Of a stretch of 64,000 nucleotides of DNA, positions 1-64,000 are shown piece by piece. The stretch lies in assembly GCA_002734065.2 (NCBI GenBank), contig NVXU02000030.1, forward strand, positions 62,001 through 126,000. The letters are read 5' to 3'. Every line of letters begins with the position of its first letter. Position 1 is the stretch's first letter. Position numbers and translations under genes: made by a program. Source of the DNA: Fluviicola sp. (GTDB taxonomy: Bacteria > Bacteroidota > Bacteroidia > Flavobacteriales_D > Crocinitomicaceae). The notes under the pieces were generated by a model that saw only the letters and a program-made list of their open reading frames with translations, did not search any database and was not told where the DNA came from.

Positions 1-375
1 AAGCTTATTCTTAAAACCATCTTCCCAAATCGTCATCAATTTACGAGGATTGATCATATCGTCGTCCTCATCGGCGTCTGAAACATATACTGATTTCTCT
101 TCCTTAACAATCATCCATGTTTTTAGTCCGTTAGAAATAATGGTATTATCTCCAAAAGAAGCGTAATATTTATCGCCTTTCACCCAACCTTTTCCTGTTT
201 CACTTGTATTGGCACCCGTTGTTGCGTTTTTTGTTGTCGCGCTAAACTCGATGTAAAAAGATTTATGCGTCTTCATTTTCTTTGACAGACGGTCCAATAT
301 TGCCTGTGAGCCACTTTGTCCAAAAGAGATTGTGGTTAAAGATAGAAGTGTTAAAAGTGTGATAATTATTTTCAT
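1..375 (-). CDS. LolA-like outer-membrane lipoprotein carrier protein, C-terminus cut off
   Basis: The gene reads leftwards from an ATG at 375 and runs off the window edge after 125 codons, so only the N-terminal part is visible. It opens with a clear signal peptide (hydrophobic stretch ending in ISFGQ) followed by a helix (QAILDRLSKKMKTHKSFYIEF) and beta-rich segments such as GWVKGDKYYASFGDNTIISNG and KTWMIVKEEKSVYVSDAD. That order is typical of LolA-family periplasmic carriers, which take lipoproteins from the inner to the outer membrane. The call rests on fold-like similarity of the visible half. A related DUF of the LolA superfamily is possible. Confidence 0.6.
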   Translation of the reverse strand, partial: MKIIITLLTLLSLTTISFGQSGSQAILDRLSKKMKTHKSFYIEFSATTKNATTGANTSETGKGWVKGDKYYASFGDNTIISNGLKTWMIVKEEKSVYVSDADEDDDMINPRKLMTIWEDGFKNKL

Positions 376-420
376 TTTTGTTATTTTCAATTACTTAATC
401 AGAAACTGTGCCAAAAGCGA

Positions 421-1050
421 TCATTCTGCAATCCTTTTCAATATTCTTTTCAAAGTTGCAGTCTCAATGTCGTGAGTTCCTTCAAACTGTTCAATTTTAT
501 AACCCAAAGATAAAAATTGCTGACAAACTTCAGATGTTTTTTCTGCATTAAAGAATTCATCATTTTTGCCTATTGCAAAATAATTTTGCTTTTCTCCATA
601 AAACTCCTCGTGCCAAACAACATCTGGCGGAAAATCACTCGCCCAAACGATGAGTGAATTAAAAGCGACTTTCTTGTCCAATTTCCAGCGAATTGCCGTA
701 GATGCACCCTGTGAAAAGCCTAACAATATTCTATTCTTTATAGGATATTTCTTAGAAATCAGAACATCTAATTCTGTAAGATAGCCCATGTTGTCGGCGA
801 TGTCGGTTTCTCTTGCTTCCTTCGTCATCCAAGACGCACCAACCCTTCCAGCGTTGCCATTGCGATAAAATCGATGCATTCCTTCAGGGGCAACCACCAA
901 AATAGGTGAATCCAATTCCTTAAATTTCTGAATAAAAAACTTTACCAATTGACCGTATCCATGCAGAACATACAATACAGTTGTAGCGTTTGCATTCTCA
1001 TTGAGAATTTGATATCGATAAGTTTTTGAAAATTTGAAAGTAGCTTCCAT
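421..1050 (-). CDS. alpha/beta hydrolase, predicted serine esterase
   Basis: A 209-residue single-domain alpha/beta hydrolase of the carboxylesterase/phospholipase type. The oxyanion-hole motif LHGYGQ is near residue 30, the nucleophile elbow GFSQG places Ser at 113, an acid candidate is D164 in GKNDEFF, and the catalytic His is H193 in GTHD. There is no signal peptide, so it is probably cytoplasmic. The length matches small esterases of this group (about 200-220). The substrate cannot be inferred. It lies 45 bases downstream of the LolA-like gene start on the same strand, but nothing links them functionally. Confidence 0.8.
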   Translation of the reverse strand: MEATFKFSKTYRYQILNENANATTVLYVLHGYGQLVKFFIQKFKELDSPILVVAPEGMHRFYRNGNAGRVGASWMTKEARETDIADNMGYLTELDVLISKKYPIKNRILLGFSQGASTAIRWKLDKKVAFNSLIVWASDFPPDVVWHEEFYGEKQNYFAIGKNDEFFNAEKTSEVCQQFLSLGYKIEQFEGTHDIETATLKRILKRIAE

Positions 1051-1120
1051 TAAAGTTAAATCATTAGGCTTGCAAGTTAAAAATTAATTTTGATTGGAAA
1101 ATTTCTTGAAGTTGCACTAA

Positions 1121-1232
1121 GTCCTCCCCTCAATCCCCCTCCAAAGGGGGAAGCTAAACACCTATAAAAATCATTGAAAAAATTTCGCGTATCGACGTCT
1201 TCCCCCTTTGGAGGGGGATTGAGGGGGAGGAC
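1121..1232. repeat. long imperfect inverted repeat (palindromic C/G-rich element)
   Basis: The arms at 1121-1153 and 1199-1232 are reverse complements over 33 of 34 positions; the only difference is one C inserted in a C-run. They enclose a 45-base AT-rich loop. The arms are built of CCCCTC and CCAAAGGGGG blocks, far more C/G-rich than the surroundings. The element fills the space between the esterase and MnmD genes and has no T-run of the kind expected of a simple terminator, so it looks like a dispersed REP/MITE-like palindrome. Confidence 0.85.
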
Positions 1233-1243
1233 CTGACGACTGA

Positions 1244-1900
1244 TTACTTCTCCCCCACCGTCATTTCTCTTTTCCCTGGTGGACCTGGCATTGCTTTCAC
1301 ACTAAAACCTAGTGCCTTTAAATTCCGTTTAAACTGTCCTTGAGCACAATAAGTAACCAGCTTGCCTCCTGTTTTTAGTCCTCTATACATTTTTTCTAAA
1401 ATATCCGTTTCCCACAATTCTGACTGCGCTCTCGGTCCAAAAGCATCGTAAAATACAAGGTCGTAGAAATTCTCTTGCAACTCATAATCTTCAATTTTCG
1501 AGTGAATCTTTTTTAGAGAGAATGTATCCGAAATATCACAGTCTTTTTCCCACTCGCACGAATGCATTAAATCGAAGGAGCTCTGGTGGTTGCTCCCTAA
1601 TAGGTTGCAATAATTGACGTCTTTAATCAATTCATTATCAACAGGGTATGCTTCTATCGAGTGATAATTTATTTCCTCTGTACTTGAAGAATGTATCAAA
1701 GAAATCAATGCGTTCAACCCCGTTCCAAAGCCCAACTCAAAGATGTTCAATTCTTCCGCTTCAACGAGCTTAATTCCATTTTCCAAAAACACATGCAGTG
1801 CCTCTTGAACAGCTCCATTCGACGAATGATAATGTTCATCCATTTCTGGAATGTAAATGCTCGAAGAACCATCGGCAGTTATTACGAGGTGTTTTTTCAT
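1244..1900 (-). CDS. mnmD: tRNA 5-methylaminomethyl-2-thiouridine methyltransferase (MnmD, MnmC N-domain type)
   Basis: A SAM-dependent methyltransferase of about 218 residues equal to the N-terminal half of E. coli MnmC, which completes mnm5s2U34 in the wobble position of several tRNAs. The SAM-binding motif is ELGFGTGLNAL. The family sequence YIPEMDEHYHSSNGAVQEALHVF near the start, VFYDAFGPRAQSELW in the middle and CAQGQFKRNLKALGF near the C-terminus followed by PGPPGKREM are all characteristic. I chose the ATG at 1900 because the protein MKKHLVITADGSS starts there as in relatives; an in-frame upstream ATG at 1999 would add residues encoded by a repeat. There is no fused oxidase domain, as usual outside gammaproteobacteria. 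Confidence 0.87.
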   Translation of the reverse strand: MKKHLVITADGSSSIYIPEMDEHYHSSNGAVQEALHVFLENGIKLVEAEELNIFELGFGTGLNALISLIHSSSTEEINYHSIEAYPVDNELIKDVNYCNLLGSNHQSSFDLMHSCEWEKDCDISDTFSLKKIHSKIEDYELQENFYDLVFYDAFGPRAQSELWETDILEKMYRGLKTGGKLVTYCAQGQFKRNLKALGFSVKAMPGPPGKREMTVGEK

Positions 1901-1918
1901 GGGGTGAAGATAGTGAAA

Positions 1919-1970
1919 TTGGAGCTTTGGAGCATTAGAGTGTTGGAGCGTTGGAAAACCAAAGCTCCAA
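1919..1970. repeat. 12-bp perfect inverted repeat upstream of mnmD
   Basis: TTGGAGCTTTGG at 1919-1930 is the exact reverse complement of 1959-1970, with a 28-base spacer that itself carries related units (GGAGCATTAGAG, TTGGAGCGTTGG). It sits just upstream of the mnmD ATG. No T-run follows, so a terminator is unlikely; a small repeat element or mRNA leader hairpin is possible. Confidence 0.7.
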
Positions 1971-2071
1971 TACTCCCCCAAATGTCTGCTTGTCAACATT
2001 TGTTCATAACCTCTTTTAATATCTTTTTCAATAAAAGAAAAGCAAAAAATAAATTCTTCGCTTTGATTCCG

Positions 2072-2079
2072 TATCTTTG
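2072..2079 (+). promoter_or_regulatory. dnaB promoter -7 box (TATCTTTG)
   Basis: A perfect match to the Bacteroidota -7 consensus TAnnTTTG lies only 4 bases before the dnaB ATG at 2084. A transcript from it would begin at or next to the start codon, implying a leaderless mRNA. I see no convincing -33 TTG at the usual spacing. Confidence 0.55.
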
Positions 2080-2083
2080 AAGA

Positions 2084-3673
2084 ATGGAAAACAAATCCAA
2101 CACTTCGGCAAACTCAACGCAGGGCAAAATAAAAAAAGCCAGTGTAAGAATTAATAAAGCTCCGAATTTAGAAACTGAATTGGGGAGAATTCCTCCACAA
2201 GCCGTTGACCTTGAGAAAGTAGTTCTTGGGGCGTTGATGTTGGAAAAAAATGCCGTTACAGACACCATTGACATCCTAAAAGAAGATAGTTTTTACGACC
2301 CAAAACATCGTTATATTTTCTCCACGATACAGCAATTATTTGCAAGTACGCAACCCATCGATATTCTCACGGTAATTAATTTACTAAAGAAAAACGGAGA
2401 GTTAGCTGCCGCCGGTGGAGCTGCATATATCTCGCAATTGACAAGTCGAGTGGCATCTACTGCCAATGTGGAATATCACGCAAGAATAATTTCTGAAAAA
2501 CACATAAAACGAGAGCTAATTCGCATGAGCAACGAGGTCATGAAAGAAGCTTATGACGACACAAATGATGTGTTTGATGTTCTCAACAAAGCAGAAGGCG
2601 ACCTCTTTAAGATTGCAGAAAACAACATGGGCAAGGCAGTCGATGTGATGCAAAATGTCATCAAAGAAGCGATACAAGAAATAGAAAAAGCAGCACAAAA
2701 TTCTGACGGAATTTCTGGAGTGCCTTCAGGCTTTTATGCATTGGATAAGGTTACTGCAGGTTGGCAAAAATCCGATATGATTGTGATTGCAGCCAGACCA
2801 GCAATGGGAAAAACGGCATTTGTTTTGTCAATGGCAAGAAATACAGCCGTGGATCACAACCAAGGAGTTGCCATCTTCTCGCTGGAAATGTCGTCCGTAC
2901 AATTGGTCAAACGATTAATTTCTGCCGAAACAAGGATTCCAGCAGAGAAATTGAGAAAAGGAGACCTGCGCGATGATGAATTTCAACAATTGCATTCTCG
3001 CATTAGAAAGCTTGCAACAGCTCCTATTTATATTGATGATACACCGGGAATTAGCATCTTCGATTTGCGTGCAAAATGCCGAAGATTAAAAATGCAATAC
3101 GATATTCAAATAGTTATCATTGATTATTTGCAACTGATGACTGCCGGAACCAATACAAAAGGGGGCGGAGGAAATAGAGAGCAAGAAATTTCGAGCATTT
3201 CTCGATCTATTAAAGAAATTGCGAAAGAATTAAACATACCAATCGTTGCTTTATCTCAATTAAGTCGTTCGGTTGAACAAAGAGGTGGAGATAGAAGACC
3301 TATTCTTTCTGATCTTCGTGAATCGGGAGCAATTGAGCAAGATGCAGATATCGTGTCCTTTATATACCGCCCAGAATATTACGGATTCTTGCAAGATGAA
3401 GAAGGAAATTCCAATGCTGGAGTGGGAGAAATAATCATTGCGAAGCACAGAAATGGTGCTTTGGAGAATGTTCGACTACGATTTATCAAAGAATTCGCTC
3501 GTTTTGACAACATGGAAGGTTTTCAAGATACTGATCCACAAACAGGAGCAAGTCTCACTGCAAACAGTGGTTTTGATTCTCAAGGAACCATTACGATTCC
3601 GAGTAAAATGAACAGTTTGGAAGAGGACAATGACTTGGATTTTAATTCTGCCGATAACGACGATCCATTTTAG
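2084..3673 (+). CDS. dnaB: replicative DNA helicase DnaB
   Basis: A 529-residue hexameric helicase that unwinds DNA at the replication fork. The N-terminal DnaB domain starts at GRIPPQAVDLEKVVLGALM (about residue 35). The RecA-like C-terminal domain carries Walker A ARPAMGKTAF, Walker B VIIDYLQLM, and the conserved ISRSIKEIAKELNIPIVALSQLSR and LSDLRESGAIEQDAD motifs. No intein is present. The N-terminal 34 residues are polar and basic, and the C-terminal tail is acidic (NSLEEDNDLDF). The start is fixed by the lack of another early Met and by the -7 box immediately upstream. Confidence 0.97.
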   Translation: MENKSNTSANSTQGKIKKASVRINKAPNLETELGRIPPQAVDLEKVVLGALMLEKNAVTDTIDILKEDSFYDPKHRYIFSTIQQLFASTQPIDILTVINLLKKNGELAAAGGAAYISQLTSRVASTANVEYHARIISEKHIKRELIRMSNEVMKEAYDDTNDVFDVLNKAEGDLFKIAENNMGKAVDVMQNVIKEAIQEIEKAAQNSDGISGVPSGFYALDKVTAGWQKSDMIVIAARPAMGKTAFVLSMARNTAVDHNQGVAIFSLEMSSVQLVKRLISAETRIPAEKLRKGDLRDDEFQQLHSRIRKLATAPIYIDDTPGISIFDLRAKCRRLKMQYDIQIVIIDYLQLMTAGTNTKGGGGNREQEISSISRSIKEIAKELNIPIVALSQLSRSVEQRGGDRRPILSDLRESGAIEQDADIVSFIYRPEYYGFLQDEEGNSNAGVGEIIIAKHRNGALENVRLRFIKEFARFDNMEGFQDTDPQTGASLTANSGFDSQGTITIPSKMNSLEEDNDLDFNSADNDDPF

Positions 3674-3698
3674 GACTGAAATTTGTAATAGATTAAGC

Positions 3699-4955
3699 AT
3701 GAGAAAGATTCTTATCGTTTTATTTTTTGTCTTAGGAGCAATGAATAGTCATGCTTCTCAGATTCTTATCCCGATGGATGATTCACAAACTAATCATTTA
3801 AAGGCCTATGGTTTGTCCTTTTATTTATTGGAGAATGGCGTTGTGTTAGAGTGGTTGCTCAATTACCGAGGAGGTTCTTTTCTGACTCCACATCTGATGT
3901 CCATCGAGGAAGAATTGGTTTTGCGCGGTATCAGTTACGATGTTCTCGCTGACGGACAAGTCAACGGAATAAAGTCGCAAATTGGTTCTCCAGAGGTTAA
4001 TATGGAGATTGTTCAGTTAGAGAAAGCACCCAAAATTGCAGTTTACACGCCAGGAGGAAAACAACCTTGGGATGATGCAGTGACTTTGGTACTGGAATAT
4101 GCCGAAATTCCTTACGAGAAAATCTATGATTCTACAATAATCAATGGAGGTTTGCCAGAATACGATTGGCTGCACCTGCACCATGAAGATTTTACGGGTC
4201 AATATGGGAAATTTTACGCTGCTTTTCGGTCTTACCCATGGTACAAGAAGCAAGTAGCCGATTTGGAAGCGTCTGCTGCAAAATTGGGATTCAACAAGGT
4301 TTCTGAAATGAAATTGGCGGTAGCAAGCAACATCAAAAATTTTGTCATTGGAGGAGGATTCCTTTTTACCATGTGCAGCGGAACAGACAGTTTTGACATT
4401 GCATTAGCGGCACACAAAACAGATATTTGCGAGCAAATGTTTGACGGCGACCCTTCGGACAGAGATGCGCAAAGCAAATTAGACTTCGACAATACTTTCG
4501 CTTTTGAGGACTTTGAATTGGTCAGAGACCCCTTGAAATACGAATACTCTAGCATCGACGGAACGCATCTGCACAAAAGAAATGAACGTTTGGATAAGTT
4601 CACCTTGTTTGAATTCTCCGCGAAATGGGATGTTGTACCAACTATGCTTACACAATGTCACACAGATGTTGTGAATGGTTTCATGGGGCAAACAACGGAC
4701 TTTAAAAAGGACTTGATTAAATCAAACGTGTTGATTCTCGGAGAAACAAAATCCATCAATACGGCAAGATACATTCACGGAGAAATGGGGCAAGGAACAT
4801 GGACATTCTACGGAGGTCACGACCCCGAAGATTACGAGCATAGAGTTGGCGACCCACCGACCGACTTGGAATTACATCCTAATTCTCCAGGTTATCGTTT
4901 GATTTTGAATAACATTCTTTTTCCAGCTGCGAAGAAGAAAAAGAGGAAGACTTAG
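3699..4955 (+). CDS. conserved secreted Bacteroidota protein of unknown function
   Basis: A 418-residue protein with a signal peptide (MRKILIVLFFVLGAMNSHAS). The start is the ATG at 3699, 25 bases after dnaB stops; an upstream in-frame start would overlap dnaB and bury the signal sequence. Visible blocks include QILIPMDDSQTNHLKAYG, LLNYRGGSFL, KIAVYTPGGKQPWDDAVTLVLEYAEIPYEKIYD, GGGFLFTMCSGTDSFDIALAA and FYGGHDPEDYEHRVGDPP. The family, as I recall it, is often labelled asparagine synthetase B in flavobacterial genomes, but I see no glutaminase or synthetase motif. A type-1 glutamine amidotransferase-like fold is conceivable from the GGG-TMCSGTD segment. The C-terminus is a Lys/Arg tail. Confidence 0.6.
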   Translation: MRKILIVLFFVLGAMNSHASQILIPMDDSQTNHLKAYGLSFYLLENGVVLEWLLNYRGGSFLTPHLMSIEEELVLRGISYDVLADGQVNGIKSQIGSPEVNMEIVQLEKAPKIAVYTPGGKQPWDDAVTLVLEYAEIPYEKIYDSTIINGGLPEYDWLHLHHEDFTGQYGKFYAAFRSYPWYKKQVADLEASAAKLGFNKVSEMKLAVASNIKNFVIGGGFLFTMCSGTDSFDIALAAHKTDICEQMFDGDPSDRDAQSKLDFDNTFAFEDFELVRDPLKYEYSSIDGTHLHKRNERLDKFTLFEFSAKWDVVPTMLTQCHTDVVNGFMGQTTDFKKDLIKSNVLILGETKSINTARYIHGEMGQGTWTFYGGHDPEDYEHRVGDPPTDLELHPNSPGYRLILNNILFPAAKKKKRKT

Positions 4956-4965
4956 ATAATTGAGA

Positions 4966-5691
4966 ATGAAGAATGAAAAATTAAGAATTGGTCATAGAGG
5001 GTTGCTGATTATAGTGCTTTCTCTTTTTACTAACTTGATATTTAGTCAAGGAGGATTTAATTTTCCTGAAGATTTGTTAGTTGACCCTATGGATTATGAA
5101 TTGAATCAAATGAATATTAAGTCTATTGAGCAGTCAGGGGTTTTAATTTATAATAAATCGTCCTTACGTCAACACGGGAATGATACTACCCTTTTTATTG
5201 ATTACATTATTACTTATGATTCACTTGGTAGAGTTTCTTCTTGCAAATATGATTTTCAAGAGGAATTATTCTATCCACCAACGTCAAACGGGCCTGTCAA
5301 TATATTCATAACTGACCCAGACAATCAGTTAGTAAAAAAAACAACTGGGTCTGATACTTTGTATTACTCCTTTTGCGAGTATTTATTTACCTATTCGTAC
5401 CGTGACGTGATACAAATTAAACTTAATATACCTCTTAGATCATCTATAACAGATGGTGAATTACTAGTCACGTCACTGACTTATAAATTGAGCACCACAT
5501 TCTTTTATAATGAAGACCAGCTTATCATGAAAAAGGAAGATTACTTTAATGGAAGTTTATATTTCACAACAGAATATTTTTATAAAGAGTTTACGAATAA
5601 CTCCAAGACAAATACATTACTCGTAAAAAAGATAGAAACCTATTCGAGTCGAAGAATTGAGTATGACCTGATTTACACATTTTTCAAGTAG
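4966..5691 (+). CDS. hypothetical exported protein
   Basis: About 241 residues starting at the ATG at 4966. A basic N-terminus is followed by a hydrophobic segment (GLLIIVLSLFTNLIFSQ) typical of a flavobacterial signal peptide. The mature part is rich in Tyr, Asp and Thr with predicted beta strands (DTTLFIDYIITYDSLGRVSSC, TTEYFYKEF). I do not recognise a family. The first codons overlap an AT-rich string (GAAGAATGAAAAATTAAGAA) that recurs in intergenic DNA elsewhere in the window, so the true start could be later. The gene is 10 bases from the preceding one and may be cotranscribed. Confidence 0.5.
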   Translation: MKNEKLRIGHRGLLIIVLSLFTNLIFSQGGFNFPEDLLVDPMDYELNQMNIKSIEQSGVLIYNKSSLRQHGNDTTLFIDYIITYDSLGRVSSCKYDFQEELFYPPTSNGPVNIFITDPDNQLVKKTTGSDTLYYSFCEYLFTYSYRDVIQIKLNIPLRSSITDGELLVTSLTYKLSTTFFYNEDQLIMKKEDYFNGSLYFTTEYFYKEFTNNSKTNTLLVKKIETYSSRRIEYDLIYTFFK

Positions 5692-5766
5692 TTTTAAATT
5701 TTAACAATTCTTTAATTCACATTCTCTTGCAACTACTCGATTATTCTATTAACATTGCATTATAGA

Positions 5767-6120
5767 ATGATTAAAGCATTTAAAATATTACCCTTTATAA
5801 TTTCATTTATAGCGTTATCAGTAACGTTAGAGAGTGTTTCTATAGAAGAAGAAGATGCTTTTTCAATCAATGCGGAAGAAACTGAAATTGAGGTAGGAGA
5901 ACAGGAAGATCACATTGCTTCTTTCGGATACACTTACGAAAAAACAAGTGCTAGTGATGGAGGGAAAGATTATCATTCTCAATTATCACAGTTAGCTCCA
6001 AAACAATTAATTTCATTCATTAGTGAGGAAGAAAACAGCTCAACTCTGCGAACAGAGAAGAATGCTATTCATCACTCCCCTTTGTACATTCTGTACTGCT
6101 CTTTAAAGCTTGACATATAA
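5767..6120 (+). CDS. small exported protein preceding dabA, function unknown
   Basis: A 117-residue protein with the start chosen at the first ATG. The N-terminal segment (MIKAFKILPFIISFIALSVTLESVS) is a signal peptide or membrane anchor. The following 40 residues are strongly acidic (EEEDAFSINAEETEIEVGEQEDH), and the end is hydrophobic with histidines (HHSPLYILYCSLKLDI). I do not recognise the family. It lies 60 bases upstream of dabA on the same strand, so it could be the first gene of the carbon-uptake operon. No promoter consensus is obvious ahead of it. Confidence 0.5.
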   Translation: MIKAFKILPFIISFIALSVTLESVSIEEEDAFSINAEETEIEVGEQEDHIASFGYTYEKTSASDGGKDYHSQLSQLAPKQLISFISEEENSSTLRTEKNAIHHSPLYILYCSLKLDI

Positions 6121-6180
6121 GTGAATTTAGATTAACGCCTAACTGCGTTCCTTTAAGTTTCATTTAATCAAGTATTTTCA

Positions 6181-8703
6181 ATGCAAAAACAATTTATTGA
6201 AGATGATGTTATTCATTTATTGAAGCATTATCTGCCCGCCCAAGCAACGTTAAAAGATTTCGTGCATCATAATTCATTACATTCTTTTCAGGAGAAAGAG
6301 TTTTTTGATGCCATTTTTAGCGCCAATAAAATATTCGGATTTCAAGTTACTTTCAACTTTAACGAGTACCGAAAGCTCTACAAGCAAGGACGAATACGTT
6401 CAGAAATAATCGACCGAGTTATTTCCCAGTCAAAAGGAAAAGAACAGGTTGAGCTTTACAAAATGAAAATGCTCAACGGGCAATTCGAACAGGATTTTAT
6501 ACCTAGAGTTGGTCAACTGAGGGCTAAATGGAAGGAAATCTATAAAATGGACTTAGACAATCGTGTTCAGCCTCTTTTGTTTAGAATTTTAGCAAGTTAC
6601 ATAGACCAAGGAATATCATTATGGCCATTTCCTTTTGAGGATACCGGTCTTGTAAATGCCATTAGGACCCTAGAGAAAAATAGCTTCAGTAGCTTTTTTA
6701 AATCCAAACGAGCCAAAAAATGTTTGTTCGATGAGAGTTTGACCATTGAAGATTTACTGACTATTCTTGTGGGTAAATCGAACTACTTTTCTAATTATCT
6801 TTTTGATCAGCAATATGCACATAAGGGTTGGAGTGGTTTATTCTCTGCCATTGAAGATAACGACGACACTATATTTTACAAAAAGAAAGTTGCACTAAAA
6901 GATTTAATCCACCTTGAATTATTAATGGAAATCGACGCCCTAGATTCAAATTTGGGCACTGATTGGAGTCCTCTTGCAACAAACTTACCCGATAAGGTTG
7001 AAGATTACTTGGAGAAAGTAAATCATTCAGAAATTGAAGAAATTCTGCAATTATGGCAAGAAGCTTTCGAGTGGGACTACTATGACGAGGTTTTAAGCGG
7101 TATTCAATTTAGAGCCAAAAATAAAGTAGCCCCACCTGTTCAAGAAGAAACATTTCAAGCAATGTTTTGTGTGGATGATAGAGAATGTTCCTTAAGAAGG
7201 TATCTAGAAATGGAAGACCCTAATTGTGTTACTTTAGGAGCGCCTGGTTTCTTTGGTGCAGCAATTTATTTTCAACCTTTTGGAGGTAAATTCTACGACA
7301 AAAATGCACCTGTAGCAGCAGACCCTAAACATTTAATCAAAGAAATCGAAATTCAACAAGTTCGTAAGAATGAAATATTTCATTCAAAGCAAACGCATAC
7401 TTTGTTGAATGGTTTTGTTTCATCATTTACCATAGGTCTTCTTGCGGGCGTTAAAATGACATTGGATTTATTTCGTCCTCGAATGCAAGCTGATATTTCC
7501 AATGCATTTTCGCACATGGATGTTCACGGAAAGCTTTTAATTGAAAATAGAGATCTTTCTGAGATAGAAAATGGCTGGCAAGTTGGTTATCAAATCTCAG
7601 AAATGGTCGAAATTGTAGAGTCCATGCTCAAAGGAATGGGCTTAGTAGAAAAATTCACTCCGATTGTTTACGTTGTTGCCCATGGAAGCAGTAGTGCTAA
7701 CAATCCGCATCACGGTGCTCATGATTGCGGGGCATGCAGTGGACGACCTGGAGCTGTAAACGCGAGAGTATTTTCCTACATGGCTAATCACTTAGAAGTA
7801 AGGGATCGTTTAGCAAAAAGAGGAATTTCAATCGATAGCAATGTTCAATTTGTTGGTGCTATGCATGATACTGCCAGTGATGAAGTTGTCTTTTATGACC
7901 TTGATATACTATCCGATAGTAATCAATTATTACATCTAAAAAATGTAATAACTTTTGAATCGGCCTTGGATAAAAATGCCAAAGAAAGGGCCAGAAGATT
8001 TGCTTCTATCAATATAGAAAAAGACATAAAAAAAATACGCAAAGAAATTAAAGAGCGTTCCGTTTCTTACTTTGAGCCACGTCCAGAACTCGGTCATGGA
8101 AGCAATTCTCTATGTCATATTGGTGAAAGGGAGCGCACTAAAGGTCTGTTTTTAGATAGACGTGCTTTTTTACAATCCTATGACTACCGCACGGATCCAA
8201 CGGGTGACATTCTTAAACAAGTTTTAGGTCCACTCCCCGGTGTATGTGGAGGTATAAATTTAGAATATTACTTCTCACGAATGGACATCGAAAAAATGGG
8301 AGCTGGAACAAAACTACCTCATAACGTGACTGGACTAGTTGGGGTTACAAATAGTAGCGACGGCGATATTCGAACTGGCCTTCCACTTCAGATGGTTGAA
8401 AATCATGACCCTGTTCGATTATTAATGATGATTGAGCAAAGTCCTGAAATTGTTCTTAAAGTCATAAAAGATACCCAGGAAAACTATGATTGGTTTGCTA
8501 AAGGTTGGATTCACCTTGTTACAATCAAACCAGATACTGGAGAGTTATTTCAATTTTACAAGGGTGAATTCATCCCCTATCATCCTATTTCTAAGGTTTT
8601 ACATGCAGAAAGTATGATGAAAGTAATAGAAGAGGCTCCTGAAATGATCACCAATCAGATACTAGAAGCGACAAAAGAAAATATACCCGTTTACACTTAC
8701 TAA
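6181..8703 (+). CDS. dabA: inorganic carbon transporter subunit DabA (DUF2309)
   Basis: An 840-residue protein of the DUF2309/DabA family, which resembles beta-carbonic anhydrases and with DabB accumulates bicarbonate. The four predicted zinc and active-site residues are visible: C330 and D332 in MFCVDDRECSLR, H501 in VVAHGSSSANN and C516 in HHGAHDCGACSGRPGAVNAR. The His-Cys spacing of 15 agrees with characterised DabA proteins. Other family blocks are GAPGFFGAAIYF and LLPGVCGGI-like LGPLPGVCGGINLEYYFSRMD. It is probably a peripheral membrane protein bound to DabB, which starts 10 bases downstream. Confidence 0.93.
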   Translation: MQKQFIEDDVIHLLKHYLPAQATLKDFVHHNSLHSFQEKEFFDAIFSANKIFGFQVTFNFNEYRKLYKQGRIRSEIIDRVISQSKGKEQVELYKMKMLNGQFEQDFIPRVGQLRAKWKEIYKMDLDNRVQPLLFRILASYIDQGISLWPFPFEDTGLVNAIRTLEKNSFSSFFKSKRAKKCLFDESLTIEDLLTILVGKSNYFSNYLFDQQYAHKGWSGLFSAIEDNDDTIFYKKKVALKDLIHLELLMEIDALDSNLGTDWSPLATNLPDKVEDYLEKVNHSEIEEILQLWQEAFEWDYYDEVLSGIQFRAKNKVAPPVQEETFQAMFCVDDRECSLRRYLEMEDPNCVTLGAPGFFGAAIYFQPFGGKFYDKNAPVAADPKHLIKEIEIQQVRKNEIFHSKQTHTLLNGFVSSFTIGLLAGVKMTLDLFRPRMQADISNAFSHMDVHGKLLIENRDLSEIENGWQVGYQISEMVEIVESMLKGMGLVEKFTPIVYVVAHGSSSANNPHHGAHDCGACSGRPGAVNARVFSYMANHLEVRDRLAKRGISIDSNVQFVGAMHDTASDEVVFYDLDILSDSNQLLHLKNVITFESALDKNAKERARRFASINIEKDIKKIRKEIKERSVSYFEPRPELGHGSNSLCHIGERERTKGLFLDRRAFLQSYDYRTDPTGDILKQVLGPLPGVCGGINLEYYFSRMDIEKMGAGTKLPHNVTGLVGVTNSSDGDIRTGLPLQMVENHDPVRLLMMIEQSPEIVLKVIKDTQENYDWFAKGWIHLVTIKPDTGELFQFYKGEFIPYHPISKVLHAESMMKVIEEAPEMITNQILEATKENIPVYTY

Positions 8704-8713
8704 AAATTTAAAA

Positions 8714-10582
8714 ATGGAACTCTTAGTTTACACACTCATACTTACGCCATTCTTATCATTGGTCATAAGTTTTCTTTTCTCCAATGAGAACGAGAAACCC
8801 ATATTTGCTATCTCAATTGCTGGAGTTGTAATCAACTACCTTGCCTTGATAGCCATTCTATTTTTATGGATTGGAAATGATTTCGACCCAATATTTATAA
8901 AAGGTCCTGTGCTATATCAGACTGATGACATTGATTTTACAATTAGCCTGTTTATTGACGGATATGGGCTCGTATATCTTTTTACATCAACATTCTTAAC
9001 TGGAATTATAATCGTATTTAGTAAAAATTATATTCATCGAGAAAAAGGATATAAACGATTCTTCAATAATATAAAATTCTTCTACTTAGGACTTCTTGTT
9101 TTTCTGCTATCAGGGAATTTAGAGACTTTGTTTTTAGGTTGGGAGATATTGGGAGTAACATCCTTCTTTTTAATTGGATTCTATAGAGAACGCTACTTGC
9201 CTGTAAAGAATGCCATGAAAGTAGTATCTCTATACAGAGTGGCTGACATTTCTCTACTGTTAGGTATATGGCTATGTCACCATTATTTTGGATACAGCAT
9301 AAATTTCAATGATCTTGATGGACTTCACAGTCCTCAACCACACATTGTCAACGAGGTCTTTTATCAATTTGCCATTCCTGGACTCTTTTTAATAGCCGCC
9401 ATGGTAAAATCAGCTCAGTTTCCGTTCTCATCTTGGCTGCCCAGAGCTATGGAAGGACCAACTACGTCGAGTTCAATTTTTTATGGTTCACTTTCTGCTC
9501 ATATTGGTGTTTTTTTACTGATACGCACGGCCCCCTTTTGGGAAGGTAATTATTGGTTCCATTATATCATAGCAGCAATAGGATTAGTGACACTCGTCCT
9601 ATCTACTCTTACTGGTAGAGTTCAATCTTCCGTAAAAACGCAAATTGCTTATTCATCTTTGGCACAAATTGGAGTAATGTTCATTGAAGTTTCATTGGGT
9701 TGGTATTCATTAGCCATTGTCCATTTTGTTGGGAACGCACTATTACGTTCACATCAATTACTAATTTCACCATCAATTCTAAGCTATAAAATTCACCATC
9801 AATTTTTCCATTTCATTCAACCTAAAAAACAAGGTTCAAGCTCATTTTGGCAGAAAATTAAGCTGTCCATCTATATTTTAAGCATCAAAGAATTTAACTT
9901 GGATGGATTCATGTACAGATCATTGTGGAATCCTCTAAAGAAGATTGGAAACTTGTTCAATTTCATGACATTTAAAATGACCTTAGGAATGATTATCCCC
10001 ATCTATTTCGCAGGGCTTTATATCGTTTACAATAAAACTGTTATACCGAATGTCGTTTTGGACTATTTACCAGAGTTTTTCGCTTTGTTTAGCCTGATAA
10101 TAATACTCAAAGCCTTTGTTGAAAGAAAAAGTGCAAGAAACGCTTGGGTTTTGATTATTACAAATCAATTGTTGCAGTCATTGGCATTTGGTTTCAACGA
10201 TCATTTTGACTACAATCAGGTTCACATTTACCTCAGCGGAATTGTTATTTCGGGGATTCTTGGATTGTGGGTCATTCATAAACTCAAATCTCAGAATAAG
10301 AATCACTCGCTAAATCAATTTCAAGGCAATGTTTACGAGCATCCGCGATTGGCATTTGTTTTTATTGTTGCATGTCTCGGTCTTGCTGGGTTTCCAATTA
10401 CACCAACTTTTATTGGTGAAGACCTAATGCTTGGTCACATACACGAAAATCAATTTCCATTAATGATAATTATTACGCTCAACTTAATTCTTGACGGCCT
10501 TGTGATTTTTAGAATATACTCTCGACTATTCTTAGGTCGACATCAAAAATCGTATCACGAATATGCATATCGATCTTCATAA
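8714..10582 (+). CDS. dabB: DabB, NuoL-like proton-conducting membrane subunit
   Basis: A 622-residue, highly hydrophobic relative of the complex I antiporter subunit NuoL. Recognisable blocks are FLGWEILGVTSFFLIGFY, AAMVKSAQFPFSSWLPRAMEGPT with the conserved Lys, SSSIFYGSLSAHIGVFLLIR, and KTQIAYSSLAQIGVMF. It is expected to couple cation flow across the inner membrane to DabA-mediated CO2 hydration. The partner gene directly upstream and the absence of other nuo genes make DabB far more likely than a complex I subunit. About a dozen or more transmembrane helices are evident, plus a soluble loop near residues 370-400. Confidence 0.9.
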   Translation: MELLVYTLILTPFLSLVISFLFSNENEKPIFAISIAGVVINYLALIAILFLWIGNDFDPIFIKGPVLYQTDDIDFTISLFIDGYGLVYLFTSTFLTGIIIVFSKNYIHREKGYKRFFNNIKFFYLGLLVFLLSGNLETLFLGWEILGVTSFFLIGFYRERYLPVKNAMKVVSLYRVADISLLLGIWLCHHYFGYSINFNDLDGLHSPQPHIVNEVFYQFAIPGLFLIAAMVKSAQFPFSSWLPRAMEGPTTSSSIFYGSLSAHIGVFLLIRTAPFWEGNYWFHYIIAAIGLVTLVLSTLTGRVQSSVKTQIAYSSLAQIGVMFIEVSLGWYSLAIVHFVGNALLRSHQLLISPSILSYKIHHQFFHFIQPKKQGSSSFWQKIKLSIYILSIKEFNLDGFMYRSLWNPLKKIGNLFNFMTFKMTLGMIIPIYFAGLYIVYNKTVIPNVVLDYLPEFFALFSLIIILKAFVERKSARNAWVLIITNQLLQSLAFGFNDHFDYNQVHIYLSGIVISGILGLWVIHKLKSQNKNHSLNQFQGNVYEHPRLAFVFIVACLGLAGFPITPTFIGEDLMLGHIHENQFPLMIIITLNLILDGLVIFRIYSRLFLGRHQKSYHEYAYRSS

Positions 10583-10627
10583 AGAGCATTGACTCAATAA
10601 CAATTCATTTATTAAAAAATAAAAATT

Positions 10628-12790
10628 ATGAAAAATCAAAGTATACCAAAAACTGGAATGGCGGGATTAAAAGCGCATTTCAAAGACGACTTAATCGCGG
10701 GATTAGTCGTATCATTAATCGCATTACCCCTTTGTTTGGGAATTGCAAGCGCATCGGGAGTCCCGCCATTAGCTGGTGTTGTCACCGCTATCATTGGCGG
10801 TATTTTAGCCTCGAGGTTTTCAGGCACTTTTGTAACAATTAGTGGTCCTGCAGCAGGGCTAATAGTGATTACATTAGGTGCCGTAGAAAGCATGGGAAGT
10901 CCAGGTTCTTTTGAAGGATATCCACATGCTTTGGGAGCTATTGTTGTTGGAGGACTCATCATGGCAATTTTTGGATTCTTAAAAGTTGGTAAAGTTGGTG
11001 ATTTCTTCCCTTCGGCAGCCGTGCATGGAATGTTAGCTGCAATTGGTGTTATCATTATGATCAAACTTCTCTTTCCTGCACTTGGTGTAGCCAAACCAAA
11101 TGGAGAAATTTTAGAAGTTGCAACAGAAATACCTCATGCATTAACGCACTTCAATAAATACGCATTGATTATTTCACTGGTCACTCTTGCTACTTTAATT
11201 CTGCATCCTTTTATTAAAAGCAAAATGATAAAAATGATTCCAGCACCAATGTGGGTGTTAATTTTCACAATCCCACTCGCAGCAATTCTGGGAACCGACA
11301 ACCTTAGTATGGTGGACTTAGACGGTGGACTCTTAAGTGGCGGAGGATTACAATTCCCTTCCTTTGAGAAAATTGCAACATCAGCCTTCTGGATTGCCGT
11401 AGTTGGCTTTGCTCTCGTTTCTGCAATAGAAAGTTTGCTGAGTGCAAAAGCTGTGGATAGTCTTGATCCGTATAAAAGAAAGTCTGACTTAGACAAAGAC
11501 TTAATTTCTATGGGGGCAGGTTCTAGTATTGCTGCTTTTGCAGGTGGCTTACCTATGATATCTGAAATTGTTCGTTCGTCTGCAAACGTCAATAACGGAG
11601 CAAAAACACAATGGTCAAACTTTATTCACGGTGTGTTCTTGTTGATTTATGTTTTAATTGGTGTTTATGTAATCGAAATGATTCCTAATGCCGCTCTTGC
11701 TGCAATGCTTGTATTTACTGGATTCAAACTAGCTTCTCCCAAAGAATTCAAACATATGTATAAAGTAGGAATGATGGAATTGGAAATTTTCTTGGTAACA
11801 CTTTTTGCAGTTTTAGCGACGGATTTAATCATAGGAATCGTGATTGGTATTCTATTCAAATACGTACTCGTTCTTTTTAAGGGAACCAAAATCAATGAAT
11901 TGTTTAAGTCCAAATTAACGATGGAGAACGACGGAAAAACGAAGATAATTCACTTAAAAGGTTCGCAGATATTCTCCAATTACCTTTCATTGAAAAAGAA
12001 AATGGATTCTGGAATTGAAAAGTTCGATGAAGTCCTGCTCGATTTTACAGATGTTAACTTTGTTGACCACACGGTTATTGAACATCTAGAAGAATACGAG
12101 AGAAACGCAAAATTGATCGGCAAGGAAGTTCACGTTAGAAACATAGAAGACTTGCATCCCTTGTCCAATCATCCACTTTCTGCAAGAGACAGAAAAAGTA
12201 AAGCCCCAATAAAAACAATTCAACTCTCAGCAAGAGGAAAGAAATTGAATAATTATGCAATAGAAAGAGCCTATAGTTTTGTTGCAGAAGATTTGGATTA
12301 TGACAATTGGGATTTCTACAGTATCACAACGAGAAAAAAGATAGTTTCTATTCAACATGTATTTGCTAAGAAAAGTGAAGGAATTGAATACACCATTGCA
12401 GATATTGAAACAAAGAAAGGAGCAGAAACGTCAACCGACTATGATACTTTAACAGGGATTAAAATTTCTGGACTCCCTTCCTCTCCAGAATTCTACATGG
12501 TTGAAGAAACTTTATTTGATCGACTGTCAGACATTCTGAAAGAAGAAGATATCAATTTTGAAGATCACCAGAAATTTTCTTTGAATTGCGTACTCAAGGG
12601 AGTGAACAAAGAAGCAACAGAAAGCTTTTTCACAGATTCTATTATCTGCTTTTTTGAAGATAATTTAGACTTGTTCTTAATCAGCAATGGAAAAGAATTG
12701 TTTCTACGATCTAAATATGCTGTTTTATCAACTGATGAAATTTCCAATTTGCAAGAAAAAGCAATTGAACTTGTCAAAGTATTAAGTTAA
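10628..12790 (+). CDS. SulP-family anion transporter with STAS and extra C-terminal domain (putative bicarbonate transporter)
   Basis: A 720-residue SulP/SLC26 transporter. The N-terminal membrane domain (about residues 1-420) has the hallmark FKDDLIAGLVVSLIALPLCLGIASASGVPPLAGV and VTISGPAAGL motifs, plus LVSAIESLLSAKAVD. A STAS domain follows (about 437-505, VLLDFTDVNFVDHTVIEHLEEY). The last 170 residues form an additional alpha/beta domain (from NNYAIERAYSFVAEDLDYDNWDF) that I do not recognise. Position 45 bases after dabB suggests bicarbonate as substrate, although SulP proteins also carry sulfate. Antisense open frames across this gene are by-products of its composition. Confidence 0.87.
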   Translation: MKNQSIPKTGMAGLKAHFKDDLIAGLVVSLIALPLCLGIASASGVPPLAGVVTAIIGGILASRFSGTFVTISGPAAGLIVITLGAVESMGSPGSFEGYPHALGAIVVGGLIMAIFGFLKVGKVGDFFPSAAVHGMLAAIGVIIMIKLLFPALGVAKPNGEILEVATEIPHALTHFNKYALIISLVTLATLILHPFIKSKMIKMIPAPMWVLIFTIPLAAILGTDNLSMVDLDGGLLSGGGLQFPSFEKIATSAFWIAVVGFALVSAIESLLSAKAVDSLDPYKRKSDLDKDLISMGAGSSIAAFAGGLPMISEIVRSSANVNNGAKTQWSNFIHGVFLLIYVLIGVYVIEMIPNAALAAMLVFTGFKLASPKEFKHMYKVGMMELEIFLVTLFAVLATDLIIGIVIGILFKYVLVLFKGTKINELFKSKLTMENDGKTKIIHLKGSQIFSNYLSLKKKMDSGIEKFDEVLLDFTDVNFVDHTVIEHLEEYERNAKLIGKEVHVRNIEDLHPLSNHPLSARDRKSKAPIKTIQLSARGKKLNNYAIERAYSFVAEDLDYDNWDFYSITTRKKIVSIQHVFAKKSEGIEYTIADIETKKGAETSTDYDTLTGIKISGLPSSPEFYMVEETLFDRLSDILKEEDINFEDHQKFSLNCVLKGVNKEATESFFTDSIICFFEDNLDLFLISNGKELFLRSKYAVLSTDEISNLQEKAIELVKVLS

Positions 12791-12800
12791 AGTTTATAAA

Positions 12801-13517
12801 ATGAGAAAAATACTAGTTGTGTGTGCGCTCATTCTGATTTGTCAACAAATAACCGCTCAGAAACAAGTTGACAATCAAAACAACTCTTGGTGGACCTATT
12901 CTGGCAACCATGAAGTTTCAAAAAAAATCAGTATTCACACGTTATACTCTTGGCGTAGAAACAACTTTGTACAAAATTGGCAACAATCATTGTTAAGACT
13001 AGGAATCAATTACCACATCGATAAACGATTGATTTTTACGGGAGGTTATGACTATGTTGTCACATTTCCATACGGCAAGCAACCGATTTCTAAAGAAACG
13101 ACTGAGCAAAGGATTTTCGAACAATTTATTCTAAAAAATCAAGTGGGACGCGTCTATTTTTTACATCGATATAAATTGGAGCAACGATTTATTGGCTTCG
13201 GAAACACCCAGAAGTATAGAAACCGAATGAGATACAGGTTGGCATTCTCCATCCCGTTGAATCACAAAAAAATGGAAGACAAAACTTTTTTTGCTTATGT
13301 TTACGATGAATTATTCATTAGCTTTGGGAATGGAGTGATCCGAAATTTTAATCAAAATTGGGAGGCGTTTGGAATTGGGTATAAGGTAAACAAAAAGCTT
13401 TCATTTAAAATTGGCTACAAAAACCAATACTTGCCCAAATCCGATGGTATTCGTATAGAAAACAATCATACTTTAGAAGTTGGTATTGGTTATAGTTATA
13501 AAAGAAATGAAAAATGA
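12801..13517 (+). CDS. DUF2490 outer-membrane beta-barrel protein
   Basis: A 238-residue protein with a signal peptide (MRKILVVCALILICQQITAQ) and alternating amphipathic strands of a small outer-membrane barrel: KISIHTLYSWRRNNFVQNWQQSLLRLGINYHI, RMRYRLAFSIPLN and NQNWEAFGIGYKVNKKLSFKIGYKNQYLP. The order WWTYSGNHEVS ... EQRIFEQF ... YKLEQRFIG ... RMRYRL ... YDELF matches DUF2490. It starts 10 bases after the SulP gene, so it probably belongs to the carbon-uptake operon. DUF2490 proteins have no established function; a diffusion or sensing role is inference only. Confidence 0.8.
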   Translation: MRKILVVCALILICQQITAQKQVDNQNNSWWTYSGNHEVSKKISIHTLYSWRRNNFVQNWQQSLLRLGINYHIDKRLIFTGGYDYVVTFPYGKQPISKETTEQRIFEQFILKNQVGRVYFLHRYKLEQRFIGFGNTQKYRNRMRYRLAFSIPLNHKKMEDKTFFAYVYDELFISFGNGVIRNFNQNWEAFGIGYKVNKKLSFKIGYKNQYLPKSDGIRIENNHTLEVGIGYSYKRNEK

Positions 13518-14082
13518 AAAATTAAGAACTAAGAATTTCAACTCTTTACTTCGTCCAGAATTCTGCATCCTCTCCTCAACCTTTTGGGCACCGAAAGAAA
13601 TCATTGAAACAAGTATTGATTGGTTAGAGCTAAACGAAAAATCTAAGATTTTAGACATTGGGTCTGGCGTTGGTAAATTTTGTGTTGAAGGAGCAAGAAT
13701 CAGCGACGCTTCATTTACAGGTGTAGAAATTCGTAAGAATCTTATTGAAGAAGCCAATCGTATTGCTCAAGGGTTAGAATTGAAAAATGTTCAGTTCATT
13801 CATTCAGACATCAAGGATGTTGATTTTTCAGCATACGATTCGTTTTTTTACTACAATCCTTTTTGCGAACATTTGGCCATTGATGAAGTAATTGATGATT
13901 CGTTGGAGTTCTCAAGAGAAAATCACAGAATGTACGAGGATGTTGTTTTTGAGAAGTTGGAGAAGATGCCACCGGGAACCAAAGTCGTAACTTATAACTC
14001 TAGGGAGTTTATTTTACCAGGAAGTTATCGAATGGTAAAAATGAGTAAGGAAGGGAGTTTAGTGCTTTGGGGGAAAGAATAA
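13507..14082 (+). CDS. class I SAM-dependent methyltransferase
   Basis: About 191 residues from the ATG at 13507, overlapping the end of the DUF2490 gene by 11 bases. Motif I is ILDIGSGVGKFCVEGA, followed by FTGVEIRKNLIEEANRIAQ, NVQFIHSDIKDVDFSAYDSFFYYNPF (the FFYYNPF replacing the usual acceptor-binding loop) and GTKVVTYNSREFILPGSYR. The substrate is unknown. An N-terminal segment (FNSLLRPEFCILSSTFWAP) precedes the Rossmann fold. The first codons coincide with the AT-rich AAAAATGAAAAATTAAGAA string seen also at 4966, so the exact start is uncertain. Confidence 0.72.
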   Translation: MKNEKLRTKNFNSLLRPEFCILSSTFWAPKEIIETSIDWLELNEKSKILDIGSGVGKFCVEGARISDASFTGVEIRKNLIEEANRIAQGLELKNVQFIHSDIKDVDFSAYDSFFYYNPFCEHLAIDEVIDDSLEFSRENHRMYEDVVFEKLEKMPPGTKVVTYNSREFILPGSYRMVKMSKEGSLVLWGKE

Positions 14083-14152
14083 AATCCATATACTTTCGCC
14101 TGAATGGAGGGTGAAGAATTAGAAACGATTTCGAATGGCTTGTTGTTGCAGT

Positions 14153-15184
14153 TTAGTAGTTCCTTCCTGTTTTAGTCATGAATTCTGTATTTTCCACCCA
14201 AAATAATAAATACGGTTTTTTAGCTGTCTTTCTTTTAACAATAATTAAAAAAGGTTTATCGAAAGAATAGATTTTAGGCTTAATTTGATCACTACTAAGA
14301 CCAAACTCTATAATGACAGACGCCTCTGATTCAATTTTCACACCGTCCATTGTCAAATCAAAAGAAATTTTTTGAGTTAAGAATTCTACTTTACTACCTA
14401 ATAATTCTTTGTTTAAGAATGAGTTATTCGTCACCTCAGTATATTCCTTTTCAATGTCAAATTTTAAATATGGTAATTTTAGCTTATCAAACTCTTCCAA
14501 ATAAGATTCATTTCCTTTTGCAACTCTATACATTACGTTCTCAAACGTTAACCATACACGATTACTTGGGTTAACTTTCGCGAAGAATATTTCATCTAAT
14601 GTGTCTTTGCATCCAACTTGAACAATGAAATTGTCTTTATCCACATAGTCAAAAATCTTAATTTTCTTTTTATACGTTGGGTTTTGCCAACCACCATCCA
14701 CACCAAAAGATTTAACTTTAATAGAATCATTAAAGTACAAGTTGTAGAAATCATCCGATAATCTTGAATAAAAGAGAATGTCTTTTTTTAAATAGCAGTG
14801 ACCGTAAAAATTATCACCATCTAAATCTCTAGGCTCCCAATCAATATTAAATTTTTCTTTATAAGCATTTTTAATTGAGTCAAGTACCCCTTGTTTAACA
14901 TTTCCAAACTCAGCTAACCAATAATTACTTTCCAATGGCACTTGATAATTTTTAATTGCCTTATTTAAATTTTTGACAAGCTGTGTTTTATTTTGAAATT
15001 CCGGTTTCTCTTTTAATGACTGATAAATTTTCAACCACAACAGCTCAAGACTAGAACAATAAATCAAATTTTTACCTTTTTCAAATTTTGAATCCATCGT
15101 TGGTACAACAATCGTACTCTCAGTGGTTTGAGAAAATGACACCGTGCTTAATAAAAAAAATATTATTGTAATTTTTGTAATCAT
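14153..15184 (-). CDS. secreted protein with a serpin-like C-terminus
   Basis: A 343-residue exported protein (signal peptide MITKITIIFFLLSTVSFSQ). The mature N-terminus contains YCSSLELLWLKIYQSLKE. Near the C-terminus, ISFDLTMDGVKIESEASVIIEF is followed by about 14 residues and then FDKPFLIIVKRKTAKKPYLLFW. This order resembles the serpin hinge (EGTEAAAAT) plus the closing strand (ANRPFLVFIR...ILFMGRV). The intervening parts do not show the full serpin signature, so descent from the serpin fold is only a suggestion. It is transcribed towards mnmD, downstream of gyrB, and separated from it by a terminator. Confidence 0.45.
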   Translation of the reverse strand: MITKITIIFFLLSTVSFSQTTESTIVVPTMDSKFEKGKNLIYCSSLELLWLKIYQSLKEKPEFQNKTQLVKNLNKAIKNYQVPLESNYWLAEFGNVKQGVLDSIKNAYKEKFNIDWEPRDLDGDNFYGHCYLKKDILFYSRLSDDFYNLYFNDSIKVKSFGVDGGWQNPTYKKKIKIFDYVDKDNFIVQVGCKDTLDEIFFAKVNPSNRVWLTFENVMYRVAKGNESYLEEFDKLKLPYLKFDIEKEYTEVTNNSFLNKELLGSKVEFLTQKISFDLTMDGVKIESEASVIIEFGLSSDQIKPKIYSFDKPFLIIVKRKTAKKPYLLFWVENTEFMTKTGRNY

Positions 15185-15234
15185 GCTACATCTTTAACCT
15201 TTTATTCCACAAAAATCATTCCTATAATTTACAT

Positions 15235-15268
15235 AAAAAAAAGGATGCAACTCTCATCACATCCTTTT
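15235..15268 (-). terminator. intrinsic terminator of gyrB
   Basis: Read on the minus strand, AAAAGGATG pairs with CATCCTTTT (9-bp stem, 12-base loop) followed by a run of eight T. It lies about 20 bases beyond the gyrB stop codon. Confidence 0.85.
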
Positions 15269-15288
15269 CTATATCTTTCATTTAAAAA

Positions 15289-17286
<1,998 letters not shown>

Positions 17287-17289
17287 CTA

Positions 17290-17297
17290 CAAAAATA
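17290..17297 (-). promoter_or_regulatory. gyrB promoter -7 box
   Basis: On the minus strand this reads TATTTTTG, a full match to TAnnTTTG, 33 bases ahead of the gyrB ATG, which gives a leader of roughly 25-30 bases. No clear -33 TTG is seen. The rest of the 315-base gap to the next gene (17257-17571) holds AT-rich sequence and a G6 run at 17363, with nothing else I can identify. Confidence 0.55.
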
Positions 17298-17571
17298 ACA
17301 TTTGAATACTTCTTTTCGGTGTTTTTTTACTAAAAGAAAAGGGAACTTATCAACATTTTTTAGGGGGGATTGTTAATAGGGAGAAATTTGAAAATTTGAA
17401 GATTGAAATGAATACTCTAAATGATTTAAAAATTGATGATGCAACTGGTTTTGGTGAGTGTAGACATCCTTCATTTCTTCTCTCTCATTTCTTGCACTAA
17501 GCCTATCGAAATGTTAATTTTTCATTTTTCATCTCTTTTCTGGAACATTATTTGCAATTCTACGAATACCA

Positions 17572-18441
17572 ATGAAGATGTTTAGAATTTTATGTGTTGT
17601 TTTTCTGCTTTTCAGATTCTCCGAGGCTACTGCTCAGTCCAATTTTGATGGAACTTGGCAAGGTGTCGTTGTGCGGGCTGGACAGAAAGTGGAGAATGGG
17701 ACGCTGCTCTATTTTGACATCACGCAATCTGACAATACATTTGACGGTTATTCGAGGGAAGAAGTTTACGATTCTGAGAACTTTGCAGTCAAGAAAATGA
17801 GTGGTAAAATCAGTGGAAATACATTGACCTTTAAGCAAATTGTGGTTTCTAAGTCCAAACAGTCGGGCAGAATGAAATGGTGTCGCTTTGCAGGTGAATT
17901 AATTTACGATTCGATCACAGGGTATCTAAAAGGAAATTTTAAAAGTTCTGATTGCAAAAGAGTGATTGGAAAAATTATTCTTTACAAGTCTAATTTCGAA
18001 TTCTCCAAAGAGAAAGAAAGTAAAATCAGTCAACATTGGTTTTCTCAATTCATCATTGACCAACACGAAGGATTAAATGCACCTGCTATTCGTAAAATCG
18101 AGCGCGATAATTTTATTTTCGAACCTGTTTTCTTCGATTTTGATGAATCAGACATCCGTTTGGAGCATGAAGTGTTCTTAAATCGACTAATTAAGGTCGT
18201 GAAAGGACATACAGACCTGCGCGTTAAAGTAACAGGTCACACAGATGCTGATGGCAGTAATAACTACAACGATGGACTTTCTCAAAGACGCGCACAAGCA
18301 ATCATTGATTATTTTGTCGCACATGGATTGAAAGCGGACAGACTCGTTTTTGATTTTAAAGGAGAGAATATGCCTGTAGATTCTAACGAGACCAAAGAGG
18401 GAAAGCAACGGAATAGGAGGGTTGATTTTAGGTTTATTTGA
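17572..18441 (+). CDS. OmpA-family peptidoglycan-associated protein
   Basis: A 289-residue exported protein (signal peptide ending in ATAQ). The N-terminal part, about residues 22-140, begins NFDGTWQGVVV and looks like a small lipocalin-like or avidin-like barrel (GTWQG, GNTLTFKQ, GYLKGNFKSSDCK). The C-terminal OmpA domain, about 180-289, contains FDFDESDIRLEHEVFLNRL, VTGHTDADGSNNYNDGLSQRRAQAIIDYF and NRRVDFRF. The Asp and Arg that hold diaminopimelate are present (HTDAD, SQRRA). It is probably an envelope anchor in the periplasm. The adjacent genes give no hint of a complex. Confidence 0.82.
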   Translation: MKMFRILCVVFLLFRFSEATAQSNFDGTWQGVVVRAGQKVENGTLLYFDITQSDNTFDGYSREEVYDSENFAVKKMSGKISGNTLTFKQIVVSKSKQSGRMKWCRFAGELIYDSITGYLKGNFKSSDCKRVIGKIILYKSNFEFSKEKESKISQHWFSQFIIDQHEGLNAPAIRKIERDNFIFEPVFFDFDESDIRLEHEVFLNRLIKVVKGHTDLRVKVTGHTDADGSNNYNDGLSQRRAQAIIDYFVAHGLKADRLVFDFKGENMPVDSNETKEGKQRNRRVDFRFI

Positions 18442-18505
18442 CGTTACTGTTAAAAATACTCCGATTTTGTCATTTTTGTACAACATGACAAGAACTATAT
18501 TCCCT

Positions 18506-19291
18506 TTACCCCATAGAAAAGTGCAATAAATCTGTAAAACCACCTTTTCGAAAGTCACTGTTTAAGAAAAAGAGATGCTCCTCATCTTTCAGCACCCAGA
18601 AATTATGCACATTCTCACCATTCAATAGCGCATGATTTACCGGCACGTCTTTGGGCAACTTATGTTTTTTAAGATACGCCGTAAGCCTCATGTAATCTAA
18701 ATTTGACTTTCTAAAAGCCGCTTCATTTAGCTTATTCTCTAAAGAAGATTTTGAGTCGGTGAAATCAGAACTATCAGTTTCAAAAGCATGCGTGTCATCC
18801 GTAGAGAAACAAGTAGTGTCATCTTCTTGCCAACAATATAACATTCCTCCGTCTAGAACGTGTTTTTCTAGTGACAATTTGCTGTCGGGCTCAATGTCAT
18901 TGCCTTTCACATCCCTGCTAATTTTAACGATGTTCTTAGCATCTTTCTGAACATCAATTTCAAACCACAAACCCTCTGTAATTCTAAAAAACCGATACTT
19001 GATGTCATAATTAACTTTCCACCCCAAGCTGACAATGAAATCATCTCCCAAACAAGGATGCATCACAATACGCATATAATTAGCGGTTATGTACTCATCT
19101 TCAGTGTAAAAAGGAGCCTCTACATATTTTGAGAGATGGCTGGTCAGATCATACTCCATCACTCCAAAATAACTCTTTTCGCCACTCTTTTTATAGTCGA
19201 TGTAAGGAAACCATAATTTTCCGTTTGTCAATTGAGGAACTCCGTCTAAGGGATGTTCAAATTCTGGGGCGTTGATTAGTTTATAGTTCAT
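18506..19291 (-). CDS. hypothetical cytoplasmic protein
   Basis: A 261-residue protein without signal peptide or membrane segments. It is rich in aromatic and acidic residues, with strands such as GKLWFPYIDYKKSGEKSYFGVMEYDL and VHNFWVLKDEEHLFFLNSDFRKGG, and a low-complexity acidic stretch TDDTHAFETDSSDFTDSKSS near the middle. I do not recognise a family. The start is the only well placed ATG. It is convergent with the OmpA gene upstream of 18441. Confidence 0.5.
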   Translation of the reverse strand: MNYKLINAPEFEHPLDGVPQLTNGKLWFPYIDYKKSGEKSYFGVMEYDLTSHLSKYVEAPFYTEDEYITANYMRIVMHPCLGDDFIVSLGWKVNYDIKYRFFRITEGLWFEIDVQKDAKNIVKISRDVKGNDIEPDSKLSLEKHVLDGGMLYCWQEDDTTCFSTDDTHAFETDSSDFTDSKSSLENKLNEAAFRKSNLDYMRLTAYLKKHKLPKDVPVNHALLNGENVHNFWVLKDEEHLFFLNSDFRKGGFTDLLHFSMG

Positions 19292-19383
19292 GGTCGGGTA
19301 AAATTAAGGTTTGTACTAGTCAATTAATCATAAACTGGTGTTAATTATGAAGCGACTAGGCTAATTTTAATAAAACTGAGATT

Positions 19384-19707
19384 TTATTCTTCATTTTCTA
19401 AACAAACCTTCACTCTTTGTATATGAATGAGTCTTTCTTCAGGTGTGTTGACTTTATTAATTATTAGAAAAGCCTTGCACCTTTGTTCAATTTGCTCAGA
19501 TCGTACAATTATTTTATCAAATTCTTCATCTGTTAGATTTCGAGTCGTGAATACTTTATTGATAGAATCATTTTTCACGACACACGTACAGAAGTCCCAT
19601 TGTTCTCCGTATGTCTGTTCAATCATTTTAAGGGTGTCTTCCTGGCTCTGTGAAAAACTTAACAAACTCAGCATTAACAGTAATGAAATTAAATAATATT
19701 TATTCAA
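19384..19707 (-). CDS. small secreted protein of unknown function
   Basis: A 107-residue protein that begins with a TTG codon at 19707 directly before a typical signal peptide (NKYYLISLLLMLSLLSFSQ). The first in-frame ATG (residue 12) would cut into the signal sequence. The mature part is polar, with two cysteines in CTCVV and one each in RCKAF and VCLEN. TATATTTG on the minus strand at 19740-19747 is a candidate -7 box 32 bases upstream of the TTG. No family recognised. Confidence 0.5.
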   Translation of the reverse strand: MNKYYLISLLLMLSLLSFSQSQEDTLKMIEQTYGEQWDFCTCVVKNDSINKVFTTRNLTDEEFDKIIVRSEQIEQRCKAFLIINKVNTPEERLIHIQRVKVCLENEE

Positions 19708-19784
19708 AATAGCAAGGTTAATTTATCATTAAGCACAACCAAATATAGTCAATAAACCTCTCAATTCCCTATCTTTCTCAACAA

Positions 19785-19816
19785 AAAAATGGCTTCGATT
19801 TCTCAAAGCCATTTTT
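19785..19816 (-). terminator. intrinsic terminator of the DUF2147 gene
   Basis: An 11-bp perfect stem (AAAAATGGCTT / AAGCCATTTTT) with a 10-base loop. On the minus strand it is followed by a T-run, and it lies just beyond the stop at 19834. Because the arms are A/T-flanked it could work in both directions. Confidence 0.85.
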
Positions 19817-19833
19817 AATTCTTAATTTCTTCT

Positions 19834-20262
19834 CTACTTCACCCTCACCCACTTCTGAGTTCTGTAAAACGGTCCGATGTAACCTCTTACGTTCAAATAA
19901 TTCTTATTGTCTGGATCCAACCACATTTTAAGTGTGTACACTTTTCCGTCTTCTGGATCAACGATTGTTCCTTTCTTCCAGGCAGAACCGTCCCATTTTA
20001 AATCACGGACAATTTGTAAGCCAAGCAATGGCTGATCTTTTCTGTCGTCTTCACAAACCTTACATTTAGCATTGGGCTCTCTACCTTCACGAGGAAACAA
20101 ATAAGTGATTTTTCCATACAGCTTACCGTCTTCTTTGTACAATTCAACGATGGATTTTTTCTTGTTTGTTTCATCATCAATGGTTACCCACTTACCTACG
20201 CATGACTGTCCAAAGGCAGTTAATGAAAATGTAATAACTAATACTGATAATAATGTTTTCAT
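19834..20262 (-). CDS. DUF2147 domain secreted protein
   Basis: A 142-residue exported protein (signal peptide MKTLLSVLVITFSLTAFGQ). The DUF2147 pattern is clear: GKWVTIDDETNKKKSIVELYKEDGKLYGKI, then a Cys pair in AKCKVCEDD, GLQIVRDLKWDGSAWKKGTIVDPEDGKVY, and LKMWLDPDNKNYLNVRGYIGPFYRTQKWVRV. These are small lipocalin-like beta-barrels of unknown function in the periplasm. Length is normal for the family. It has its own terminator and no operon partner. Confidence 0.88.
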   Translation of the reverse strand: MKTLLSVLVITFSLTAFGQSCVGKWVTIDDETNKKKSIVELYKEDGKLYGKITYLFPREGREPNAKCKVCEDDRKDQPLLGLQIVRDLKWDGSAWKKGTIVDPEDGKVYTLKMWLDPDNKNYLNVRGYIGPFYRTQKWVRVK

Positions 20263-20313
20263 ATTGTTTTTTTTTGTTTGTCAAATATACATTTTAAATT
20301 TTGTAAAGTCAAC

Positions 20314-20871
20314 CTAAATTAATTCTAGGAAGTTCTTTACAATTTCCATACCATCGGGACTTAAAACCGATTCTGGATGGAATTGCACTCCGTACATTTT
20401 CTTTGCAACGCTCTCTATCGCCATCACAGAAAGACTTTCAGAGTGCGCTGTGATTTTGAAATTTCCGGCATCCTCTTTCACTGCCCAACTATGATACAAG
20501 CCTACATCTATCTTTTTTGGAAGATTCTTGAACAATTCTGACGCATGTAAGTCTATTTTTTCTTGTACTCCGTGTTTAACAATTGGCTGATTGTACAATT
20601 TCCCACCACAATGAAGTGCGATTGCTTGCATTCCCAAACAAATTCCAAAAATGGGGATTCTGCCTTCGACTTCTTTCAACAACTGCATCATTGTTCCGGC
20701 ATTCTCTGGTAAACCGGGACCTGGAGAAAGCACAATAGCATCATAGGAGAAATAATCTCCTATGAATTCATCATTTCTAACAACCTCCACATGCGCATTT
20801 AACGCTTCTAAATAGTGCTTTAAATTGTGCGTAAATGAATCGTAATTGTCTATAAGGAGTATTTGCTTCAA
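20314..20871 (-). CDS. pabA: glutamine amidotransferase, aminodeoxychorismate/anthranilate synthase component II
   Basis: A 186-residue class I glutamine amidotransferase that supplies ammonia to chorismate amination for folate or tryptophan. Motifs are ILLIDNYDSFTHNL, VLSPGPGLP, the nucleophile Cys in FGICLGMQAIA and the His/Glu pair in YGVQFHPES. I place the start at the TTG at 20871 (protein LKQILLIDNYDSF), because the family begins a few residues before this motif and the upstream ATG at 20958 lies inside the divergent ridA gene. No component I gene is adjacent, so whether it is PabA, TrpG or amphibolic is open. Confidence 0.85.
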   Translation of the reverse strand: MKQILLIDNYDSFTHNLKHYLEALNAHVEVVRNDEFIGDYFSYDAIVLSPGPGLPENAGTMMQLLKEVEGRIPIFGICLGMQAIALHCGGKLYNQPIVKHGVQEKIDLHASELFKNLPKKIDVGLYHSWAVKEDAGNFKITAHSESLSVMAIESVAKKMYGVQFHPESVLSPDGMEIVKNFLELI

Positions 20872-20880
20872 AAAGTCTGT

Positions 20881-20888
20881 TATTTTTG
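20881..20888 (+). promoter_or_regulatory. ridA promoter -7 box
   Basis: TATTTTTG, a full TAnnTTTG match, 29 bases before the ridA ATG. A TTTG at 20862-20865 lies upstream, inside the pabA coding region, at a shorter than usual spacing of 15. Confidence 0.5.
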
Positions 20889-20910
20889 TGTAATAATAAT
20901 GAATTAGTTG

Positions 20911-20918
20911 CAAAATTA
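20911..20918 (-). promoter_or_regulatory. pabA promoter -7 box
   Basis: Minus-strand TAATTTTG, a full match to the -7 consensus, 39 bases from the TTG start of pabA. It touches the first base of the ridA ATG, so the divergent promoters overlap and may interfere with each other. Confidence 0.45.
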
Positions 20919-21298
20919 TGAAAAAAGCATTGCAAATTCCAGGAGCACCCGCACCCATTGGACCTTACAGTCAAGCTGTGTTAATAAAAGGCACCTTGTA
21001 TGTTTCTGGACAAATACCTCTCAATCCGCAAAGTGGAAAGTTGGTGGATGACACAATTGAAAACGCAACGCATCAAGTTCTCAAAAACATTTCTTCGCTA
21101 TTGCAAGAAGCAAATATGGATTTCGATAAGGTCGTTAAATGCAGCATTTTCTTAAAAGATTTGGAGAATTTCAACGCCGTAAATAAAATATACGCAGAAT
21201 ATTTTCGTTCAACTCCACCCGCTCGTGAAACAGTCGAAGTCTCAAAATTACCCATGGATGTTGAAATAGAAATCTCTTGCATTGCCGTTGCTGATTAA
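20918..21298 (+). CDS. ridA: RidA-family enamine/imine deaminase
   Basis: A 126-residue YjgF/RidA protein, a trimeric enzyme that hydrolyses the reactive 2-aminoacrylate released by PLP enzymes. Family blocks are APAPIGPYSQAVLI, LYVSGQIPLNP, ATHQVLKNISSLLQEANMDFDKVVKCSIFL and the active-site Arg in FRSTPPARETVEVSKLPMDVEIEISCIA. The length is standard. The following glycosyltransferase gene starts within or just after its last codons, so both are probably on one transcript. Confidence 0.93.
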   Translation: MKKALQIPGAPAPIGPYSQAVLIKGTLYVSGQIPLNPQSGKLVDDTIENATHQVLKNISSLLQEANMDFDKVVKCSIFLKDLENFNAVNKIYAEYFRSTPPARETVEVSKLPMDVEIEISCIAVAD

Positions 21299-23213
21299 TT
21301 TGGAAGAAAATTACACATATCAATTAAGTGTCATCATTGTCAATTACAATGTTGAATATTTCTTGGACCAATGCCTAGATTCTGTCAAAAAAGCAATGAA
21401 GAATTCTTCCGTGGAAGTTATCATTGTGGACAATAATTCGATTGACGGGTCTCTTCAAATGTTAAACGATAAGTATTCTAACTTTCATTTAATTGCCAAC
21501 AAAGACAATGTTGGATTCTCCAAGGCAAACAACCAAGGAATTGAAATCGCAAAAGGCAAATACGTTCTTTTATTGAATCCTGACACCATCGTTGAAGAAT
21601 CAACTTTTGAGAAAGTCATCGATTTCATGGAAAAAAATGATGATGCTGGTGGTTTAGGAGTGAGAATGATTGATGGAAAAGGCAATTTTCTCCCAGAATC
21701 TAAAAGAGGACTGCCCACTCCAAAGGTTGCGTTTTACAAAATTTTTGGACTGTCAAAACTCTTTCCTAAATCAAAGAAAATTGGGCAATATCATTTAGGA
21801 CATCTTTCAGAATTTGAAACCAATGAGGTTGATATTCTAAGCGGTGCTTTTATGCTCATGCGCAAAAAAGCATTGGACAAAGTCGGCTTACTCGACGAAG
21901 ACTTTTTTATGTACGGTGAAGACATTGACCTTTCTTACCGCATACAAAAGGGAGGCTATAAGAACTATTATTTCGCAGGAACCAAAATCATTCATTATAA
22001 GGGAGAAAGCACGAAGAAAAGTTCGGTTAATTACGTCATTGTCTTCTACAACGCAATGGTCATCTTTGCCAAGAAGCATTTCACAGGGAAGAATGCAAAA
22101 TTGTTTTCCTTTTTAATCAATGCCGCCATTTATTTACGCGCATTCATTGCCGTTTGCGTTCAATTCGTAAAAGCAATGACTTTACCTGTCATCGATGCTG
22201 CCTATATCATTGTTGGACTTTACGCTTTGACAAATTACTGGAGAATGCGTAGCATTGATTTTCCAGAAGAATTGATTGCCTATTCCATACCTATATATGG
22301 ACTTATTTGGTTGGCCTCTAACTATTTTAATGGAGGATACGATAAACCTTACAAACTTAGCAAGTTGGTGAAAGGTGTTTTTTGGGGTACCGTTTTAATC
22401 CTCATCGTGTATGCCGTTCTGCCTAAATCTTGGCAATTTTCACGTTTATTTATCTTCATCGGCGCTGGGTGGGTGTTGTCTTATTATTTAATCTCACGCT
22501 TGTTTCTTCACCTTACAGTTGGTAAAAAATTCAGCCTAAAATTTGAAGATCAAAAACATTTTGGAATTGTCAGTAATACACAAGAATTTGAACGAATTAA
22601 GTCCTTTTTATTGCAAACAAACGGTAAAATTGGGTCAATAACTCAACTTTCTTCAGATTCTATGCGAATTGACGAGCAAAAACTAGACGAAATCGTTTTT
22701 TCTTCCGCAGACCTTTCTTACGAGTTCATTATTGACACAATTGAAAAACTCAAAAGCAACAATCTTGACTTTAAAATTGCACCATCCAGTGCAGAATATT
22801 TAATTGGCAGCAATTCTATCGATACCGCGGGTGATTTATACATCCTCAACCTCAATAATCTTGTGAGCAGAGAAAACAGAAGGAAAAAACGCCTTTTCGA
22901 TGTCATTTTCTCCTTATTATTTCTACTTTCTTCTCCCATCCTTCTATTTCTTTTAAAAAGCAAAGGAATTTTTCTACGAAATAGTTGGCGAATTTTAATT
23001 GGAAAAATGTCCTTTATTGGCTTTTCTGAAGAAAGTTCAAAGAAAGACGTTCGTTTGCCTAAAATCAAAGCAGGAGTACTCTCCCCTACTGATGGAATCG
23101 GTATTAACACCGTTGAAATTCAAGAGAAAATGAACTTACTTTACGCCAGGAACTACTCCATGCGCAAAGACTTTGGCATTCTGCTAAAAGCTTGGAGAAA
23201 ATTAGATTCGTAA
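21282..23213 (+). CDS. GT2 glycosyltransferase fused to a sugar-phosphate-transferase-like C-terminus
   Basis: A 643-residue protein without an ATG start; TTG at 21282 or 21300 is used. Residues 15-260 are a family 2 glycosyltransferase: SVIIVNYNVEYFLDQCLDSV, VDNNSIDGS, LLLNPDTIVEE (DxD-like) and EDIDLSYRIQKGG. Several membrane helices follow (about 285-410), then a soluble segment and a C-terminal part that parallels polyprenyl sugar-phosphate transferases: KKRLFDVIFSLLFLLSSP, LIGKMSFIGF, LPKIKAGVLSP and YARNYSMRKDFGILLKAW. The catalytic acidic residues of that family are not obvious, so this half may be degenerate. It probably acts on a lipid-linked surface glycan. Confidence 0.75.
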   Translation: MPLLINLEENYTYQLSVIIVNYNVEYFLDQCLDSVKKAMKNSSVEVIIVDNNSIDGSLQMLNDKYSNFHLIANKDNVGFSKANNQGIEIAKGKYVLLLNPDTIVEESTFEKVIDFMEKNDDAGGLGVRMIDGKGNFLPESKRGLPTPKVAFYKIFGLSKLFPKSKKIGQYHLGHLSEFETNEVDILSGAFMLMRKKALDKVGLLDEDFFMYGEDIDLSYRIQKGGYKNYYFAGTKIIHYKGESTKKSSVNYVIVFYNAMVIFAKKHFTGKNAKLFSFLINAAIYLRAFIAVCVQFVKAMTLPVIDAAYIIVGLYALTNYWRMRSIDFPEELIAYSIPIYGLIWLASNYFNGGYDKPYKLSKLVKGVFWGTVLILIVYAVLPKSWQFSRLFIFIGAGWVLSYYLISRLFLHLTVGKKFSLKFEDQKHFGIVSNTQEFERIKSFLLQTNGKIGSITQLSSDSMRIDEQKLDEIVFSSADLSYEFIIDTIEKLKSNNLDFKIAPSSAEYLIGSNSIDTAGDLYILNLNNLVSRENRRKKRLFDVIFSLLFLLSSPILLFLLKSKGIFLRNSWRILIGKMSFIGFSEESSKKDVRLPKIKAGVLSPTDGIGINTVEIQEKMNLLYARNYSMRKDFGILLKAWRKLDS

Positions 23214-23230
23214 AACAAGCCTCAATTGTG

Positions 23231-23260
23231 TTGACAAAGAGAATATTTCGGTTATTTTTG
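23231..23260 (+). promoter_or_regulatory. promoter of the E2 acyltransferase gene
   Basis: TTG at 23231-23233, 19 bases, then TATTTTTG at 23253-23260. This is a textbook Bacteroidota -33/-7 arrangement. A start site near 23267 gives a leader of about 24 bases to the ATG at 23291. Confidence 0.65.
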
Positions 23261-23290
23261 TAACTGAAAACTGTTATTGAGAAATTATAT

Positions 23291-24622
23291 ATGTCACAAT
23301 TTGAGATTAGACTTCCTAAAATGGGAGAAAGCGTTACCGAAGCAACAATTACGAACTGGTTAAAAGAGGTAGGAGATGTCATCGAAATGGATGAACCACT
23401 GGTAGAAGTTGCGACCGATAAAGTAGATAATGAATTGCCTTCTGAAGCCGAAGGTACACTCATTCAAAAATTCTTTGAGGTTGATGAAGTAGCACAAGTT
23501 GGAGACGTTATTGCAATCATTTCAACAGACGGTGAAGCTGCACCCGTTGAGGAAAAAAAGGATACTTCTGTAAACTCAGCAATTGTTCAAGAAACAGTGG
23601 TTGCTCCCAAAACAAATGGAACACCCGTAGCTCTTGAAAAATCAAGTTCTGATAAATTTTTCTCTCCCTTGGTCAAAAGCATCGCTCAAAAAGAAGGAAT
23701 TACCATGGCGACACTAGAAACAGTGAGCGGAACAGGTCAGAATGGAAGAGTAACAAAGAAAGATATTTTAGCTTTTATTGAGAATGGAGCTCCAGCAGCA
23801 ACAATCACAGCGAACGCTACACAAAAGGCTCCTGTTAAGACACAGAGCGTTGCAAACAATCCAGACGGTGGATTCTTAGCAAATATTAAACAACCAATAG
23901 TCGTTGCAGGTCCAGATGATGAAATCATTGAAATGGACAGGATGCGCAGGTTGATTGCGGACCACATGATCATGTCAACGCACGTTTCTCCGCACGTAAC
24001 AAGTTATGTAGAGGCTGATGTGACCAATATTTGGAACTGGAGAAAGAAAGTGAAAGCTGGCTTTGCTGAACGAGAAGGTGAAAATATCACGTTCACACCT
24101 ATTTTCATGGAGGCGATTGTGAAAGCAATAAAAGACTTCCCAATGGTAAATGTTTCCGTTTCTGGAAATCAAATCATTAAAAGAGGGCACATCAATATAG
24201 GAATGGCAACTGCACTCCCATCTGGCAACTTAATCGTACCAGTTATTAAGGATGCAGACAGAATGAATCTAATGGGTTTAACAAAATCTGTGAATGAATT
24301 AGCCAACAAAGCAAGAAACAACAAATTGACATCTGACGACATTCAGGGTGGGACTTACACGGTAACAAATGTCGGTACTTTTGGCAATGTTATGGGAACT
24401 CCTATCATTAATCAGCCACAAGTTGCTATATTAGCGATTGGTGCCATAAGAAAAGTTCCCGCTGTAATCGAAACGCCTGATGGAGATTTTATCGGAATTC
24501 GCTATAAAATGTTCCTTTCTCACTCTTACGACCATCGTGTTGTAGATGGAGCTTTGGGAGGAATGTTTGTAAAAAGAGTTGCTGATTACCTTGAGGAGTT
24601 CGATGCAACGAGAGAAATATAA
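23291..24622 (+). CDS. dihydrolipoamide acyltransferase, E2 of a 2-oxo acid dehydrogenase complex
   Basis: A 443-residue E2 enzyme. The N-terminal lipoyl domain has the lipoylated Lys in EVATDKVDNELPS (about residue 42). A linker leads to a peripheral-subunit-binding domain (FFSPLVKSIAQKEGITMATLETVSGTGQNGRVTKKDILAFI, about 115-160). The catalytic domain begins at IIEMDRMRRLIADHMIMS and ends with the active-site motif SHSYDHRVVDGALGG. Only one lipoyl domain is present. The sequence style suits branched-chain 2-oxo acid or a generic E2 in Bacteroidota. The E1 and E3 genes are not nearby, so the substrate is open. Confidence 0.92.
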   Translation: MSQFEIRLPKMGESVTEATITNWLKEVGDVIEMDEPLVEVATDKVDNELPSEAEGTLIQKFFEVDEVAQVGDVIAIISTDGEAAPVEEKKDTSVNSAIVQETVVAPKTNGTPVALEKSSSDKFFSPLVKSIAQKEGITMATLETVSGTGQNGRVTKKDILAFIENGAPAATITANATQKAPVKTQSVANNPDGGFLANIKQPIVVAGPDDEIIEMDRMRRLIADHMIMSTHVSPHVTSYVEADVTNIWNWRKKVKAGFAEREGENITFTPIFMEAIVKAIKDFPMVNVSVSGNQIIKRGHINIGMATALPSGNLIVPVIKDADRMNLMGLTKSVNELANKARNNKLTSDDIQGGTYTVTNVGTFGNVMGTPIINQPQVAILAIGAIRKVPAVIETPDGDFIGIRYKMFLSHSYDHRVVDGALGGMFVKRVADYLEEFDATREI

Positions 24623-24639
24623 AACCAAAACACAACACT

Positions 24640-26937
24640 ATGAATAACTTAAAATCACTATTACTGTTTTCACTACTTCCAATACTTTCCTTTGGACAGT
24701 TGACAGAATTACAAGTTCGAGAAATGGCTCAGTCATCGTCGGAACAAGAACTAGTTATCGAAAGTTCGCAACTAATTCAGGAAAGATACTATTTCTTCGC
24801 TGAAATTTTAGTTGACAAACTACTTGTAATGAAGTCTGAAAGTTCTAATTACAATTACCGTAAAGGTTATTTAATCTTGGATTCCAGAAGTGATTATGAA
24901 AAGGCAATGCCGTATCTGGAGAAAGCAATTCTCGATATGGATAAGAACTATGATATGTTTTCGGCAAGAGAAGAGAGCGCTCCGCAAGATGCACTTTATT
25001 ACCTTGCAAAAAGCCATCACTTAAACGAAGATATTCCAAAAGCAAGAGAGTTTTACACCAAATTCATAGAGAATAGTGCGAAAAAGTCAAGTTTAATTGA
25101 GATGGCTCAACTTGGACTGAAACAACTCGAGGTTGCAGAATACAACATTGCACATCCTAAGACAGCGGAAGTTCGTAACATTGGTAACATCGTGAACACA
25201 GGTAAACCTGAATATTCTCCAGTAATTTCTTTGGATGGGACATCTCTTTATTTTACTTCAAGAAGACAATGGGACGATAAAAGTTCTGATCAATTTAGAG
25301 ATCCTATGCTCAACGATTTTCCAGAAGATATTTTTGTAAGTTTTCAAGATTTTGAGGGAGAATGGACAGCACCTATGAAGTTGGCCTTTTGCGATAGTGA
25401 ATTGAATGAAGCAACAATTGCCGTTAGTTCTGATGAAAGAAAAATCTATGTGTATCAAGATATTTCTGGAGGTGGAGATATTTTCTTCTCTAATTTTGGT
25501 AACAATGAATTTGAAGAACTAGAAAAGCTAAGAGCTAAAAAAGTGAATACTAATGCTTGGGAAACGCACATTACAGTCACTCCTGATGGACAAAACATGT
25601 ACTTCGTTTCTGACCGAAGTGGTGGTTTTGGAGGACGAGATATCTACAGAATTGTGAAATTACCAAACGGAGAATGGAGCGAACCTCAAAACATGGGTCC
25701 AGGAATCAACACTCCTTATGATGAAGATTCACCTTTCATTGCAATCAACAACAAAACACTATACTACTCAAGCAATGGTCCTAAAAGTATGGGTGGATTT
25801 GATGTCTTTGTATCTTTCAGAGACGAAATGAACGTATGGTCCACTCCTCTTAATATGGGATATCCTATTAATTCTGCGGGAGATGACATCTATTACACAA
25901 CCACTGTTGATGGCCTTAAAGGTTACCTTTCTTCTTTTAGAAAAGGTGGTTTTGGAGAAAAAGACATCTACGAAATTAAAAACGATTACCTCGGCAACAG
26001 ACCAATTAGTACGTTGAGAGGTAATTTCACCAAACTAGATGGAAGCGATTGCACCAATGATTTCTCCGTGAAAATAGAATGCTTAGACTGTAATTTGGAA
26101 GCTGATAAAGTACAATATCCTAGAATTAAAAACTGTAACTACTTTGCGGTTCTTAAAAGATGTAAGGAATACACAGTAACCTATTACGAAGGAGAAGAAG
26201 TTATCGGAACCGAATCATTTAACACTAAATGTAACAGTGAAAATGAAGAAATCAAAAAAGTCTTTTACTATGGAGATTACAGCCTAGCATCAAGTACTGC
26301 TGATAAAAACACCTTAGAATCTATCGCAGGTTCCAAAATCGAATTTTTAGACCCGAACGACGGAAGCGTTTTGTTATCCTTAGTTACAGATGAGAATGGT
26401 AAAGTTACGACCGACTACTTAAAAGGTAAGAAATTTGGTGATAGCGCTATTTTCGATGTGCGCATTACTAAAGAAGGGTACTTGACAGAAACATTCAAAG
26501 TAAGAGAACTGTTAGGAAACACTCCAGGTTTAAAACTAGACTACCTCCTTACACCTTCTGATGTTGGAACTTTGATAGAAATCAATCCTATTTATTTTGA
26601 CCTTGACAAATCTAACATCCGCCCAGATGCTGCTATTGAGTTGAATAAAATTGTGAAAATAATGAATGATAATCCTAAATTAAAAATAGAATTAGGTTCA
26701 CATACGGATTGTCGAGCATCAAAATCATACAACAAATCTCTCTCCAATAGAAGAGCTAAATCATCGGCTGCTTATGTGAGAAAAAGAATTACAAATCCTA
26801 AACGAATTTACGGTAAAGGATATGGTGAGTCTCAACTAGTAAATGACTGTGGGTGTGAAGGAAATGTTGTTTCCGACTGTTCTGAAGAAGAACATCAAGC
26901 CAACAGAAGAACTGAGTTTAAAATTATTAAGAATTGA
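24640..26937 (+). CDS. PorE-like TPR/PD40/OmpA envelope protein
   Basis: A 765-residue exported protein (signal peptide ending in LSFGQ). A TPR-like helical part (about 20-170, NYNYRKGYLILDSRSDYEKAMPYLEKAI) leads to a PD40/WD40 beta-propeller (about 190-450; repeats YSPVISLDGTSLYFTSRR, DGQNMYFVSDRSGGFGGRDIY, NNKTLYYSSNGPKSMGGFDVF, GYLSSFRKGGFGEKDIYEI). Next come a Cys-rich segment, a carboxypeptidase-regulatory-like region (DENGKVTTDYLKG) and a C-terminal OmpA domain with YFDLDKSNIRPDA, GSHTDCRASKSYNKSLSNRRA. This order matches PorE of the type IX secretion system, which binds peptidoglycan. Equating the two is inference; many paralogues share it. Confidence 0.8.
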   Translation: MNNLKSLLLFSLLPILSFGQLTELQVREMAQSSSEQELVIESSQLIQERYYFFAEILVDKLLVMKSESSNYNYRKGYLILDSRSDYEKAMPYLEKAILDMDKNYDMFSAREESAPQDALYYLAKSHHLNEDIPKAREFYTKFIENSAKKSSLIEMAQLGLKQLEVAEYNIAHPKTAEVRNIGNIVNTGKPEYSPVISLDGTSLYFTSRRQWDDKSSDQFRDPMLNDFPEDIFVSFQDFEGEWTAPMKLAFCDSELNEATIAVSSDERKIYVYQDISGGGDIFFSNFGNNEFEELEKLRAKKVNTNAWETHITVTPDGQNMYFVSDRSGGFGGRDIYRIVKLPNGEWSEPQNMGPGINTPYDEDSPFIAINNKTLYYSSNGPKSMGGFDVFVSFRDEMNVWSTPLNMGYPINSAGDDIYYTTTVDGLKGYLSSFRKGGFGEKDIYEIKNDYLGNRPISTLRGNFTKLDGSDCTNDFSVKIECLDCNLEADKVQYPRIKNCNYFAVLKRCKEYTVTYYEGEEVIGTESFNTKCNSENEEIKKVFYYGDYSLASSTADKNTLESIAGSKIEFLDPNDGSVLLSLVTDENGKVTTDYLKGKKFGDSAIFDVRITKEGYLTETFKVRELLGNTPGLKLDYLLTPSDVGTLIEINPIYFDLDKSNIRPDAAIELNKIVKIMNDNPKLKIELGSHTDCRASKSYNKSLSNRRAKSSAAYVRKRITNPKRIYGKGYGESQLVNDCGCEGNVVSDCSEEEHQANRRTEFKIIKN

Positions 26938-26961
26938 GTATTAATAACTTATAACTAAATA

Positions 26962-26992
26962 TTGAGCCGTGTTAGCTTTTTGATTACTTTTA
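26962..26992 (+). promoter_or_regulatory. promoter of the second PorE-like gene
   Basis: TTG at 26962-26964, 20 bases, then TACTTTTA at 26985-26992 (7 of 8 positions of the -7 box). The start site would be near 26998, about 20 bases before the ATG at 27018. Confidence 0.45.
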
Positions 26993-27017
26993 CATGGTAA
27001 AGTAAATAAAACTACTT

Positions 27018-29153
27018 ATGAATCTAACTAACAAATCATTGAGTATGCGAGGGAAAATTAAGTCTCTATTATTAGTAATGATAGTCTTATTGACTAGTAC
27101 TAGCGTGTTTTCACAAATTAAAGAAGCTGATATTAGAGAGTTAGCTCAAAATGGTTCTGAGCAAGAAATTTTGATGGAATCCTCAACACTCACTGCTGAA
27201 GGTTACCTCTATTATGCAGAAATTCTCATTGATAAGCTTATCATCTTAAAACCTGAAAGTTCTAATTACAATTATCGTAAAGGTTATTTAATGTTAGAAA
27301 TTCGTAAAGACTATGTAGGTGCTATTCCTTACTTTGAGAAAGCAATTTTGGATACAGACCATAATTTTGACATGTTTTCTACCAAAGAAACAAGTGCTCC
27401 ACCAGATGCCTTTTTTCATTTGGCTTCTGCCCACCACTTAAATGAAGACATTGATAAGGCTGAAGAATATTACTTAGGTTTTAAAGCTGTTTCTAAGAAA
27501 AAATCTGAGTTATTACCAGTAGTTGAATTAAGACTAAAGCAACTCGCTGTCGCTAGAATTAAAATGGCTGATCCTGTCAATGTTTATTTAAAGAACATTG
27601 GTTCTGAAATCAATACGGATATGCCAGAATATAGCCCAGTGGTATCACTAGATGGTTCCGCTTTGTATTTCACCTCTCGCAGAGCATGGGCAAAAGGAGA
27701 AACTGATGAATTTAAAGACCCTAGAATCAATCAATATCCTGAGGATGTTTATGTAAGTTACCGAGATTTTGATTCAAGTTGGACAACTCCAATAAAATTG
27801 GAATTTTGTCAACCGAGAAGAAATGAAGCGACCATTGCAATCAGTTCGGATGAAAGAAAAATTTATTTATACGAAGATTCTACTGGAAATGGAGATATCT
27901 ATTTTACCGATTTTTACCATGCAAAATTCCAAGACATCACTCGATTAGAATTCAAAGATGTAAACACAGAAGACTGGGAGACACACTGTATGATGTCTAA
28001 CGATAAAAATACATTCTATTTTGTTTCAGACCGTAAAGGTGGTTTCGGGGGTAGAGATATTTACATGCTGCGTAGAATTGATGGCACAGAAGAATGGTCA
28101 AAACCAATTAATCTCGGACCACAGATAAACGGACCGAATGATGAAGATTCACCATTTATATCAATTGACAATCAAACGCTCTACTACTCTACTAATGGAG
28201 AGAAAAGTATCGGTGGATTTGATATCATGACTGCATATTTTGAAAATGACAGTGCCTTTACGGAAGGAACTAATTTGGGATACCCATTCAATTCGACAAA
28301 CGATGATATTTTTTACACAACAACCTTAGATGGCCGTAAAGGCTACTTAACTTCTTTCAGAAAAGACGGTTACGGTGAAAAAGATATTTATGAAATATAC
28401 AATGACTACCTCGGAGTAAGAGATGTTGCAGTCTTAAGAGGTTTAATAAAAACAGTAGATGACAAGCCAATTCCAGAAGATTTTGCCATCAACGTTCGAT
28501 TGGTTTGTGTTGATTGTGAAGAAGGAAGTCGAAAAAAATTAGTTTACCCTCGATTGAGAGACGGTGTATTTATGACGTCACTTGATCCTTGTAGAACATA
28601 TAAGCTAGAATATATGAATGTGTCTGACGACGTTGTCATGCACGAAGATGCTTTCACAACCTTATGTGATACAAATTATCAAGAAATCTACAGAGAACTA
28701 TTACTTGATGTAGACAAACGAATCATCATTATTCCAGAAGATACATTGGATTTAGACACAGTAGTTGTTACCGACTACCCAAATCTTGAGTTCATGCATT
28801 ACTTCGCATACAACAAGAATAAGTTGACAACGAAACGTGGCGAGTTGAAAGACTTCGTACAAGCTGTTGAAGCTCAATTAGAAGAAGGAAGATCTAGTAT
28901 TACAATTAATATCTACTCTTCTGCATCTTATGTGCCAACCAAAACATACGGTACAAATGAAAAGCTGACTCAAATTAGAGCAGAGAATATGAAATATGAT
29001 CTAATCGCCTACTTCGAGAAAAACGAAGACTTCAAAGGAAAAGTCAATGTGGTCATCGTAACCACAATTGTTCAAGGTCCTGAATATGAAAAAGATTCTC
29101 GAAACAAAGAGAAATATTTCCCTTATCAATATGTCGGTTTAAAAACTGAATAA
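27018..29153 (+). CDS. PorE-like TPR/PD40 protein with degenerate OmpA C-terminus
   Basis: A 711-residue tandem paralogue of the preceding gene, with shared strings such as ESSNYNYRKGYL, DIDKAEEYYLGF-type TPR, YSPVVSLDGSALYFTSRR, FYFVSDRKGGFGGRDIYM and GYLTSFRKDGYGEKDIYEI. The C-terminal region (about 600-711) keeps the OmpA-like outline (EFMHYFAYNKNKLTTKRGELKDFVQAV) but replaces the peptidoglycan-binding part GSHTD...NRRA with IYSSASYVPTK...QIRAENMKYDL. Both the binding Asp and the Arg motif appear lost. The start at 27018 gives a short leader; an ATG at 27045 would also keep the signal peptide (LLLVMIVLLTSTSVFSQ). Confidence 0.78.
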   Translation: MNLTNKSLSMRGKIKSLLLVMIVLLTSTSVFSQIKEADIRELAQNGSEQEILMESSTLTAEGYLYYAEILIDKLIILKPESSNYNYRKGYLMLEIRKDYVGAIPYFEKAILDTDHNFDMFSTKETSAPPDAFFHLASAHHLNEDIDKAEEYYLGFKAVSKKKSELLPVVELRLKQLAVARIKMADPVNVYLKNIGSEINTDMPEYSPVVSLDGSALYFTSRRAWAKGETDEFKDPRINQYPEDVYVSYRDFDSSWTTPIKLEFCQPRRNEATIAISSDERKIYLYEDSTGNGDIYFTDFYHAKFQDITRLEFKDVNTEDWETHCMMSNDKNTFYFVSDRKGGFGGRDIYMLRRIDGTEEWSKPINLGPQINGPNDEDSPFISIDNQTLYYSTNGEKSIGGFDIMTAYFENDSAFTEGTNLGYPFNSTNDDIFYTTTLDGRKGYLTSFRKDGYGEKDIYEIYNDYLGVRDVAVLRGLIKTVDDKPIPEDFAINVRLVCVDCEEGSRKKLVYPRLRDGVFMTSLDPCRTYKLEYMNVSDDVVMHEDAFTTLCDTNYQEIYRELLLDVDKRIIIIPEDTLDLDTVVVTDYPNLEFMHYFAYNKNKLTTKRGELKDFVQAVEAQLEEGRSSITINIYSSASYVPTKTYGTNEKLTQIRAENMKYDLIAYFEKNEDFKGKVNVVIVTTIVQGPEYEKDSRNKEKYFPYQYVGLKTE

Positions 29154-29159
29154 AAATTA

Positions 29160-29186
29160 AAGTCCGGTTTATCCGGACTTTTTTTT
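29160..29186 (+). terminator. intrinsic terminator after the PorE-like pair
   Basis: An 8-bp stem AAGTCCGG / CCGGACTT with a 5-base loop followed by eight T, placed 7 bases after the stop codon at 29153. Confidence 0.95.
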
Positions 29187-29214
29187 GCTTCGTACTTCTC
29201 TATCCTTATATTTG
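29184..29214 (+). promoter_or_regulatory. promoter of the exonuclease gene, overlapping the terminator T-run
   Basis: TTTG at 29184-29187, 19 bases, then TATATTTG at 29207-29214. This is an exact Bacteroidota promoter. The ATG at 29219 lies only 4 bases downstream of the -7 box, implying a leaderless transcript. The -33 element is formed by the end of the upstream terminator's T-run. Confidence 0.65.
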
Positions 29215-29218
29215 AGCT

Positions 29219-30061
29219 ATGAATATATCCCTCAATAAATCATTGGCCATTTTTGATATCGAAGCAACAGGTCTAAGCATAACGTCAGATAGAATTGTAG
29301 AGATTGCAATTGTGAAAATTGCCCCTGATGGTTCTCGAACCGATTTTTTAAAAAGAGTCAATCCTCAAATCCCTATACCAAAAGAAGTCAGTGAAATTCA
29401 CGGGATATATGACGAAGATATCAAAGATGAACCTACCTTGAAAGACATTCTACCCGAATTAGAAGCTTTTATAGCAGATGCAGATTTTGCAGGCTACAAC
29501 TCCAATAAATTCGACTTACCGATGTTGGCCGAAGAACTTCTGAGAGCCGGTAGCACCGTTGATCTTTCTGTAAAGAAGCACATCGATGTCCAAAATATCT
29601 TTCATAAGATGGAACAAAGAACACTGATTGCCGCTTATTCATTCTATTGCCAGAAAAATTTAGAAAATGCACACACTGCTCTTGCCGATGCCGAAGCAAC
29701 TTGGGAAGTGTTGGATGCTCAAATCGATAAGTATGAAGAATTGGAAAGTGACGTCGATTTTCTTGCTAATTTCTCGCAATACGGCAATGTAACTCGCCTT
29801 GATTTTGCAGGAAGGCTCGCCATCAACGAAGAAGGACAGGTAATCTACAACTTCGGTAAGCAAAAGGACAAAACGGTAGCAGAAGTAATGAAAACAGAGC
29901 CAGGCTATCACGGTTGGTTACTCAATGCCGATTTCCCACTCTATACGAAGCAATGTCTTAAAAAAGAAATCAATAGAATCAAGGATGAGAAAAAACAGAA
30001 TAACGCACCCGCGAATTTTGAGTCGAAATTGGATGCGCTAAAAAATAAATTCAAATCATGA
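29219..30061 (+). CDS. DnaQ-like 3'-5' exonuclease
   Basis: A 280-residue DEDDh exonuclease related to the epsilon proofreading subunit. Exo I is FDIEATGLS (D13, E15), Exo II is GYNSNKFDLPML (D99), and Exo III is HTALADAEAT (H152, D157), so all catalytic residues are present. A C-terminal module of about 45 residues (VIYNFGKQKDKTVAEVMKTEPGYHGWLLNADFP, around 205-250) resembles the DUF3820-type extension seen in flavobacterial homologues. It overlaps the next gene by 4 bases (ATGA), indicating a shared transcript. Whether it proofreads with Pol III or serves repair is open. Confidence 0.88.
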   Translation: MNISLNKSLAIFDIEATGLSITSDRIVEIAIVKIAPDGSRTDFLKRVNPQIPIPKEVSEIHGIYDEDIKDEPTLKDILPELEAFIADADFAGYNSNKFDLPMLAEELLRAGSTVDLSVKKHIDVQNIFHKMEQRTLIAAYSFYCQKNLENAHTALADAEATWEVLDAQIDKYEELESDVDFLANFSQYGNVTRLDFAGRLAINEEGQVIYNFGKQKDKTVAEVMKTEPGYHGWLLNADFPLYTKQCLKKEINRIKDEKKQNNAPANFESKLDALKNKFKS

Positions 30062-30669
30062 AAATTATTTGCATAGGTAGGAATTACGCTGAACATGCAA
30101 AAGAAATGAAGGCAGAGCTTCCAAAAGTTCCAATGTTCTTCATGAAGGCAGACATTGCTATTCTACGTCCTGGAAATCCTTTTTTCTACCCCAATTTTTC
30201 TAAAGACATTCATTACGAGTGCGAATTAGTTGTGAAAATTGACAGAGTGGGCAAAAACATTGCAGAAAAATTTGCACACAAATACTATTCTGAAATTGGA
30301 TTAGGCATCGATTTCACGGCAAGGGATCTTCAACAGCAATGCAAAGAGAAAGGTCATCCGTGGGAAATTGCCAAGTCATTTGAGGGCAGCGCTCCTATTT
30401 CGAAAGAATTTATCCCGAAAACAGAGTTGAACCTCGGAAATATTGCATTCTCTCTCACCAAGAATGGTGAAACAGTGCAAGAAGGCAATTCTGACAAAAT
30501 GATTTTCAACATTGATCAATTAATCGCTTATATTTCCCAATTTATGACCCTGAAAAAAGGAGATTTGATTTACACGGGAACTCCAGCAGGTGTTGGTTCT
30601 GTGAAAATTGGTGATGAATTGAAAGGATACATTGGAGAAAAAGAAATGTTCCGAGTGATGGTGAAGTAG
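30058..30669 (+). CDS. fumarylacetoacetate hydrolase-family protein (FAHD1-like)
   Basis: A 203-residue FAH-fold enzyme. Motifs are KIICIGRNYAEHAKEM, PMFFMKAD, the metal-binding Glu residues in HYECELVVKI, GIDFTARDLQQQCKEKGHPWEIAKSFEGSAPI and GDLIYTGTPAGVGSVKIGDEL. Proteins of this size act as acylpyruvate hydrolases, oxaloacetate decarboxylases or related isomerases. The true fumarylacetoacetase of tyrosine breakdown is encoded separately at 37295-38572, so this one is a distinct paralogue. It overlaps the exonuclease gene by 4 bases. Its stop codon lies within a 23-bp inverted repeat arm. Confidence 0.9.
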   Translation: MKIICIGRNYAEHAKEMKAELPKVPMFFMKADIAILRPGNPFFYPNFSKDIHYECELVVKIDRVGKNIAEKFAHKYYSEIGLGIDFTARDLQQQCKEKGHPWEIAKSFEGSAPISKEFIPKTELNLGNIAFSLTKNGETVQEGNSDKMIFNIDQLIAYISQFMTLKKGDLIYTGTPAGVGSVKIGDELKGYIGEKEMFRVMVK

Positions 30670-30911
30670 CTTTTTAGATTCATTCTTAGACACGCCTTCG
30701 GCTCTTAGACTTAATCTAGCTTCGACGAGATAAATCATTGTTTTGATTGTTCACTTTTATAAACCTGAGAAATCAAAGCAACAATTAAAATTTTAAAGAA
30801 AAGCGAGTCTAAGAGCGACGCAGGAGCGTGTCTAAAGGAAGCTTGCTTCCGTATCTAAAAGCGGAAGCGGTCTAAAAGTGAGCGCAGTGAATGAATCTAA
30901 AAAGCTACTTC
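30663..30911. repeat. nested inverted-repeat array between convergent genes
   Basis: A perfect 23-bp inverted repeat at 30663-30685 and 30889-30911 spans the stop codons of both convergent genes. Inside it lie further matching pieces: GCTCTTAGACTT (30701-30712) pairs imperfectly with 30806-30817, ACACGCC pairs with GCGTGT near 30826-30831, and TCTAAAA units alternate with GCG-AAGCG blocks at 30853-30880. The pattern looks like a composite REP-type element that may also stop transcription from both sides. Confidence 0.8.
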
Positions 30912-32299
30912 CCAGTCCCCTTAAAGATGATTGATATCGTAAAAAGCATAATTTTAAAATCCAACGACAAGGTTCTGTTTTTCAAATAAAGAAGGTCGAA
31001 TTTCATTCTGTCTAGCATTTGCTCAACATTTTCCGCGTAGCCGTATTTAACTTGCCCCCATGATGTAATTCCTGGTCGAACTTTGGTTAACTCTAAAAAC
31101 TGAGGTTCGATTGCTGCAATTTGGTCTATGTAAAATTGACGTTCCGGTCGAGGACCTACTAAAGACATATCACCCAGCAGAACGTTAACAAATTGTGGAA
31201 ACTCATCCAAGCGTGTTTTTCTCATAACACGGCCAATCTTTGTGATTCTAGGGTCAGACGAAGACGACAGCTGGGGACCATTTTTCTCAGAGTTAACATA
31301 CATCGTTCTGAATTTAATGATTTTGAAAATCTTACCGTTCTTGCCTATTCTCTCTTGTAAATAAAAAATGGGGCCTGGAGAAGATGTTTTAACCAAAATG
31401 GCAAGAACAATGAAAACGGGCGTTAAAAGAACGAGTGAAACTAATGAAACTGAAATATCAATGACTCTTTTCAGCGTTCTTTGCCAAACCGACATAACTT
31501 CTGTATTCACATTGATAAGCAACGCGCCAAAAATGTTTGTCATTTCTACAGAACCTGAAAGAATATCATACATATCTGGAAGAATCTTAATTTTCACGTC
31601 ACCACCTTCCAAACGAGAAATAATGGTCTTAATTCTATCGTGTTCAATACTTTCTAACGCAATAATAACTTCCTCTATCTGATGATCGCGCAATATATTC
31701 TCAACGTCATCAATGTGTCCCAGATAGGGTAATTTGGACTCCAATTGTTTGTCCACTCCATTAATATTGATGAAACCAACGAACAAATTGCCTGTTCCTT
31801 TTGGCAGTTCGGTTATTTCATTAAATATGTCAATTGCTTTTTGGCTACCACCAATGATGAGGGTTTTAAAACCAGAATTTCTCTTGTGTATTCTTCTGAC
31901 AACAATAGAAATTAAAATAAATCTCGGAACAAGCGTTGCTATAAAGTGAATCGTAAACAGCAATATCAAAACAGAATAATATTGTTGATAACCCGAAATT
32001 TCATCGTCCAATAAGAATAGAAAAAAAATGCAAAAAGTTCCAATGACAGATGCAACAAAGCTCAAACTTATGATTTTAGAACGATACAACCTCCGCACAT
32101 CCTGATAAGTTCCTTGCAGCAAGTAAATAAACAACCATAAAATGGGGATAAGGAGAACGCCTAAGTAAAAAGCTTCGTTTACGGCAAAATCAACCTCTTC
32201 TATGACCGTTTTTCTATAGTAGTAAAAGCTTGCCCATGCAATGCTTGCAAATAGCCAATCAATAAAGACAAGTATAAATGTGAGTAACGGTGATTTCAT
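30905..32299 (-). CDS. polyprenyl glycosylphosphotransferase (WcaJ/WbaP type)
   Basis: A 464-residue enzyme that transfers a sugar-1-phosphate to undecaprenyl phosphate to start glycan assembly. Four or five N-terminal membrane helices (to about residue 130) are followed by a Rossmann-like domain (TLIIGGSQKAIDIF) and the catalytic domain: RVIDISVSLVSLVLLTPVFIVLAILVKTSSPGPIFYLQERIGKNGKIFKIIKFRTMY, RKTRLDEFPQFVNVLLGDMSLVGPRPE and KVRPGITSWGQVKYGY. All catalytic motifs are intact. The start is the ATG at 32299, overlapping the upstream lipoprotein stop by one base. It lies 9 kb from the main glycan island. Confidence 0.92.
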   Translation of the reverse strand: MKSPLLTFILVFIDWLFASIAWASFYYYRKTVIEEVDFAVNEAFYLGVLLIPILWLFIYLLQGTYQDVRRLYRSKIISLSFVASVIGTFCIFFLFLLDDEISGYQQYYSVLILLFTIHFIATLVPRFILISIVVRRIHKRNSGFKTLIIGGSQKAIDIFNEITELPKGTGNLFVGFININGVDKQLESKLPYLGHIDDVENILRDHQIEEVIIALESIEHDRIKTIISRLEGGDVKIKILPDMYDILSGSVEMTNIFGALLINVNTEVMSVWQRTLKRVIDISVSLVSLVLLTPVFIVLAILVKTSSPGPIFYLQERIGKNGKIFKIIKFRTMYVNSEKNGPQLSSSSDPRITKIGRVMRKTRLDEFPQFVNVLLGDMSLVGPRPERQFYIDQIAAIEPQFLELTKVRPGITSWGQVKYGYAENVEQMLDRMKFDLLYLKNRTLSLDFKIMLFTISIIFKGTGK

Positions 32300-33183
32300 C
32301 AAAAATAGACTGCTTTAATGTTGTCAAGACAGATGAAACCTGAAGATGCACCATCATCGAGCAAAGCATCAAAGGAGAATTCATAATAGTCAGCGGTTGT
32401 CATTCCTGAAACAACCTCTCTCAAATCAATGTATATCTTTTTCCATCGCACTTCATTGTCATTCTGCGGATTCAATCTAACGTTAGGATTGTTTGTTTGA
32501 TTCGTAGAACTAATCCCTATCAACCCACTGGTCACTTGATTGGTATTGTAATAATCCAGTTCCAAATACACTTCTTTCCCTTTTGGTAAAGGCATATTGA
32601 TGCTACTTAAATTAAATTCAGTTGAAGCAATCCATCGGTCATTGCTGGTGCTCAAATCCAAGCGTAAGAATTTCAATTCATTGATTGATGGGTCTAATAT
32701 CAGAGGATCATTAGATGTATTTGCAATTACTGTAGAACTTGGACCTTCAGTAACAACATAAGATGCTCCTTCAAAATTTTCTATGTTAAATTTTACAGAG
32801 GAAAAGTATTGTGTAGTTGGGTTAATCACTAGTGTCTCATTTTGTATCAGTTCTGTTTGAAGAATGAATGGCTCCAAGAAAGGATAAATTTTCTTAGTTG
32901 CCGAAATTCCATTGTTCAGTATTGCTGGAGTAATCTGAATCTTGGCACTTCCACTAATCAAAACGGGTATTTTAACAGGCAATTCAAAAACGCCGATTGT
33001 TTCTCCGTTTACATACACCCAAGCATTGGTAATGTTGTGTGTTGGAACACCAGCAATGCCTATTAAATCAGGGTTCTCAATGAGTTGCCATTTCTCTATA
33101 TAAATCCACGAAGGATCAGGATTGTTTTTTATACAAGAAGTCAACGCTAAAAATAAGCCGAAAAACAGTACAATTTTCTTCAT
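32299..33183 (-). CDS. hypothetical lipoprotein
   Basis: A 294-residue protein with a lipobox: MKKIVLFFGLFLALTSCIKNNPDPS, Cys near residue 17. The mature part is beta-rich (WIYIEKWQLIENPDLIGIAGVPTHNITNAWVYVNGETIGVFELPVKIPVL), with an N-terminal segment like a carbohydrate-binding or PEGA-type strand and a C-terminal jelly-roll-like end (EFSFDALLDDGASSGFICLDNIKAVYF). It is tightly coupled to the glycosylphosphotransferase gene, so it may belong to the same envelope glycan pathway. I do not recognise the family. Confidence 0.65.
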   Translation of the reverse strand: MKKIVLFFGLFLALTSCIKNNPDPSWIYIEKWQLIENPDLIGIAGVPTHNITNAWVYVNGETIGVFELPVKIPVLISGSAKIQITPAILNNGISATKKIYPFLEPFILQTELIQNETLVINPTTQYFSSVKFNIENFEGASYVVTEGPSSTVIANTSNDPLILDPSINELKFLRLDLSTSNDRWIASTEFNLSSINMPLPKGKEVYLELDYYNTNQVTSGLIGISSTNQTNNPNVRLNPQNDNEVRWKKIYIDLREVVSGMTTADYYEFSFDALLDDGASSGFICLDNIKAVYF

Positions 33184-33219
33184 AATTTGTGTAGTTACTT
33201 AATTAAACGAAAAAAGTTC

Positions 33220-34218
33220 CTACTTATTATGTAAAACCTGCCCTGAAGCTGTTTTTAATTGGTCAACGATTCTTTGAGCGATGTCCAACGCATTGTAACC
33301 ATCTTCTATTGAGACAATTGGCGTGGTATCATTGACTATTGCGTCCCCAAAAGTAGATAATTCTTCTTTTATTGCGTTAGAATCTTCAATATCTGGCTTG
33401 TCGAACAAGACTTTCTTCACGGGTTTTCCTTCTCCCATATCAAAAACAACATCAAAAGGGTTCGGTTCTCCATCTATGTCTTCCATTCTCACAACCTCTA
33501 ATTCTTTGGTCAGAAAGTCAACACTGATGTAGGCATCTTTCTGAAAAAAGCGTGATTTTCGCATGTTTTTCATCGAAATTCTTGACGCCGTTAAATTGGC
33601 AACGCAACCATTGTCAAATTCAATTCTAGCATTTGCAATGTCCGGAGTATCGCTAACTACGGCAACTCCAGAAGCGCTTATTCTTTTCACTTCAGAAGGA
33701 ACAACACTGAGAATTGCATCTAAATCGTGTATCATTAGGTCCAAAACGACAGGCACATCAGTTCCTCTTGGATTGAATTGTGCCAAACGGTGCGTTTCGA
33801 TAAACATCGGGCTTTTAATATAAGGAACGGCAGCCTGAAAAGCAGGATTAAATCGTTCTACATGCCCAACTTGCACCTTTACACCCGCTTCGTGCGAAAG
33901 ATTAATGAGAATTTTTGCTTCGTCAACCGTTTCTGTCACGGGCTTCTCTATAAAAACATGTTTACTTTTTCGCAAAGCCTTGGATGCACAATCAAAATGC
34001 GAAAGTGTAGGCGTTACAATATCGATGCAATCTACCTCATCGAGCAAAGAATCAATGGAATCAAAACGTTTGATATCAAAGGTCTCCATGGCTACTTTTG
34101 CATTCTCATCATTAGGGTCATAAAAACCGATGAATTGAAACTTATCGCTCAATTCTAACAACAAACGAATGTGTATTTTTCCTAAATGACCTGCTCCTAA
34201 AACTCCTATTTTTAACAT
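33220..34218 (-). CDS. Gfo/Idh/MocA-family oxidoreductase
   Basis: A 332-residue NAD(P)-dependent oxidoreductase. The nucleotide-binding motif is KIGVLGAGHLGKIHIRLL. The family signature EKPVTETVDEAKIL contains the catalytic Lys, and DLMIHDLDAILSVV holds the HD pair of the substrate domain. These enzymes act mostly on sugars or nucleotide sugars. Similarity in style to UDP-GlcNAc 3-dehydrogenase-type proteins is plausible but unproven. It is transcribed 37 bases ahead of the lipoprotein gene and in the same direction, so glycan synthesis is a reasonable context. Confidence 0.87.
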   Translation of the reverse strand: MLKIGVLGAGHLGKIHIRLLLELSDKFQFIGFYDPNDENAKVAMETFDIKRFDSIDSLLDEVDCIDIVTPTLSHFDCASKALRKSKHVFIEKPVTETVDEAKILINLSHEAGVKVQVGHVERFNPAFQAAVPYIKSPMFIETHRLAQFNPRGTDVPVVLDLMIHDLDAILSVVPSEVKRISASGVAVVSDTPDIANARIEFDNGCVANLTASRISMKNMRKSRFFQKDAYISVDFLTKELEVVRMEDIDGEPNPFDVVFDMGEGKPVKKVLFDKPDIEDSNAIKEELSTFGDAIVNDTTPIVSIEDGYNALDIAQRIVDQLKTASGQVLHNK

Positions 34219-34316
34219 GCTTGAAAAATTTTTACGAAAATACGATAGAAATGAAGAATTATAGGTGTCAAAACAGAGAGTTTATTAACATTCTGCCTGT
34301 GATTGAGCTTATTCTA

Positions 34317-34820
34317 TTAATTCTTAACGTTCAGGTTTGATTCAGAATAATAATCCGTTTCTTTCTCTGAATAAAGCTTAGCAAGCAATGTTATTTGTCC
34401 TGTATGGTAAGAAAAGTGCTCGATAACATGTGAAATTGCAGAATAACCTGTCACTTCAAATCCTTGAATGATTTTTTTCTCTTGAAAAACTTGACCAGAA
34501 AGAAGGGGCATTTGTTTTAAAAGTTCACCTTTTAAGTTCTCCATTAAAAGAATAAGGTTTTCTTTTTTCAATTCTCTGTGAGGCAAAAACTCGTCGTCTC
34601 TGTTGCGATTATCTGGTAAATCTCTCAACCCAGAAAGAACCCATTGTCGCGCATTCCCGCAAAGATGTAAAATGAGGTTCCCAATAGAAGGAATTTTTTC
34701 ATTTGGGGAATCCCACAGTTGTTCTTCATTAATCAAAGTTAAGCATTTGTAAATCCGCTGATAGGACTCATCAAATAAACGCAGGTTAAACTCGTCCAAA
34801 ATATCATTTTTATCAATCAT
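34317..34820 (-). CDS. DinB-family protein
   Basis: A 167-residue four-helix-bundle protein of the DinB/YfiT group. Three His residues at typical metal positions are in GNLILHLCGN, AISHVIEHFSYHTGQITL (two within the last block). Such proteins are metal-dependent and often linked to thiol transfer, but this one has no assigned substrate. There is no signal peptide. It stands alone between the oxidoreductase and the tRNA gene. Confidence 0.75.
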   Translation of the reverse strand: MIDKNDILDEFNLRLFDESYQRIYKCLTLINEEQLWDSPNEKIPSIGNLILHLCGNARQWVLSGLRDLPDNRNRDDEFLPHRELKKENLILLMENLKGELLKQMPLLSGQVFQEKKIIQGFEVTGYSAISHVIEHFSYHTGQITLLAKLYSEKETDYYSESNLNVKN

Positions 34821-34896
34821 AATTGCTCAAAAGAGTAAAATTTCAATTAAAGTTAAAATTTATTAGTTGGATTATTCGATTATTTAAAGAAAACTC

Positions 34897-34904
34897 TATC
34901 TTTG
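34897..34904 (+). promoter_or_regulatory. tRNA-His promoter -7 box
   Basis: TATCTTTG, a full TAnnTTTG match, 38 bases before the mature tRNA. A TTG at 34867-34869 is upstream but at a long spacing of 27. Confidence 0.5.
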
Positions 34905-34942
34905 CCCTCGCTACAAGAACGATTGTAGTAAAGATAGTATAT

Positions 34943-35017
34943 GGTAGTTGTAGCTCAGTTGGTTAGAGCATCGGTTTGTGGTACCGAGGGTCGTGGGTTC
35001 GAGCCCCATCTTCTACC
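34943..35017 (+). tRNA. tRNA-His (anticodon GTG)
   Basis: The cloverleaf reads G-1, acceptor GTAGTTG/CTTCTAC, D-arm GCTCAGTTGGTTAGAGC, anticodon stem TCGGT/ACCGA with loop TTGTGGT (anticodon GTG), variable GGGTC, T-arm GTGGG/CCCAT with loop TTCGAGC and discriminator C73. The extra G at -1 opposite C73 is the identity mark of tRNA-His. CCA is not encoded. Positions 5-68 and 6-67 of the acceptor stem would be two adjacent U-U mismatches. Confidence 0.93.
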
Positions 35018-35019
35018 CT

Positions 35020-35053
35020 AGAGTCAATTCGAAAGAGTTGACTCTTTTTTTTT
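35020..35053 (+). terminator. intrinsic terminator after tRNA-His
   Basis: An 8-bp stem AGAGTCAA / TTGACTCT with a 10-base loop followed by a T-run of ten, 3 bases after the tRNA. Confidence 0.92.
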
Positions 35054-35074
35054 GTAGTAAATTTTGTCGTAAAA

Positions 35075-37285
35075 TTACTCTTCAACATGCCTCACTACCC
35101 TCTGAACTCCTTCCACTTGTTCAAACTTCCGCATCAATGTATCAAGATGTTCGGTATCAAAGACCAAAACCTTCATATTTCCGACGAAAATACCGTCATT
35201 GGTCTCAAAAGAGATGGATTTCATGTTGACATTGTGCTCATGTGTAACAATGTTGGTGATTTTATTAACGATACCCATGCTGTCAATGCCATGAACTGTG
35301 ATGGACGCCAAGTTTTCTTTTAAATCAGTATTTTTCCATGTTGCTTTAATGCAACGATACGCCATTTTAGACAATAAATGTTCCGCATTGGGGCAACTGT
35401 ATCGGTGGATTTTAATGCCGTCGTTGATGGTCACGAAACCAAAAACTTTATCGCCTGGAATTGGACTGCAACAAGCCGCCATCGTGTAATCGATGTTCTT
35501 GAAATCGTCTCCGATGAGAATCGTGTCTTTTTTAGAGTCAATTTTAGTAAAAATCGTCTGACTCTTCTTCATTTTACGAACAGAAGGCTTTTTTTCTAAA
35601 TGGAGAATGCCATTCTTGTTCTCAATTTCGCGCAACTTGCGTAAATCTATTTTTCCTTTGGCAATTCTGAAGTAAAGTTCCGTTGCATTCGGCATTTTGA
35701 AGAATTTCTCCAAAACACTGACATTCTCCGAAATAAAACGGATATGATGCTGCTTGAATTTACGGTCTAAAATCTCTTTTCCGTCTAAAGCAATGGCTCT
35801 TCTGACCTCATTCAGCGAAGTTTTTATTTTTTGCTTGGCGCGAGAAGTTACCACGTATTTCAACCATTCGTCGTTCGGTTTTTGCTTGGTAGAGGTTATA
35901 ATTTCAACTTGATTACCACTTTCTAACTGATGACTCAATGGCACCAATCTATTATTTACCTTTGCTCCGATGCACTTATCACCAATATCTGTGTGAATGT
36001 CATAGGCGAAATCCAAAATGGTTGCTCCGGTTGGCAGAACACGCAAATCTCCTTGCGGAGTGAAAATATAAATCTCATCGGTAAATAAATTCAGCTTAAA
36101 TTCATTGATAAAATCCATTGCATCCAACTCAGGATTTTCCATTAACTCGCGTATTTCAGAAACCCAACGGTCGAATTTATTGTCTCCTTTTTTCGATTCT
36201 TTGTAGCGATAATGTGCTGCCAATCCTTTTTCTGCAACCTCATCCATACGTTCAGAACGAATCTGAACCTCTACCCACTTCCCTGTTCTTGACATCACAG
36301 TTGTGTGCAAAGATTCGTAGCCATTTGCTCTAGGTGTGGAAATCCAATCACGTAATCTATCAGGACTAGGTTGGTAAAAGTCAGTGACCAATGAATAAAT
36401 TCTCCAGCAATCTGGCTTTTCTAACTCAGGTGGAGTATCAACAATGATGCGTATGGCAAAAATGTCATATACTTCTTCAAAAGGAACGCCTTTGGTCGTC
36501 ATTTTTCTCCAAATAGAGGAAATAGCTTTGGTTCTGACCTTTATTTTGAAAATATATCCTTCGTGCAACAATGCCTCACGAATAGGTTGCGTAAACTTTC
36601 GAATGAATCGAGTACGTGCATCTTTCGTTAACTTTAATTTATTTTCTATTTCCTCATAAATTTTAGGTTCTGTGTAGAGAAAAGCCAAGTCTTCCAACTC
36701 TGTTTTAACAGAATACAGGCCTAAACGATGTGCTAACGGAGCATACAAGAATTTCGTTTCAGAAGCGATTTTCAGTTGCTTATCATGAGGCATACTGCCT
36801 AATGTTCGCATGTTATGCAATCGATCGGCAAGCTTTATTAAAACAACGCGAATATCATCCGAAATGGTCAAAACCATCTTTCTAAAATTCTCCGCTTGAA
36901 TAGAAATTGTCTCGTCAAAAACCTCTGGAATCTTCGTTAAACCGTCTATAATCAGTCGAACTTCTGCGCCAAACAAATCCTCGATGTCTTCCAGAGTAAT
37001 GTGCGTGTCTTCTACCGTATCATGCAATAAAGCACAAACAATTGCGGTAGTCCCCAAGCCCATCTCATCAGCGCAAATTCTTGCCACCGCAATTGGATGA
37101 TAAATATAAGGTTCTCCCGATTTTCGGCGCATTTGAGAATGTGCATCCACCGAAACATCGAAAGCCTTGCGAATAATACGTGTATCTTCTTTGGTTCTTG
37201 TTTTGTGAGAACGCAACAGACCTTTGAAGGCATTGAGAATTTCTTTTCTCTCCTTTTCTAAGTCTATATTTTGTTCTTTGCTCAT
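35075..37285 (-). CDS. RelA/SpoT bifunctional (p)ppGpp synthetase/hydrolase
   Basis: A 736-residue stringent-response enzyme. The HD hydrolase domain is intact (RKSGEPYIYHPIAVARI, ALLHDTVEDT, KLADRLHNMRTLG), the synthetase domain has VYDIFAIRIIVDT and RANGYESLHTTVM, the TGS domain has EIYIFTPQGDLRVLPTGATILDFAYDIHTDIGDKCIGAKVN, and the C-terminal ACT domain ends the protein (LASITVHGIDSMGIVNKITNIVTHE). Both active sites look functional, so it is a Rel/SpoT-type enzyme. It begins 9 bases after the fumarylacetoacetase stop, suggesting cotranscription with an unrelated gene. Confidence 0.94.
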   Translation of the reverse strand: MSKEQNIDLEKERKEILNAFKGLLRSHKTRTKEDTRIIRKAFDVSVDAHSQMRRKSGEPYIYHPIAVARICADEMGLGTTAIVCALLHDTVEDTHITLEDIEDLFGAEVRLIIDGLTKIPEVFDETISIQAENFRKMVLTISDDIRVVLIKLADRLHNMRTLGSMPHDKQLKIASETKFLYAPLAHRLGLYSVKTELEDLAFLYTEPKIYEEIENKLKLTKDARTRFIRKFTQPIREALLHEGYIFKIKVRTKAISSIWRKMTTKGVPFEEVYDIFAIRIIVDTPPELEKPDCWRIYSLVTDFYQPSPDRLRDWISTPRANGYESLHTTVMSRTGKWVEVQIRSERMDEVAEKGLAAHYRYKESKKGDNKFDRWVSEIRELMENPELDAMDFINEFKLNLFTDEIYIFTPQGDLRVLPTGATILDFAYDIHTDIGDKCIGAKVNNRLVPLSHQLESGNQVEIITSTKQKPNDEWLKYVVTSRAKQKIKTSLNEVRRAIALDGKEILDRKFKQHHIRFISENVSVLEKFFKMPNATELYFRIAKGKIDLRKLREIENKNGILHLEKKPSVRKMKKSQTIFTKIDSKKDTILIGDDFKNIDYTMAACCSPIPGDKVFGFVTINDGIKIHRYSCPNAEHLLSKMAYRCIKATWKNTDLKENLASITVHGIDSMGIVNKITNIVTHEHNVNMKSISFETNDGIFVGNMKVLVFDTEHLDTLMRKFEQVEGVQRVVRHVEE

Positions 37286-37294
37286 TCTAAGGGC

Positions 37295-38572
37295 TTACTT
37301 TGCGGGCAATACTTTGGTTGAAACTTCTCCAAACCCAATTCTTACACCGTCTTTTTCAGAAAACCCGCGCATAATGACAGTATCTCCGTCGTTAATGAAC
37401 TTTCGTTCTGTTCCATCAGACATTTTGAATGGTTTTGTCCCTTTCCAAGAAATTTCTAGCATAGAGCCGTACATTCCAACTTCAGGACCTGAAATAGTTC
37501 CAGAACCCATTGCATCCCCGCAATTAATATTGCAACCATTGACTGTGTGATGTGCTAATTGCTGATTCATGTTCCAATACATGTACTTGTAATTCGATTG
37601 CCCAACAATATTTTCTTCGCCATTCTCAGGTTGAATAATCACATCCAATTTAATGTCAATGTGCTTGCTCCCTTCATATTCTAAGTAAGGAAGAATTTTA
37701 GGGTTGTCTTGTTTTGGTCCTGGAATTCTAAACGGCTCCAAGGCATCAATCGTAACAATCCACGGGGAAACGCAAGACGCAAAACTTTTGCCTAAAAAAG
37801 GTCCTAGTGGGACGTATTCCCAACCTTGAATGTCTCTTGCGCTCCAATCATTGAAAAGCGCCATCCCGAAAATGTAATCGTCTGCTTCTTTGGTAGAAAT
37901 AGAATCTCCAAGTGGTTTTCCTTGATAAGTAAAGAAAACTGTTTCCAATTCGAAATCCAATAAGTTAGACTGACCAAAAACAGGAACATCTGCCGTTGGT
38001 GGTTTCTTTTGACCTTTTGGTCTGTGAATAGCAATCCCGGATTCTATAATAGAAGATGCACGTCCGTGATAACCTACAGGAATGTGTTTCCAGTTGGGCA
38101 ATAATGCGTTGTCAGGATCTCTAAACAGACAACCTACATTGAATGCGTGCTGTTCGCTTGAATAGAAATCAGTGTAATCTCTTGTCTGAATAGGAAGCAA
38201 CATTGTAACTTCATCCATTGCTACCAAAATTTGGTTGACGTGGTGCTCATTCTTTTGCAAATCATCATGTTCTGTCGAGAACAACTTAGAAAGTCTATTG
38301 CGCAACTTACGCGTTCCTTCTTTACCTTTCATCATCATTGCATTCAACGAATCAGTATCAAAATCTTCTCTAGTGAAGGGCAGGTTGTCTAAATAACCGA
38401 GAATAAACAAAGCTTTTAAGTCGATTGCGTAGTTTCCTATTCTCGAAGCAACTCTTGGAGAGTTGTCATCCGTTTTGATGATGCCAAAAGGCAAATTTTG
38501 AATTGGAAAATCAGAATTCTGCGAAGTTTCTACCCACGATTTTAAATTTGGATTGTTTGCTGGAATGTTCAT
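37295..38572 (-). CDS. fahA: fumarylacetoacetase
   Basis: A 425-residue enzyme that cleaves fumarylacetoacetate to fumarate and acetoacetate in tyrosine catabolism. The N-terminal SH3-like domain is followed by the catalytic part with RDYTDFYSSEQHAFNVGCLFR, PVGYHGRASSIIESGIAIHRPKGQ, the metal-site Glu residues in LDFELETVFF, FGMALFNDWSARDIQGWEYVPLGPFLGKSFASCVSPWIV and GDAMGSGTISGPE. Length and motifs match the eukaryote-like FAH used by Bacteroidota. It is upstream of relA/spoT in one likely transcript. No other tyrosine-pathway gene is visible. Confidence 0.93.
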   Translation of the reverse strand: MNIPANNPNLKSWVETSQNSDFPIQNLPFGIIKTDDNSPRVASRIGNYAIDLKALFILGYLDNLPFTREDFDTDSLNAMMMKGKEGTRKLRNRLSKLFSTEHDDLQKNEHHVNQILVAMDEVTMLLPIQTRDYTDFYSSEQHAFNVGCLFRDPDNALLPNWKHIPVGYHGRASSIIESGIAIHRPKGQKKPPTADVPVFGQSNLLDFELETVFFTYQGKPLGDSISTKEADDYIFGMALFNDWSARDIQGWEYVPLGPFLGKSFASCVSPWIVTIDALEPFRIPGPKQDNPKILPYLEYEGSKHIDIKLDVIIQPENGEENIVGQSNYKYMYWNMNQQLAHHTVNGCNINCGDAMGSGTISGPEVGMYGSMLEISWKGTKPFKMSDGTERKFINDGDTVIMRGFSEKDGVRIGFGEVSTKVLPAK

Positions 38573-38585
38573 AATTATTTATTTT

Positions 38586-38656
38586 AGTAGTTAAGAAGGT
38601 CAGAAGAAAGGAGTTAAGAAGTTGTACAATCTTAACTGCTCATATTCTTAACTACT
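38586..38656. repeat. inverted repeat between ychF and fahA
   Basis: AGTAGTTAAGAA (38586-38597) pairs exactly with TTCTTAACTACT (38645-38656), and further GTTAAGAAG / CTTAAC units lie between them. The repeats lie after the ychF stop and before the fahA start. A T-run suited to a terminator is not clear; they look like AT-rich simple repeats forming a hairpin. Confidence 0.6.
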
Positions 38657-38670
38657 TAACTTCTCATTTT

Positions 38671-39768
38671 TTACACGTTAAATCGGAAGTGCATTACATC
38701 GCCATCTTCCACTATATATTCTTTACCTTCTACTCTAAATTTACCGGCTTCTTTTACAGCATTTTCACTGCCATATTCAATGAAATCGTTGTATTTCATT
38801 ACTTCTGCACGAATAAAACCTTTTTCGAAGTCTGTATGAATGACACCTGCCGCTTGTGGAGCAGTCATTCCTTTTTTTATCGTCCATGCACGGACTTCTT
38901 TAACACCTGCTGTGAAATATGTATCTAAATTAAGGAGAGCGTAAGCAGAACGAATTAAACGATTAACACCTGCTTCTTCCAGTCCTAATTCCTCTTGGAA
39001 CATTTGACGTTCTTCGTAAGTATCTAAATCCATAATATCCGCCTCGATAGCAGCTCCAATAATCAAGACTTCTGCGCTCTCATTTTTCACGGATTCTATC
39101 ACTGCATCAACGTGTGCGTTACCATCTTTCACGGAAGATTCATCCACATTGCAGAGGTACATTACCGGTTTGCTGGTGATTAGCTGCATTTTATCGACAG
39201 TTCCTTGCTCTTTCTCGTCAAACTCCATGGAGCGAATAGATTCTCCCGCTTCCAAAGTTGCTTTTATTTTTTGAGCAATTTCGTATTCTTTTATGAGGTC
39301 TTTATCGCCCGATTTAACGGCGCGAGACATTGTCGAAATCTTTTTATCAATGCTTTCTAAATCTTTCAATTGCAATTCGATATCGATTACTTCTTTATCT
39401 CTAACTGGGTCGATAGAACCTTCAACGTGAATAATATTGTCATCATCAAAACATCGCAAGACGTGAATAATTGCATCCGTTTCTCTGATATTTGCCAAGA
39501 ATTGATTGCCTAAACCTTCTCCTTTTGATGCTCCTTTTACCAAACCTGCAATGTCCACAATTTCCATTGTTGTTGGCAGCACCTTTTCAGGATTGACCAA
39601 TTTCTCTAGTTTCTCCAACCTTTCATCTGGAACAGAAATAGTTCCTACATTCGGTTCTATTGTACAAAAAGGGTAATTAGCCGACTGCGCTTTTGCATTC
39701 GATAAACAGTTAAACAACGTTGATTTCCCTACGTTTGGAAGTCCAACAATTCCACATTTTAATGCCAT
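38671..39768 (-). CDS. ychF: redox-regulated ATPase YchF
   Basis: A 365-residue OBG-family P-loop protein. The G1 motif is GLPNVGKSTLFNCLS, followed by NYPFCTIEPNVG, DIAGLVKGASKGEGLGNQFLANIRETDAIIHVLRCF, and the altered specificity motif YLCNVDE in place of NKxD, which explains ATP preference. The C-terminal TGS domain contains EVRAWTIKKGMTAPQAAGVIHTDFEKGFIRAEVM. Length is normal. YchF binds ribosomes and affects stress responses. Confidence 0.96.
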   Translation of the reverse strand: MALKCGIVGLPNVGKSTLFNCLSNAKAQSANYPFCTIEPNVGTISVPDERLEKLEKLVNPEKVLPTTMEIVDIAGLVKGASKGEGLGNQFLANIRETDAIIHVLRCFDDDNIIHVEGSIDPVRDKEVIDIELQLKDLESIDKKISTMSRAVKSGDKDLIKEYEIAQKIKATLEAGESIRSMEFDEKEQGTVDKMQLITSKPVMYLCNVDESSVKDGNAHVDAVIESVKNESAEVLIIGAAIEADIMDLDTYEERQMFQEELGLEEAGVNRLIRSAYALLNLDTYFTAGVKEVRAWTIKKGMTAPQAAGVIHTDFEKGFIRAEVMKYNDFIEYGSENAVKEAGKFRVEGKEYIVEDGDVMHFRFNV

Positions 39769-39784
39769 TAATTTTAATTTTTAA

Positions 39785-39792
39785 CAAAGATA
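39785..39792 (-). promoter_or_regulatory. ychF promoter -7 box
   Basis: Minus-strand TATCTTTG, a full consensus match, 16 bases ahead of the ychF ATG at 39768. The leader would be only about 10 bases. Confidence 0.5.
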
Positions 39793-39890
39793 GAAAAATG
39801 GAGAATTAAAAATGGAGAATTAAGAATTAAGAATTGTTTAAACGGCTATTTCTTCGGAAAAACCGTAGTTTTAGCATTCAAATTCAAATT

Positions 39891-41252
39891 ATGAAATTCT
39901 TATACTTAATTATATTAGGGCTTTTAACTACTAGCTCATTCTCACAGAATGATTCCACTTTTATTCGTTCTATATACAACACAGCACTTTCTGAAGGCAA
40001 GGCATACAATGACCTCAAGAGTCTATGCAAAGATATTGGAGCAAGAATTACAGGTTCTGCAGAAGCCGAAATGGCCATTCTCTGGGGAAAGCAGAAAATG
40101 GAATCCTATGGCTTTGACAAGGTTTATTTGCAAGAAATCACTGTTCCTCACTGGGAACGTGGTACAAAAGAAGCCGGTTGGGTGAAAGATGAGTACAATT
40201 CAATCAAAAAAGTAAACTTATTAGCATTGGGAGGTTCTATTGGGACGAATGGAACAATTGAAGGGGAATTAATAGAATTTTCTTCGCTTGAAGAACTAAA
40301 AAAAGCATCGAAAAAGGATGTCGAAGGCAAAATAGTGTTCATCAATCAGGTGATGGATGAGAAACACATTCAAACTTTCAAAGCCTATGGAGGATGCTAT
40401 CCAGTAAGAGGCAGTGGCGCTGTTGAGGCAAGTAAACTTGGAGCAATTGCTGTTATTATTCGGTCTTTAGGGATACCTGTAGATGAACATCCTCATACAG
40501 GCGTAATGCAATATAATGACAGTGTGAATAAAATTCCTGCGGCAGCAATTTCTACTTTGGATGCCGAAAACATCTCTTTGTGGTTGAAAAAAGAGAAAGC
40601 AAATTTTGTTTTGGAAATGGACTGCAGAAACTATCCTGATGTTAAATCTTACAATGTTATCGGAGAATTAACAGGTAAAAATGCAAATAACATCATCACT
40701 TTTGGTGGACATCTTGATTCCTGGGACACAGGTGAAGGGGCGCATGACGATGGTGCTGGAATTGTTCACACATTAGAAGCCTTGAGAATTCTGAAAGAAT
40801 TAAATTACAAACCAAACAACACTTTGCGTCTCGTTTTCTTTATGAATGAGGAGAATGGCAACCGTGGAGGACAAGATTATGCTGCTTGGGCAAAAAGTAG
40901 AACGAAGGAGAATCATATTCTTGCCTTAGAAAGTGACAGGGGTGGTTTTGCACCACGAGGATTTAATATGGATGGAACACCTGAGCAAATCGCAATGCTT
41001 GCCTCTTTTGCTCCGATTTTCAAAGAATATGATTTGCATATTTTTGAAAAAGGCTATGGTGGCGTTGATATTTCTCCCCTAAAAGAAAGTTTTGAGGGGA
41101 TTCCTTTGGTTGGTTTTGTACCAGATTCTCAGCGCTATTTTGATTTTCATCACTCTCCCAATGATGTCTTTGAAAATGTCAATAAGAGAGAGTTGGAGTT
41201 AGGTTGTGCCGCTATTGCTGCTATGCTGTATTTATTTGATCAAAATTTGTAG
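39891..41252 (+). CDS. secreted M28-family metallopeptidase
   Basis: A 453-residue exported peptidase from the ATG at 39891, where a clean signal peptide begins (MKFLYLIILGLLTTSSFSQ). A protease-associated (PA) domain insertion covers the middle (about 110-230). The M28 zinc site is seen in GGHLDSWDTGEGAHDDGAG and FFMNEENGNRGGQDYA, with further ligands in LESDRGGF and FDFHHSPNDVFENV. The family includes aminopeptidases and glutamate carboxypeptidase-like enzymes. The complete metal site indicates an active enzyme. It is not part of an obvious operon. Confidence 0.88.
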   Translation: MKFLYLIILGLLTTSSFSQNDSTFIRSIYNTALSEGKAYNDLKSLCKDIGARITGSAEAEMAILWGKQKMESYGFDKVYLQEITVPHWERGTKEAGWVKDEYNSIKKVNLLALGGSIGTNGTIEGELIEFSSLEELKKASKKDVEGKIVFINQVMDEKHIQTFKAYGGCYPVRGSGAVEASKLGAIAVIIRSLGIPVDEHPHTGVMQYNDSVNKIPAAAISTLDAENISLWLKKEKANFVLEMDCRNYPDVKSYNVIGELTGKNANNIITFGGHLDSWDTGEGAHDDGAGIVHTLEALRILKELNYKPNNTLRLVFFMNEENGNRGGQDYAAWAKSRTKENHILALESDRGGFAPRGFNMDGTPEQIAMLASFAPIFKEYDLHIFEKGYGGVDISPLKESFEGIPLVGFVPDSQRYFDFHHSPNDVFENVNKRELELGCAAIAAMLYLFDQNL

Positions 41253-41272
41253 TCTTTTTACTTGAAAACGTT

Positions 41273-43159
41273 TTACTTAATAGAATTATACTTTAATTTA
41301 ATCGAATTGTCATCAGGAGCAAGCACTAGAGCTTTTTGGATGGTTCTTTTTGCTTCTTTAACATTTCCTTGAGCTAAGTACATATCACTCATCAATACGA
41401 AATATTCAGAGTAGTTTGGATTCAACTTTTCTCCTGCTTCCATTGAAGAAATGGCATTTTCAATTTGATTCAACTTTAAATAACACACTGCTTTAGATTG
41501 ATAAACTTCTGGAATCTTTGAACGTTTTTCAGCTTTCTCATACTGATGTAATGCTTCATAATACTGATTTTGAGAAAAATAATACTTACCCAGTTGCATC
41601 AAAGGTGCAGCCATCCCTTTATGTACTTTCACTGCTTCTTCAAACACCGCCTTTCCTTTTTCTAATTGACCAAACTCCATATAAGCATTACCTAAGTCAA
41701 GCATTGCTTTCATTGAGCGGTCATAAATTTCAACCGAACGTTTATAATGATACAGAATTTTTTGTTGCTTTGACTTGGTTGGTCTCTTGTAGTATTCATT
41801 GTGCAATAAACTAGCAAAATTATATTGCGTTCTTGCACAATCATCCAATGCTTCTATATCACTTTCAAAAAGTACTTTATTATTTTCCCAAGCTTTACTT
41901 CTGTCAACTGTTTTTGCAAACCCCATAATGAAAAATACTCCAATAATTCCCATGGCAATTTGGGCGTTTTTGTTCTTTAAAATTGAAGACGCTTTTTGAT
42001 TAAAACTACTCTTTGTAACCCGTTCTATCATCGCTACAATTGCAATGATAAAACCAAGGGAAGGAATGAATAAGAATCGTTCGCCCATATAATCTGGTCC
42101 AACTTGAACCACATGTAAATAAACCGAAAGTGTAATGAAGTAAAACAATATTCCAAACAGTAGAACTGACTTCTTTCTGAATTCTCTGACTACTATATAA
42201 AGAAGTCCGAGATGAAATAGAACTGAAATGATTACTAATAAATCTGACCAGCCAACTATGGTTGAATGAGAAAAACCATAATCATGTACAAGTGTGATGG
42301 GAAATATCATCAAACCAATATCTTTTATCAAAATATTGAAAACATTTGGAAGAATTTGCATAAAACTACTGGCACCATGAAGTGGGTTCCCAATAAATCC
42401 ATCTTCTTTGTATTGAAATGATTCTAGTAACTCAGTGACATTGTTTTCAAAAAATGATTCCGAATAGACGTAATATCTGATGGCTAGAAGTACAACTCCT
42501 CCGAAAATTAGTAAACCGTATTTATAATATGATTTGATTTGCTCAGAATTTTTGAAATATGCAATCAGCATAAGAACTCCGACAAAAGTGATTCCATTCT
42601 CCTTAGAAAGAAAAGAGAAAATAATCATAACTAAGGTTAGTAAACCATATATCAGATTGTTTTTCGACTTTTCTAAAAAATTTAAAAAGAAAATCAATGA
42701 ACTGATTCCAAAAATCATAGCTAATATTTCATCTCGAGATTTAATATTCGCAACAACCTCGGTATGAACTGGGTGAATCAAAAACAGCCCAACTATAATG
42801 ATTGAAAAAAGAGTTCCTTTTTCTGGAAACATTAATTTTAAAAAATAGAAAATCAAACAGCAAAGAAGTGCGTAATACAAGACATTCATTACGTGCCCAG
42901 TTTTCGGTGTCATTTCAGACATTTCAATATCAGCAGCAAAGGTTAAAAGTGTAATTGGACGATAACCATATCGGTGTTGGATTTCATCTGACTTAATATT
43001 TCTAAAGAATTCACTTGGACTACTAAGCCCTTTTTGTACACGATCATTTTGAGTAATAACAATGGCGTCATCCCACGCATAATCGTGTTCGAATGTATTC
43101 CCATATTGAATCAAGGCAACTATGAAAATAATGATATATATTCTTATCTTTTTAAACAT
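41273..43159 (-). CDS. TMTC-like membrane glycosyltransferase with C-terminal TPRs
   Basis: A 628-residue protein with about ten membrane helices (residues 1-400) and a TPR tail (about 430-628; LGNAYMEFGQLEKGKAVFEEAVKVH, LMQLGKYYFSQNQYYEALHQYEKAEK, YSEYFVLMSDMYLAQGNVKEAKRTIQKAL). The first loop carries YAWDDAIVITQN, a DD-type acidic pair as in GT-C enzymes, and RPITLLTFAADIE and HPVHTEVVANIKSRDEILA are typical of TMTC-like O-mannosyltransferases. It is the last gene of the epimerase operon and overlaps the preceding gene by one base. A lipid-linked sugar donor and periplasmic acceptor are expected from the family. Confidence 0.72.
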   Translation of the reverse strand: MFKKIRIYIIIFIVALIQYGNTFEHDYAWDDAIVITQNDRVQKGLSSPSEFFRNIKSDEIQHRYGYRPITLLTFAADIEMSEMTPKTGHVMNVLYYALLCCLIFYFLKLMFPEKGTLFSIIIVGLFLIHPVHTEVVANIKSRDEILAMIFGISSLIFFLNFLEKSKNNLIYGLLTLVMIIFSFLSKENGITFVGVLMLIAYFKNSEQIKSYYKYGLLIFGGVVLLAIRYYVYSESFFENNVTELLESFQYKEDGFIGNPLHGASSFMQILPNVFNILIKDIGLMIFPITLVHDYGFSHSTIVGWSDLLVIISVLFHLGLLYIVVREFRKKSVLLFGILFYFITLSVYLHVVQVGPDYMGERFLFIPSLGFIIAIVAMIERVTKSSFNQKASSILKNKNAQIAMGIIGVFFIMGFAKTVDRSKAWENNKVLFESDIEALDDCARTQYNFASLLHNEYYKRPTKSKQQKILYHYKRSVEIYDRSMKAMLDLGNAYMEFGQLEKGKAVFEEAVKVHKGMAAPLMQLGKYYFSQNQYYEALHQYEKAEKRSKIPEVYQSKAVCYLKLNQIENAISSMEAGEKLNPNYSEYFVLMSDMYLAQGNVKEAKRTIQKALVLAPDDNSIKLKYNSIK

Positions 43160-45078
43160 TAGTAATTTTCCAAATAGAAACTGTTATTTTCAAAATCATA
43201 GCGGATGACAAGAGGTAGTTTCTCTGATTCTTTGTAAAAGAAACGAAAAAATGAGACATTTCGGCGAAAAAAATAATGAAAAAAAGGTCTAAGCATTGAT
43301 CGAAAGCCTCGTTTTGGTTGAAATTTACTTGCTCCTAAACTCTTTTTGAGCTCATTGATAGAAATAATAGACAGGGCTTTTTTACCATTTCTATTCCCCA
43401 AATTAATTGCTACTAAGTAAATTAGATTTAATTTAAGTAGTTCCAGAAATAAGTTTCCAGCATCTAATTTGGAAATATCACTTTCTGAAACCACCGATCT
43501 TCTCCAAAACACAAATTCAGACCTAAGTTTCGCAGCTTCAACTTTGTTCGAATTCGCTCTCTGTGGTGTCCAACGACCACTTGACGTATTTAATTTGAAA
43601 TAATTCCTTTGATCTACCTCGTTCTCCAATCCTTGTATAACCTGAACTTGAGACATCCCTTGAAAAATTCGAGATACATCCTCTATTTTATTCAAATTTA
43701 GTATCATTCCAGGTTGCATCCAGGAACAGTAATCAGTAGAACAATGAGCAATTCCAAAACGTAACAAATCATTAATCCTGTTTGAATTATTTATGATCAC
43801 TTTTATTGCTACAGGAGCTCCTTCCAAAATTTCACGAACAGAATGTTCATTAGCAGAAGAACAAACAATCAATACTATCAAATTGTAAAATCGATCTGAT
43901 TTCATTGCCTTCATTGTTACCACCAAATCATTCAATTGATAATCTAAAACCGGTATAACAATAGTAGGACGTTCAAGAAAATCTCGATTGGTTTTGGCGT
44001 ATTGTTCTAACCTAACAGGAGGTGCAGTGATTACTAAAAACCGATTTTCCTCTGTAGGTCGAAGATCTTCTTTTCGATACAAACCAATTTCATCACCAGG
44101 AATCTCAGCTAGTATATTTTGGACGAGTGGATTCATCTTTGCTCCAAATGATTTGAATGCATTGACACCTCTTTTTGAAGTTAAAATGTATTCTGTAGTG
44201 AAATTCTTAATTGGTTTCATACCGAACAAGTCAACACAAAAATCATATTCTTGCAGGGATGGACACCATTTTTTAAGGCAATCTGCAGTTAATTCAAAAT
44301 AGGCATCATAAATTGATTTTGAAGTGGATATTGGTGAAAATTGAGGAATTACTCCATCATAATTCAATTGAACTTGAAATAACCCCGTATTTGTAGCATG
44401 CGTTCCCTCGTCTTCAAAATTCGTAGAAAAAGAAGCATTTGGAAAAACAAAATAACGATCGGAATCAATCAAATAGGTGATGAATTTTTTTTTCCAAGAA
44501 TTATTACCCCATTTCGAAATGTATGCGGGTAAAATCGATTCCATTCCATTCGGGTTATCTTTCAACCATAACTTGAATTTCGACCATTGATCTTTATTCC
44601 AACTTTGACCCCAAGAACTTGCTACTTGAATGAAATGTACGTCGCCTTTATCGTAAATTGGTTCAAAAGGATAAAAATTATTCTCTTCTGATGAATAGGT
44701 AAATAGTGAGACACCTGCAACCTTCTCCTCTTCGGCATAAAAATCATTCGCGAGAACTGAATAGTTATAAAAATTTGGAGCAACAACGATATCATCTTCT
44801 AAAACTATAATCGATTCATAAACATCCGTCAATTCTCCACATTCTAAAACATGTTTTAATAGACCTAATTTTTTAGTTTTTAAATCAATTATTTTTTCTC
44901 CATATTCCCATACAAAAGCATCTGCTGTCTCTTTTACAATTGAATTTTCAGATGCATCAATTGAAATGTATAGTGTGATATTACTGGAAGGATAACTGGC
45001 TTCAGCAATGCTTTTCAAAAGTCTCCGAAGTGATTTTTCACGATTAAACGCTATGACTACAATTGCTGGTTCAATCAT
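43159..45078 (-). CDS. two-domain glycosyltransferase
   Basis: A 639-residue protein. The N-terminal domain (about 1-260) is a GT-A fold: AIVVIAFNREKSLRRLLKSI, LYISIDAS, ESIIVLEDDIVVAPNFYNY (EDD-type metal site) and SSWGQSWNKDQWSKF, similar to GNT-I-like enzymes. A second, more divergent GT2-like domain (about 370-530) begins at RPTIVIPVLDYQLNDLVVTMKAM and includes HCSTDYCSWMQPGMILNL. The C-terminus is basic and aromatic (FHYFFRRNVSFFRFFYKE). It overlaps the dehydrogenase gene by 8 bases. Substrates are unknown. Confidence 0.72.
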   Translation of the reverse strand: MIEPAIVVIAFNREKSLRRLLKSIAEASYPSSNITLYISIDASENSIVKETADAFVWEYGEKIIDLKTKKLGLLKHVLECGELTDVYESIIVLEDDIVVAPNFYNYSVLANDFYAEEEKVAGVSLFTYSSEENNFYPFEPIYDKGDVHFIQVASSWGQSWNKDQWSKFKLWLKDNPNGMESILPAYISKWGNNSWKKKFITYLIDSDRYFVFPNASFSTNFEDEGTHATNTGLFQVQLNYDGVIPQFSPISTSKSIYDAYFELTADCLKKWCPSLQEYDFCVDLFGMKPIKNFTTEYILTSKRGVNAFKSFGAKMNPLVQNILAEIPGDEIGLYRKEDLRPTEENRFLVITAPPVRLEQYAKTNRDFLERPTIVIPVLDYQLNDLVVTMKAMKSDRFYNLIVLIVCSSANEHSVREILEGAPVAIKVIINNSNRINDLLRFGIAHCSTDYCSWMQPGMILNLNKIEDVSRIFQGMSQVQVIQGLENEVDQRNYFKLNTSSGRWTPQRANSNKVEAAKLRSEFVFWRRSVVSESDISKLDAGNLFLELLKLNLIYLVAINLGNRNGKKALSIISINELKKSLGASKFQPKRGFRSMLRPFFHYFFRRNVSFFRFFYKESEKLPLVIRYDFENNSFYLENY

Positions 45079-46186
45079 CTCTCAAAACTTCGTAATTAAA
45101 TAAATCCTCATAAATTATGCGAATTTGCTCAATAACATTTTTACGATCTTTAAGCAAAACGTTATATCCTTTATGCGCCAAATCAGTAGCTAATTTTAAT
45201 CGTTGTGATTCTTCAATAATATCTGAATCCGTTTTGTATGTAAGTTCGGAAAATACAATTTGTTCATCTTTTGCCTGATTCTGTTCAAATTTTTCTAATT
45301 GAAACCTTCGGTGTAAATCATTCGATTGATCTGTAGCTTCGCTAATCGGCAATTCTAAATCAACTTGCTCTGCCACCTTCTTCATTGCTCGATTATCGCG
45401 AGGTAAACAAGGGCCACCGTATCCAAATCCGTAGCGCAAAAAATTTGACCCGATTCGTTCATCAGCTCCTATTGCCGCTAGGACGTTGTTTTGATTTCCT
45501 CCATGCTTAATCGTTAAATCTCCAATTGAATTGGCGAATGCTATTTTGGTAGTAAGAAAACAATTTACGGCAAGTTTGGTGATCTCTGCTTCCGTTCTTG
45601 ACATTCGACTATATAAAGGGTCATTCTTACAAAAAGAACGATAAACAGCTTCAATTTTATTTCCTACATCTTCACTTGCTTCACCTATCAAAACCTGATT
45701 TGGAAATTGTTGATCTTTAATGATTGATCCTTGAGCAATGAATTCTGGATTATAGGATACCGTATAATTATGCTGGCTCATTCGCTCGTTCAATGAATTG
45801 CAATAACCAGGCATAACTGTCGAATTTATTACCAAATGTGTTTTATTCTTTGGAGGAGTAAGTTTTAGGATTTCATCACAAACATTGTCTATAGCTGAGT
45901 GATCGAAAGAACCATCTATTTTTGAAGGTGTTGAAACGCAAATAAAAACCAATTGAATTTCTGGATCAATAATAGAGCTTAATTCTGTTGACACAGTAAA
46001 CTTCTCTACATCATTTAGGTAAGATTCAACGAGAGGTTCATTTGAAGTCAATGTCTTTGACTGAATTGATTGAATGTAATCGGTATTTACATCAACGCCA
46101 AGAATAGTAAAACCTACTCGTTCAAGGTTTAATGCTAAGCATAACCCTAATCGTCCGATTCCAATTATCCCAATCTTCGCCTTCAT
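45071..46186 (-). CDS. UDP-glucose/GDP-mannose dehydrogenase-family enzyme
   Basis: A 371-residue nucleotide-sugar dehydrogenase. The NAD-binding motif is IGIIGIGRLGLCLALNLE, the central region has VFICVSTPSKIDGSFD, NSTVMPGYC, YNPEFIAQGSI and the conserved Lys in AEITKLAVNCF (K204), and the catalytic Cys is C260 in GFGYGGPCLPRDNRAM. It is shorter than the usual 390-440 residues, mainly in the C-terminal domain (from about 290). The product is a uronic acid or related acid sugar nucleotide. It lies in the operon with the GDP-mannose epimerase. Confidence 0.85.
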   Translation of the reverse strand: MKAKIGIIGIGRLGLCLALNLERVGFTILGVDVNTDYIQSIQSKTLTSNEPLVESYLNDVEKFTVSTELSSIIDPEIQLVFICVSTPSKIDGSFDHSAIDNVCDEILKLTPPKNKTHLVINSTVMPGYCNSLNERMSQHNYTVSYNPEFIAQGSIIKDQQFPNQVLIGEASEDVGNKIEAVYRSFCKNDPLYSRMSRTEAEITKLAVNCFLTTKIAFANSIGDLTIKHGGNQNNVLAAIGADERIGSNFLRYGFGYGGPCLPRDNRAMKKVAEQVDLELPISEATDQSNDLHRRFQLEKFEQNQAKDEQIVFSELTYKTDSDIIEESQRLKLATDLAHKGYNVLLKDRKNVIEQIRIIYEDLFNYEVLRDD

Positions 46187-47214
46187 CCAATAATTTCTTC
46201 TAATTTACTATTGTTAAGCCCCCAATCTTCAGTATTCATATCAAATTTTGATTTATCATAGACGATTTGTCTACCAGCAGCCTCCACAACCCACCAATCT
46301 AACGAGGGGCGTTTATTATAAAAACGTAACTGTTCAATGGCGTTCCCTGGCTCCCAACCATCTTCATGTGCAATATGAAAAGAACACATTTCTCTTGGGT
46401 AAATTACCTGTTCAATTCCCTGAGCTATTAATGCATACAATGCCATTGTATCAATATGAAGTGAATACATTTCCAATTCTAAATACCCATCAATTCGTTT
46501 CCAATCTAACTTACTCATCATTGTAAAATCTCCACATGCATCAGAATCCATAGAGCGCAACTTTACTTCGTCAGAAGAAATAGTTTTAGTCTTTATCCAA
46601 GTCAAGAAACGTAAAAATGAATTAAAAACTGAATATTTAAACAATACACCTTTCTCATCATAAATAACGGTAAAGTGTGGAATTTTCCCTAATCGTTTAA
46701 GAACATTTTCTTCACAAAACTTCAATTGATTCTCAACGCTATCATGCTCATTAATTGTTGCTGGAATATCACATCGGTTTGCTCGATAAAATTTACCATT
46801 CTCCAATCTTTTTTTTGCAAGTTCTTCAAATAAAGCGTCAGAAAACAGTAGGTCAATGTTTGTACAAAGAACAAAGTCAGCTTTGGCTCTTCTAATACCA
46901 ACATTCTTTGCTATCATTTGATACAGATTTAAATCTTCCGAGAAACGAAATTTGTTGTGAATTTCTGGAGGAACAATAATATATCGAACCGATAAATAAT
47001 CAGATTCAGAAACTGGAGGGAGAATTTTATTTAGTAATTCATTTTGATCTGGAGAATTCCAATCAACCACAATCAGCTCACAATGAAGTTTAAATTTGTT
47101 ACACTGATGAATTAATCCTTTGTAAAAAATCATCATTCGTTTTCGTAAGTCACCTCCATGATTATCATTCCTAGAAGTCACAATAAACGAAATATATGGA
47201 TTAATATCAGGCAT
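46183..47214 (-). CDS. glycosyltransferase family 2-like protein
   Basis: A 343-residue protein. I use the ATG at 47214, which overlaps the epimerase stop by one base; a TTG one codon upstream is also open. The start YISFIVTSRNDNHGGDLRKRM, then LIVVDWNSPDQ and KADFVLCTNIDLLFSDALFEELA (DxD-like NID), follow the GT-A layout. Further on, CSFHIAHEDGW may provide the metal His. Remote similarity only; the donor and acceptor are unknown. The position between the epimerase and dehydrogenase supports a role in assembling a surface glycan. Confidence 0.62.
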   Translation of the reverse strand: MPDINPYISFIVTSRNDNHGGDLRKRMMIFYKGLIHQCNKFKLHCELIVVDWNSPDQNELLNKILPPVSESDYLSVRYIIVPPEIHNKFRFSEDLNLYQMIAKNVGIRRAKADFVLCTNIDLLFSDALFEELAKKRLENGKFYRANRCDIPATINEHDSVENQLKFCEENVLKRLGKIPHFTVIYDEKGVLFKYSVFNSFLRFLTWIKTKTISSDEVKLRSMDSDACGDFTMMSKLDWKRIDGYLELEMYSLHIDTMALYALIAQGIEQVIYPREMCSFHIAHEDGWEPGNAIEQLRFYNKRPSLDWWVVEAAGRQIVYDKSKFDMNTEDWGLNNSKLEEIIG

Positions 47215-48191
47215 CAATTACTTGAAGTTTTTAGTTTATTAACCTCTGATTCTATCCATTCGTATGTCTTTAAAAGTCCAGCTGATAAACTTACAGTTGG
47301 ACTCCAACCAATTGATTTGGTGACTAGTGAGTTTTCTGAATTGCGTCCCATCACACCTATTGGACCATCAATATGATTCAATGAAATTGTTTTATTAGCA
47401 TGCAGAGATATCATTTCAGCCAAGTAATTTATAGTAACCATTTCTTCTGACCCAATATTAAGTACTTCTTTACAATCAGACTCCATCAATGCTATAATTC
47501 CATTAATGCAATCGTCTATATACAGAAAGGACCTTGTTTGCGTCCCGTCACCCCAGATTTCAATAGTATCCTCTTGATTTGCCATTGCCACTTTTCGACA
47601 GAGTGCAGCAGGAGCTTTTTCTTTTCCTGAATTCCATGTTCCTCGTGGACCATATATATTGTGAAATCGTGCTATTCGCACATTCAAATCATAATTTCTT
47701 GACGCAGCATGATATAATCTCTCTGAAAATATTTTTTCCCATCCATATTCACTATCCGGATCAGCAGGATATGCAGAATTTTCTTTGCAATTTGGATTAT
47801 CGGGATCGGTTTGATTGAGTTGAGGATAAATACATGCAGATGAGGAAAAAAAAACTTTTTTAATTTTTGCTTTAATCGCACTATGAGAGACATTTAAATT
47901 AATCAATGCAGAGTTATGCATCACATTAAAATCATTTTCTCCTGAAAATAAATAACCTGCCCCCCCCATATCCGCAGCAAGCTGATAAACCTCGTCAATT
48001 TCTTCCGTAATGTATTTATCACAAACATGGGAACTTCGGAGGTCAGCTTGGATAAACTGATCCGCGCGTGAGGTTGAAAATTCTGGTGTTTTTAAATCGA
48101 TACCAATTAAATAATGTCCATCATTTTTTAATCGAGCAACCAAATGGTTTCCTATGAAGCCACCAGCTCCAAGTACAAGAATTTTTTTCAT
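47214..48191 (-). CDS. GDP-mannose 3,5-epimerase-like enzyme
   Basis: A 325-residue extended short-chain dehydrogenase. The NAD motif is LVLGAGGFIGNHLV. The block LAADMGGAGYLFSGEN, SSSACIYP with C120, SEYGWEK with Y149 and K153, RFHNIYGPRGTWNSGKEKAPAALCRK, IWGDGTQTRSFLYIDDC, NIGSEEMVTINYLA and GPIGVMGRNSEN closely follow plant GDP-D-mannose 3',5'-epimerase, which makes GDP-L-galactose and GDP-L-gulose. Active-site Cys, Tyr and Lys are retained. It heads the five-gene operon, with a promoter directly upstream. A run of eight G in the coding strand encodes the start of the MGGAG motif. Confidence 0.85.
   Translation of the reverse strand: MKKILVLGAGGFIGNHLVARLKNDGHYLIGIDLKTPEFSTSRADQFIQADLRSSHVCDKYITEEIDEVYQLAADMGGAGYLFSGENDFNVMHNSALINLNVSHSAIKAKIKKVFFSSSACIYPQLNQTDPDNPNCKENSAYPADPDSEYGWEKIFSERLYHAASRNYDLNVRIARFHNIYGPRGTWNSGKEKAPAALCRKVAMANQEDTIEIWGDGTQTRSFLYIDDCINGIIALMESDCKEVLNIGSEEMVTINYLAEMISLHANKTISLNHIDGPIGVMGRNSENSLVTKSIGWSPTVSLSAGLLKTYEWIESEVNKLKTSSN
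47960..47967 (-). repeat. G8 homopolymer tract inside the epimerase gene
   Basis: Eight consecutive C on the plus strand (G on the coding strand) span codons 75-78 (Met-Gly-Gly-Ala) of the GDP-mannose epimerase. Such runs are rare in this AT-rich sequence and can slip during replication. Confidence 0.9.
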
Positions 48192-48218
48192 TTAGCAGGT
48201 ATTTCTCATGTAAAAATA

Positions 48219-48247
48219 CAAAATTATGTTAATCAACTATCTTTCAA
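48219..48247 (-). promoter_or_regulatory. promoter of the epimerase/glycosyltransferase operon
   Basis: On the minus strand TTG (48245-48247), 18 bases, then TAATTTTG (48219-48226). A start site near 48213 would give a leader of about 22 bases to the ATG at 48191. This suggests the five-gene operon is expressed apart from the fusion gene upstream. Confidence 0.6.
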
Positions 48248-48288
48248 GGAAACAATTCGACGACACCTTCTGTTAAAGAAGTGTTCTT

Positions 48289-51200
48289 CTACTCTAAAAG
48301 CTTTGCCTCAATTAAAGTTTTGAGAAATGACGCGTATTTTTGGTGGCCTTGATTATTAAAGTGATTTGCATCTTCTACTCCATCATAGTTTTCTATTTCT
48401 AAATTACTAGGAATAATGTATTTCAGCTGTCCAAAAACAAAATCATACTTTCTATGAAGATCAATATTAGCAATTACATCAGAAGGAGGTGGAATTAAAG
48501 TAAATAACACAGGAACCTTATAACTAGTTGCAAAGTTATTTAGCGAAACTAAATTCTCCATTGAAAAAACAGGATTATCAAATTTTTCTGGCATTTGGTT
48601 TTTGACTTCTTCGTAACGCAGTTTTGTTTTTAACTTCAAATAAGGACGAGAAAGAATTACGCTATAGCGAATAGTTTTTTCAAAAAATGATGACTCATCA
48701 CCCCACAAAGAGAAAAATTGGAAGTAATGCCCTTTAGCTTCATCAAAAGTGCTAAAGAATGTTCCTTGTTCTGTTAAATAAATAGGGCCTTCTGAATTGA
48801 GCCAAGGGCCATTTTCAATTGGATAAGCAAGAGGAACGAAAGGTTTTGCAGAACGATCATATTCTAAAATATCATTGCCTCCATAAACGGCTACTACAAT
48901 TAAATCTGGTTTTAGCAGTGGTACATATTTCTCAACAATCAATCTATATTGAACAGGATCAGCACCTGGAATTCCAAAATTCAACACCTCGTATTCCTCA
49001 GGTTGATTTAAAAGGTAGGCAAATGTCCCACTGTATTCATCCGCACAACAACCTTGCGTATAGGAGTCACCAATTAACATAATGACTTTCTTTCCTGATT
49101 TACGAACGAGATCAATAGATTCAGATGTGTACTCTATTGAACTAAAGAAACCTTGCTTATTCACTTTACCATTTAAAATCAGTGCTTTATCAGGAATAAT
49201 ATGTGTTATTCCAACTTCATCTGCATATAATAGAGAATCGTACCTTACTTCCCCTGCATGAAAATAAAAATCCTCTATAACACCTGGTTTATATCCAACC
49301 ATTCTAAGTCCAATCTCTGCAATCAAAAACAGTATTAAAAAAATAAAAAATCTTTGCCTCCAAATAGTTCGTCCACTTTCTTCTTTTTGTGGAATAACCG
49401 CTTCATTCAAACATTTTTCTAAGGACTCAATGTAATTAGTTTGATCATAATATTTTAAAACATCAGCTCTTGCTCTTCTACCTAATTGCATTCGTAATAA
49501 TCCATCTTCAAAAACTTGAATCATGCGTTCACTCATTTTTTGGACATCTCCTTCTTCAACAAGAAAGCCAGACTCCTCATCTTTAATGACGTCTATAATT
49601 CCAGCATGTTTAGTAGCAACAATTGCTAATCCAGAAGCCGCTGCTTCCAACAATGATAAAGGAGTACCCTCTGAATCATTTTCTTTTGTTAGAATTGAAT
49701 GCTGAACAAAAATTGCATGCTTTTTAAGTTCTATAGAAACCTCTAAAGGAGTCAAAACTCCCCTAAATGAGATGTTACTCTCTATTTTCAGTTCTTTCGC
49801 AAGTAATTGTGAAGATTTTAGTAATTCACCGTCACCAATAAAAGTTAGTTTCGCTTTCGGGTATATTTCAACAACTTTAGCAAAAGCGCTGATAGTTGAA
49901 TATGGTGACTTTTTAGGAACAAAACGACCACAAGCAATGAATCCATTTCTTTCATCATTTGCCTCAGAAGGAGAAAACAACTCCGTATCAACACCATAAG
50001 TGATTCGTTTTATTTTGCTGTTAGGACAACCTAAACTCAGTAATTGCTTCTTCATATCATTAGAAACAACTATTATATTTGATGCGATTCGAAATAGCTC
50101 TTTGTAACGACTTCCATAAGATTCCAAAACATCATTCCTATAGGCATCAAATCCATGAAAATGAACAACAAGAGGAATACTTGCGTCCTCACAAAGGTTC
50201 ATTACCTCCACTCCAGCTGGTCCATATTCAGCCAAAACAACTTTTATATTATTATCTTTCCAAGATTGGACTAAATCTATTTCAGAGTTAATAGATAAAC
50301 TCCAAGTCAATCCTCTGTTCAAAGAAATAGACGTAGGCATATATCCATCAGAATACACTACAACATCATTAAGTAATTGAATATGTGATTGTATGAAAGT
50401 TTCAGAATATTGGTTGCGATTTGTCGTGAGAATCGCAATTTTACTTTGAATCTCTCCCTCCGAAGTTGACTTTGATTTTTTTGTATTAATTCCACGAATA
50501 ACTTTTCCTATTAATGGATGAAAAAGTAACACATGTATTAACGCAATCCACCAAAAATCATACGATCCAAAAGCTAATGCAAAAAGAACGATGTATGGAA
50601 ACCAATGAATGTAAAAACGATCTAGGAATATATTCGTGAAATGCTTGGTTGGCACCTCTGATTTATTTTTTCGATAGTGAGGCCAAGAAAAGAAAAGAAA
50701 AATAAGAATTACTATAATTAGAAAGCCTATTTCGAATTGTACAATAGTTAAAAAGACCAAAAAAGAAATGACCTCTAAAGGAATAAAAAAATAGACCATT
50801 AACTTATACACTTTCTCTTTGCCAACTTTCGTAGCAAAGGTATTAGTCCCACTTATTTGATCATTTTCAAAATCTTTATAATGATGAGACAAGATGTTCC
50901 TAATTCCAGAGAACAACTGCCATATAGAAAGTGCCATTACAAACCAGAAGAAATTTGCATAATGCTCCTTCCCTACTAAATAAAAAGTCCAAGAAGCAAG
51001 AAAAGCAGGAACGACATGAGCATAAAGCGCATCCGTAATTACTCCCAAAAAACCTTTCTCTTTCAATCGAAATGGAGGGAATGCGTATATGATAAATAAT
51101 ACCAGTTCTACAACAATACACACTACAGAAACTTGATCCATTGGCAAATAAAACCATGGCAAGAAAGCAATAGCGAGAAAGATAATAATCAAAAGTAAAA

Positions 51201-51468
51201 TCGATAGAGTCGACAAATTAGTTGTTCCATTTGGTTTTCCTGCAAGAGCATCTTTTTTTCGGTCAGCCAAATCATTTGTTAGATACCCAAAACCCATAAA
51301 ACCAATAGTCGTAAATACAGCTGCCATAAATGACATTGACGCCACACGAGAGACTACATTTCCCGTGAGGAGCAAGAAATAGCAAAACGTTAAAATTAAA
51401 GGAACTTTATATCGCCATGGATTAGCAAGTCGCATTTTCTGAGAGAAGAACTGGAAAAAAGAAATCAT
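48289..51468 (-). CDS. UbiA prenyltransferase / GT4 glycosyltransferase / SGNH hydrolase fusion
   Basis: A single 1059-codon frame with three domains. Residues 1-325 form a UbiA-type polytopic prenyltransferase with both metal motifs: NDLADRKKD (65-73) and KDFENDQISGTNTFA (198-211). Residues 342-690 form a GT-B family 4 glycosyltransferase (HFHGFDAYR, GRFVPKKSP, and the EX7E motif with E600 and E608). After a membrane helix (about 705-722) comes an SGNH hydrolase with GDS at 800-802, GND at 864-866 and DANH at 1033-1036, so Ser, Asn, Asp and His are all present. Implied topology: membrane, cytoplasm, membrane, periplasm. It could make, glycosylate and acylate or deacylate one polyprenyl-linked product. 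Confidence 0.85.
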   Translation of the reverse strand: MISFFQFFSQKMRLANPWRYKVPLILTFCYFLLLTGNVVSRVASMSFMAAVFTTIGFMGFGYLTNDLADRKKDALAGKPNGTTNLSTLSILLLIIIFLAIAFLPWFYLPMDQVSVVCIVVELVLFIIYAFPPFRLKEKGFLGVITDALYAHVVPAFLASWTFYLVGKEHYANFFWFVMALSIWQLFSGIRNILSHHYKDFENDQISGTNTFATKVGKEKVYKLMVYFFIPLEVISFLVFLTIVQFEIGFLIIVILIFLFFSWPHYRKNKSEVPTKHFTNIFLDRFYIHWFPYIVLFALAFGSYDFWWIALIHVLLFHPLIGKVIRGINTKKSKSTSEGEIQSKIAILTTNRNQYSETFIQSHIQLLNDVVVYSDGYMPTSISLNRGLTWSLSINSEIDLVQSWKDNNIKVVLAEYGPAGVEVMNLCEDASIPLVVHFHGFDAYRNDVLESYGSRYKELFRIASNIIVVSNDMKKQLLSLGCPNSKIKRITYGVDTELFSPSEANDERNGFIACGRFVPKKSPYSTISAFAKVVEIYPKAKLTFIGDGELLKSSQLLAKELKIESNISFRGVLTPLEVSIELKKHAIFVQHSILTKENDSEGTPLSLLEAAASGLAIVATKHAGIIDVIKDEESGFLVEEGDVQKMSERMIQVFEDGLLRMQLGRRARADVLKYYDQTNYIESLEKCLNEAVIPQKEESGRTIWRQRFFIFLILFLIAEIGLRMVGYKPGVIEDFYFHAGEVRYDSLLYADEVGITHIIPDKALILNGKVNKQGFFSSIEYTSESIDLVRKSGKKVIMLIGDSYTQGCCADEYSGTFAYLLNQPEEYEVLNFGIPGADPVQYRLIVEKYVPLLKPDLIVVAVYGGNDILEYDRSAKPFVPLAYPIENGPWLNSEGPIYLTEQGTFFSTFDEAKGHYFQFFSLWGDESSFFEKTIRYSVILSRPYLKLKTKLRYEEVKNQMPEKFDNPVFSMENLVSLNNFATSYKVPVLFTLIPPPSDVIANIDLHRKYDFVFGQLKYIIPSNLEIENYDGVEDANHFNNQGHQKYASFLKTLIEAKLLE

Positions 51469-51496
51469 TTGCGGTGAAATATTATTTCAAAGTAAA

Positions 51497-51504
51497 CAAA
51501 AATA
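51497..51504 (-). promoter_or_regulatory. promoter -7 box of the three-domain fusion gene
   Basis: Minus-strand TATTTTTG, a full match to the consensus, 28 bases before the ATG at 51468. It lies in the 37-base gap to the divergent HTTM gene, whose ATG (51506) is 2 bases away, so promoter and divergent coding start nearly coincide. Confidence 0.5.
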
Positions 51505-51505
51505 A

Positions 51506-53110
51506 ATGGATTCCATTTTAATACTCTATAAAAATAGTAACAAGATTTTACTAATTTGGTACATGATTTTAGTGACTTCATTTATTAAACACATTCAAAC
51601 TGGAAAAGGACTTCTTTTTCTGTTAGTAGTAATGATTATTGTTTGGTTATGTGGATACAACCTAATCGATGCCATAACAACAGATAGTTGGACTCGGTAT
51701 TTACGGCAACTTTTTTTCTCACGTTTCACATTAATTATTTTTCTAACTTGTCTCTTCTTTGCATATACTCCATTAATTAAAAGCTTTATTTCAGACACAA
51801 AAAAAACGGCTACAGATTTGTCTGTTTTCCGAATTCTTTTCTTTGGATTCTTTGCTATTGGATTCATTTTCAACCCTACTACAATTTCAGATCAAGTATT
51901 ACCTTTTTTAAACTTACCAGATAGCGCACAAGTTCCATTACCTTTCATGGGATGGTATCTCAAAATTATTCCAATTAATGAAACAATTGTTTCTATCGTG
52001 TCAGTTGTGTTTTACATTACCATTTTCACCTCTTTGTTTGGTGTAAAAACACGTTGGTCGATTGTTTTATTCACCCTAACTCTTTTTTATCTCTTTGCAA
52101 TTCCTAATTTTTATGGAAAGGTAAATCATAACCATCATTTAATATGGTTTCCAGCAATATTAGCCTTTAGTCCTTGTGCTGATAGATTCTCTATAGACGC
52201 CTACTTTAGAAAACGTGCAAACAATTCAATCGTTCACTCTACAAGAAGCTATTCTTTGCCTTTCTTATTAATTTGGACTTTGATAGGATTAATCTATTTT
52301 TTTCCTGGTTTTTGGAAAATGTGGACGAATGGTTTGGATTGGAGTTTAACAGATAATGTTAGAAATCAAATGTATTACAAATGGTTTGCATTGGGCGATA
52401 AAAGTTCATGGATTCCTATTTTTAGAATTGACCATTATCCTTTTCTATATAAAGCTATTGGAATTTTTACAATCATTTTTGAACTTTCATTCATCCCTCT
52501 TCTCCTCAATAAAACAACACGAAAATTAGCGATCGTGTTCGGAATAGGATTCCATATTGGAACATTGATTTTTATGAATATTTTCTTTGTTGTATTAGTT
52601 TGGTCTTATTTATCTTTTGTGAATTGGAATACTATTTCATTCCTCAGAGAACCCGATAATTCAACTGATTACAACTCTTCAAATTTTAATTTTTCAGCAG
52701 TAAAGTGGATAGGAATAATATTAATTTCTACATCTATATTTTTTGGTTTCAGCAAGTTATATAGCTGGCCATTTACAGCTTACCCAACCTTTGATGCGAT
52801 TGTTAAAGAAGACACCTATCATTTAGTGTATGTTGCTACGGCCGCAAATGGGAAAGAGTACAAACTAAGTAACTCACCACTTCATACAAAATATACTTCT
52901 CCTAGATACTGGAGCATGGAATTCACTATTATTCAATCTACCTACAAAAATGAACTTGATTCCACTTTATTGGACCACTTAACATCTGTTTTTATGAAAA
53001 AATCAAAGGAGATAACTGAAATAGACATCTATTTAGAGAAACAATCGATTGTTCCCGAAAAAAGAAACCGTTCTACATTGGAACTAATTTACTCAAAAAC
53101 ATTCAATTAA
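51506..53110 (+). CDS. HTTM-domain membrane protein (vitamin K carboxylase-like fold)
   Basis: A 534-residue polytopic membrane protein. The HTTM pattern is seen in DLSVFRILFFGFFAIGFIF, YFFPGFWKMWTNGLDWSLTDNVRNQMYYKW, FLYKAIGIFTIIFELSFIPLLL and FGIGFHIGTLIFMNIFFVVLVWSYLSFVNW, which carry the conserved His and the K/W-rich loop. The C-terminal 120 residues are soluble. HTTM proteins resemble gamma-glutamyl carboxylase and their bacterial functions are mostly unknown. The gene is divergent from the UbiA-GT4-SGNH gene and precedes two PhyH genes on the same strand. An ATG at 51563 is an alternative start. Confidence 0.75.
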   Translation: MDSILILYKNSNKILLIWYMILVTSFIKHIQTGKGLLFLLVVMIIVWLCGYNLIDAITTDSWTRYLRQLFFSRFTLIIFLTCLFFAYTPLIKSFISDTKKTATDLSVFRILFFGFFAIGFIFNPTTISDQVLPFLNLPDSAQVPLPFMGWYLKIIPINETIVSIVSVVFYITIFTSLFGVKTRWSIVLFTLTLFYLFAIPNFYGKVNHNHHLIWFPAILAFSPCADRFSIDAYFRKRANNSIVHSTRSYSLPFLLIWTLIGLIYFFPGFWKMWTNGLDWSLTDNVRNQMYYKWFALGDKSSWIPIFRIDHYPFLYKAIGIFTIIFELSFIPLLLNKTTRKLAIVFGIGFHIGTLIFMNIFFVVLVWSYLSFVNWNTISFLREPDNSTDYNSSNFNFSAVKWIGIILISTSIFFGFSKLYSWPFTAYPTFDAIVKEDTYHLVYVATAANGKEYKLSNSPLHTKYTSPRYWSMEFTIIQSTYKNELDSTLLDHLTSVFMKKSKEITEIDIYLEKQSIVPEKRNRSTLELIYSKTFN

Positions 53111-53181
53111 TTCTCAATAAATAATTTCAATTTAGGAAAAATATGTCGGCCTAAAAATATCAATTCAACATTTTTTTTTTG

Positions 53182-53189
53182 TAAATTTG
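53182..53189 (+). promoter_or_regulatory. promoter -7 box of the plus-strand PhyH pair
   Basis: TAAATTTG, a full match to TAnnTTTG, 41 bases before the ATG at 53231, so the pair can be expressed independently of the HTTM gene. No clear -33 TTG. Confidence 0.5.
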
Positions 53190-53230
53190 AATTCAATACA
53201 TTCGTTATGTCGAATTAACTTTAGCTCGCT

Positions 53231-54286
53231 ATGCCAATTACCGTTAAAAGGAGTTACTTGAATTGGAAACCAGTCAAGCATGTTGTTTTTAAAAGTGACT
53301 CACTTGCTGAAAAAATTCACACAACAGGTTTTTCAATCTTTGATGGGCTTTCATCAGAACAATTAATGAAACTCAAGGATCTATTTAACAATGAGCATTC
53401 ATTCGATGTGAAAGAGGGCGGAATGTTTTACAGCATGTATTCAAGAGATAAAGAATATAGAAAACGTGTTCATGAAACAATCGCGGAGATATTGAAACCA
53501 ACGCTAGAAGCGCATTTCAAAGACTATAAAAATGTGGTGAATGCTTTTGTCGTAAAACTGCCTGGCGAGAAAAGTGAATTTTATGTGCATCAAGACACTA
53601 CAGCAATTGATGAGTTCCGATTTTCTCCTTTGAGTTTATGGATTCCATTGCACGAAATCACTCCGAAGAATGGCGCTTTGGCGGTAATAGAAAAAACGCA
53701 TTGGTTCTTTTCTCCCTATCGAGGAGTTTCATTTGGTTTTCCGTTTAAAAAAATCAACAATACAATTAAAAAATATTTAAAACCTGTTTACATGAAAGCA
53801 GGAGAAGTGATGTGCTTTGACAATCGAATCATTCATAATTCAATGGCAAATACGTCAGATCAACTACGAATTGCTGTTATATGTGGGATTTTTCCGAAAG
53901 AAGCCAGTTTTCAAACATGTTATCGTGCTTCAGAAGAAAACTCACCTATTGAAATGTATGCGCATGACGACAATTACATGATGGATTACCCTCATTTCTT
54001 CTACAATTGTACGGACCGACCTCATTTCGGAGAAAAAGGAAAGATTGAAAATCACCTATTCCCAGAAATGAATGCAGAAGAATTTGAAGAATTGTGTTCC
54101 CTCAATGGAATCGACATTGTGAATGAACTAGATGGAGCTGAAGCAACAACAACGAATTGTCAGTTAATTGCAGAGCCAAATGGGGTGAATCGTTTTGAAG
54201 AGGCAGATGCAGAGGTTGCTGCACTACTGAAATCAAACGCTCCGAAGTCGAAAGGATTTTTTAGTTTTCTAAAACGATCATCATGA
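53231..54286 (+). CDS. PhyH-like Fe(II)/2-oxoglutarate dioxygenase
   Basis: A 351-residue member of the phytanoyl-CoA dioxygenase family. The iron triad is H120 and D122 in YVHQDTTAIDE, and H202 in RIIHNSMANTSDQLRIAV, where R213 should bind 2-oxoglutarate. Between them SLWIPLHEITPKNGALAVIEKTHWF is the usual core. A C-terminal extension of about 60 residues ends in KGFFSFLKRSS, a basic aromatic tail shared with the other PhyH proteins here. The protein is predicted to be cytoplasmic and possibly membrane-associated through that tail. It overlaps the next gene by 4 bases. Substrate unknown. Confidence 0.85.
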   Translation: MPITVKRSYLNWKPVKHVVFKSDSLAEKIHTTGFSIFDGLSSEQLMKLKDLFNNEHSFDVKEGGMFYSMYSRDKEYRKRVHETIAEILKPTLEAHFKDYKNVVNAFVVKLPGEKSEFYVHQDTTAIDEFRFSPLSLWIPLHEITPKNGALAVIEKTHWFFSPYRGVSFGFPFKKINNTIKKYLKPVYMKAGEVMCFDNRIIHNSMANTSDQLRIAVICGIFPKEASFQTCYRASEENSPIEMYAHDDNYMMDYPHFFYNCTDRPHFGEKGKIENHLFPEMNAEEFEELCSLNGIDIVNELDGAEATTTNCQLIAEPNGVNRFEEADAEVAALLKSNAPKSKGFFSFLKRSS

Positions 54287-55170
54287 AGCCAAAAGCACTC
54301 TTCAAAAATCAAGATTTACAAGCACAAATTGACAAAAAGGGATATGTCACTCTTCCTTTTATTGGTGAAGCTGAATTAGAAGAATTACGCAAGTTTTACA
54401 ATAAAATCCATCCAAATGGCGCTCCAGAGAAGATTGATGGGATTCACATGACAACTTGGTGCGAAGACTATGAGTACAAAATGAAAATCGCGAATCGCTT
54501 ATCTGAAATATACTCTAAACCTTGCGCTGACGTTTTTGAAGATTATCGAACGCTCAATAATGTATTCATTGTTAAAGATATTGGTGAAACGCCGTTTAAA
54601 GTACATCAGGACTGGAATGTTGTTGATGAAAAGGAAAATTTTGCAATCAACGTTTGGGTTCCATTATACGACATCACAAAAAATGAAGGTGGATTGTGGG
54701 TTGTTGAAGGAAGCCATAAGATAGATCGACATGTACGAGGTTCGGCGTATCTTTTTCCGAACTACGCACCTTTCAATAGCGAATTAGAAAAAGTAGCAAA
54801 ATCGGTGAGTTTGAAAGCCGGAGAGGCAATTGTTTTTTATGTAAACATCATACACGGTTCTCCTTCTAATTACGGAGAATCTGAACGGATTGCGACTTGT
54901 TTTTCAGTTATTCCAAAGGATGCTCCTCTCAATATTTATTTTCAAAAACAGAAAGGCGATCCATTGGAAATTCATTCACCGAAAGATGATTTCGTTTATC
55001 ACTACAAACATCTTCGAACCGAAACTTTTGAACGAGCACCTACTGATTCTCCTATAGAAATACGTGAGCCTTTTGTCAACATTCCTGTTCGAAGGTCAGA
55101 ATTGGAGTCATTCTTTCCTACTAAAAAGAAAGCAAGCTTATTCAATTTATTTCGAAATAAGTCGCGATAA
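54283..55170 (+). CDS. PhyH-like Fe(II)/2-oxoglutarate dioxygenase
   Basis: A 295-residue PhyH protein. H108 and D110 lie in KVHQDWNVVDEKENF, H191 in NIIHGSPSNYGESERIA, and R202 is the expected 2-oxoglutarate ligand, 11 residues after the second His as in the other copies. The core reads NVWVPLYDITKNEGGLWVVEGSHKIDRHVRG. The tail ends SLFNLFRNKSR. It is translationally coupled to the preceding copy and convergent with the HxG pair, whose last stop is 6 bases away. All catalytic residues are present. Confidence 0.87.
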   Translation: MKPKALFKNQDLQAQIDKKGYVTLPFIGEAELEELRKFYNKIHPNGAPEKIDGIHMTTWCEDYEYKMKIANRLSEIYSKPCADVFEDYRTLNNVFIVKDIGETPFKVHQDWNVVDEKENFAINVWVPLYDITKNEGGLWVVEGSHKIDRHVRGSAYLFPNYAPFNSELEKVAKSVSLKAGEAIVFYVNIIHGSPSNYGESERIATCFSVIPKDAPLNIYFQKQKGDPLEIHSPKDDFVYHYKHLRTETFERAPTDSPIEIREPFVNIPVRRSELESFFPTKKKASLFNLFRNKSR

Positions 55171-55176
55171 AAATAA

Positions 55177-56070
55177 CTAAGACCAAATATAAATAGATTT
55201 ATCATCCTTCGCGTAAGTTAAGAACCCTCCAATTGTCCGACGTGGTTTTTCTCCTTGAGCGACTTCTACTTTGTGCCAAATCTGACCTCCGGCGAACACA
55301 ATCATATCACCAGGCCTTGGTGTAAGTTTCTTTCTAGCTAACTTCTTTTCATCTAGTAAATCAACCTCTTTCCCGTCATGCGTTACCAATATAGTGTCTC
55401 CTGATTTCCGAATTTCAGCATCGCTCCACTCTATATCATACAGCGTTAACTCTCCACCTGAAGATGAAGGAGAAAGCATTACGAAGTAACTCATTTGATC
55501 TTTAATAATTGAGATTTCTTTCATGTGCTGATAAATAAAAGGGAACTCGTTATGAAAATAATTCCCACAATGCGCCTTAAACTCTCCCTGCCCAGGGACG
55601 AGATACTTATATGTTGCTGGATTATAAATACCTTCATTTTCAGTACCTTTAGGAGGAGCAACTGGTCGTTTTCCTGATATTTTTTCTATGATTGATTTCA
55701 TTTCGCCCACAAAATCAACTCCCGATAATTGTGGAAATTTCTCCCATCTAACTTCAGCTTCTTTGTGAAAATTGATCAGTGAGTCTTTCGAATTCCCACT
55801 CTTTTGTTCAATTAACGAAAACGGTGCTGGGTGCTGAATCATTCCATTGTTAACTTCAAATTTCTCACTTGCATCAAGGTTATCATAATGCTTCATCAAT
55901 TTTTCTACTGCGTCAAGTGTCACAGCATTTCTAATCAAAAAACCATCAATATTTCGCGCCATGATATCATCTAAGCCATTCGGATAATTATCCAATTCAC
56001 TCACATCGATTTCAAGCATTTTATAAATGTTTTTAGCTTTTTTGTGTTTTCTCCTCGTAAATAGTCCCAT
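55177..56070 (-). CDS. 2OG-Fe(II) oxygenase-like protein with HxG iron site (halogenase-type)
   Basis: A 297-residue protein of the double-stranded beta-helix, prolyl-hydroxylase-like branch. The first iron motif reads GQGEFKAHCGNYF: H167, then G169 where a hydroxylase has Asp. The second His is H266 in GGQIWHKVEV, with R278 in RRTIGGFLTY as 2-oxoglutarate ligand. SYFVMLSPSSSGGELTLYD is the standard core strand. An HxG site is what WelO5 and BesD halogenases use to make room for chloride. A nearby HNE could supply a carboxylate but is not conserved in the neighbour. The N-terminus is basic (MGLFTRRKHKKAKN). Confidence 0.78.
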   Translation of the reverse strand: MGLFTRRKHKKAKNIYKMLEIDVSELDNYPNGLDDIMARNIDGFLIRNAVTLDAVEKLMKHYDNLDASEKFEVNNGMIQHPAPFSLIEQKSGNSKDSLINFHKEAEVRWEKFPQLSGVDFVGEMKSIIEKISGKRPVAPPKGTENEGIYNPATYKYLVPGQGEFKAHCGNYFHNEFPFIYQHMKEISIIKDQMSYFVMLSPSSSGGELTLYDIEWSDAEIRKSGDTILVTHDGKEVDLLDEKKLARKKLTPRPGDMIVFAGGQIWHKVEVAQGEKPRRTIGGFLTYAKDDKSIYIWS

Positions 56071-56080
56071 ATTTATACGT

Positions 56081-56977
56081 TTATGACCACATTTTTAATG
56101 ATTTATCATCCTTCGACCTTGTCATGAAACCACCAAGTGTTAATCGCGAAACATCTCCAACGACAGCTGACACACGATGCCATAGTTCCCCTTCAGAAAA
56201 CAAAATCAAATCTCCTTGATTCGGAGCAACTTTATAGCATTTCACTTGATCTTCATCGAGTAAATTATATTCCTTTCCTTTTTTATCGATGAGTACAGAG
56301 TTTTCATTCACTAAGCGTTCTGCTTCGGACCAATCTAATCCATAAAGAATTAACTCTCCTCCTGATTGTGGCTTTTGAACAGTGACGAAATAACTTATCT
56401 GGTCGCGAATTGTACAAATCTTTGAAAGTCTATCGTAAAAAGGCTTAAATTCTTGCTGGAATGCAACTCCACAATGTGTTTTAAACTGTCCTTTTCCTGC
56501 CTCCAAATATCGAAAAGTTTGTGGAGTATAGACACCTATTTCCTCATCCCCTTTGATTAAATCAATTCTCCTTCTTCGAGAAAGAGAAGATAGAACCCTT
56601 GTTACTTTGGAATGAAAATCTACACCAAACCTCCGAGAAAATAGCTTCCATCTCTCTTCTGAATCAACTAAAGTTTCTTGAAATTTTTTATCTGATATTT
56701 GCTCTCTTGGATCAATTCCTGAAAACGCTTTTGGGTAGAGAAACATGCCTTCATCGTACTGTGTCAGCTCTTCTTGCTTTACATCACTAAAACCTGACTT
56801 CAATATTTCAACCTCATCTTTTGATAGAAAATTACGAATCAAAACTCCATCAATTTCCCGCTTTATTATAGCGTCAAGGCTATGCTTCAGCGATGACAAC
56901 TTGGAAGCATCAACTTCTAGAACTATAACCTCTCTAGTTGTCTTGTTTTTTTTCTTAGTAAAAATTTTTTTTAGCAT
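56081..56977 (-). CDS. 2OG-Fe(II) oxygenase-like protein with HxG iron site (paralogue)
   Basis: A 298-residue paralogue of the next gene downstream, with the same plan: FKTHCGVAFQQEF gives H168 and G170, GELWHRVSAVVGDVSRLTLGGF gives H267 and R278, and SYFVTVQKPQSGGELILYG is the core strand. Since HxG is retained in two divergent copies, loss of the carboxylate is unlikely to be a random defect. The N-terminus MLKKIFTKKKNKT is strongly basic. It starts 2 bases after the ABC ATPase stop, so it belongs to the exporter operon. Alternatives to halogenation include a non-standard hydroxylase or a binding protein. Confidence 0.78.
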   Translation of the reverse strand: MLKKIFTKKKNKTTREVIVLEVDASKLSSLKHSLDAIIKREIDGVLIRNFLSKDEVEILKSGFSDVKQEELTQYDEGMFLYPKAFSGIDPREQISDKKFQETLVDSEERWKLFSRRFGVDFHSKVTRVLSSLSRRRRIDLIKGDEEIGVYTPQTFRYLEAGKGQFKTHCGVAFQQEFKPFYDRLSKICTIRDQISYFVTVQKPQSGGELILYGLDWSEAERLVNENSVLIDKKGKEYNLLDEDQVKCYKVAPNQGDLILFSEGELWHRVSAVVGDVSRLTLGGFMTRSKDDKSLKMWS

Positions 56978-56979
56978 CT

Positions 56980-58188
56980 TTAATTATTCACATGATTAAT
57001 TTTCCAGTTAAGTTTTGGACGAATTACACTTCCCATTCCTCGTACTTTCACGTAATCATCATTCGGTAAAAGTTTAAATTTAGCGAGAGAATCAACTTCT
57101 TTGACAAGCTCGCGGTTTACCCCCATAAAAACTCCAATTCGATATACGCCTGCACTCAATAAATTTGGAGGTATTGAAACATCTACCTGATAATCCCCTT
57201 TATTAACGGCTTTTACTTCATAATCATTTCGAAGTCCGTAAGAGTCTAGCATAACTCGAACACCGTTCATATTTGTCAATAAAATTCCAATTTCAAAAGA
57301 ATTCTCCGCTATCATTTTTGTACAATGAAACCGAAAAACTAGTTCTGCTTCAGTTGTTAGACCCTCTGCTTCTATCGATGTTAGAAATTCGATTTCATTA
57401 ATCTTAAAGTCATCAATTTGAATCGGAAATTCAGCAAGTACAGTGAAGTACTCTTTTTCTTCAGTAGTTTCATTAAATGCAGATCGAACTTTTGCGTCTT
57501 TGTGATTCTCAATCAATTCATAATACTTATTCACAACATCTAATGGATTACCTTTATATAGTATTTTTCCATCATCCAACATTATACATCGATCACATTG
57601 TTCAACAATTAATTCCAAATGGTGGCTAACTAAAATAATTGCCGTTCCTCGCGCTTTCAGTTCTTGAATTTTTGAATAACATTTTCGTTTAAAATCTGTG
57701 TCGCCGACAGCAATAACCTCATCGAGTAATAAAATAGATATTTTTGAATGAAATGCAATCGAAAAAGCCAATCGTAAATACATCCCGCTTGAATAATGTT
57801 TTACCGGCATCTGCATGAAGTCGTGTAATCCAGAAAAATCAACAATATCGTCGTACAAGTCTTTGATTTCCTTCTTAGAATACCCTAGCAAGAGAGCACT
57901 CAAGTAGATGTTTTCTTTTCCAGACAAGTCAGCATGAAACCCCGTTCCAATATCAATAATAGATGTTAATTGACCTTCATAAGAAATCTCACCAGAACTA
58001 GGACCTGTTATCTGACTCAATACCTTGAGAAGAGTACTTTTCCCTGAACCATTTCGCCCAATTACACCAAGAACCTCACCTTTATACAATTCAAAGGAGA
58101 TATTATTAAGCGCGTAAAAAGCTTCAGCATCTTTCTGGAATTCCTTCGTTAGCGAATCAACAGTCATTATAGATTGATTTTGTTCCAT
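56980..58188 (-). CDS. O-antigen-type ABC exporter ATPase (Wzt-like) with C-terminal glycan-binding domain
   Basis: A 402-residue ATPase. Walker A is GRNGSGKST (44-52), the signature is YSSGM (132-136), Walker B is ILLLDE (152-157) and the H-loop is VSHHLE. The N-terminal 240 residues match polysaccharide exporters of the Wzt/TagH type. The last 155 residues (from about 245; INEIEFLTSIEAEGLTTEAELVFRF, GVRVMLDSYGLRND, DVSIPPNLLSAGVYRIGVFMG) form a beta-sandwich like the Wzt carbohydrate-binding domain, which reads the terminal modification of the finished chain. Its permease partner is encoded six genes upstream at the window end. Confidence 0.9.
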   Translation of the reverse strand: MEQNQSIMTVDSLTKEFQKDAEAFYALNNISFELYKGEVLGVIGRNGSGKSTLLKVLSQITGPSSGEISYEGQLTSIIDIGTGFHADLSGKENIYLSALLLGYSKKEIKDLYDDIVDFSGLHDFMQMPVKHYSSGMYLRLAFSIAFHSKISILLLDEVIAVGDTDFKRKCYSKIQELKARGTAIILVSHHLELIVEQCDRCIMLDDGKILYKGNPLDVVNKYYELIENHKDAKVRSAFNETTEEKEYFTVLAEFPIQIDDFKINEIEFLTSIEAEGLTTEAELVFRFHCTKMIAENSFEIGILLTNMNGVRVMLDSYGLRNDYEVKAVNKGDYQVDVSIPPNLLSAGVYRIGVFMGVNRELVKEVDSLAKFKLLPNDDYVKVRGMGSVIRPKLNWKINHVNN

Positions 58189-59159
58189 TACAATTCCTCT
58201 TGTTTACGATTGTGCATTTGCATGTAGAACAAATTTTGTAAAAAGTATCGACTATTTCCATATTCCAAGGCATTCCAAGGCTTGATACACGTAATCTCAA
58301 AGAAATCAACTGGGAAAACATATTCCTCAAGGTTCTCAATTTGATTGATTCCTGTGAGTTCCTGAAAATCATTTGAAATTGTCAAATTTTCAAAATCCTC
58401 CAAGGGAAAATCGATTGTTTTAACGCTCGACAAAATGTAACCTTTCTTTCTTACGAGCTTCAATACTTCGTACAAATCGGCAATGTTGTACCGATAGGCA
58501 TCGTTGATGTTTTTCACTTCTCGTTGAATGTCATCCGACAATGATTGTATTGCTGCTTCCTTGATGAACAAATCCTTGATATAAAGTTTCCCTCCAGGCT
58601 TCAACATTCCCCAAGCAGAATTAATTACTTGTTCGTGATTACTTGCATGTCCAAATGATTCTAAGAAATAGACTACATCAAAACTATCTGATTCGTAGTA
58701 TTTTTCCAACTGATGGTAATCGCCATGCGTAACGTTTACTTTTCCTTCCAACCCTTCTTCAGTAATATACTTTCTCGATTTCTCTACTTGATCCTCAGAA
58801 ATGGTGATTGCTTCTACATGAACTCCTGAATTCTTTGCGAAATACCTTGCTGGTCCACATACTCCACAACCAGCATCTAAAACGCGTTGACCTTTCTCAA
58901 ATCCGATTGTTTCAATTTGATAATCCAGAAGTTTTTTTACATCAGTAGTTCGAAAAGCCTGAATCACTTCACCATAAACTTTTAAAAAATTATTCGTTTG
59001 CTCATTATAAAAATCACCTACCTCGCGTGCCGAATGTTCGGCTTTAGATTCCATCAATGACATTTGCCTACTCGGCTGTTTCCGGAGTAAAAGAATGATT
59101 AGTACAAAGCAAGCTATCGCAAGAGCCAAGATTAACAGTATCGATATCGCTGATGTCAT
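58188..59159 (-). CDS. membrane-anchored SAM-dependent methyltransferase
   Basis: A 323-residue protein with an N-terminal membrane helix (residues 4-26) and a class I methyltransferase domain. Motif I is RVLDAGCGVCGPARYF (about 92-107), followed by VEAITISEDQVEKSRKYI, SFDVVYFLESFGHASN and AWGMLKPGGKLYIKDLF. The pattern SEDQVEKSRK with FLESFGHA is close to the sterol, tocopherol and cyclopropane-type methyltransferase group. The stop overlaps the wzt start by one base, and it follows five PhyH genes by 2 bases. A chain-capping or lipid-modifying role is plausible; the order beside wzt recalls O-antigen terminators. Confidence 0.8.
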   Translation of the reverse strand: MTSAISILLILALAIACFVLIILLLRKQPSRQMSLMESKAEHSAREVGDFYNEQTNNFLKVYGEVIQAFRTTDVKKLLDYQIETIGFEKGQRVLDAGCGVCGPARYFAKNSGVHVEAITISEDQVEKSRKYITEEGLEGKVNVTHGDYHQLEKYYESDSFDVVYFLESFGHASNHEQVINSAWGMLKPGGKLYIKDLFIKEAAIQSLSDDIQREVKNINDAYRYNIADLYEVLKLVRKKGYILSSVKTIDFPLEDFENLTISNDFQELTGINQIENLEEYVFPVDFFEITCIKPWNALEYGNSRYFLQNLFYMQMHNRKQEEL

Positions 59160-59161
59160 TG

Positions 59162-60028
59162 TTATGATTTTATTCTAAGTAACTTCTTAAAAAATCCATT
59201 TTTTTGTTCTTGTTCAACTTTCTTCTTGCCAAGATACATCTTTTCAAATTCTTCTGTCGATAAAAAACAATTTGGATGAGTGAATGAGCGCAATAAAGTT
59301 AAGCCCTTAGGTCCTGAGTCTCGATCATTTTCAAAGAAAAAGTTGGAGTGTGAAGCATATTCTTCCACTATATCTTCATTTTGTTGATAATATCTTAATT
59401 CAGCTTTCTTCGGAACAACTCCCAACACAAAAGCAAGTCGTAGTTCATCTGTTTTATTTTCTGGAGAAGAATGCCAGAGTGCATGATCATATAGCACTGC
59501 TTCGCCTTGCTTCATATTAAGTGAAGCCATATACTTATCGACTTCATTAGAAATAGAATGCAAAACTGGTGGAACATTGGGTCCTCGATATGTTTCTTGC
59601 TTTGAATGGCTACCACTAAAAATTCTCATCGCTCCATTTTTCTCATTGACATCAACTAACGGAATCCATAAATTATAGGATCGCGCTTTTTTTTCGTCTA
59701 CTAGATTCCAATCTTGATGAAGTGGTAATATACCTTTCTCTCCGGGTGCTTTCGAAATAAATGCACCTCCAAGTAATTCAATGTTCTGAAAATTTGATTC
59801 AATCCTAGAAGACAAGATAGACATTGCTTTATCACTCAGTATTTTTCGTTTCTCTTTATCTTCCAAATGAGTCGTCGCATAAAACCCTTCAGGGTTCGAT
59901 AAGTGATTCTCAAAAAAAATGCTTTTCAATGCGTTGACTTCATCATTATTTAGTAAATCAAAAGTCGCGTAACCGTCTATTTTTAAACGTTCCGTTAATT
60001 CTGCATCATGAAATTTCACCCTGTTCAT
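59162..60028 (-). CDS. PhyH-like Fe(II)/2-oxoglutarate dioxygenase
   Basis: A 288-residue PhyH protein, fifth of five consecutive copies. H104 and D106 are in LPLHQDWNLVDEKKAR, H186 in ALWHSSPENKTDELRLAF and R197 follows 11 residues later. The core is LWIPLVDVNEKNGAMRIFSGSHSKQETYRGP. The basic aromatic tail is GFFKKLLRIKS. It overlaps the upstream copy by 4 bases. All catalytic residues are intact, so a hydroxylase or related oxidase is expected; the substrate may be a sugar or lipid of the exported glycan. Confidence 0.87.
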   Translation of the reverse strand: MNRVKFHDAELTERLKIDGYATFDLLNNDEVNALKSIFFENHLSNPEGFYATTHLEDKEKRKILSDKAMSILSSRIESNFQNIELLGGAFISKAPGEKGILPLHQDWNLVDEKKARSYNLWIPLVDVNEKNGAMRIFSGSHSKQETYRGPNVPPVLHSISNEVDKYMASLNMKQGEAVLYDHALWHSSPENKTDELRLAFVLGVVPKKAELRYYQQNEDIVEEYASHSNFFFENDRDSGPKGLTLLRSFTHPNCFLSTEEFEKMYLGKKKVEQEQKNGFFKKLLRIKS

Positions 60029-60888
60029 CTTTTCTTAAATATTCGTTTAAAAAAAGACTGTTTATTTGTATTCATTAATCTATGCAGATCCTCTTCGCTC
60101 CAACTTGGTATGGAATAATCAAAGAATTGTTTACTTGTCCCCATTAATGGTCGTTTGTATATTGCTTCCATAAAATTTTCAAAACGCAAGAGAAAATCAT
60201 CCTCTTGAGCAAACTCTTCTATTTGATTTCGTTCTTTATCCCAATAATGGAATTTGAGAGATGCTTTCTGACTGATCAATCCTGTTGTAATTGCAGGACG
60301 AATATCATCCGTCATGTTTGGTTTTGAATAATGAATCGTAGCTTGATTCAATATAATAACCTCTCCTTTTTTCGCTGGAACAATTGTTAATTTTGATTTT
60401 ATTTTATCTCCCAATCCAGCAAAAGACATCGGTAACGTCGGTGCACGCAAGGCTTCATTCCATTTGTGACTTCCTTTCATCAACTCGAGTGTTCCGTTTT
60501 TTTCGTCGGTATCAGTCAGTGGAATCCACACATTAGCGGCGTAAAACTGCTGCTCGTCTACGATTGTCCAATCTTGATGCAAAGGCATTTCACTGTGCTT
60601 TCCTATTCCTTTAATCAAATATGCAGCTCCAATCAATCGATAATTAACACATTGTTTTGACAAGCTCTGACTGATTATATCAGTAATTTTGTTACTAATT
60701 TCGGTTTTCAAGTTAAAATCATCCAAATAACTTGATGAAAAGAACACACTTCCTTTTTCAGGAAAATATTCCATCCTCATTTTTGCAAGGGTATCAACTT
60801 CTTGCTCACTTAGCAAGGAGATTTTCACAAAGCCATCTTCGTCAAATTTGCGTTGAATTTCAATGTCTTCAAAAATAGGTTCTTTCAT
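60025..60888 (-). CDS. PhyH-like Fe(II)/2-oxoglutarate dioxygenase
   Basis: A 287-residue PhyH protein. H104 and D106 are in MPLHQDWTIVDEQQF, H186 in ATIHYSKPNMTDDIRPAI, R197 completes the site. The core VWIPLTDTDEKNGTLELMKGSHKW is standard. The tail SFFKRIFKKR is the most compact example of the shared C-terminal motif. ATGA overlaps of 4 bases on both sides show tight translational coupling within the array. Confidence 0.87.
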   Translation of the reverse strand: MKEPIFEDIEIQRKFDEDGFVKISLLSEQEVDTLAKMRMEYFPEKGSVFFSSSYLDDFNLKTEISNKITDIISQSLSKQCVNYRLIGAAYLIKGIGKHSEMPLHQDWTIVDEQQFYAANVWIPLTDTDEKNGTLELMKGSHKWNEALRAPTLPMSFAGLGDKIKSKLTIVPAKKGEVIILNQATIHYSKPNMTDDIRPAITTGLISQKASLKFHYWDKERNQIEEFAQEDDFLLRFENFMEAIYKRPLMGTSKQFFDYSIPSWSEEDLHRLMNTNKQSFFKRIFKKR

Positions 60889-61811
60889 GCCGTTTTTGTT
60901 GAAAAAATTCGTTTAAACCAGCTTTGTTTTTCCTGTTCAGTTTGGTTTCTAGATTTAGTCGCGATTGTTACTCCAAATTCTTGTTCTATTTGCTCGACTG
61001 TCAATTTTGGAAAATCATAGGGGAAGAACCCTAAACTCTTACCAATTGTTGGTTTACTGAAGATATTATGTCCGAAGTTTTCGAATTTCTCCAAGAAGTC
61101 GTCTTCTTGTTCAAATATTTCGATGCTGTTCCCATAGGCGTCTTTGTCCCAATAACAGATTTTAATTTTTGCATCTTTGTGTGCGACAAATGTATTGATC
61201 GTTGGACGTTCTTCATCAGACAAGTTAGGAGGAGAATTGTGGATAATACTCTGATCAAATATGATTGCTTCACCCGCTTTCAAGTAACAAGGTTGCATCA
61301 AACTCAAAACTTCATCCTTAACGTTATCATAAATATCAGGAATAGAAGAGCCGCGGTATGTTTTATAGAACCGATGACTTTTCGGTAGCACTTCAATTGC
61401 ACCATTTACTTCGTTTAAATCAACCATTGGACACCAAATATTGATTCCTGAATATTTATTCTCATCAACTAAGGTCATGTCTTGATGCATTATCAAACGA
61501 CTATCTTCTCCTGGAGCTTTCACAATAAAACTTGAAAATAAGATCTTATAATTTTTAAATAATTTCTCTATCTGTTCTTGACAAATTTCACGAATAGATC
61601 GGTTGACGTTTTCACGGTGTTCTACATTATTTGCAAATGTTGTAGTAAAGAAGCCTTTAACTCCATCAGGATAGCATGATTTATAAATCTCAACCAATTC
61701 TTCAATTTGCTTTGATGAAATAAAGGGTACAATAACAAATCCATTCTCATGAAAGTCTGCTTGTAGTTTAGGATCACTAAAAATTCCTTCTTTCTGATGA
61801 AAACTAATCAT
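60885..61811 (-). CDS. PhyH-like Fe(II)/2-oxoglutarate dioxygenase
   Basis: A 308-residue PhyH protein. H109 and D111 are in LIMHQDMTLVDENKYS (Met replaces the usual Trp after HQD), H191 in SIIHNSPPNLSDEERPTI, and R202 is the 2-oxoglutarate ligand candidate. The core reads NIWCPMVDLNEVNGAIEVLPKSHRF. The C-terminal tail is SWFKRIFSTKTA. It is coupled by 4-base overlaps to the copies on either side. Confidence 0.87.
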   Translation of the reverse strand: MISFHQKEGIFSDPKLQADFHENGFVIVPFISSKQIEELVEIYKSCYPDGVKGFFTTTFANNVEHRENVNRSIREICQEQIEKLFKNYKILFSSFIVKAPGEDSRLIMHQDMTLVDENKYSGINIWCPMVDLNEVNGAIEVLPKSHRFYKTYRGSSIPDIYDNVKDEVLSLMQPCYLKAGEAIIFDQSIIHNSPPNLSDEERPTINTFVAHKDAKIKICYWDKDAYGNSIEIFEQEDDFLEKFENFGHNIFSKPTIGKSLGFFPYDFPKLTVEQIEQEFGVTIATKSRNQTEQEKQSWFKRIFSTKTA

Positions 61812-62755
61812 GTCCTAATTATTTTAGATTGTACTTTTTTCCACCAAGATAATTCTTTTACTGGTTTTTCAAGTTGATTATTATCGTCGAAACGTGGCTG
61901 ATTCAATTTATTTCCAAATTCTTCAATCTTCATATCAAAAGGTTCGTATTTGAATGAATCAATTCTTGGTACATCTTCGGATGGCTTTTTCCAAGGGTTA
62001 AACTTCATGTAAAAATCTTTATCAACCTCCAACACTTCAACCATTGACCTGTCTTTACTTAAATCCATATGAAAATGAATTGACTTTTCTTCTTTTGGAA
62101 TAAGAATCAATTGAATTGCCAATCTTAAACCATCCGTGTGATTTGGAGAGGAGTAATGAACAATACTGTCATCTAAAACAACTGCATTACCAGCTTTCGT
62201 CTCAACGGGTTGCATATATTTATCAATAATTTCCGATTGAATATCAGCCAATTCTGATTTTATCATAGGTCCGCGAACTTCCCCATAACGTTTATGGCTT
62301 CCAGGCACAACTTCAAGCGTTCCATTATCTTTGTTACTATCTACTAAAGGACACCAAATAGAGACAGTTGAGCACTTATGCTCATCAGCAAACGCCCAAT
62401 TTTGATGCAATGGAACTTCCCCTCCATCTTCTTTCTTTCTAATAAAATTGGCAATAATTGGCTTGTAGTTATCTAGGTAATCGTCCACACGATTCGCGAA
62501 CGATTTGGTGATCATATCAAATACTTGCTGTTTGTAGTCCGTATTTTTATCAATAAAGGTGAAGTCATAAGTAATTTCCTGATTAGAACTGTATTTTTCA
62601 TCTTCTGGGCCAAGCCTTCCTCCACTTTCTTTCAAAGTATCGAAGTAATATGCTTTTAGTTTTTCAACCTCTTCATTCGTTAAAAATGGAACTTCAACAT
62701 ACCCATCTTCCTGAAAGCATTCTTCCAATTTTTGATCTTTAAATGTATTTCTCAT
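61808..62755 (-). CDS. PhyH-like protein with Asp-to-Asn change in the iron site
   Basis: A 315-residue PhyH protein counted from the ATG at 62755; a TTG three codons upstream is less likely. The motif is VPLHQNWAFADEHKC, so the triad is H117, N119 and H200 (SIVHYSSPNHTDGLRLAI, R211), with Asn where the six other copies have Asp. The core WCPLVDSNKDNGTLEVVPGSHKRYGEVRGP is otherwise normal. The protein may bind iron poorly, act as a scaffold, or carry out altered chemistry. The tail is SWWKKVQSKIIRT. It starts 9 bases after the upstream copy ends and overlaps the next by 4. Confidence 0.83.
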   Translation of the reverse strand: MRNTFKDQKLEECFQEDGYVEVPFLTNEEVEKLKAYYFDTLKESGGRLGPEDEKYSSNQEITYDFTFIDKNTDYKQQVFDMITKSFANRVDDYLDNYKPIIANFIRKKEDGGEVPLHQNWAFADEHKCSTVSIWCPLVDSNKDNGTLEVVPGSHKRYGEVRGPMIKSELADIQSEIIDKYMQPVETKAGNAVVLDDSIVHYSSPNHTDGLRLAIQLILIPKEEKSIHFHMDLSKDRSMVEVLEVDKDFYMKFNPWKKPSEDVPRIDSFKYEPFDMKIEEFGNKLNQPRFDDNNQLEKPVKELSWWKKVQSKIIRT

Positions 62756-62764
62756 GATTCTCAA

Positions 62765-63811
62765 TTATGGTCTTCCTTTCATCCTCCAACTTATCTCTCG
62801 AACTATATTCCCTACAGAATACTTTTGGAAGAATGAACGTGTATCTACCCATTTTACAGGTTCTAATTCACTTGTTTCATCTTCTTCTTTTGAGCCGTCA
62901 ATCGAGTAATTAAACAACTTTGCTAAACGTTCCATAAAAGGACGATTGTATTCAACTCCATTTATTTCCTGTACGAATGCTTCCATTTCTTCTTTTGACA
63001 AGTCAGGAACTACGCGTTCAATTTCATTTACTTTGTGCAATCCTTCTGGTGATTTTCCTTCATCAAAGATATTAGAAAGCCGTTTGTTATTGAACCATGT
63101 GTAGAAAGTTTCATCTACATTGTACTCTTCCAGTTTCCCAGATTTAGGGTTTTGGTAGAAGTGTTTTAGTTGTGCTTCACTTTGCGTGACCCCAATTCCA
63201 ACGGCAATTCTCGCTTGGTCGGATAAATTGGGGGGAGATGCGTGAATTAAACGATTATCAAAAACTAAACTTTGTCCTGCTTTCATTTCGATGATTTCAA
63301 TGAACGGGAATAATGTAAAAACATGATCAGCAAGTGGAGATTTTGATTGTGGAGAAGGGGACGATCGTTTGTGATTAAAAATTTTGTGGCTCCCTCGAAT
63401 TACTCCAAGTGCACCATTGTGTTCGGTCACATCAACCAAGGCCGTCCAAACAGTTGCTGAGCAAAATTTATCTTCATCCACAAATGTCCAATCTTGGTGA
63501 GGAGGAACAATATTCTGTAAGCCTGACTCTTTAATCACGTAGCTCGCAGTAAACGTTTGGCATTCATCCAATAATTCACTCATTTTTGGAACGAGTACTT
63601 CTTTTATTTTTGATCCAACTTCTTTTACGAGGTCTTCATTCTCATTATCAAGACTAATGTGAAATCCAGCCTCAATTTTATTGTCAAATTCTTGATTATT
63701 GTAAAAGTCAAGAAGTGAAGCTACTTCTTCTGAGTTGAGAAGAGAAAGCAACACAAATCCGTCAGTATCGAATTGATTTTGATATTCTTTATTTTTAAAA
63801 ATGTCTCTCAT
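62765..63811 (-). CDS. PhyH-like Fe(II)/2-oxoglutarate dioxygenase
   Basis: A 348-residue PhyH protein, the first of the five-copy array after the exporter permease. H105 and D107 are in VPPHQDWTFVDEDKF, H190 in RLIHASPPNLSDQARIAV, and R201 is the 2-oxoglutarate ligand candidate. A longer loop (SSPSPQSKSPLADH, near 150-163) and a C-terminal extension of about 70 residues distinguish it. The end contains RSFFQKYSVGNIVREISWRM, a longer variant of the aromatic basic tail. It begins 9 bases after the permease stop. Confidence 0.87.
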   Translation of the reverse strand: MRDIFKNKEYQNQFDTDGFVLLSLLNSEEVASLLDFYNNQEFDNKIEAGFHISLDNENEDLVKEVGSKIKEVLVPKMSELLDECQTFTASYVIKESGLQNIVPPHQDWTFVDEDKFCSATVWTALVDVTEHNGALGVIRGSHKIFNHKRSSPSPQSKSPLADHVFTLFPFIEIIEMKAGQSLVFDNRLIHASPPNLSDQARIAVGIGVTQSEAQLKHFYQNPKSGKLEEYNVDETFYTWFNNKRLSNIFDEGKSPEGLHKVNEIERVVPDLSKEEMEAFVQEINGVEYNRPFMERLAKLFNYSIDGSKEEDETSELEPVKWVDTRSFFQKYSVGNIVREISWRMKGRP

Positions 63812-63820
63812 AATGGGAGT

Positions 63821-64000
63821 TTAAAGATAATCAACTAAATTTCGTTCTATATTCTTAAAGGTACGAATTCCAATAAATAATAAGATAATAATTGGCAAAA
63901 ATGACAAACAATATGACCAATTAAACGGAATATTGAATAATAATGAGCGTAAAAAATCTATAGCCGTAGCAATTGGGTTTATGTAGTAGATATAGTCACG
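63821..64000 (-). CDS. O-antigen-type ABC exporter permease (Wzm-like), C-terminal 59 residues only
   Basis: The window ends inside this gene. The visible part reads RDYIYYINPIATAIDFLRSL, then a hydrophobic helix (CLSFLPIIILLFIGIRTF) and the end KNIERNLVDYL. This is the typical finish of ABC-2 polysaccharide permeases (NP-x-x-x-x-DFxR, a last membrane helix and FKxxERxLxDxL). It is the membrane partner expected for the Wzt-like ATPase at 56980-58188. Being first in the transcript, it suggests the operon promoter lies beyond position 64000. Confidence 0.8.
   Translation of the reverse strand, partial: RDYIYYINPIATAIDFLRSLLFNIPFNWSYCLSFLPIIILLFIGIRTFKNIERNLVDYL

Follow-up and report, generated by a model that had tools for sequence, protein, structure and literature searches.

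Gene content of the locus

The stretch of DNA analysed here (the window; 64,000 nt) originates from Fluviicola sp. (Crocinitomicaceae; assembly GCA_002734065.2) and covers positions 62,001-126,000 of the forward strand of contig NVXU02000030.1. Seven PhyH proteins and two WelO5-type (PF22814) Fe/2OG proteins are encoded around a Wzm/Wzt exporter and a methyltransferase, and these profile matches confirm a first-pass annotation that had placed nine Fe/2OG oxygenase-like proteins around an ABC exporter. On the minus strand, the order of genes is the Wzm permease (PF01061, 4.4e-15; 3' part at 63821..64000, running past the window edge to contig position 126636, L008:1822-2637), PhyH7 (62765..63811), PhyH6 (61808..62764; PF05721, 7.5e-23), PhyH5 (60885..61811), PhyH4 (60025..60888), PhyH3 (59162..60028; PF05721, 4.6e-19), the SAM methyltransferase MT (58188..59159; Methyltransf_11 and CMAS, with an N-terminal hydrophobic stretch recognised by eye), Wzt (56980..58188; ABC ATPase, PF00005, plus a C-terminal domain at residues about 245-402), WelB (56081..56977; PF22814, 2.6e-55), and WelA (55177..56070; PF22814, 9.6e-62). 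The cassette oxygenases PhyH1 (53231..54286; PF05721, 5.5e-15) and PhyH2 (54283..55170; PF05721, 8.6e-19) lie on the plus strand. The nine junctions from the permease gene to the last HxG gene consist of gaps of 9, 0, 2, 2, and 10 bases and overlaps of 4, 4, 4, and 1 bases; gaps of at most 10 bases had been described correctly, but the description of most junctions as overlapping was slightly overstated (four of nine).

The surroundings are rich in glycan genes. A glycosyltransferase gene (L008:2634-3674, minus strand) overlaps the permease gene by 4 bases, and on the other side of the array lies a plus-strand HTTM membrane protein gene (51506..53110; PF05090) with orthologues in the related genomes G171, G114, and G099. 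The minus-strand genes at 41273..51468, namely, a UbiA-GT4-GDSL fusion, an NAD epimerase, glycosyltransferases, a UDP-Glc/GDP-Man dehydrogenase, and a TPR-type protein (TPR assigned by eye), are retained in G171 and G114 and partly in G091. A WecE-type sugar aminotransferase (above its cut-off) and an ArnC-like transferase are encoded next door, and KASIII and a UbiA-GT fusion nearby. Base composition gives no clear signal of a foreign island: the GC content of the array is 0.357 versus 0.359 for the window, and that of the neighbouring glycan genes is lower (0.333 and 0.328).

The PhyH oxygenases

All seven PhyH proteins pass the PF05721 cut-off, and they are the only ones that a search of the whole genome (3.49 Mb; E<=0.001) recovered. 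The iron triad reads HQD in six of them and HQN in PhyH6, where HQN is kept in all six genomes whose sequence covers the motif; PhyH6 has a dN/dS of 0.04 and a structure model with pLDDT 82. PhyH1, which has orthologues in G171, G114, G107, G099, and G162, shares 24-30% identity with the other six copies. In the PhyH tree, for which two-domain proteins were split into halves, each array position forms a separate clade (support 100/100 for PhyH2 and PhyH7, 100/99 for PhyH5, and 100/98 for PhyH4 with the G097 sequence or 100/92 without it), with several long branches, including the G097 fusion, possibly joined falsely according to a warning of the tool. All nine oxygenase/halogenase-type genes are under purifying selection, with dN/dS of 0.03-0.14 at unsaturated synonymous sites; saturated comparisons give no value, and the unsaturated values for WelA, WelB, PhyH1, and PhyH2 rest on one comparison each. 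Recent duplication is ruled out by the low identity to the first copy and the one clade per position, and the earlier view of the PhyH proteins as specialised enzymes is borne out by the tree together with dN/dS.

Profile searches of the PDB with the PhyH proteins are led by PHYHD1, MysH, and SnoK; profile and fold matches include SnoK, SnoN, EvdO2, AviO1, and EvdMO1, with HygX in the fold list, and the best single-sequence match of PhyH3 is EvdO2 (E 2e-4, weak). EvdO2, AviO1, HygX, EvdMO1, SnoK, and SnoN all have the PhyH fold and work on substrates that contain sugar. Since ectoine, leucine, and proline hydroxylases and the halogenases SyrB2 and CytC3 are matched as well, these hits fix neither substrate nor reaction; the fold search with PhyH6 matches the whole PhyH fold and singles out no substrate. 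G097, another genome of the family, encodes MT and a PhyH3-like domain as one fused protein. Basic-aromatic tails, e.g., at the C-terminus of PhyH1 and, as a basic tail, at the N-terminus of WelA, occur in all nine oxygenase/halogenase-type proteins of the array versus 12 of 53 other proteins, a comparison in which the criterion was fixed after the tails were seen and 7 of the 12 other positives come from the same glycan region.

The WelO5-type proteins

WelA and WelB match PF22814 with 209.5 and 188.4 bits (cut-off 27) over profile positions 2-277 of 277. With phmmer, WelA matches WelO5-type PDB entries at 8e-36 to 2e-32 with HxG, the distal His, and Arg aligned, and when both proteins are aligned together each has the Gly of the HxG triad, the distal His, and the 2OG-binding Arg. 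According to PMC8407142, the position taken by Asp or Glu in hydroxylases is Ala or Gly in halogenases. HCG is found in 10 of 11 WelO5 homologues, and HCE, a hydroxylase-type triad, in one, the WelB counterpart of G162; this sister fits the Gly position acting as a switch between halogenation and hydroxylation. The initial suggestion of "perhaps halogenation" gains strength from the match of WelA and WelB to the halogenase family WelO5, and the predicted reaction would be chlorination. It is rather unlikely, though worth serious consideration, that WelA and WelB are instead oxygenases whose carboxylate ligand has been lost, or have a non-catalytic partner role. Halide use is beyond what sequence alone can show, the match to WelO5 is distant even at its best phmmer E value, and the HQN of PhyH6 shows that altered triads occur at this locus. 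However, the aligned HxG, distal His, and Arg, the dN/dS values (0.06 for WelA and 0.14 for WelB, one comparison each), and the natural HCE sister, which agrees with the switch position discussed in PMC8407142, argue for halogenases. Plasmid spread is unsupported: WelA has no match at E<=1e-5 among 72,556 plasmid records.

The exporter

Both parts of an exporter are present, i.e., the ABC-2 permease (PF01061) and a Wzt-like ATPase. The closest PDB entries to the ATPase part are 6amx, 8dku, 6m96, 7k2t, and TagH, of which 7K2T is WzmWzt (PMC9445017, in part). The C-terminal domain fails the Wzt_C cut-off (15.9 versus 30.4 bits), and its match to the PDB Wzt entry 6o14 lacks significance (E 0.61, about level with a ribosomal protein at 0.88), so that it is called Wzt-like here and is not a proven cap-reading Wzt. 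It was judged by profile searches, the structure model being too weak (pLDDT 58.5); among the Wzt homologues, five of eight match Wzt_C at E<=10, the best at 1.9e-6. A second Wzm homologue (28-35% identical) is found in six array genomes, and the array therefore need not serve the main O-antigen. As candidates for an O-antigen ligase, the genome has four matches to Wzy_C, a family common to ligases and polymerases. MT, encoded with the transporter, is a possible cap-making enzyme; its best PDB match is MitM (3e-17).

Distribution among genomes

Of the 34 genomes of the genus, nine share the array arrangement (with the methyltransferase in eight, plus G107 on broken contigs). This common operon, together with the low dN/dS, rules out chance or artefact. 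Within 200 genomes of the family, a PhyH match at E<=1e-15 is present in 14. Eleven of these, namely, the nine array genomes, G033, and G046, have a PhyH gene and a Wzm homologue at one locus. These counts address, within the family, the refuting condition set earlier, that homologues lie mostly outside glycan loci. In G046, PhyH lies about 9 kb from Wzm, another copy is located elsewhere, and no Wzt homologue was found in the stretch examined. The fragment that carries the G097 PhyH is 3.7 kb long and has no exporter genes, and in G168 and G060 no exporter was found within a 3.6 kb view around PhyH. WelO5 family members occur in eight of the nine array genomes versus none of the 191 others; the ninth array genome, G099, lacks WelO5 genes altogether. 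Order-wide, the PhyH array search returned 9 of 349 genomes at E<=1e-30, all of the same family, and phylum-wide 2 of 395 at E<=1e-20, the source genome included (at most five candidates scored per genome). The other of these two, G255, belongs outside the family; its PhyH pair is located near a 2743-aa protein, away from any glycan exporter or glycan locus.

A conserved core and a variable end cassette

Comparison of the array genomes reveals a conserved core, consisting of Wzm, PhyH genes, and the methyltransferase, and a variable end cassette, consisting of WelO5 proteins, extra PhyH, and sometimes a sulfotransferase, a division that is new here. Both Wzt domains separate two cassette types best of the 56 splits possible for eight genomes, and identity of the Wzt C-domain is 40-73% within a cassette type versus 28-38% between types. 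The methyltransferase, Wzm, PhyH3/4/5/7, GT2, KASIII, and the ArnC-like glycosyltransferase do not separate the types in the same test. This first test left out G033 and G162, which combines type I content with a diverged locus; when repeated with G162 as type I and G033 still out, Wzt again ranked first, of 84 splits, and the eight other genes tested did not. First place corresponds at best to 1 in 56 or 84, and some tests cover six or seven genomes (20 or 35 splits) because broken contigs lack the gene. Despite its type I genes, G162 has a Wzt C-domain at the same distance from either type (32-38%), in a locus that is more diverged as a whole (Wzm about 51%). Adjacency alone could also make cassette and Wzt vary together. 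A sulfotransferase and an APS kinase occur in the variable parts of relatives, with a carbamoyltransferase nearby. In G107, one contig encodes a sulfotransferase, an APS kinase, and a PAPS_reduct-domain (CysD-like) protein, and another has a CysN-like gene; G114 carries a sulfotransferase.

Proposed function and alternatives

Characterised Wzt C-domains bind the chemically modified chain end, according to the accessible part of PMC9445017. Because Wzt varies with the cassette here and characterised Wzt reads the chain end, an ABC-exported glycan with an oxidised, probably chlorinated, Wzt-read end is proposed, and we see about an even chance that the locus makes a surface glycan that depends on an ABC transporter and is tailored by oxidation and probably by halogenation. 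Glycosyltransferases would build a lipid-linked glycan on the inner membrane face, which the core methyltransferase and five PhyH proteins would methylate and oxidise, the basic-aromatic tails observed on the core enzymes possibly touching the membrane. The variable set, i.e., the two predicted WelO5-type halogenases and two more PhyH proteins, may then finish the chain end, whereupon the C-terminal domain of Wzt would recognise the finished end and Wzm would export the chain. What the sequences show is gene content and order, conservation, catalytic motifs, selection, and the co-variation of Wzt with the cassette; the cap function of the cassette, the glycan as substrate, and chlorination as the WelO5 reaction are inferred. 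The sulfotransferase, APS kinase, and carbamoyltransferase fit decoration of the exported chain. More tentatively, the product could be a cell-surface polysaccharide that is chlorinated and also oxidised several times, by hydroxylation or oxidative bridging, and whose halogenated end, written by the WelO5-type proteins, is the Wzt export signal, with writer and reader exchanged as one cassette that switches between halogenated, hydroxylated, and sulfated ends. With regard to the first-pass idea of oxidation before export, oxidative tailoring of the Wzm/Wzt cargo is supported by the nine genomes, the PhyH-MT fusion, and the Wzt co-variation; a free lipid is a less likely cargo than a glycan.

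A lipid or glycolipid substrate is considered unlikely. In that case, an acyl or prenyl chain would be hydroxylated by PhyH and chlorinated by WelO5 proteins, sulfated as well in some relatives (chlorosulfolipid-like), and flipped by the ABC transporter. The sulfation genes of G107 and G114, the nearby KASIII and UbiA-GT fusion, and the attack of WelO5 enzymes on unactivated carbons of free-standing substrates, as described in part of PMC8407142, are in line with such a product. However, the glycosyltransferases, WecE, and the Wzt-like ATPase with its extra C-domain suit a glycan, the packed operon contains no acyl carrier protein or polyketide gene, and the KASIII block is a neighbour that exists without the PhyH array in G046. 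More doubtful still is a secreted, orthosomycin-like oligosaccharide or specialised metabolite with a dedicated ABC pump, in which PhyH enzymes form oxidative rings or bridges: EvdO2 is the closest PDB sequence to PhyH3, EvdMO1, AviO1, HygX, and SnoK appear among the profile or fold matches, and the G097 fusion parallels the methyltransferase-oxidase fusion EvdMO1 (PMC10338323, in part), but PhyH3 matches EvdO2 weakly, the exporter belongs to the O-antigen or teichoic-acid type, the neighbours are surface-polysaccharide genes, and a resistance gene or assembly-line enzyme was not noticed (no dedicated search).

Relation to known systems

Wzm/Wzt cap-recognition export in Aquifex aeolicus and E. 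coli O9a, as presented in the accessible part of PMC9445017, shares the permease, the ATPase with an extra C-terminal domain, and the operon methyltransferase, but differs from the present locus with its C-domain under the Wzt_C cut-off, nine oxygenase/halogenase-type genes, and a Wzt that varies with the cassette. The co-variation of Wzt with the cassette offers a model, open to direct testing, of how export specificity would follow chain-end chemistry. A Xanthomonas LPS cluster with wzt and wzm carries the PhyH gene XAC3597 (bdp11), which is not one of the seven bdp genes tied to LPS synthesis in the accessible part of PMC3130047; a PhyH gene in an ABC-type LPS locus is thus already in print, and the array is an elaborate form of a known arrangement, with seven PhyH genes instead of one and with WelO5-type proteins, of which that part of the paper makes no mention. 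The claim that no such system has been described consequently holds for the whole array in the searchable literature, but not for a single PhyH in a wzm/wzt cluster.

Literature searches found nothing on WelO5 in Bacteroidetes, nothing joining PhyH, O-antigen, and ABC transporter, no halogenase in LPS biosynthesis with a chlorinated product, and no report of a halogenated surface glycan, and a search for a halogenase with O-antigen, polysaccharide, or Wzt had no halogenase among the matches listed; on chlorosulfolipids with halogenases, a single review turned up. To our knowledge, Fe/2OG halogenases are known only from natural-product pathways. A halogenated surface glycan is the prediction that follows from finding a conserved WelO5 pair within an operon for surface-glycan export, and an oxidised, methylated, probably chlorinated exported sugar chain would, if true, be an unusual surface sugar. 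WelA and WelB resemble WelO5/AmbO5, the carrier-protein-independent Fe/2OG halogenases of cyanobacterial hapalindole-type alkaloids, in the full-length PF22814 match, HxG, distal His, and Arg, but occur in Bacteroidota, paired, in a Wzm/Wzt glycan operon, with a basic N-terminal tail and an HCE sister in a relative. Nature provides, in the HCG/HCE sister pair and in the conserved HQN of PhyH6, cases for testing what decides between hydroxylation and halogenation, and the locus is a source of many diverged candidate glycan-oxidising enzymes. The orthosomycin oxygenases, SnoK, and SnoN share with the array the PhyH fold and a methyltransferase-oxygenase fusion, seen here in G097, but show 15-23% identity to it in fold alignments, and the array stands in a surface-glycan context.

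Gene content and order of the array

All nine Fe/2OG-type proteins (seven PhyH and two HxG proteins, WelA and WelB) were found where the first-pass annotation had placed them (9/9), and the seven PhyH are all those found by profile search of the source genome (3.49 Mb, 62 contigs), each above the Pfam cut-off. The minus-strand operon reads GT2 - Wzm - PhyH7 - PhyH6 - PhyH5 - PhyH4 - PhyH3 - MT (methyltransferase) - Wzt - WelB - WelA, with PhyH1 and PhyH2 converging on it from the plus strand. Of the Wzm permease (minus strand), only the part from 63821 lies within the window; the larger part lies beyond it, in the locus stretch L008. The observation is confirmed, and its interpretation is correct in outline and is sharpened here: the locus is taken to serve a surface glycan exported by an ABC transporter, with an oxidation line that is unusual and a probable halogenation line. 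A 1059-aa protein (48289-51468) in which UbiA, GT4, and GDSL-type domains are joined is kept beside the array in relatives.

Published cases indicate that PhyH within glycan loci is already known; for example, PMC9964261 tabulates a Serratia island in which a GDSL protein and a carbamoyltransferase of the nolO type are listed close to PhyH. In the open-access literature searched, no report was found of WelO5-type halogenases in glycan loci, nor of a PhyH array of this size in such a locus.

WelO5-family proteins

The HxG pair matched PF22814 (carrier-protein-independent halogenase WelO5) over full length (E 9.6e-62 and 2.6e-55), and their strong PDB matches were WelO5-type structures only. The HCG of the window protein aligned with HVG of WelO5, as did the distal His and Arg. 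According to PMC8407142, WelO5 was the first free-substrate halogenase of this class, and Ala or Gly is usual in such halogenases where hydroxylases carry Asp or Glu. Across the loci seen, 10 of the 11 WelO5-family proteins carry HCG and one carries HCE, namely, WelB of the compared genome G162, a clear PF22814 member (E 4.3e-51); from these motifs, sister proteins of halogenase type and of hydroxylase type seem to occur naturally in the array loci. The HCE protein, with its hydroxylase-type triad, lies at L026:13620-14510, adjoining its HCG sister. Halogenation by any WelO5-family protein of these loci is putative.

PhyH divergence and selection

When 65 PhyH domains were placed in one tree, the genus orthologues fell into a separate clade for each of the seven positions, with support of at least 99/96 in both measures for all positions save PhyH4 (100/92 without G097). 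The PhyH-methyltransferase fusion of G097 grouped with PhyH3 (94/86), a placement to which a long-branch warning applies. At unsaturated synonymous sites dN/dS was 0.03-0.14, including PhyH6 and the WelO5 genes (a single comparison each for WelA and WelB). The separate clades and low dN/dS bear out the earlier claim that the PhyH copies are specialised enzymes. In PhyH6 (61808-62764), HQN replaces HQD in 6/6 genomes covering the motif, which argues that the change is maintained under selection; HQN also occurs in a distant PhyH of G046 (L081:9850-10731). The two-domain PhyH of type II loci (see below; e.g., L028:16292-18157) has a single HQ[DN] motif per protein in G131, G091, and G185, indicating a different motif in the second domain. 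In G091, PhyH6 (L032:8124-9071) and the WelO5 gene (L032:17647-18569) are each broken into two frames, which may reflect decay or assembly error.

Substrate and surface-sugar setting

Neighbouring genes include an aminotransferase above the WecE cut-off, an ArnC-like GT under its cut-off, KASIII, GNAT, further GTs, and a UDP-Glc/GDP-Man dehydrogenase, which by sequence would make a surface-sugar setting. By profile, the nearest PDB entries to PhyH were PHYHD1, MysH, SnoK, 6zyk, and EvdO2, next phytanoyl-CoA dioxygenase, AviO1, and EvdMO1, and then CytC3 and SyrB2. Several of these enzymes have sugar substrates. The G097 fusion parallels EvdMO1, from the everninomicin work cited in PMC10338323. 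Oxidative cyclisation in place of plain hydroxylation is allowed, not shown, by these data. A lipid substrate is possible, chiefly in the sulfotransferase-bearing relatives.

In 9/9 of the Fe/2OG-type proteins, one terminus (the C-terminus in PhyH, the N-terminus in WelO5 proteins) carries a short basic segment containing Phe or Trp, versus 12 of the 53 remaining proteins of the region, seven of these 12 themselves lying within the glycan region (Fisher p 1.4e-5, descriptive, since the criterion was set after the tails were seen). The model of PhyH6 (pLDDT 82) folds its tail into a short helix of low confidence. Such tails fit enzymes held at the membrane, the site of lipid-linked glycan assembly.

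Core, cassette, and Wzt

The GT2-to-MT core shows 51-97% identity to the window proteins across the other array genomes, lowest in G162; PhyH6 is absent in G114 and the GT2 gene in G162. Past this core the gene content (the cassette) varies. Type I carries PhyH1 and PhyH2, together with WelA and WelB in the window's genome and G171, with WelA and a sulfotransferase in G114, with WelA, a sulfotransferase, APS kinase, and CysD/CysN-like genes in G107 (three contigs, adjacency inferred), and without WelO5 in G099. Type II (G131, G091, and G185, the last on two contigs) carries a WelO5 protein, PhyH, two-domain PhyH, and PhyH. G162 has a diverged locus with type I gene content. Radical SAM/SPASM genes are found close to type II cassettes, and in G099 of type I as well. 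Names follow Pfam, except that CysD/CysN interprets PAPS_reduct and GTP_EFTU matches adjoining APS kinase. On the G107 contigs L036 and L070, sulfotransferase, APS kinase, and CysD-like genes lie beside the WelO5 protein and the CysN-like gene beside PhyH2. Carbamoyltransferases lie close to the array in G114 (L030:6394-8298) and G091 (L033:11364-13229).

In eight genomes, both Wzt domains parted type I from type II better than any of the 55 other splits, with identities of 70-88% within and 58-67% between types for the NBD, and 40-73% and 28-38% for the C-domain. This difference was absent in MT, Wzm, PhyH3, PhyH4, PhyH5, PhyH7, GT2, KASIII, and the ArnC-like GT. With G162 counted as type I, Wzt still ranked first of 84 splits (C-domain 32-73% within, 28-37% between), and none of eight other genes retested separated the types. 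Wzt therefore travels with the cassette, which could arise from mere adjacency. In characterised systems (PMC9445017), the chain end bears a chemical modification to which the C-domain of Wzt binds, certifying the chain end for export; chain-end binding would account simply for the co-variation. That Wzt reads a halogenated chain end is a bolder reading, possible though less likely than not.

The window Wzt scored below the Wzt_C cut-off (15.9 versus 30.4 bits), and 5/8 homologues matched at E<=10 (best 1.9e-6). The C-domain profile gave four PDB matches, three Wzt-type (6o14, 8dku, 7k2t; E 0.61-0.91) and a ribosomal protein (0.88). Structure prediction gave a weak Wzt model (pLDDT 58.5) in which the C-domain is rich in beta structure; this domain is a candidate for the chain-end-binding type.

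Distribution among genomes

The WelO5 family occurs in 8 of 200 family genomes (own counted), all eight in the window's genus and with the array. Among 395 phylum genomes, a strong full-length match was found in the own genome only, and four further genomes gave partial or weak matches, two above cut-off. The core marker MT was found in 8/34 genus genomes, and the array in 9/34 once G107 is added (broken contigs, no MT gene).

Wzm homologues are widespread (75/200 family genomes, E<=1e-30). Among the best 30 Wzm loci, PhyH lies within 1.5 kb in only nine, all being the present array, so that PhyH arrays are exceptional among Wzm loci; the PhyH of G033 falls just outside this distance. At E<=1e-15, PhyH was found in 14/200 family genomes, namely, the nine array genomes and G033, G046, G097, G168, and G060. 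G033, of another genus, has sugar aminotransferase - Wzm - SPASM radical SAM - PhyH - two-domain PhyH - PhyH - Wzt - methyltransferase - GT. G097 has a partial PhyH5, PhyH4, and the fusion on a 3.7 kb contig; this 609-aa fusion (L083:1153-2982) is likewise in another genus. G046 has one PhyH about 9 kb past Wzm, no Wzt homologue in that stretch, and a further PhyH elsewhere. No glycan exporter was found beside the PhyH of G168 and G060 in a 3.6 kb view. In G046, a 711-aa P450-domain protein follows Wzm (L082:352-2487), where array genomes carry PhyH genes. In G255, of the same class, a PhyH pair (L093:13372-15096) lies near a 2743-aa protein, outside any glycan export locus. By eye, the genes flanking the glycan locus on the right (L008, L027, L029, L088) vary between genomes, so the locus seems to occupy different chromosomal positions.
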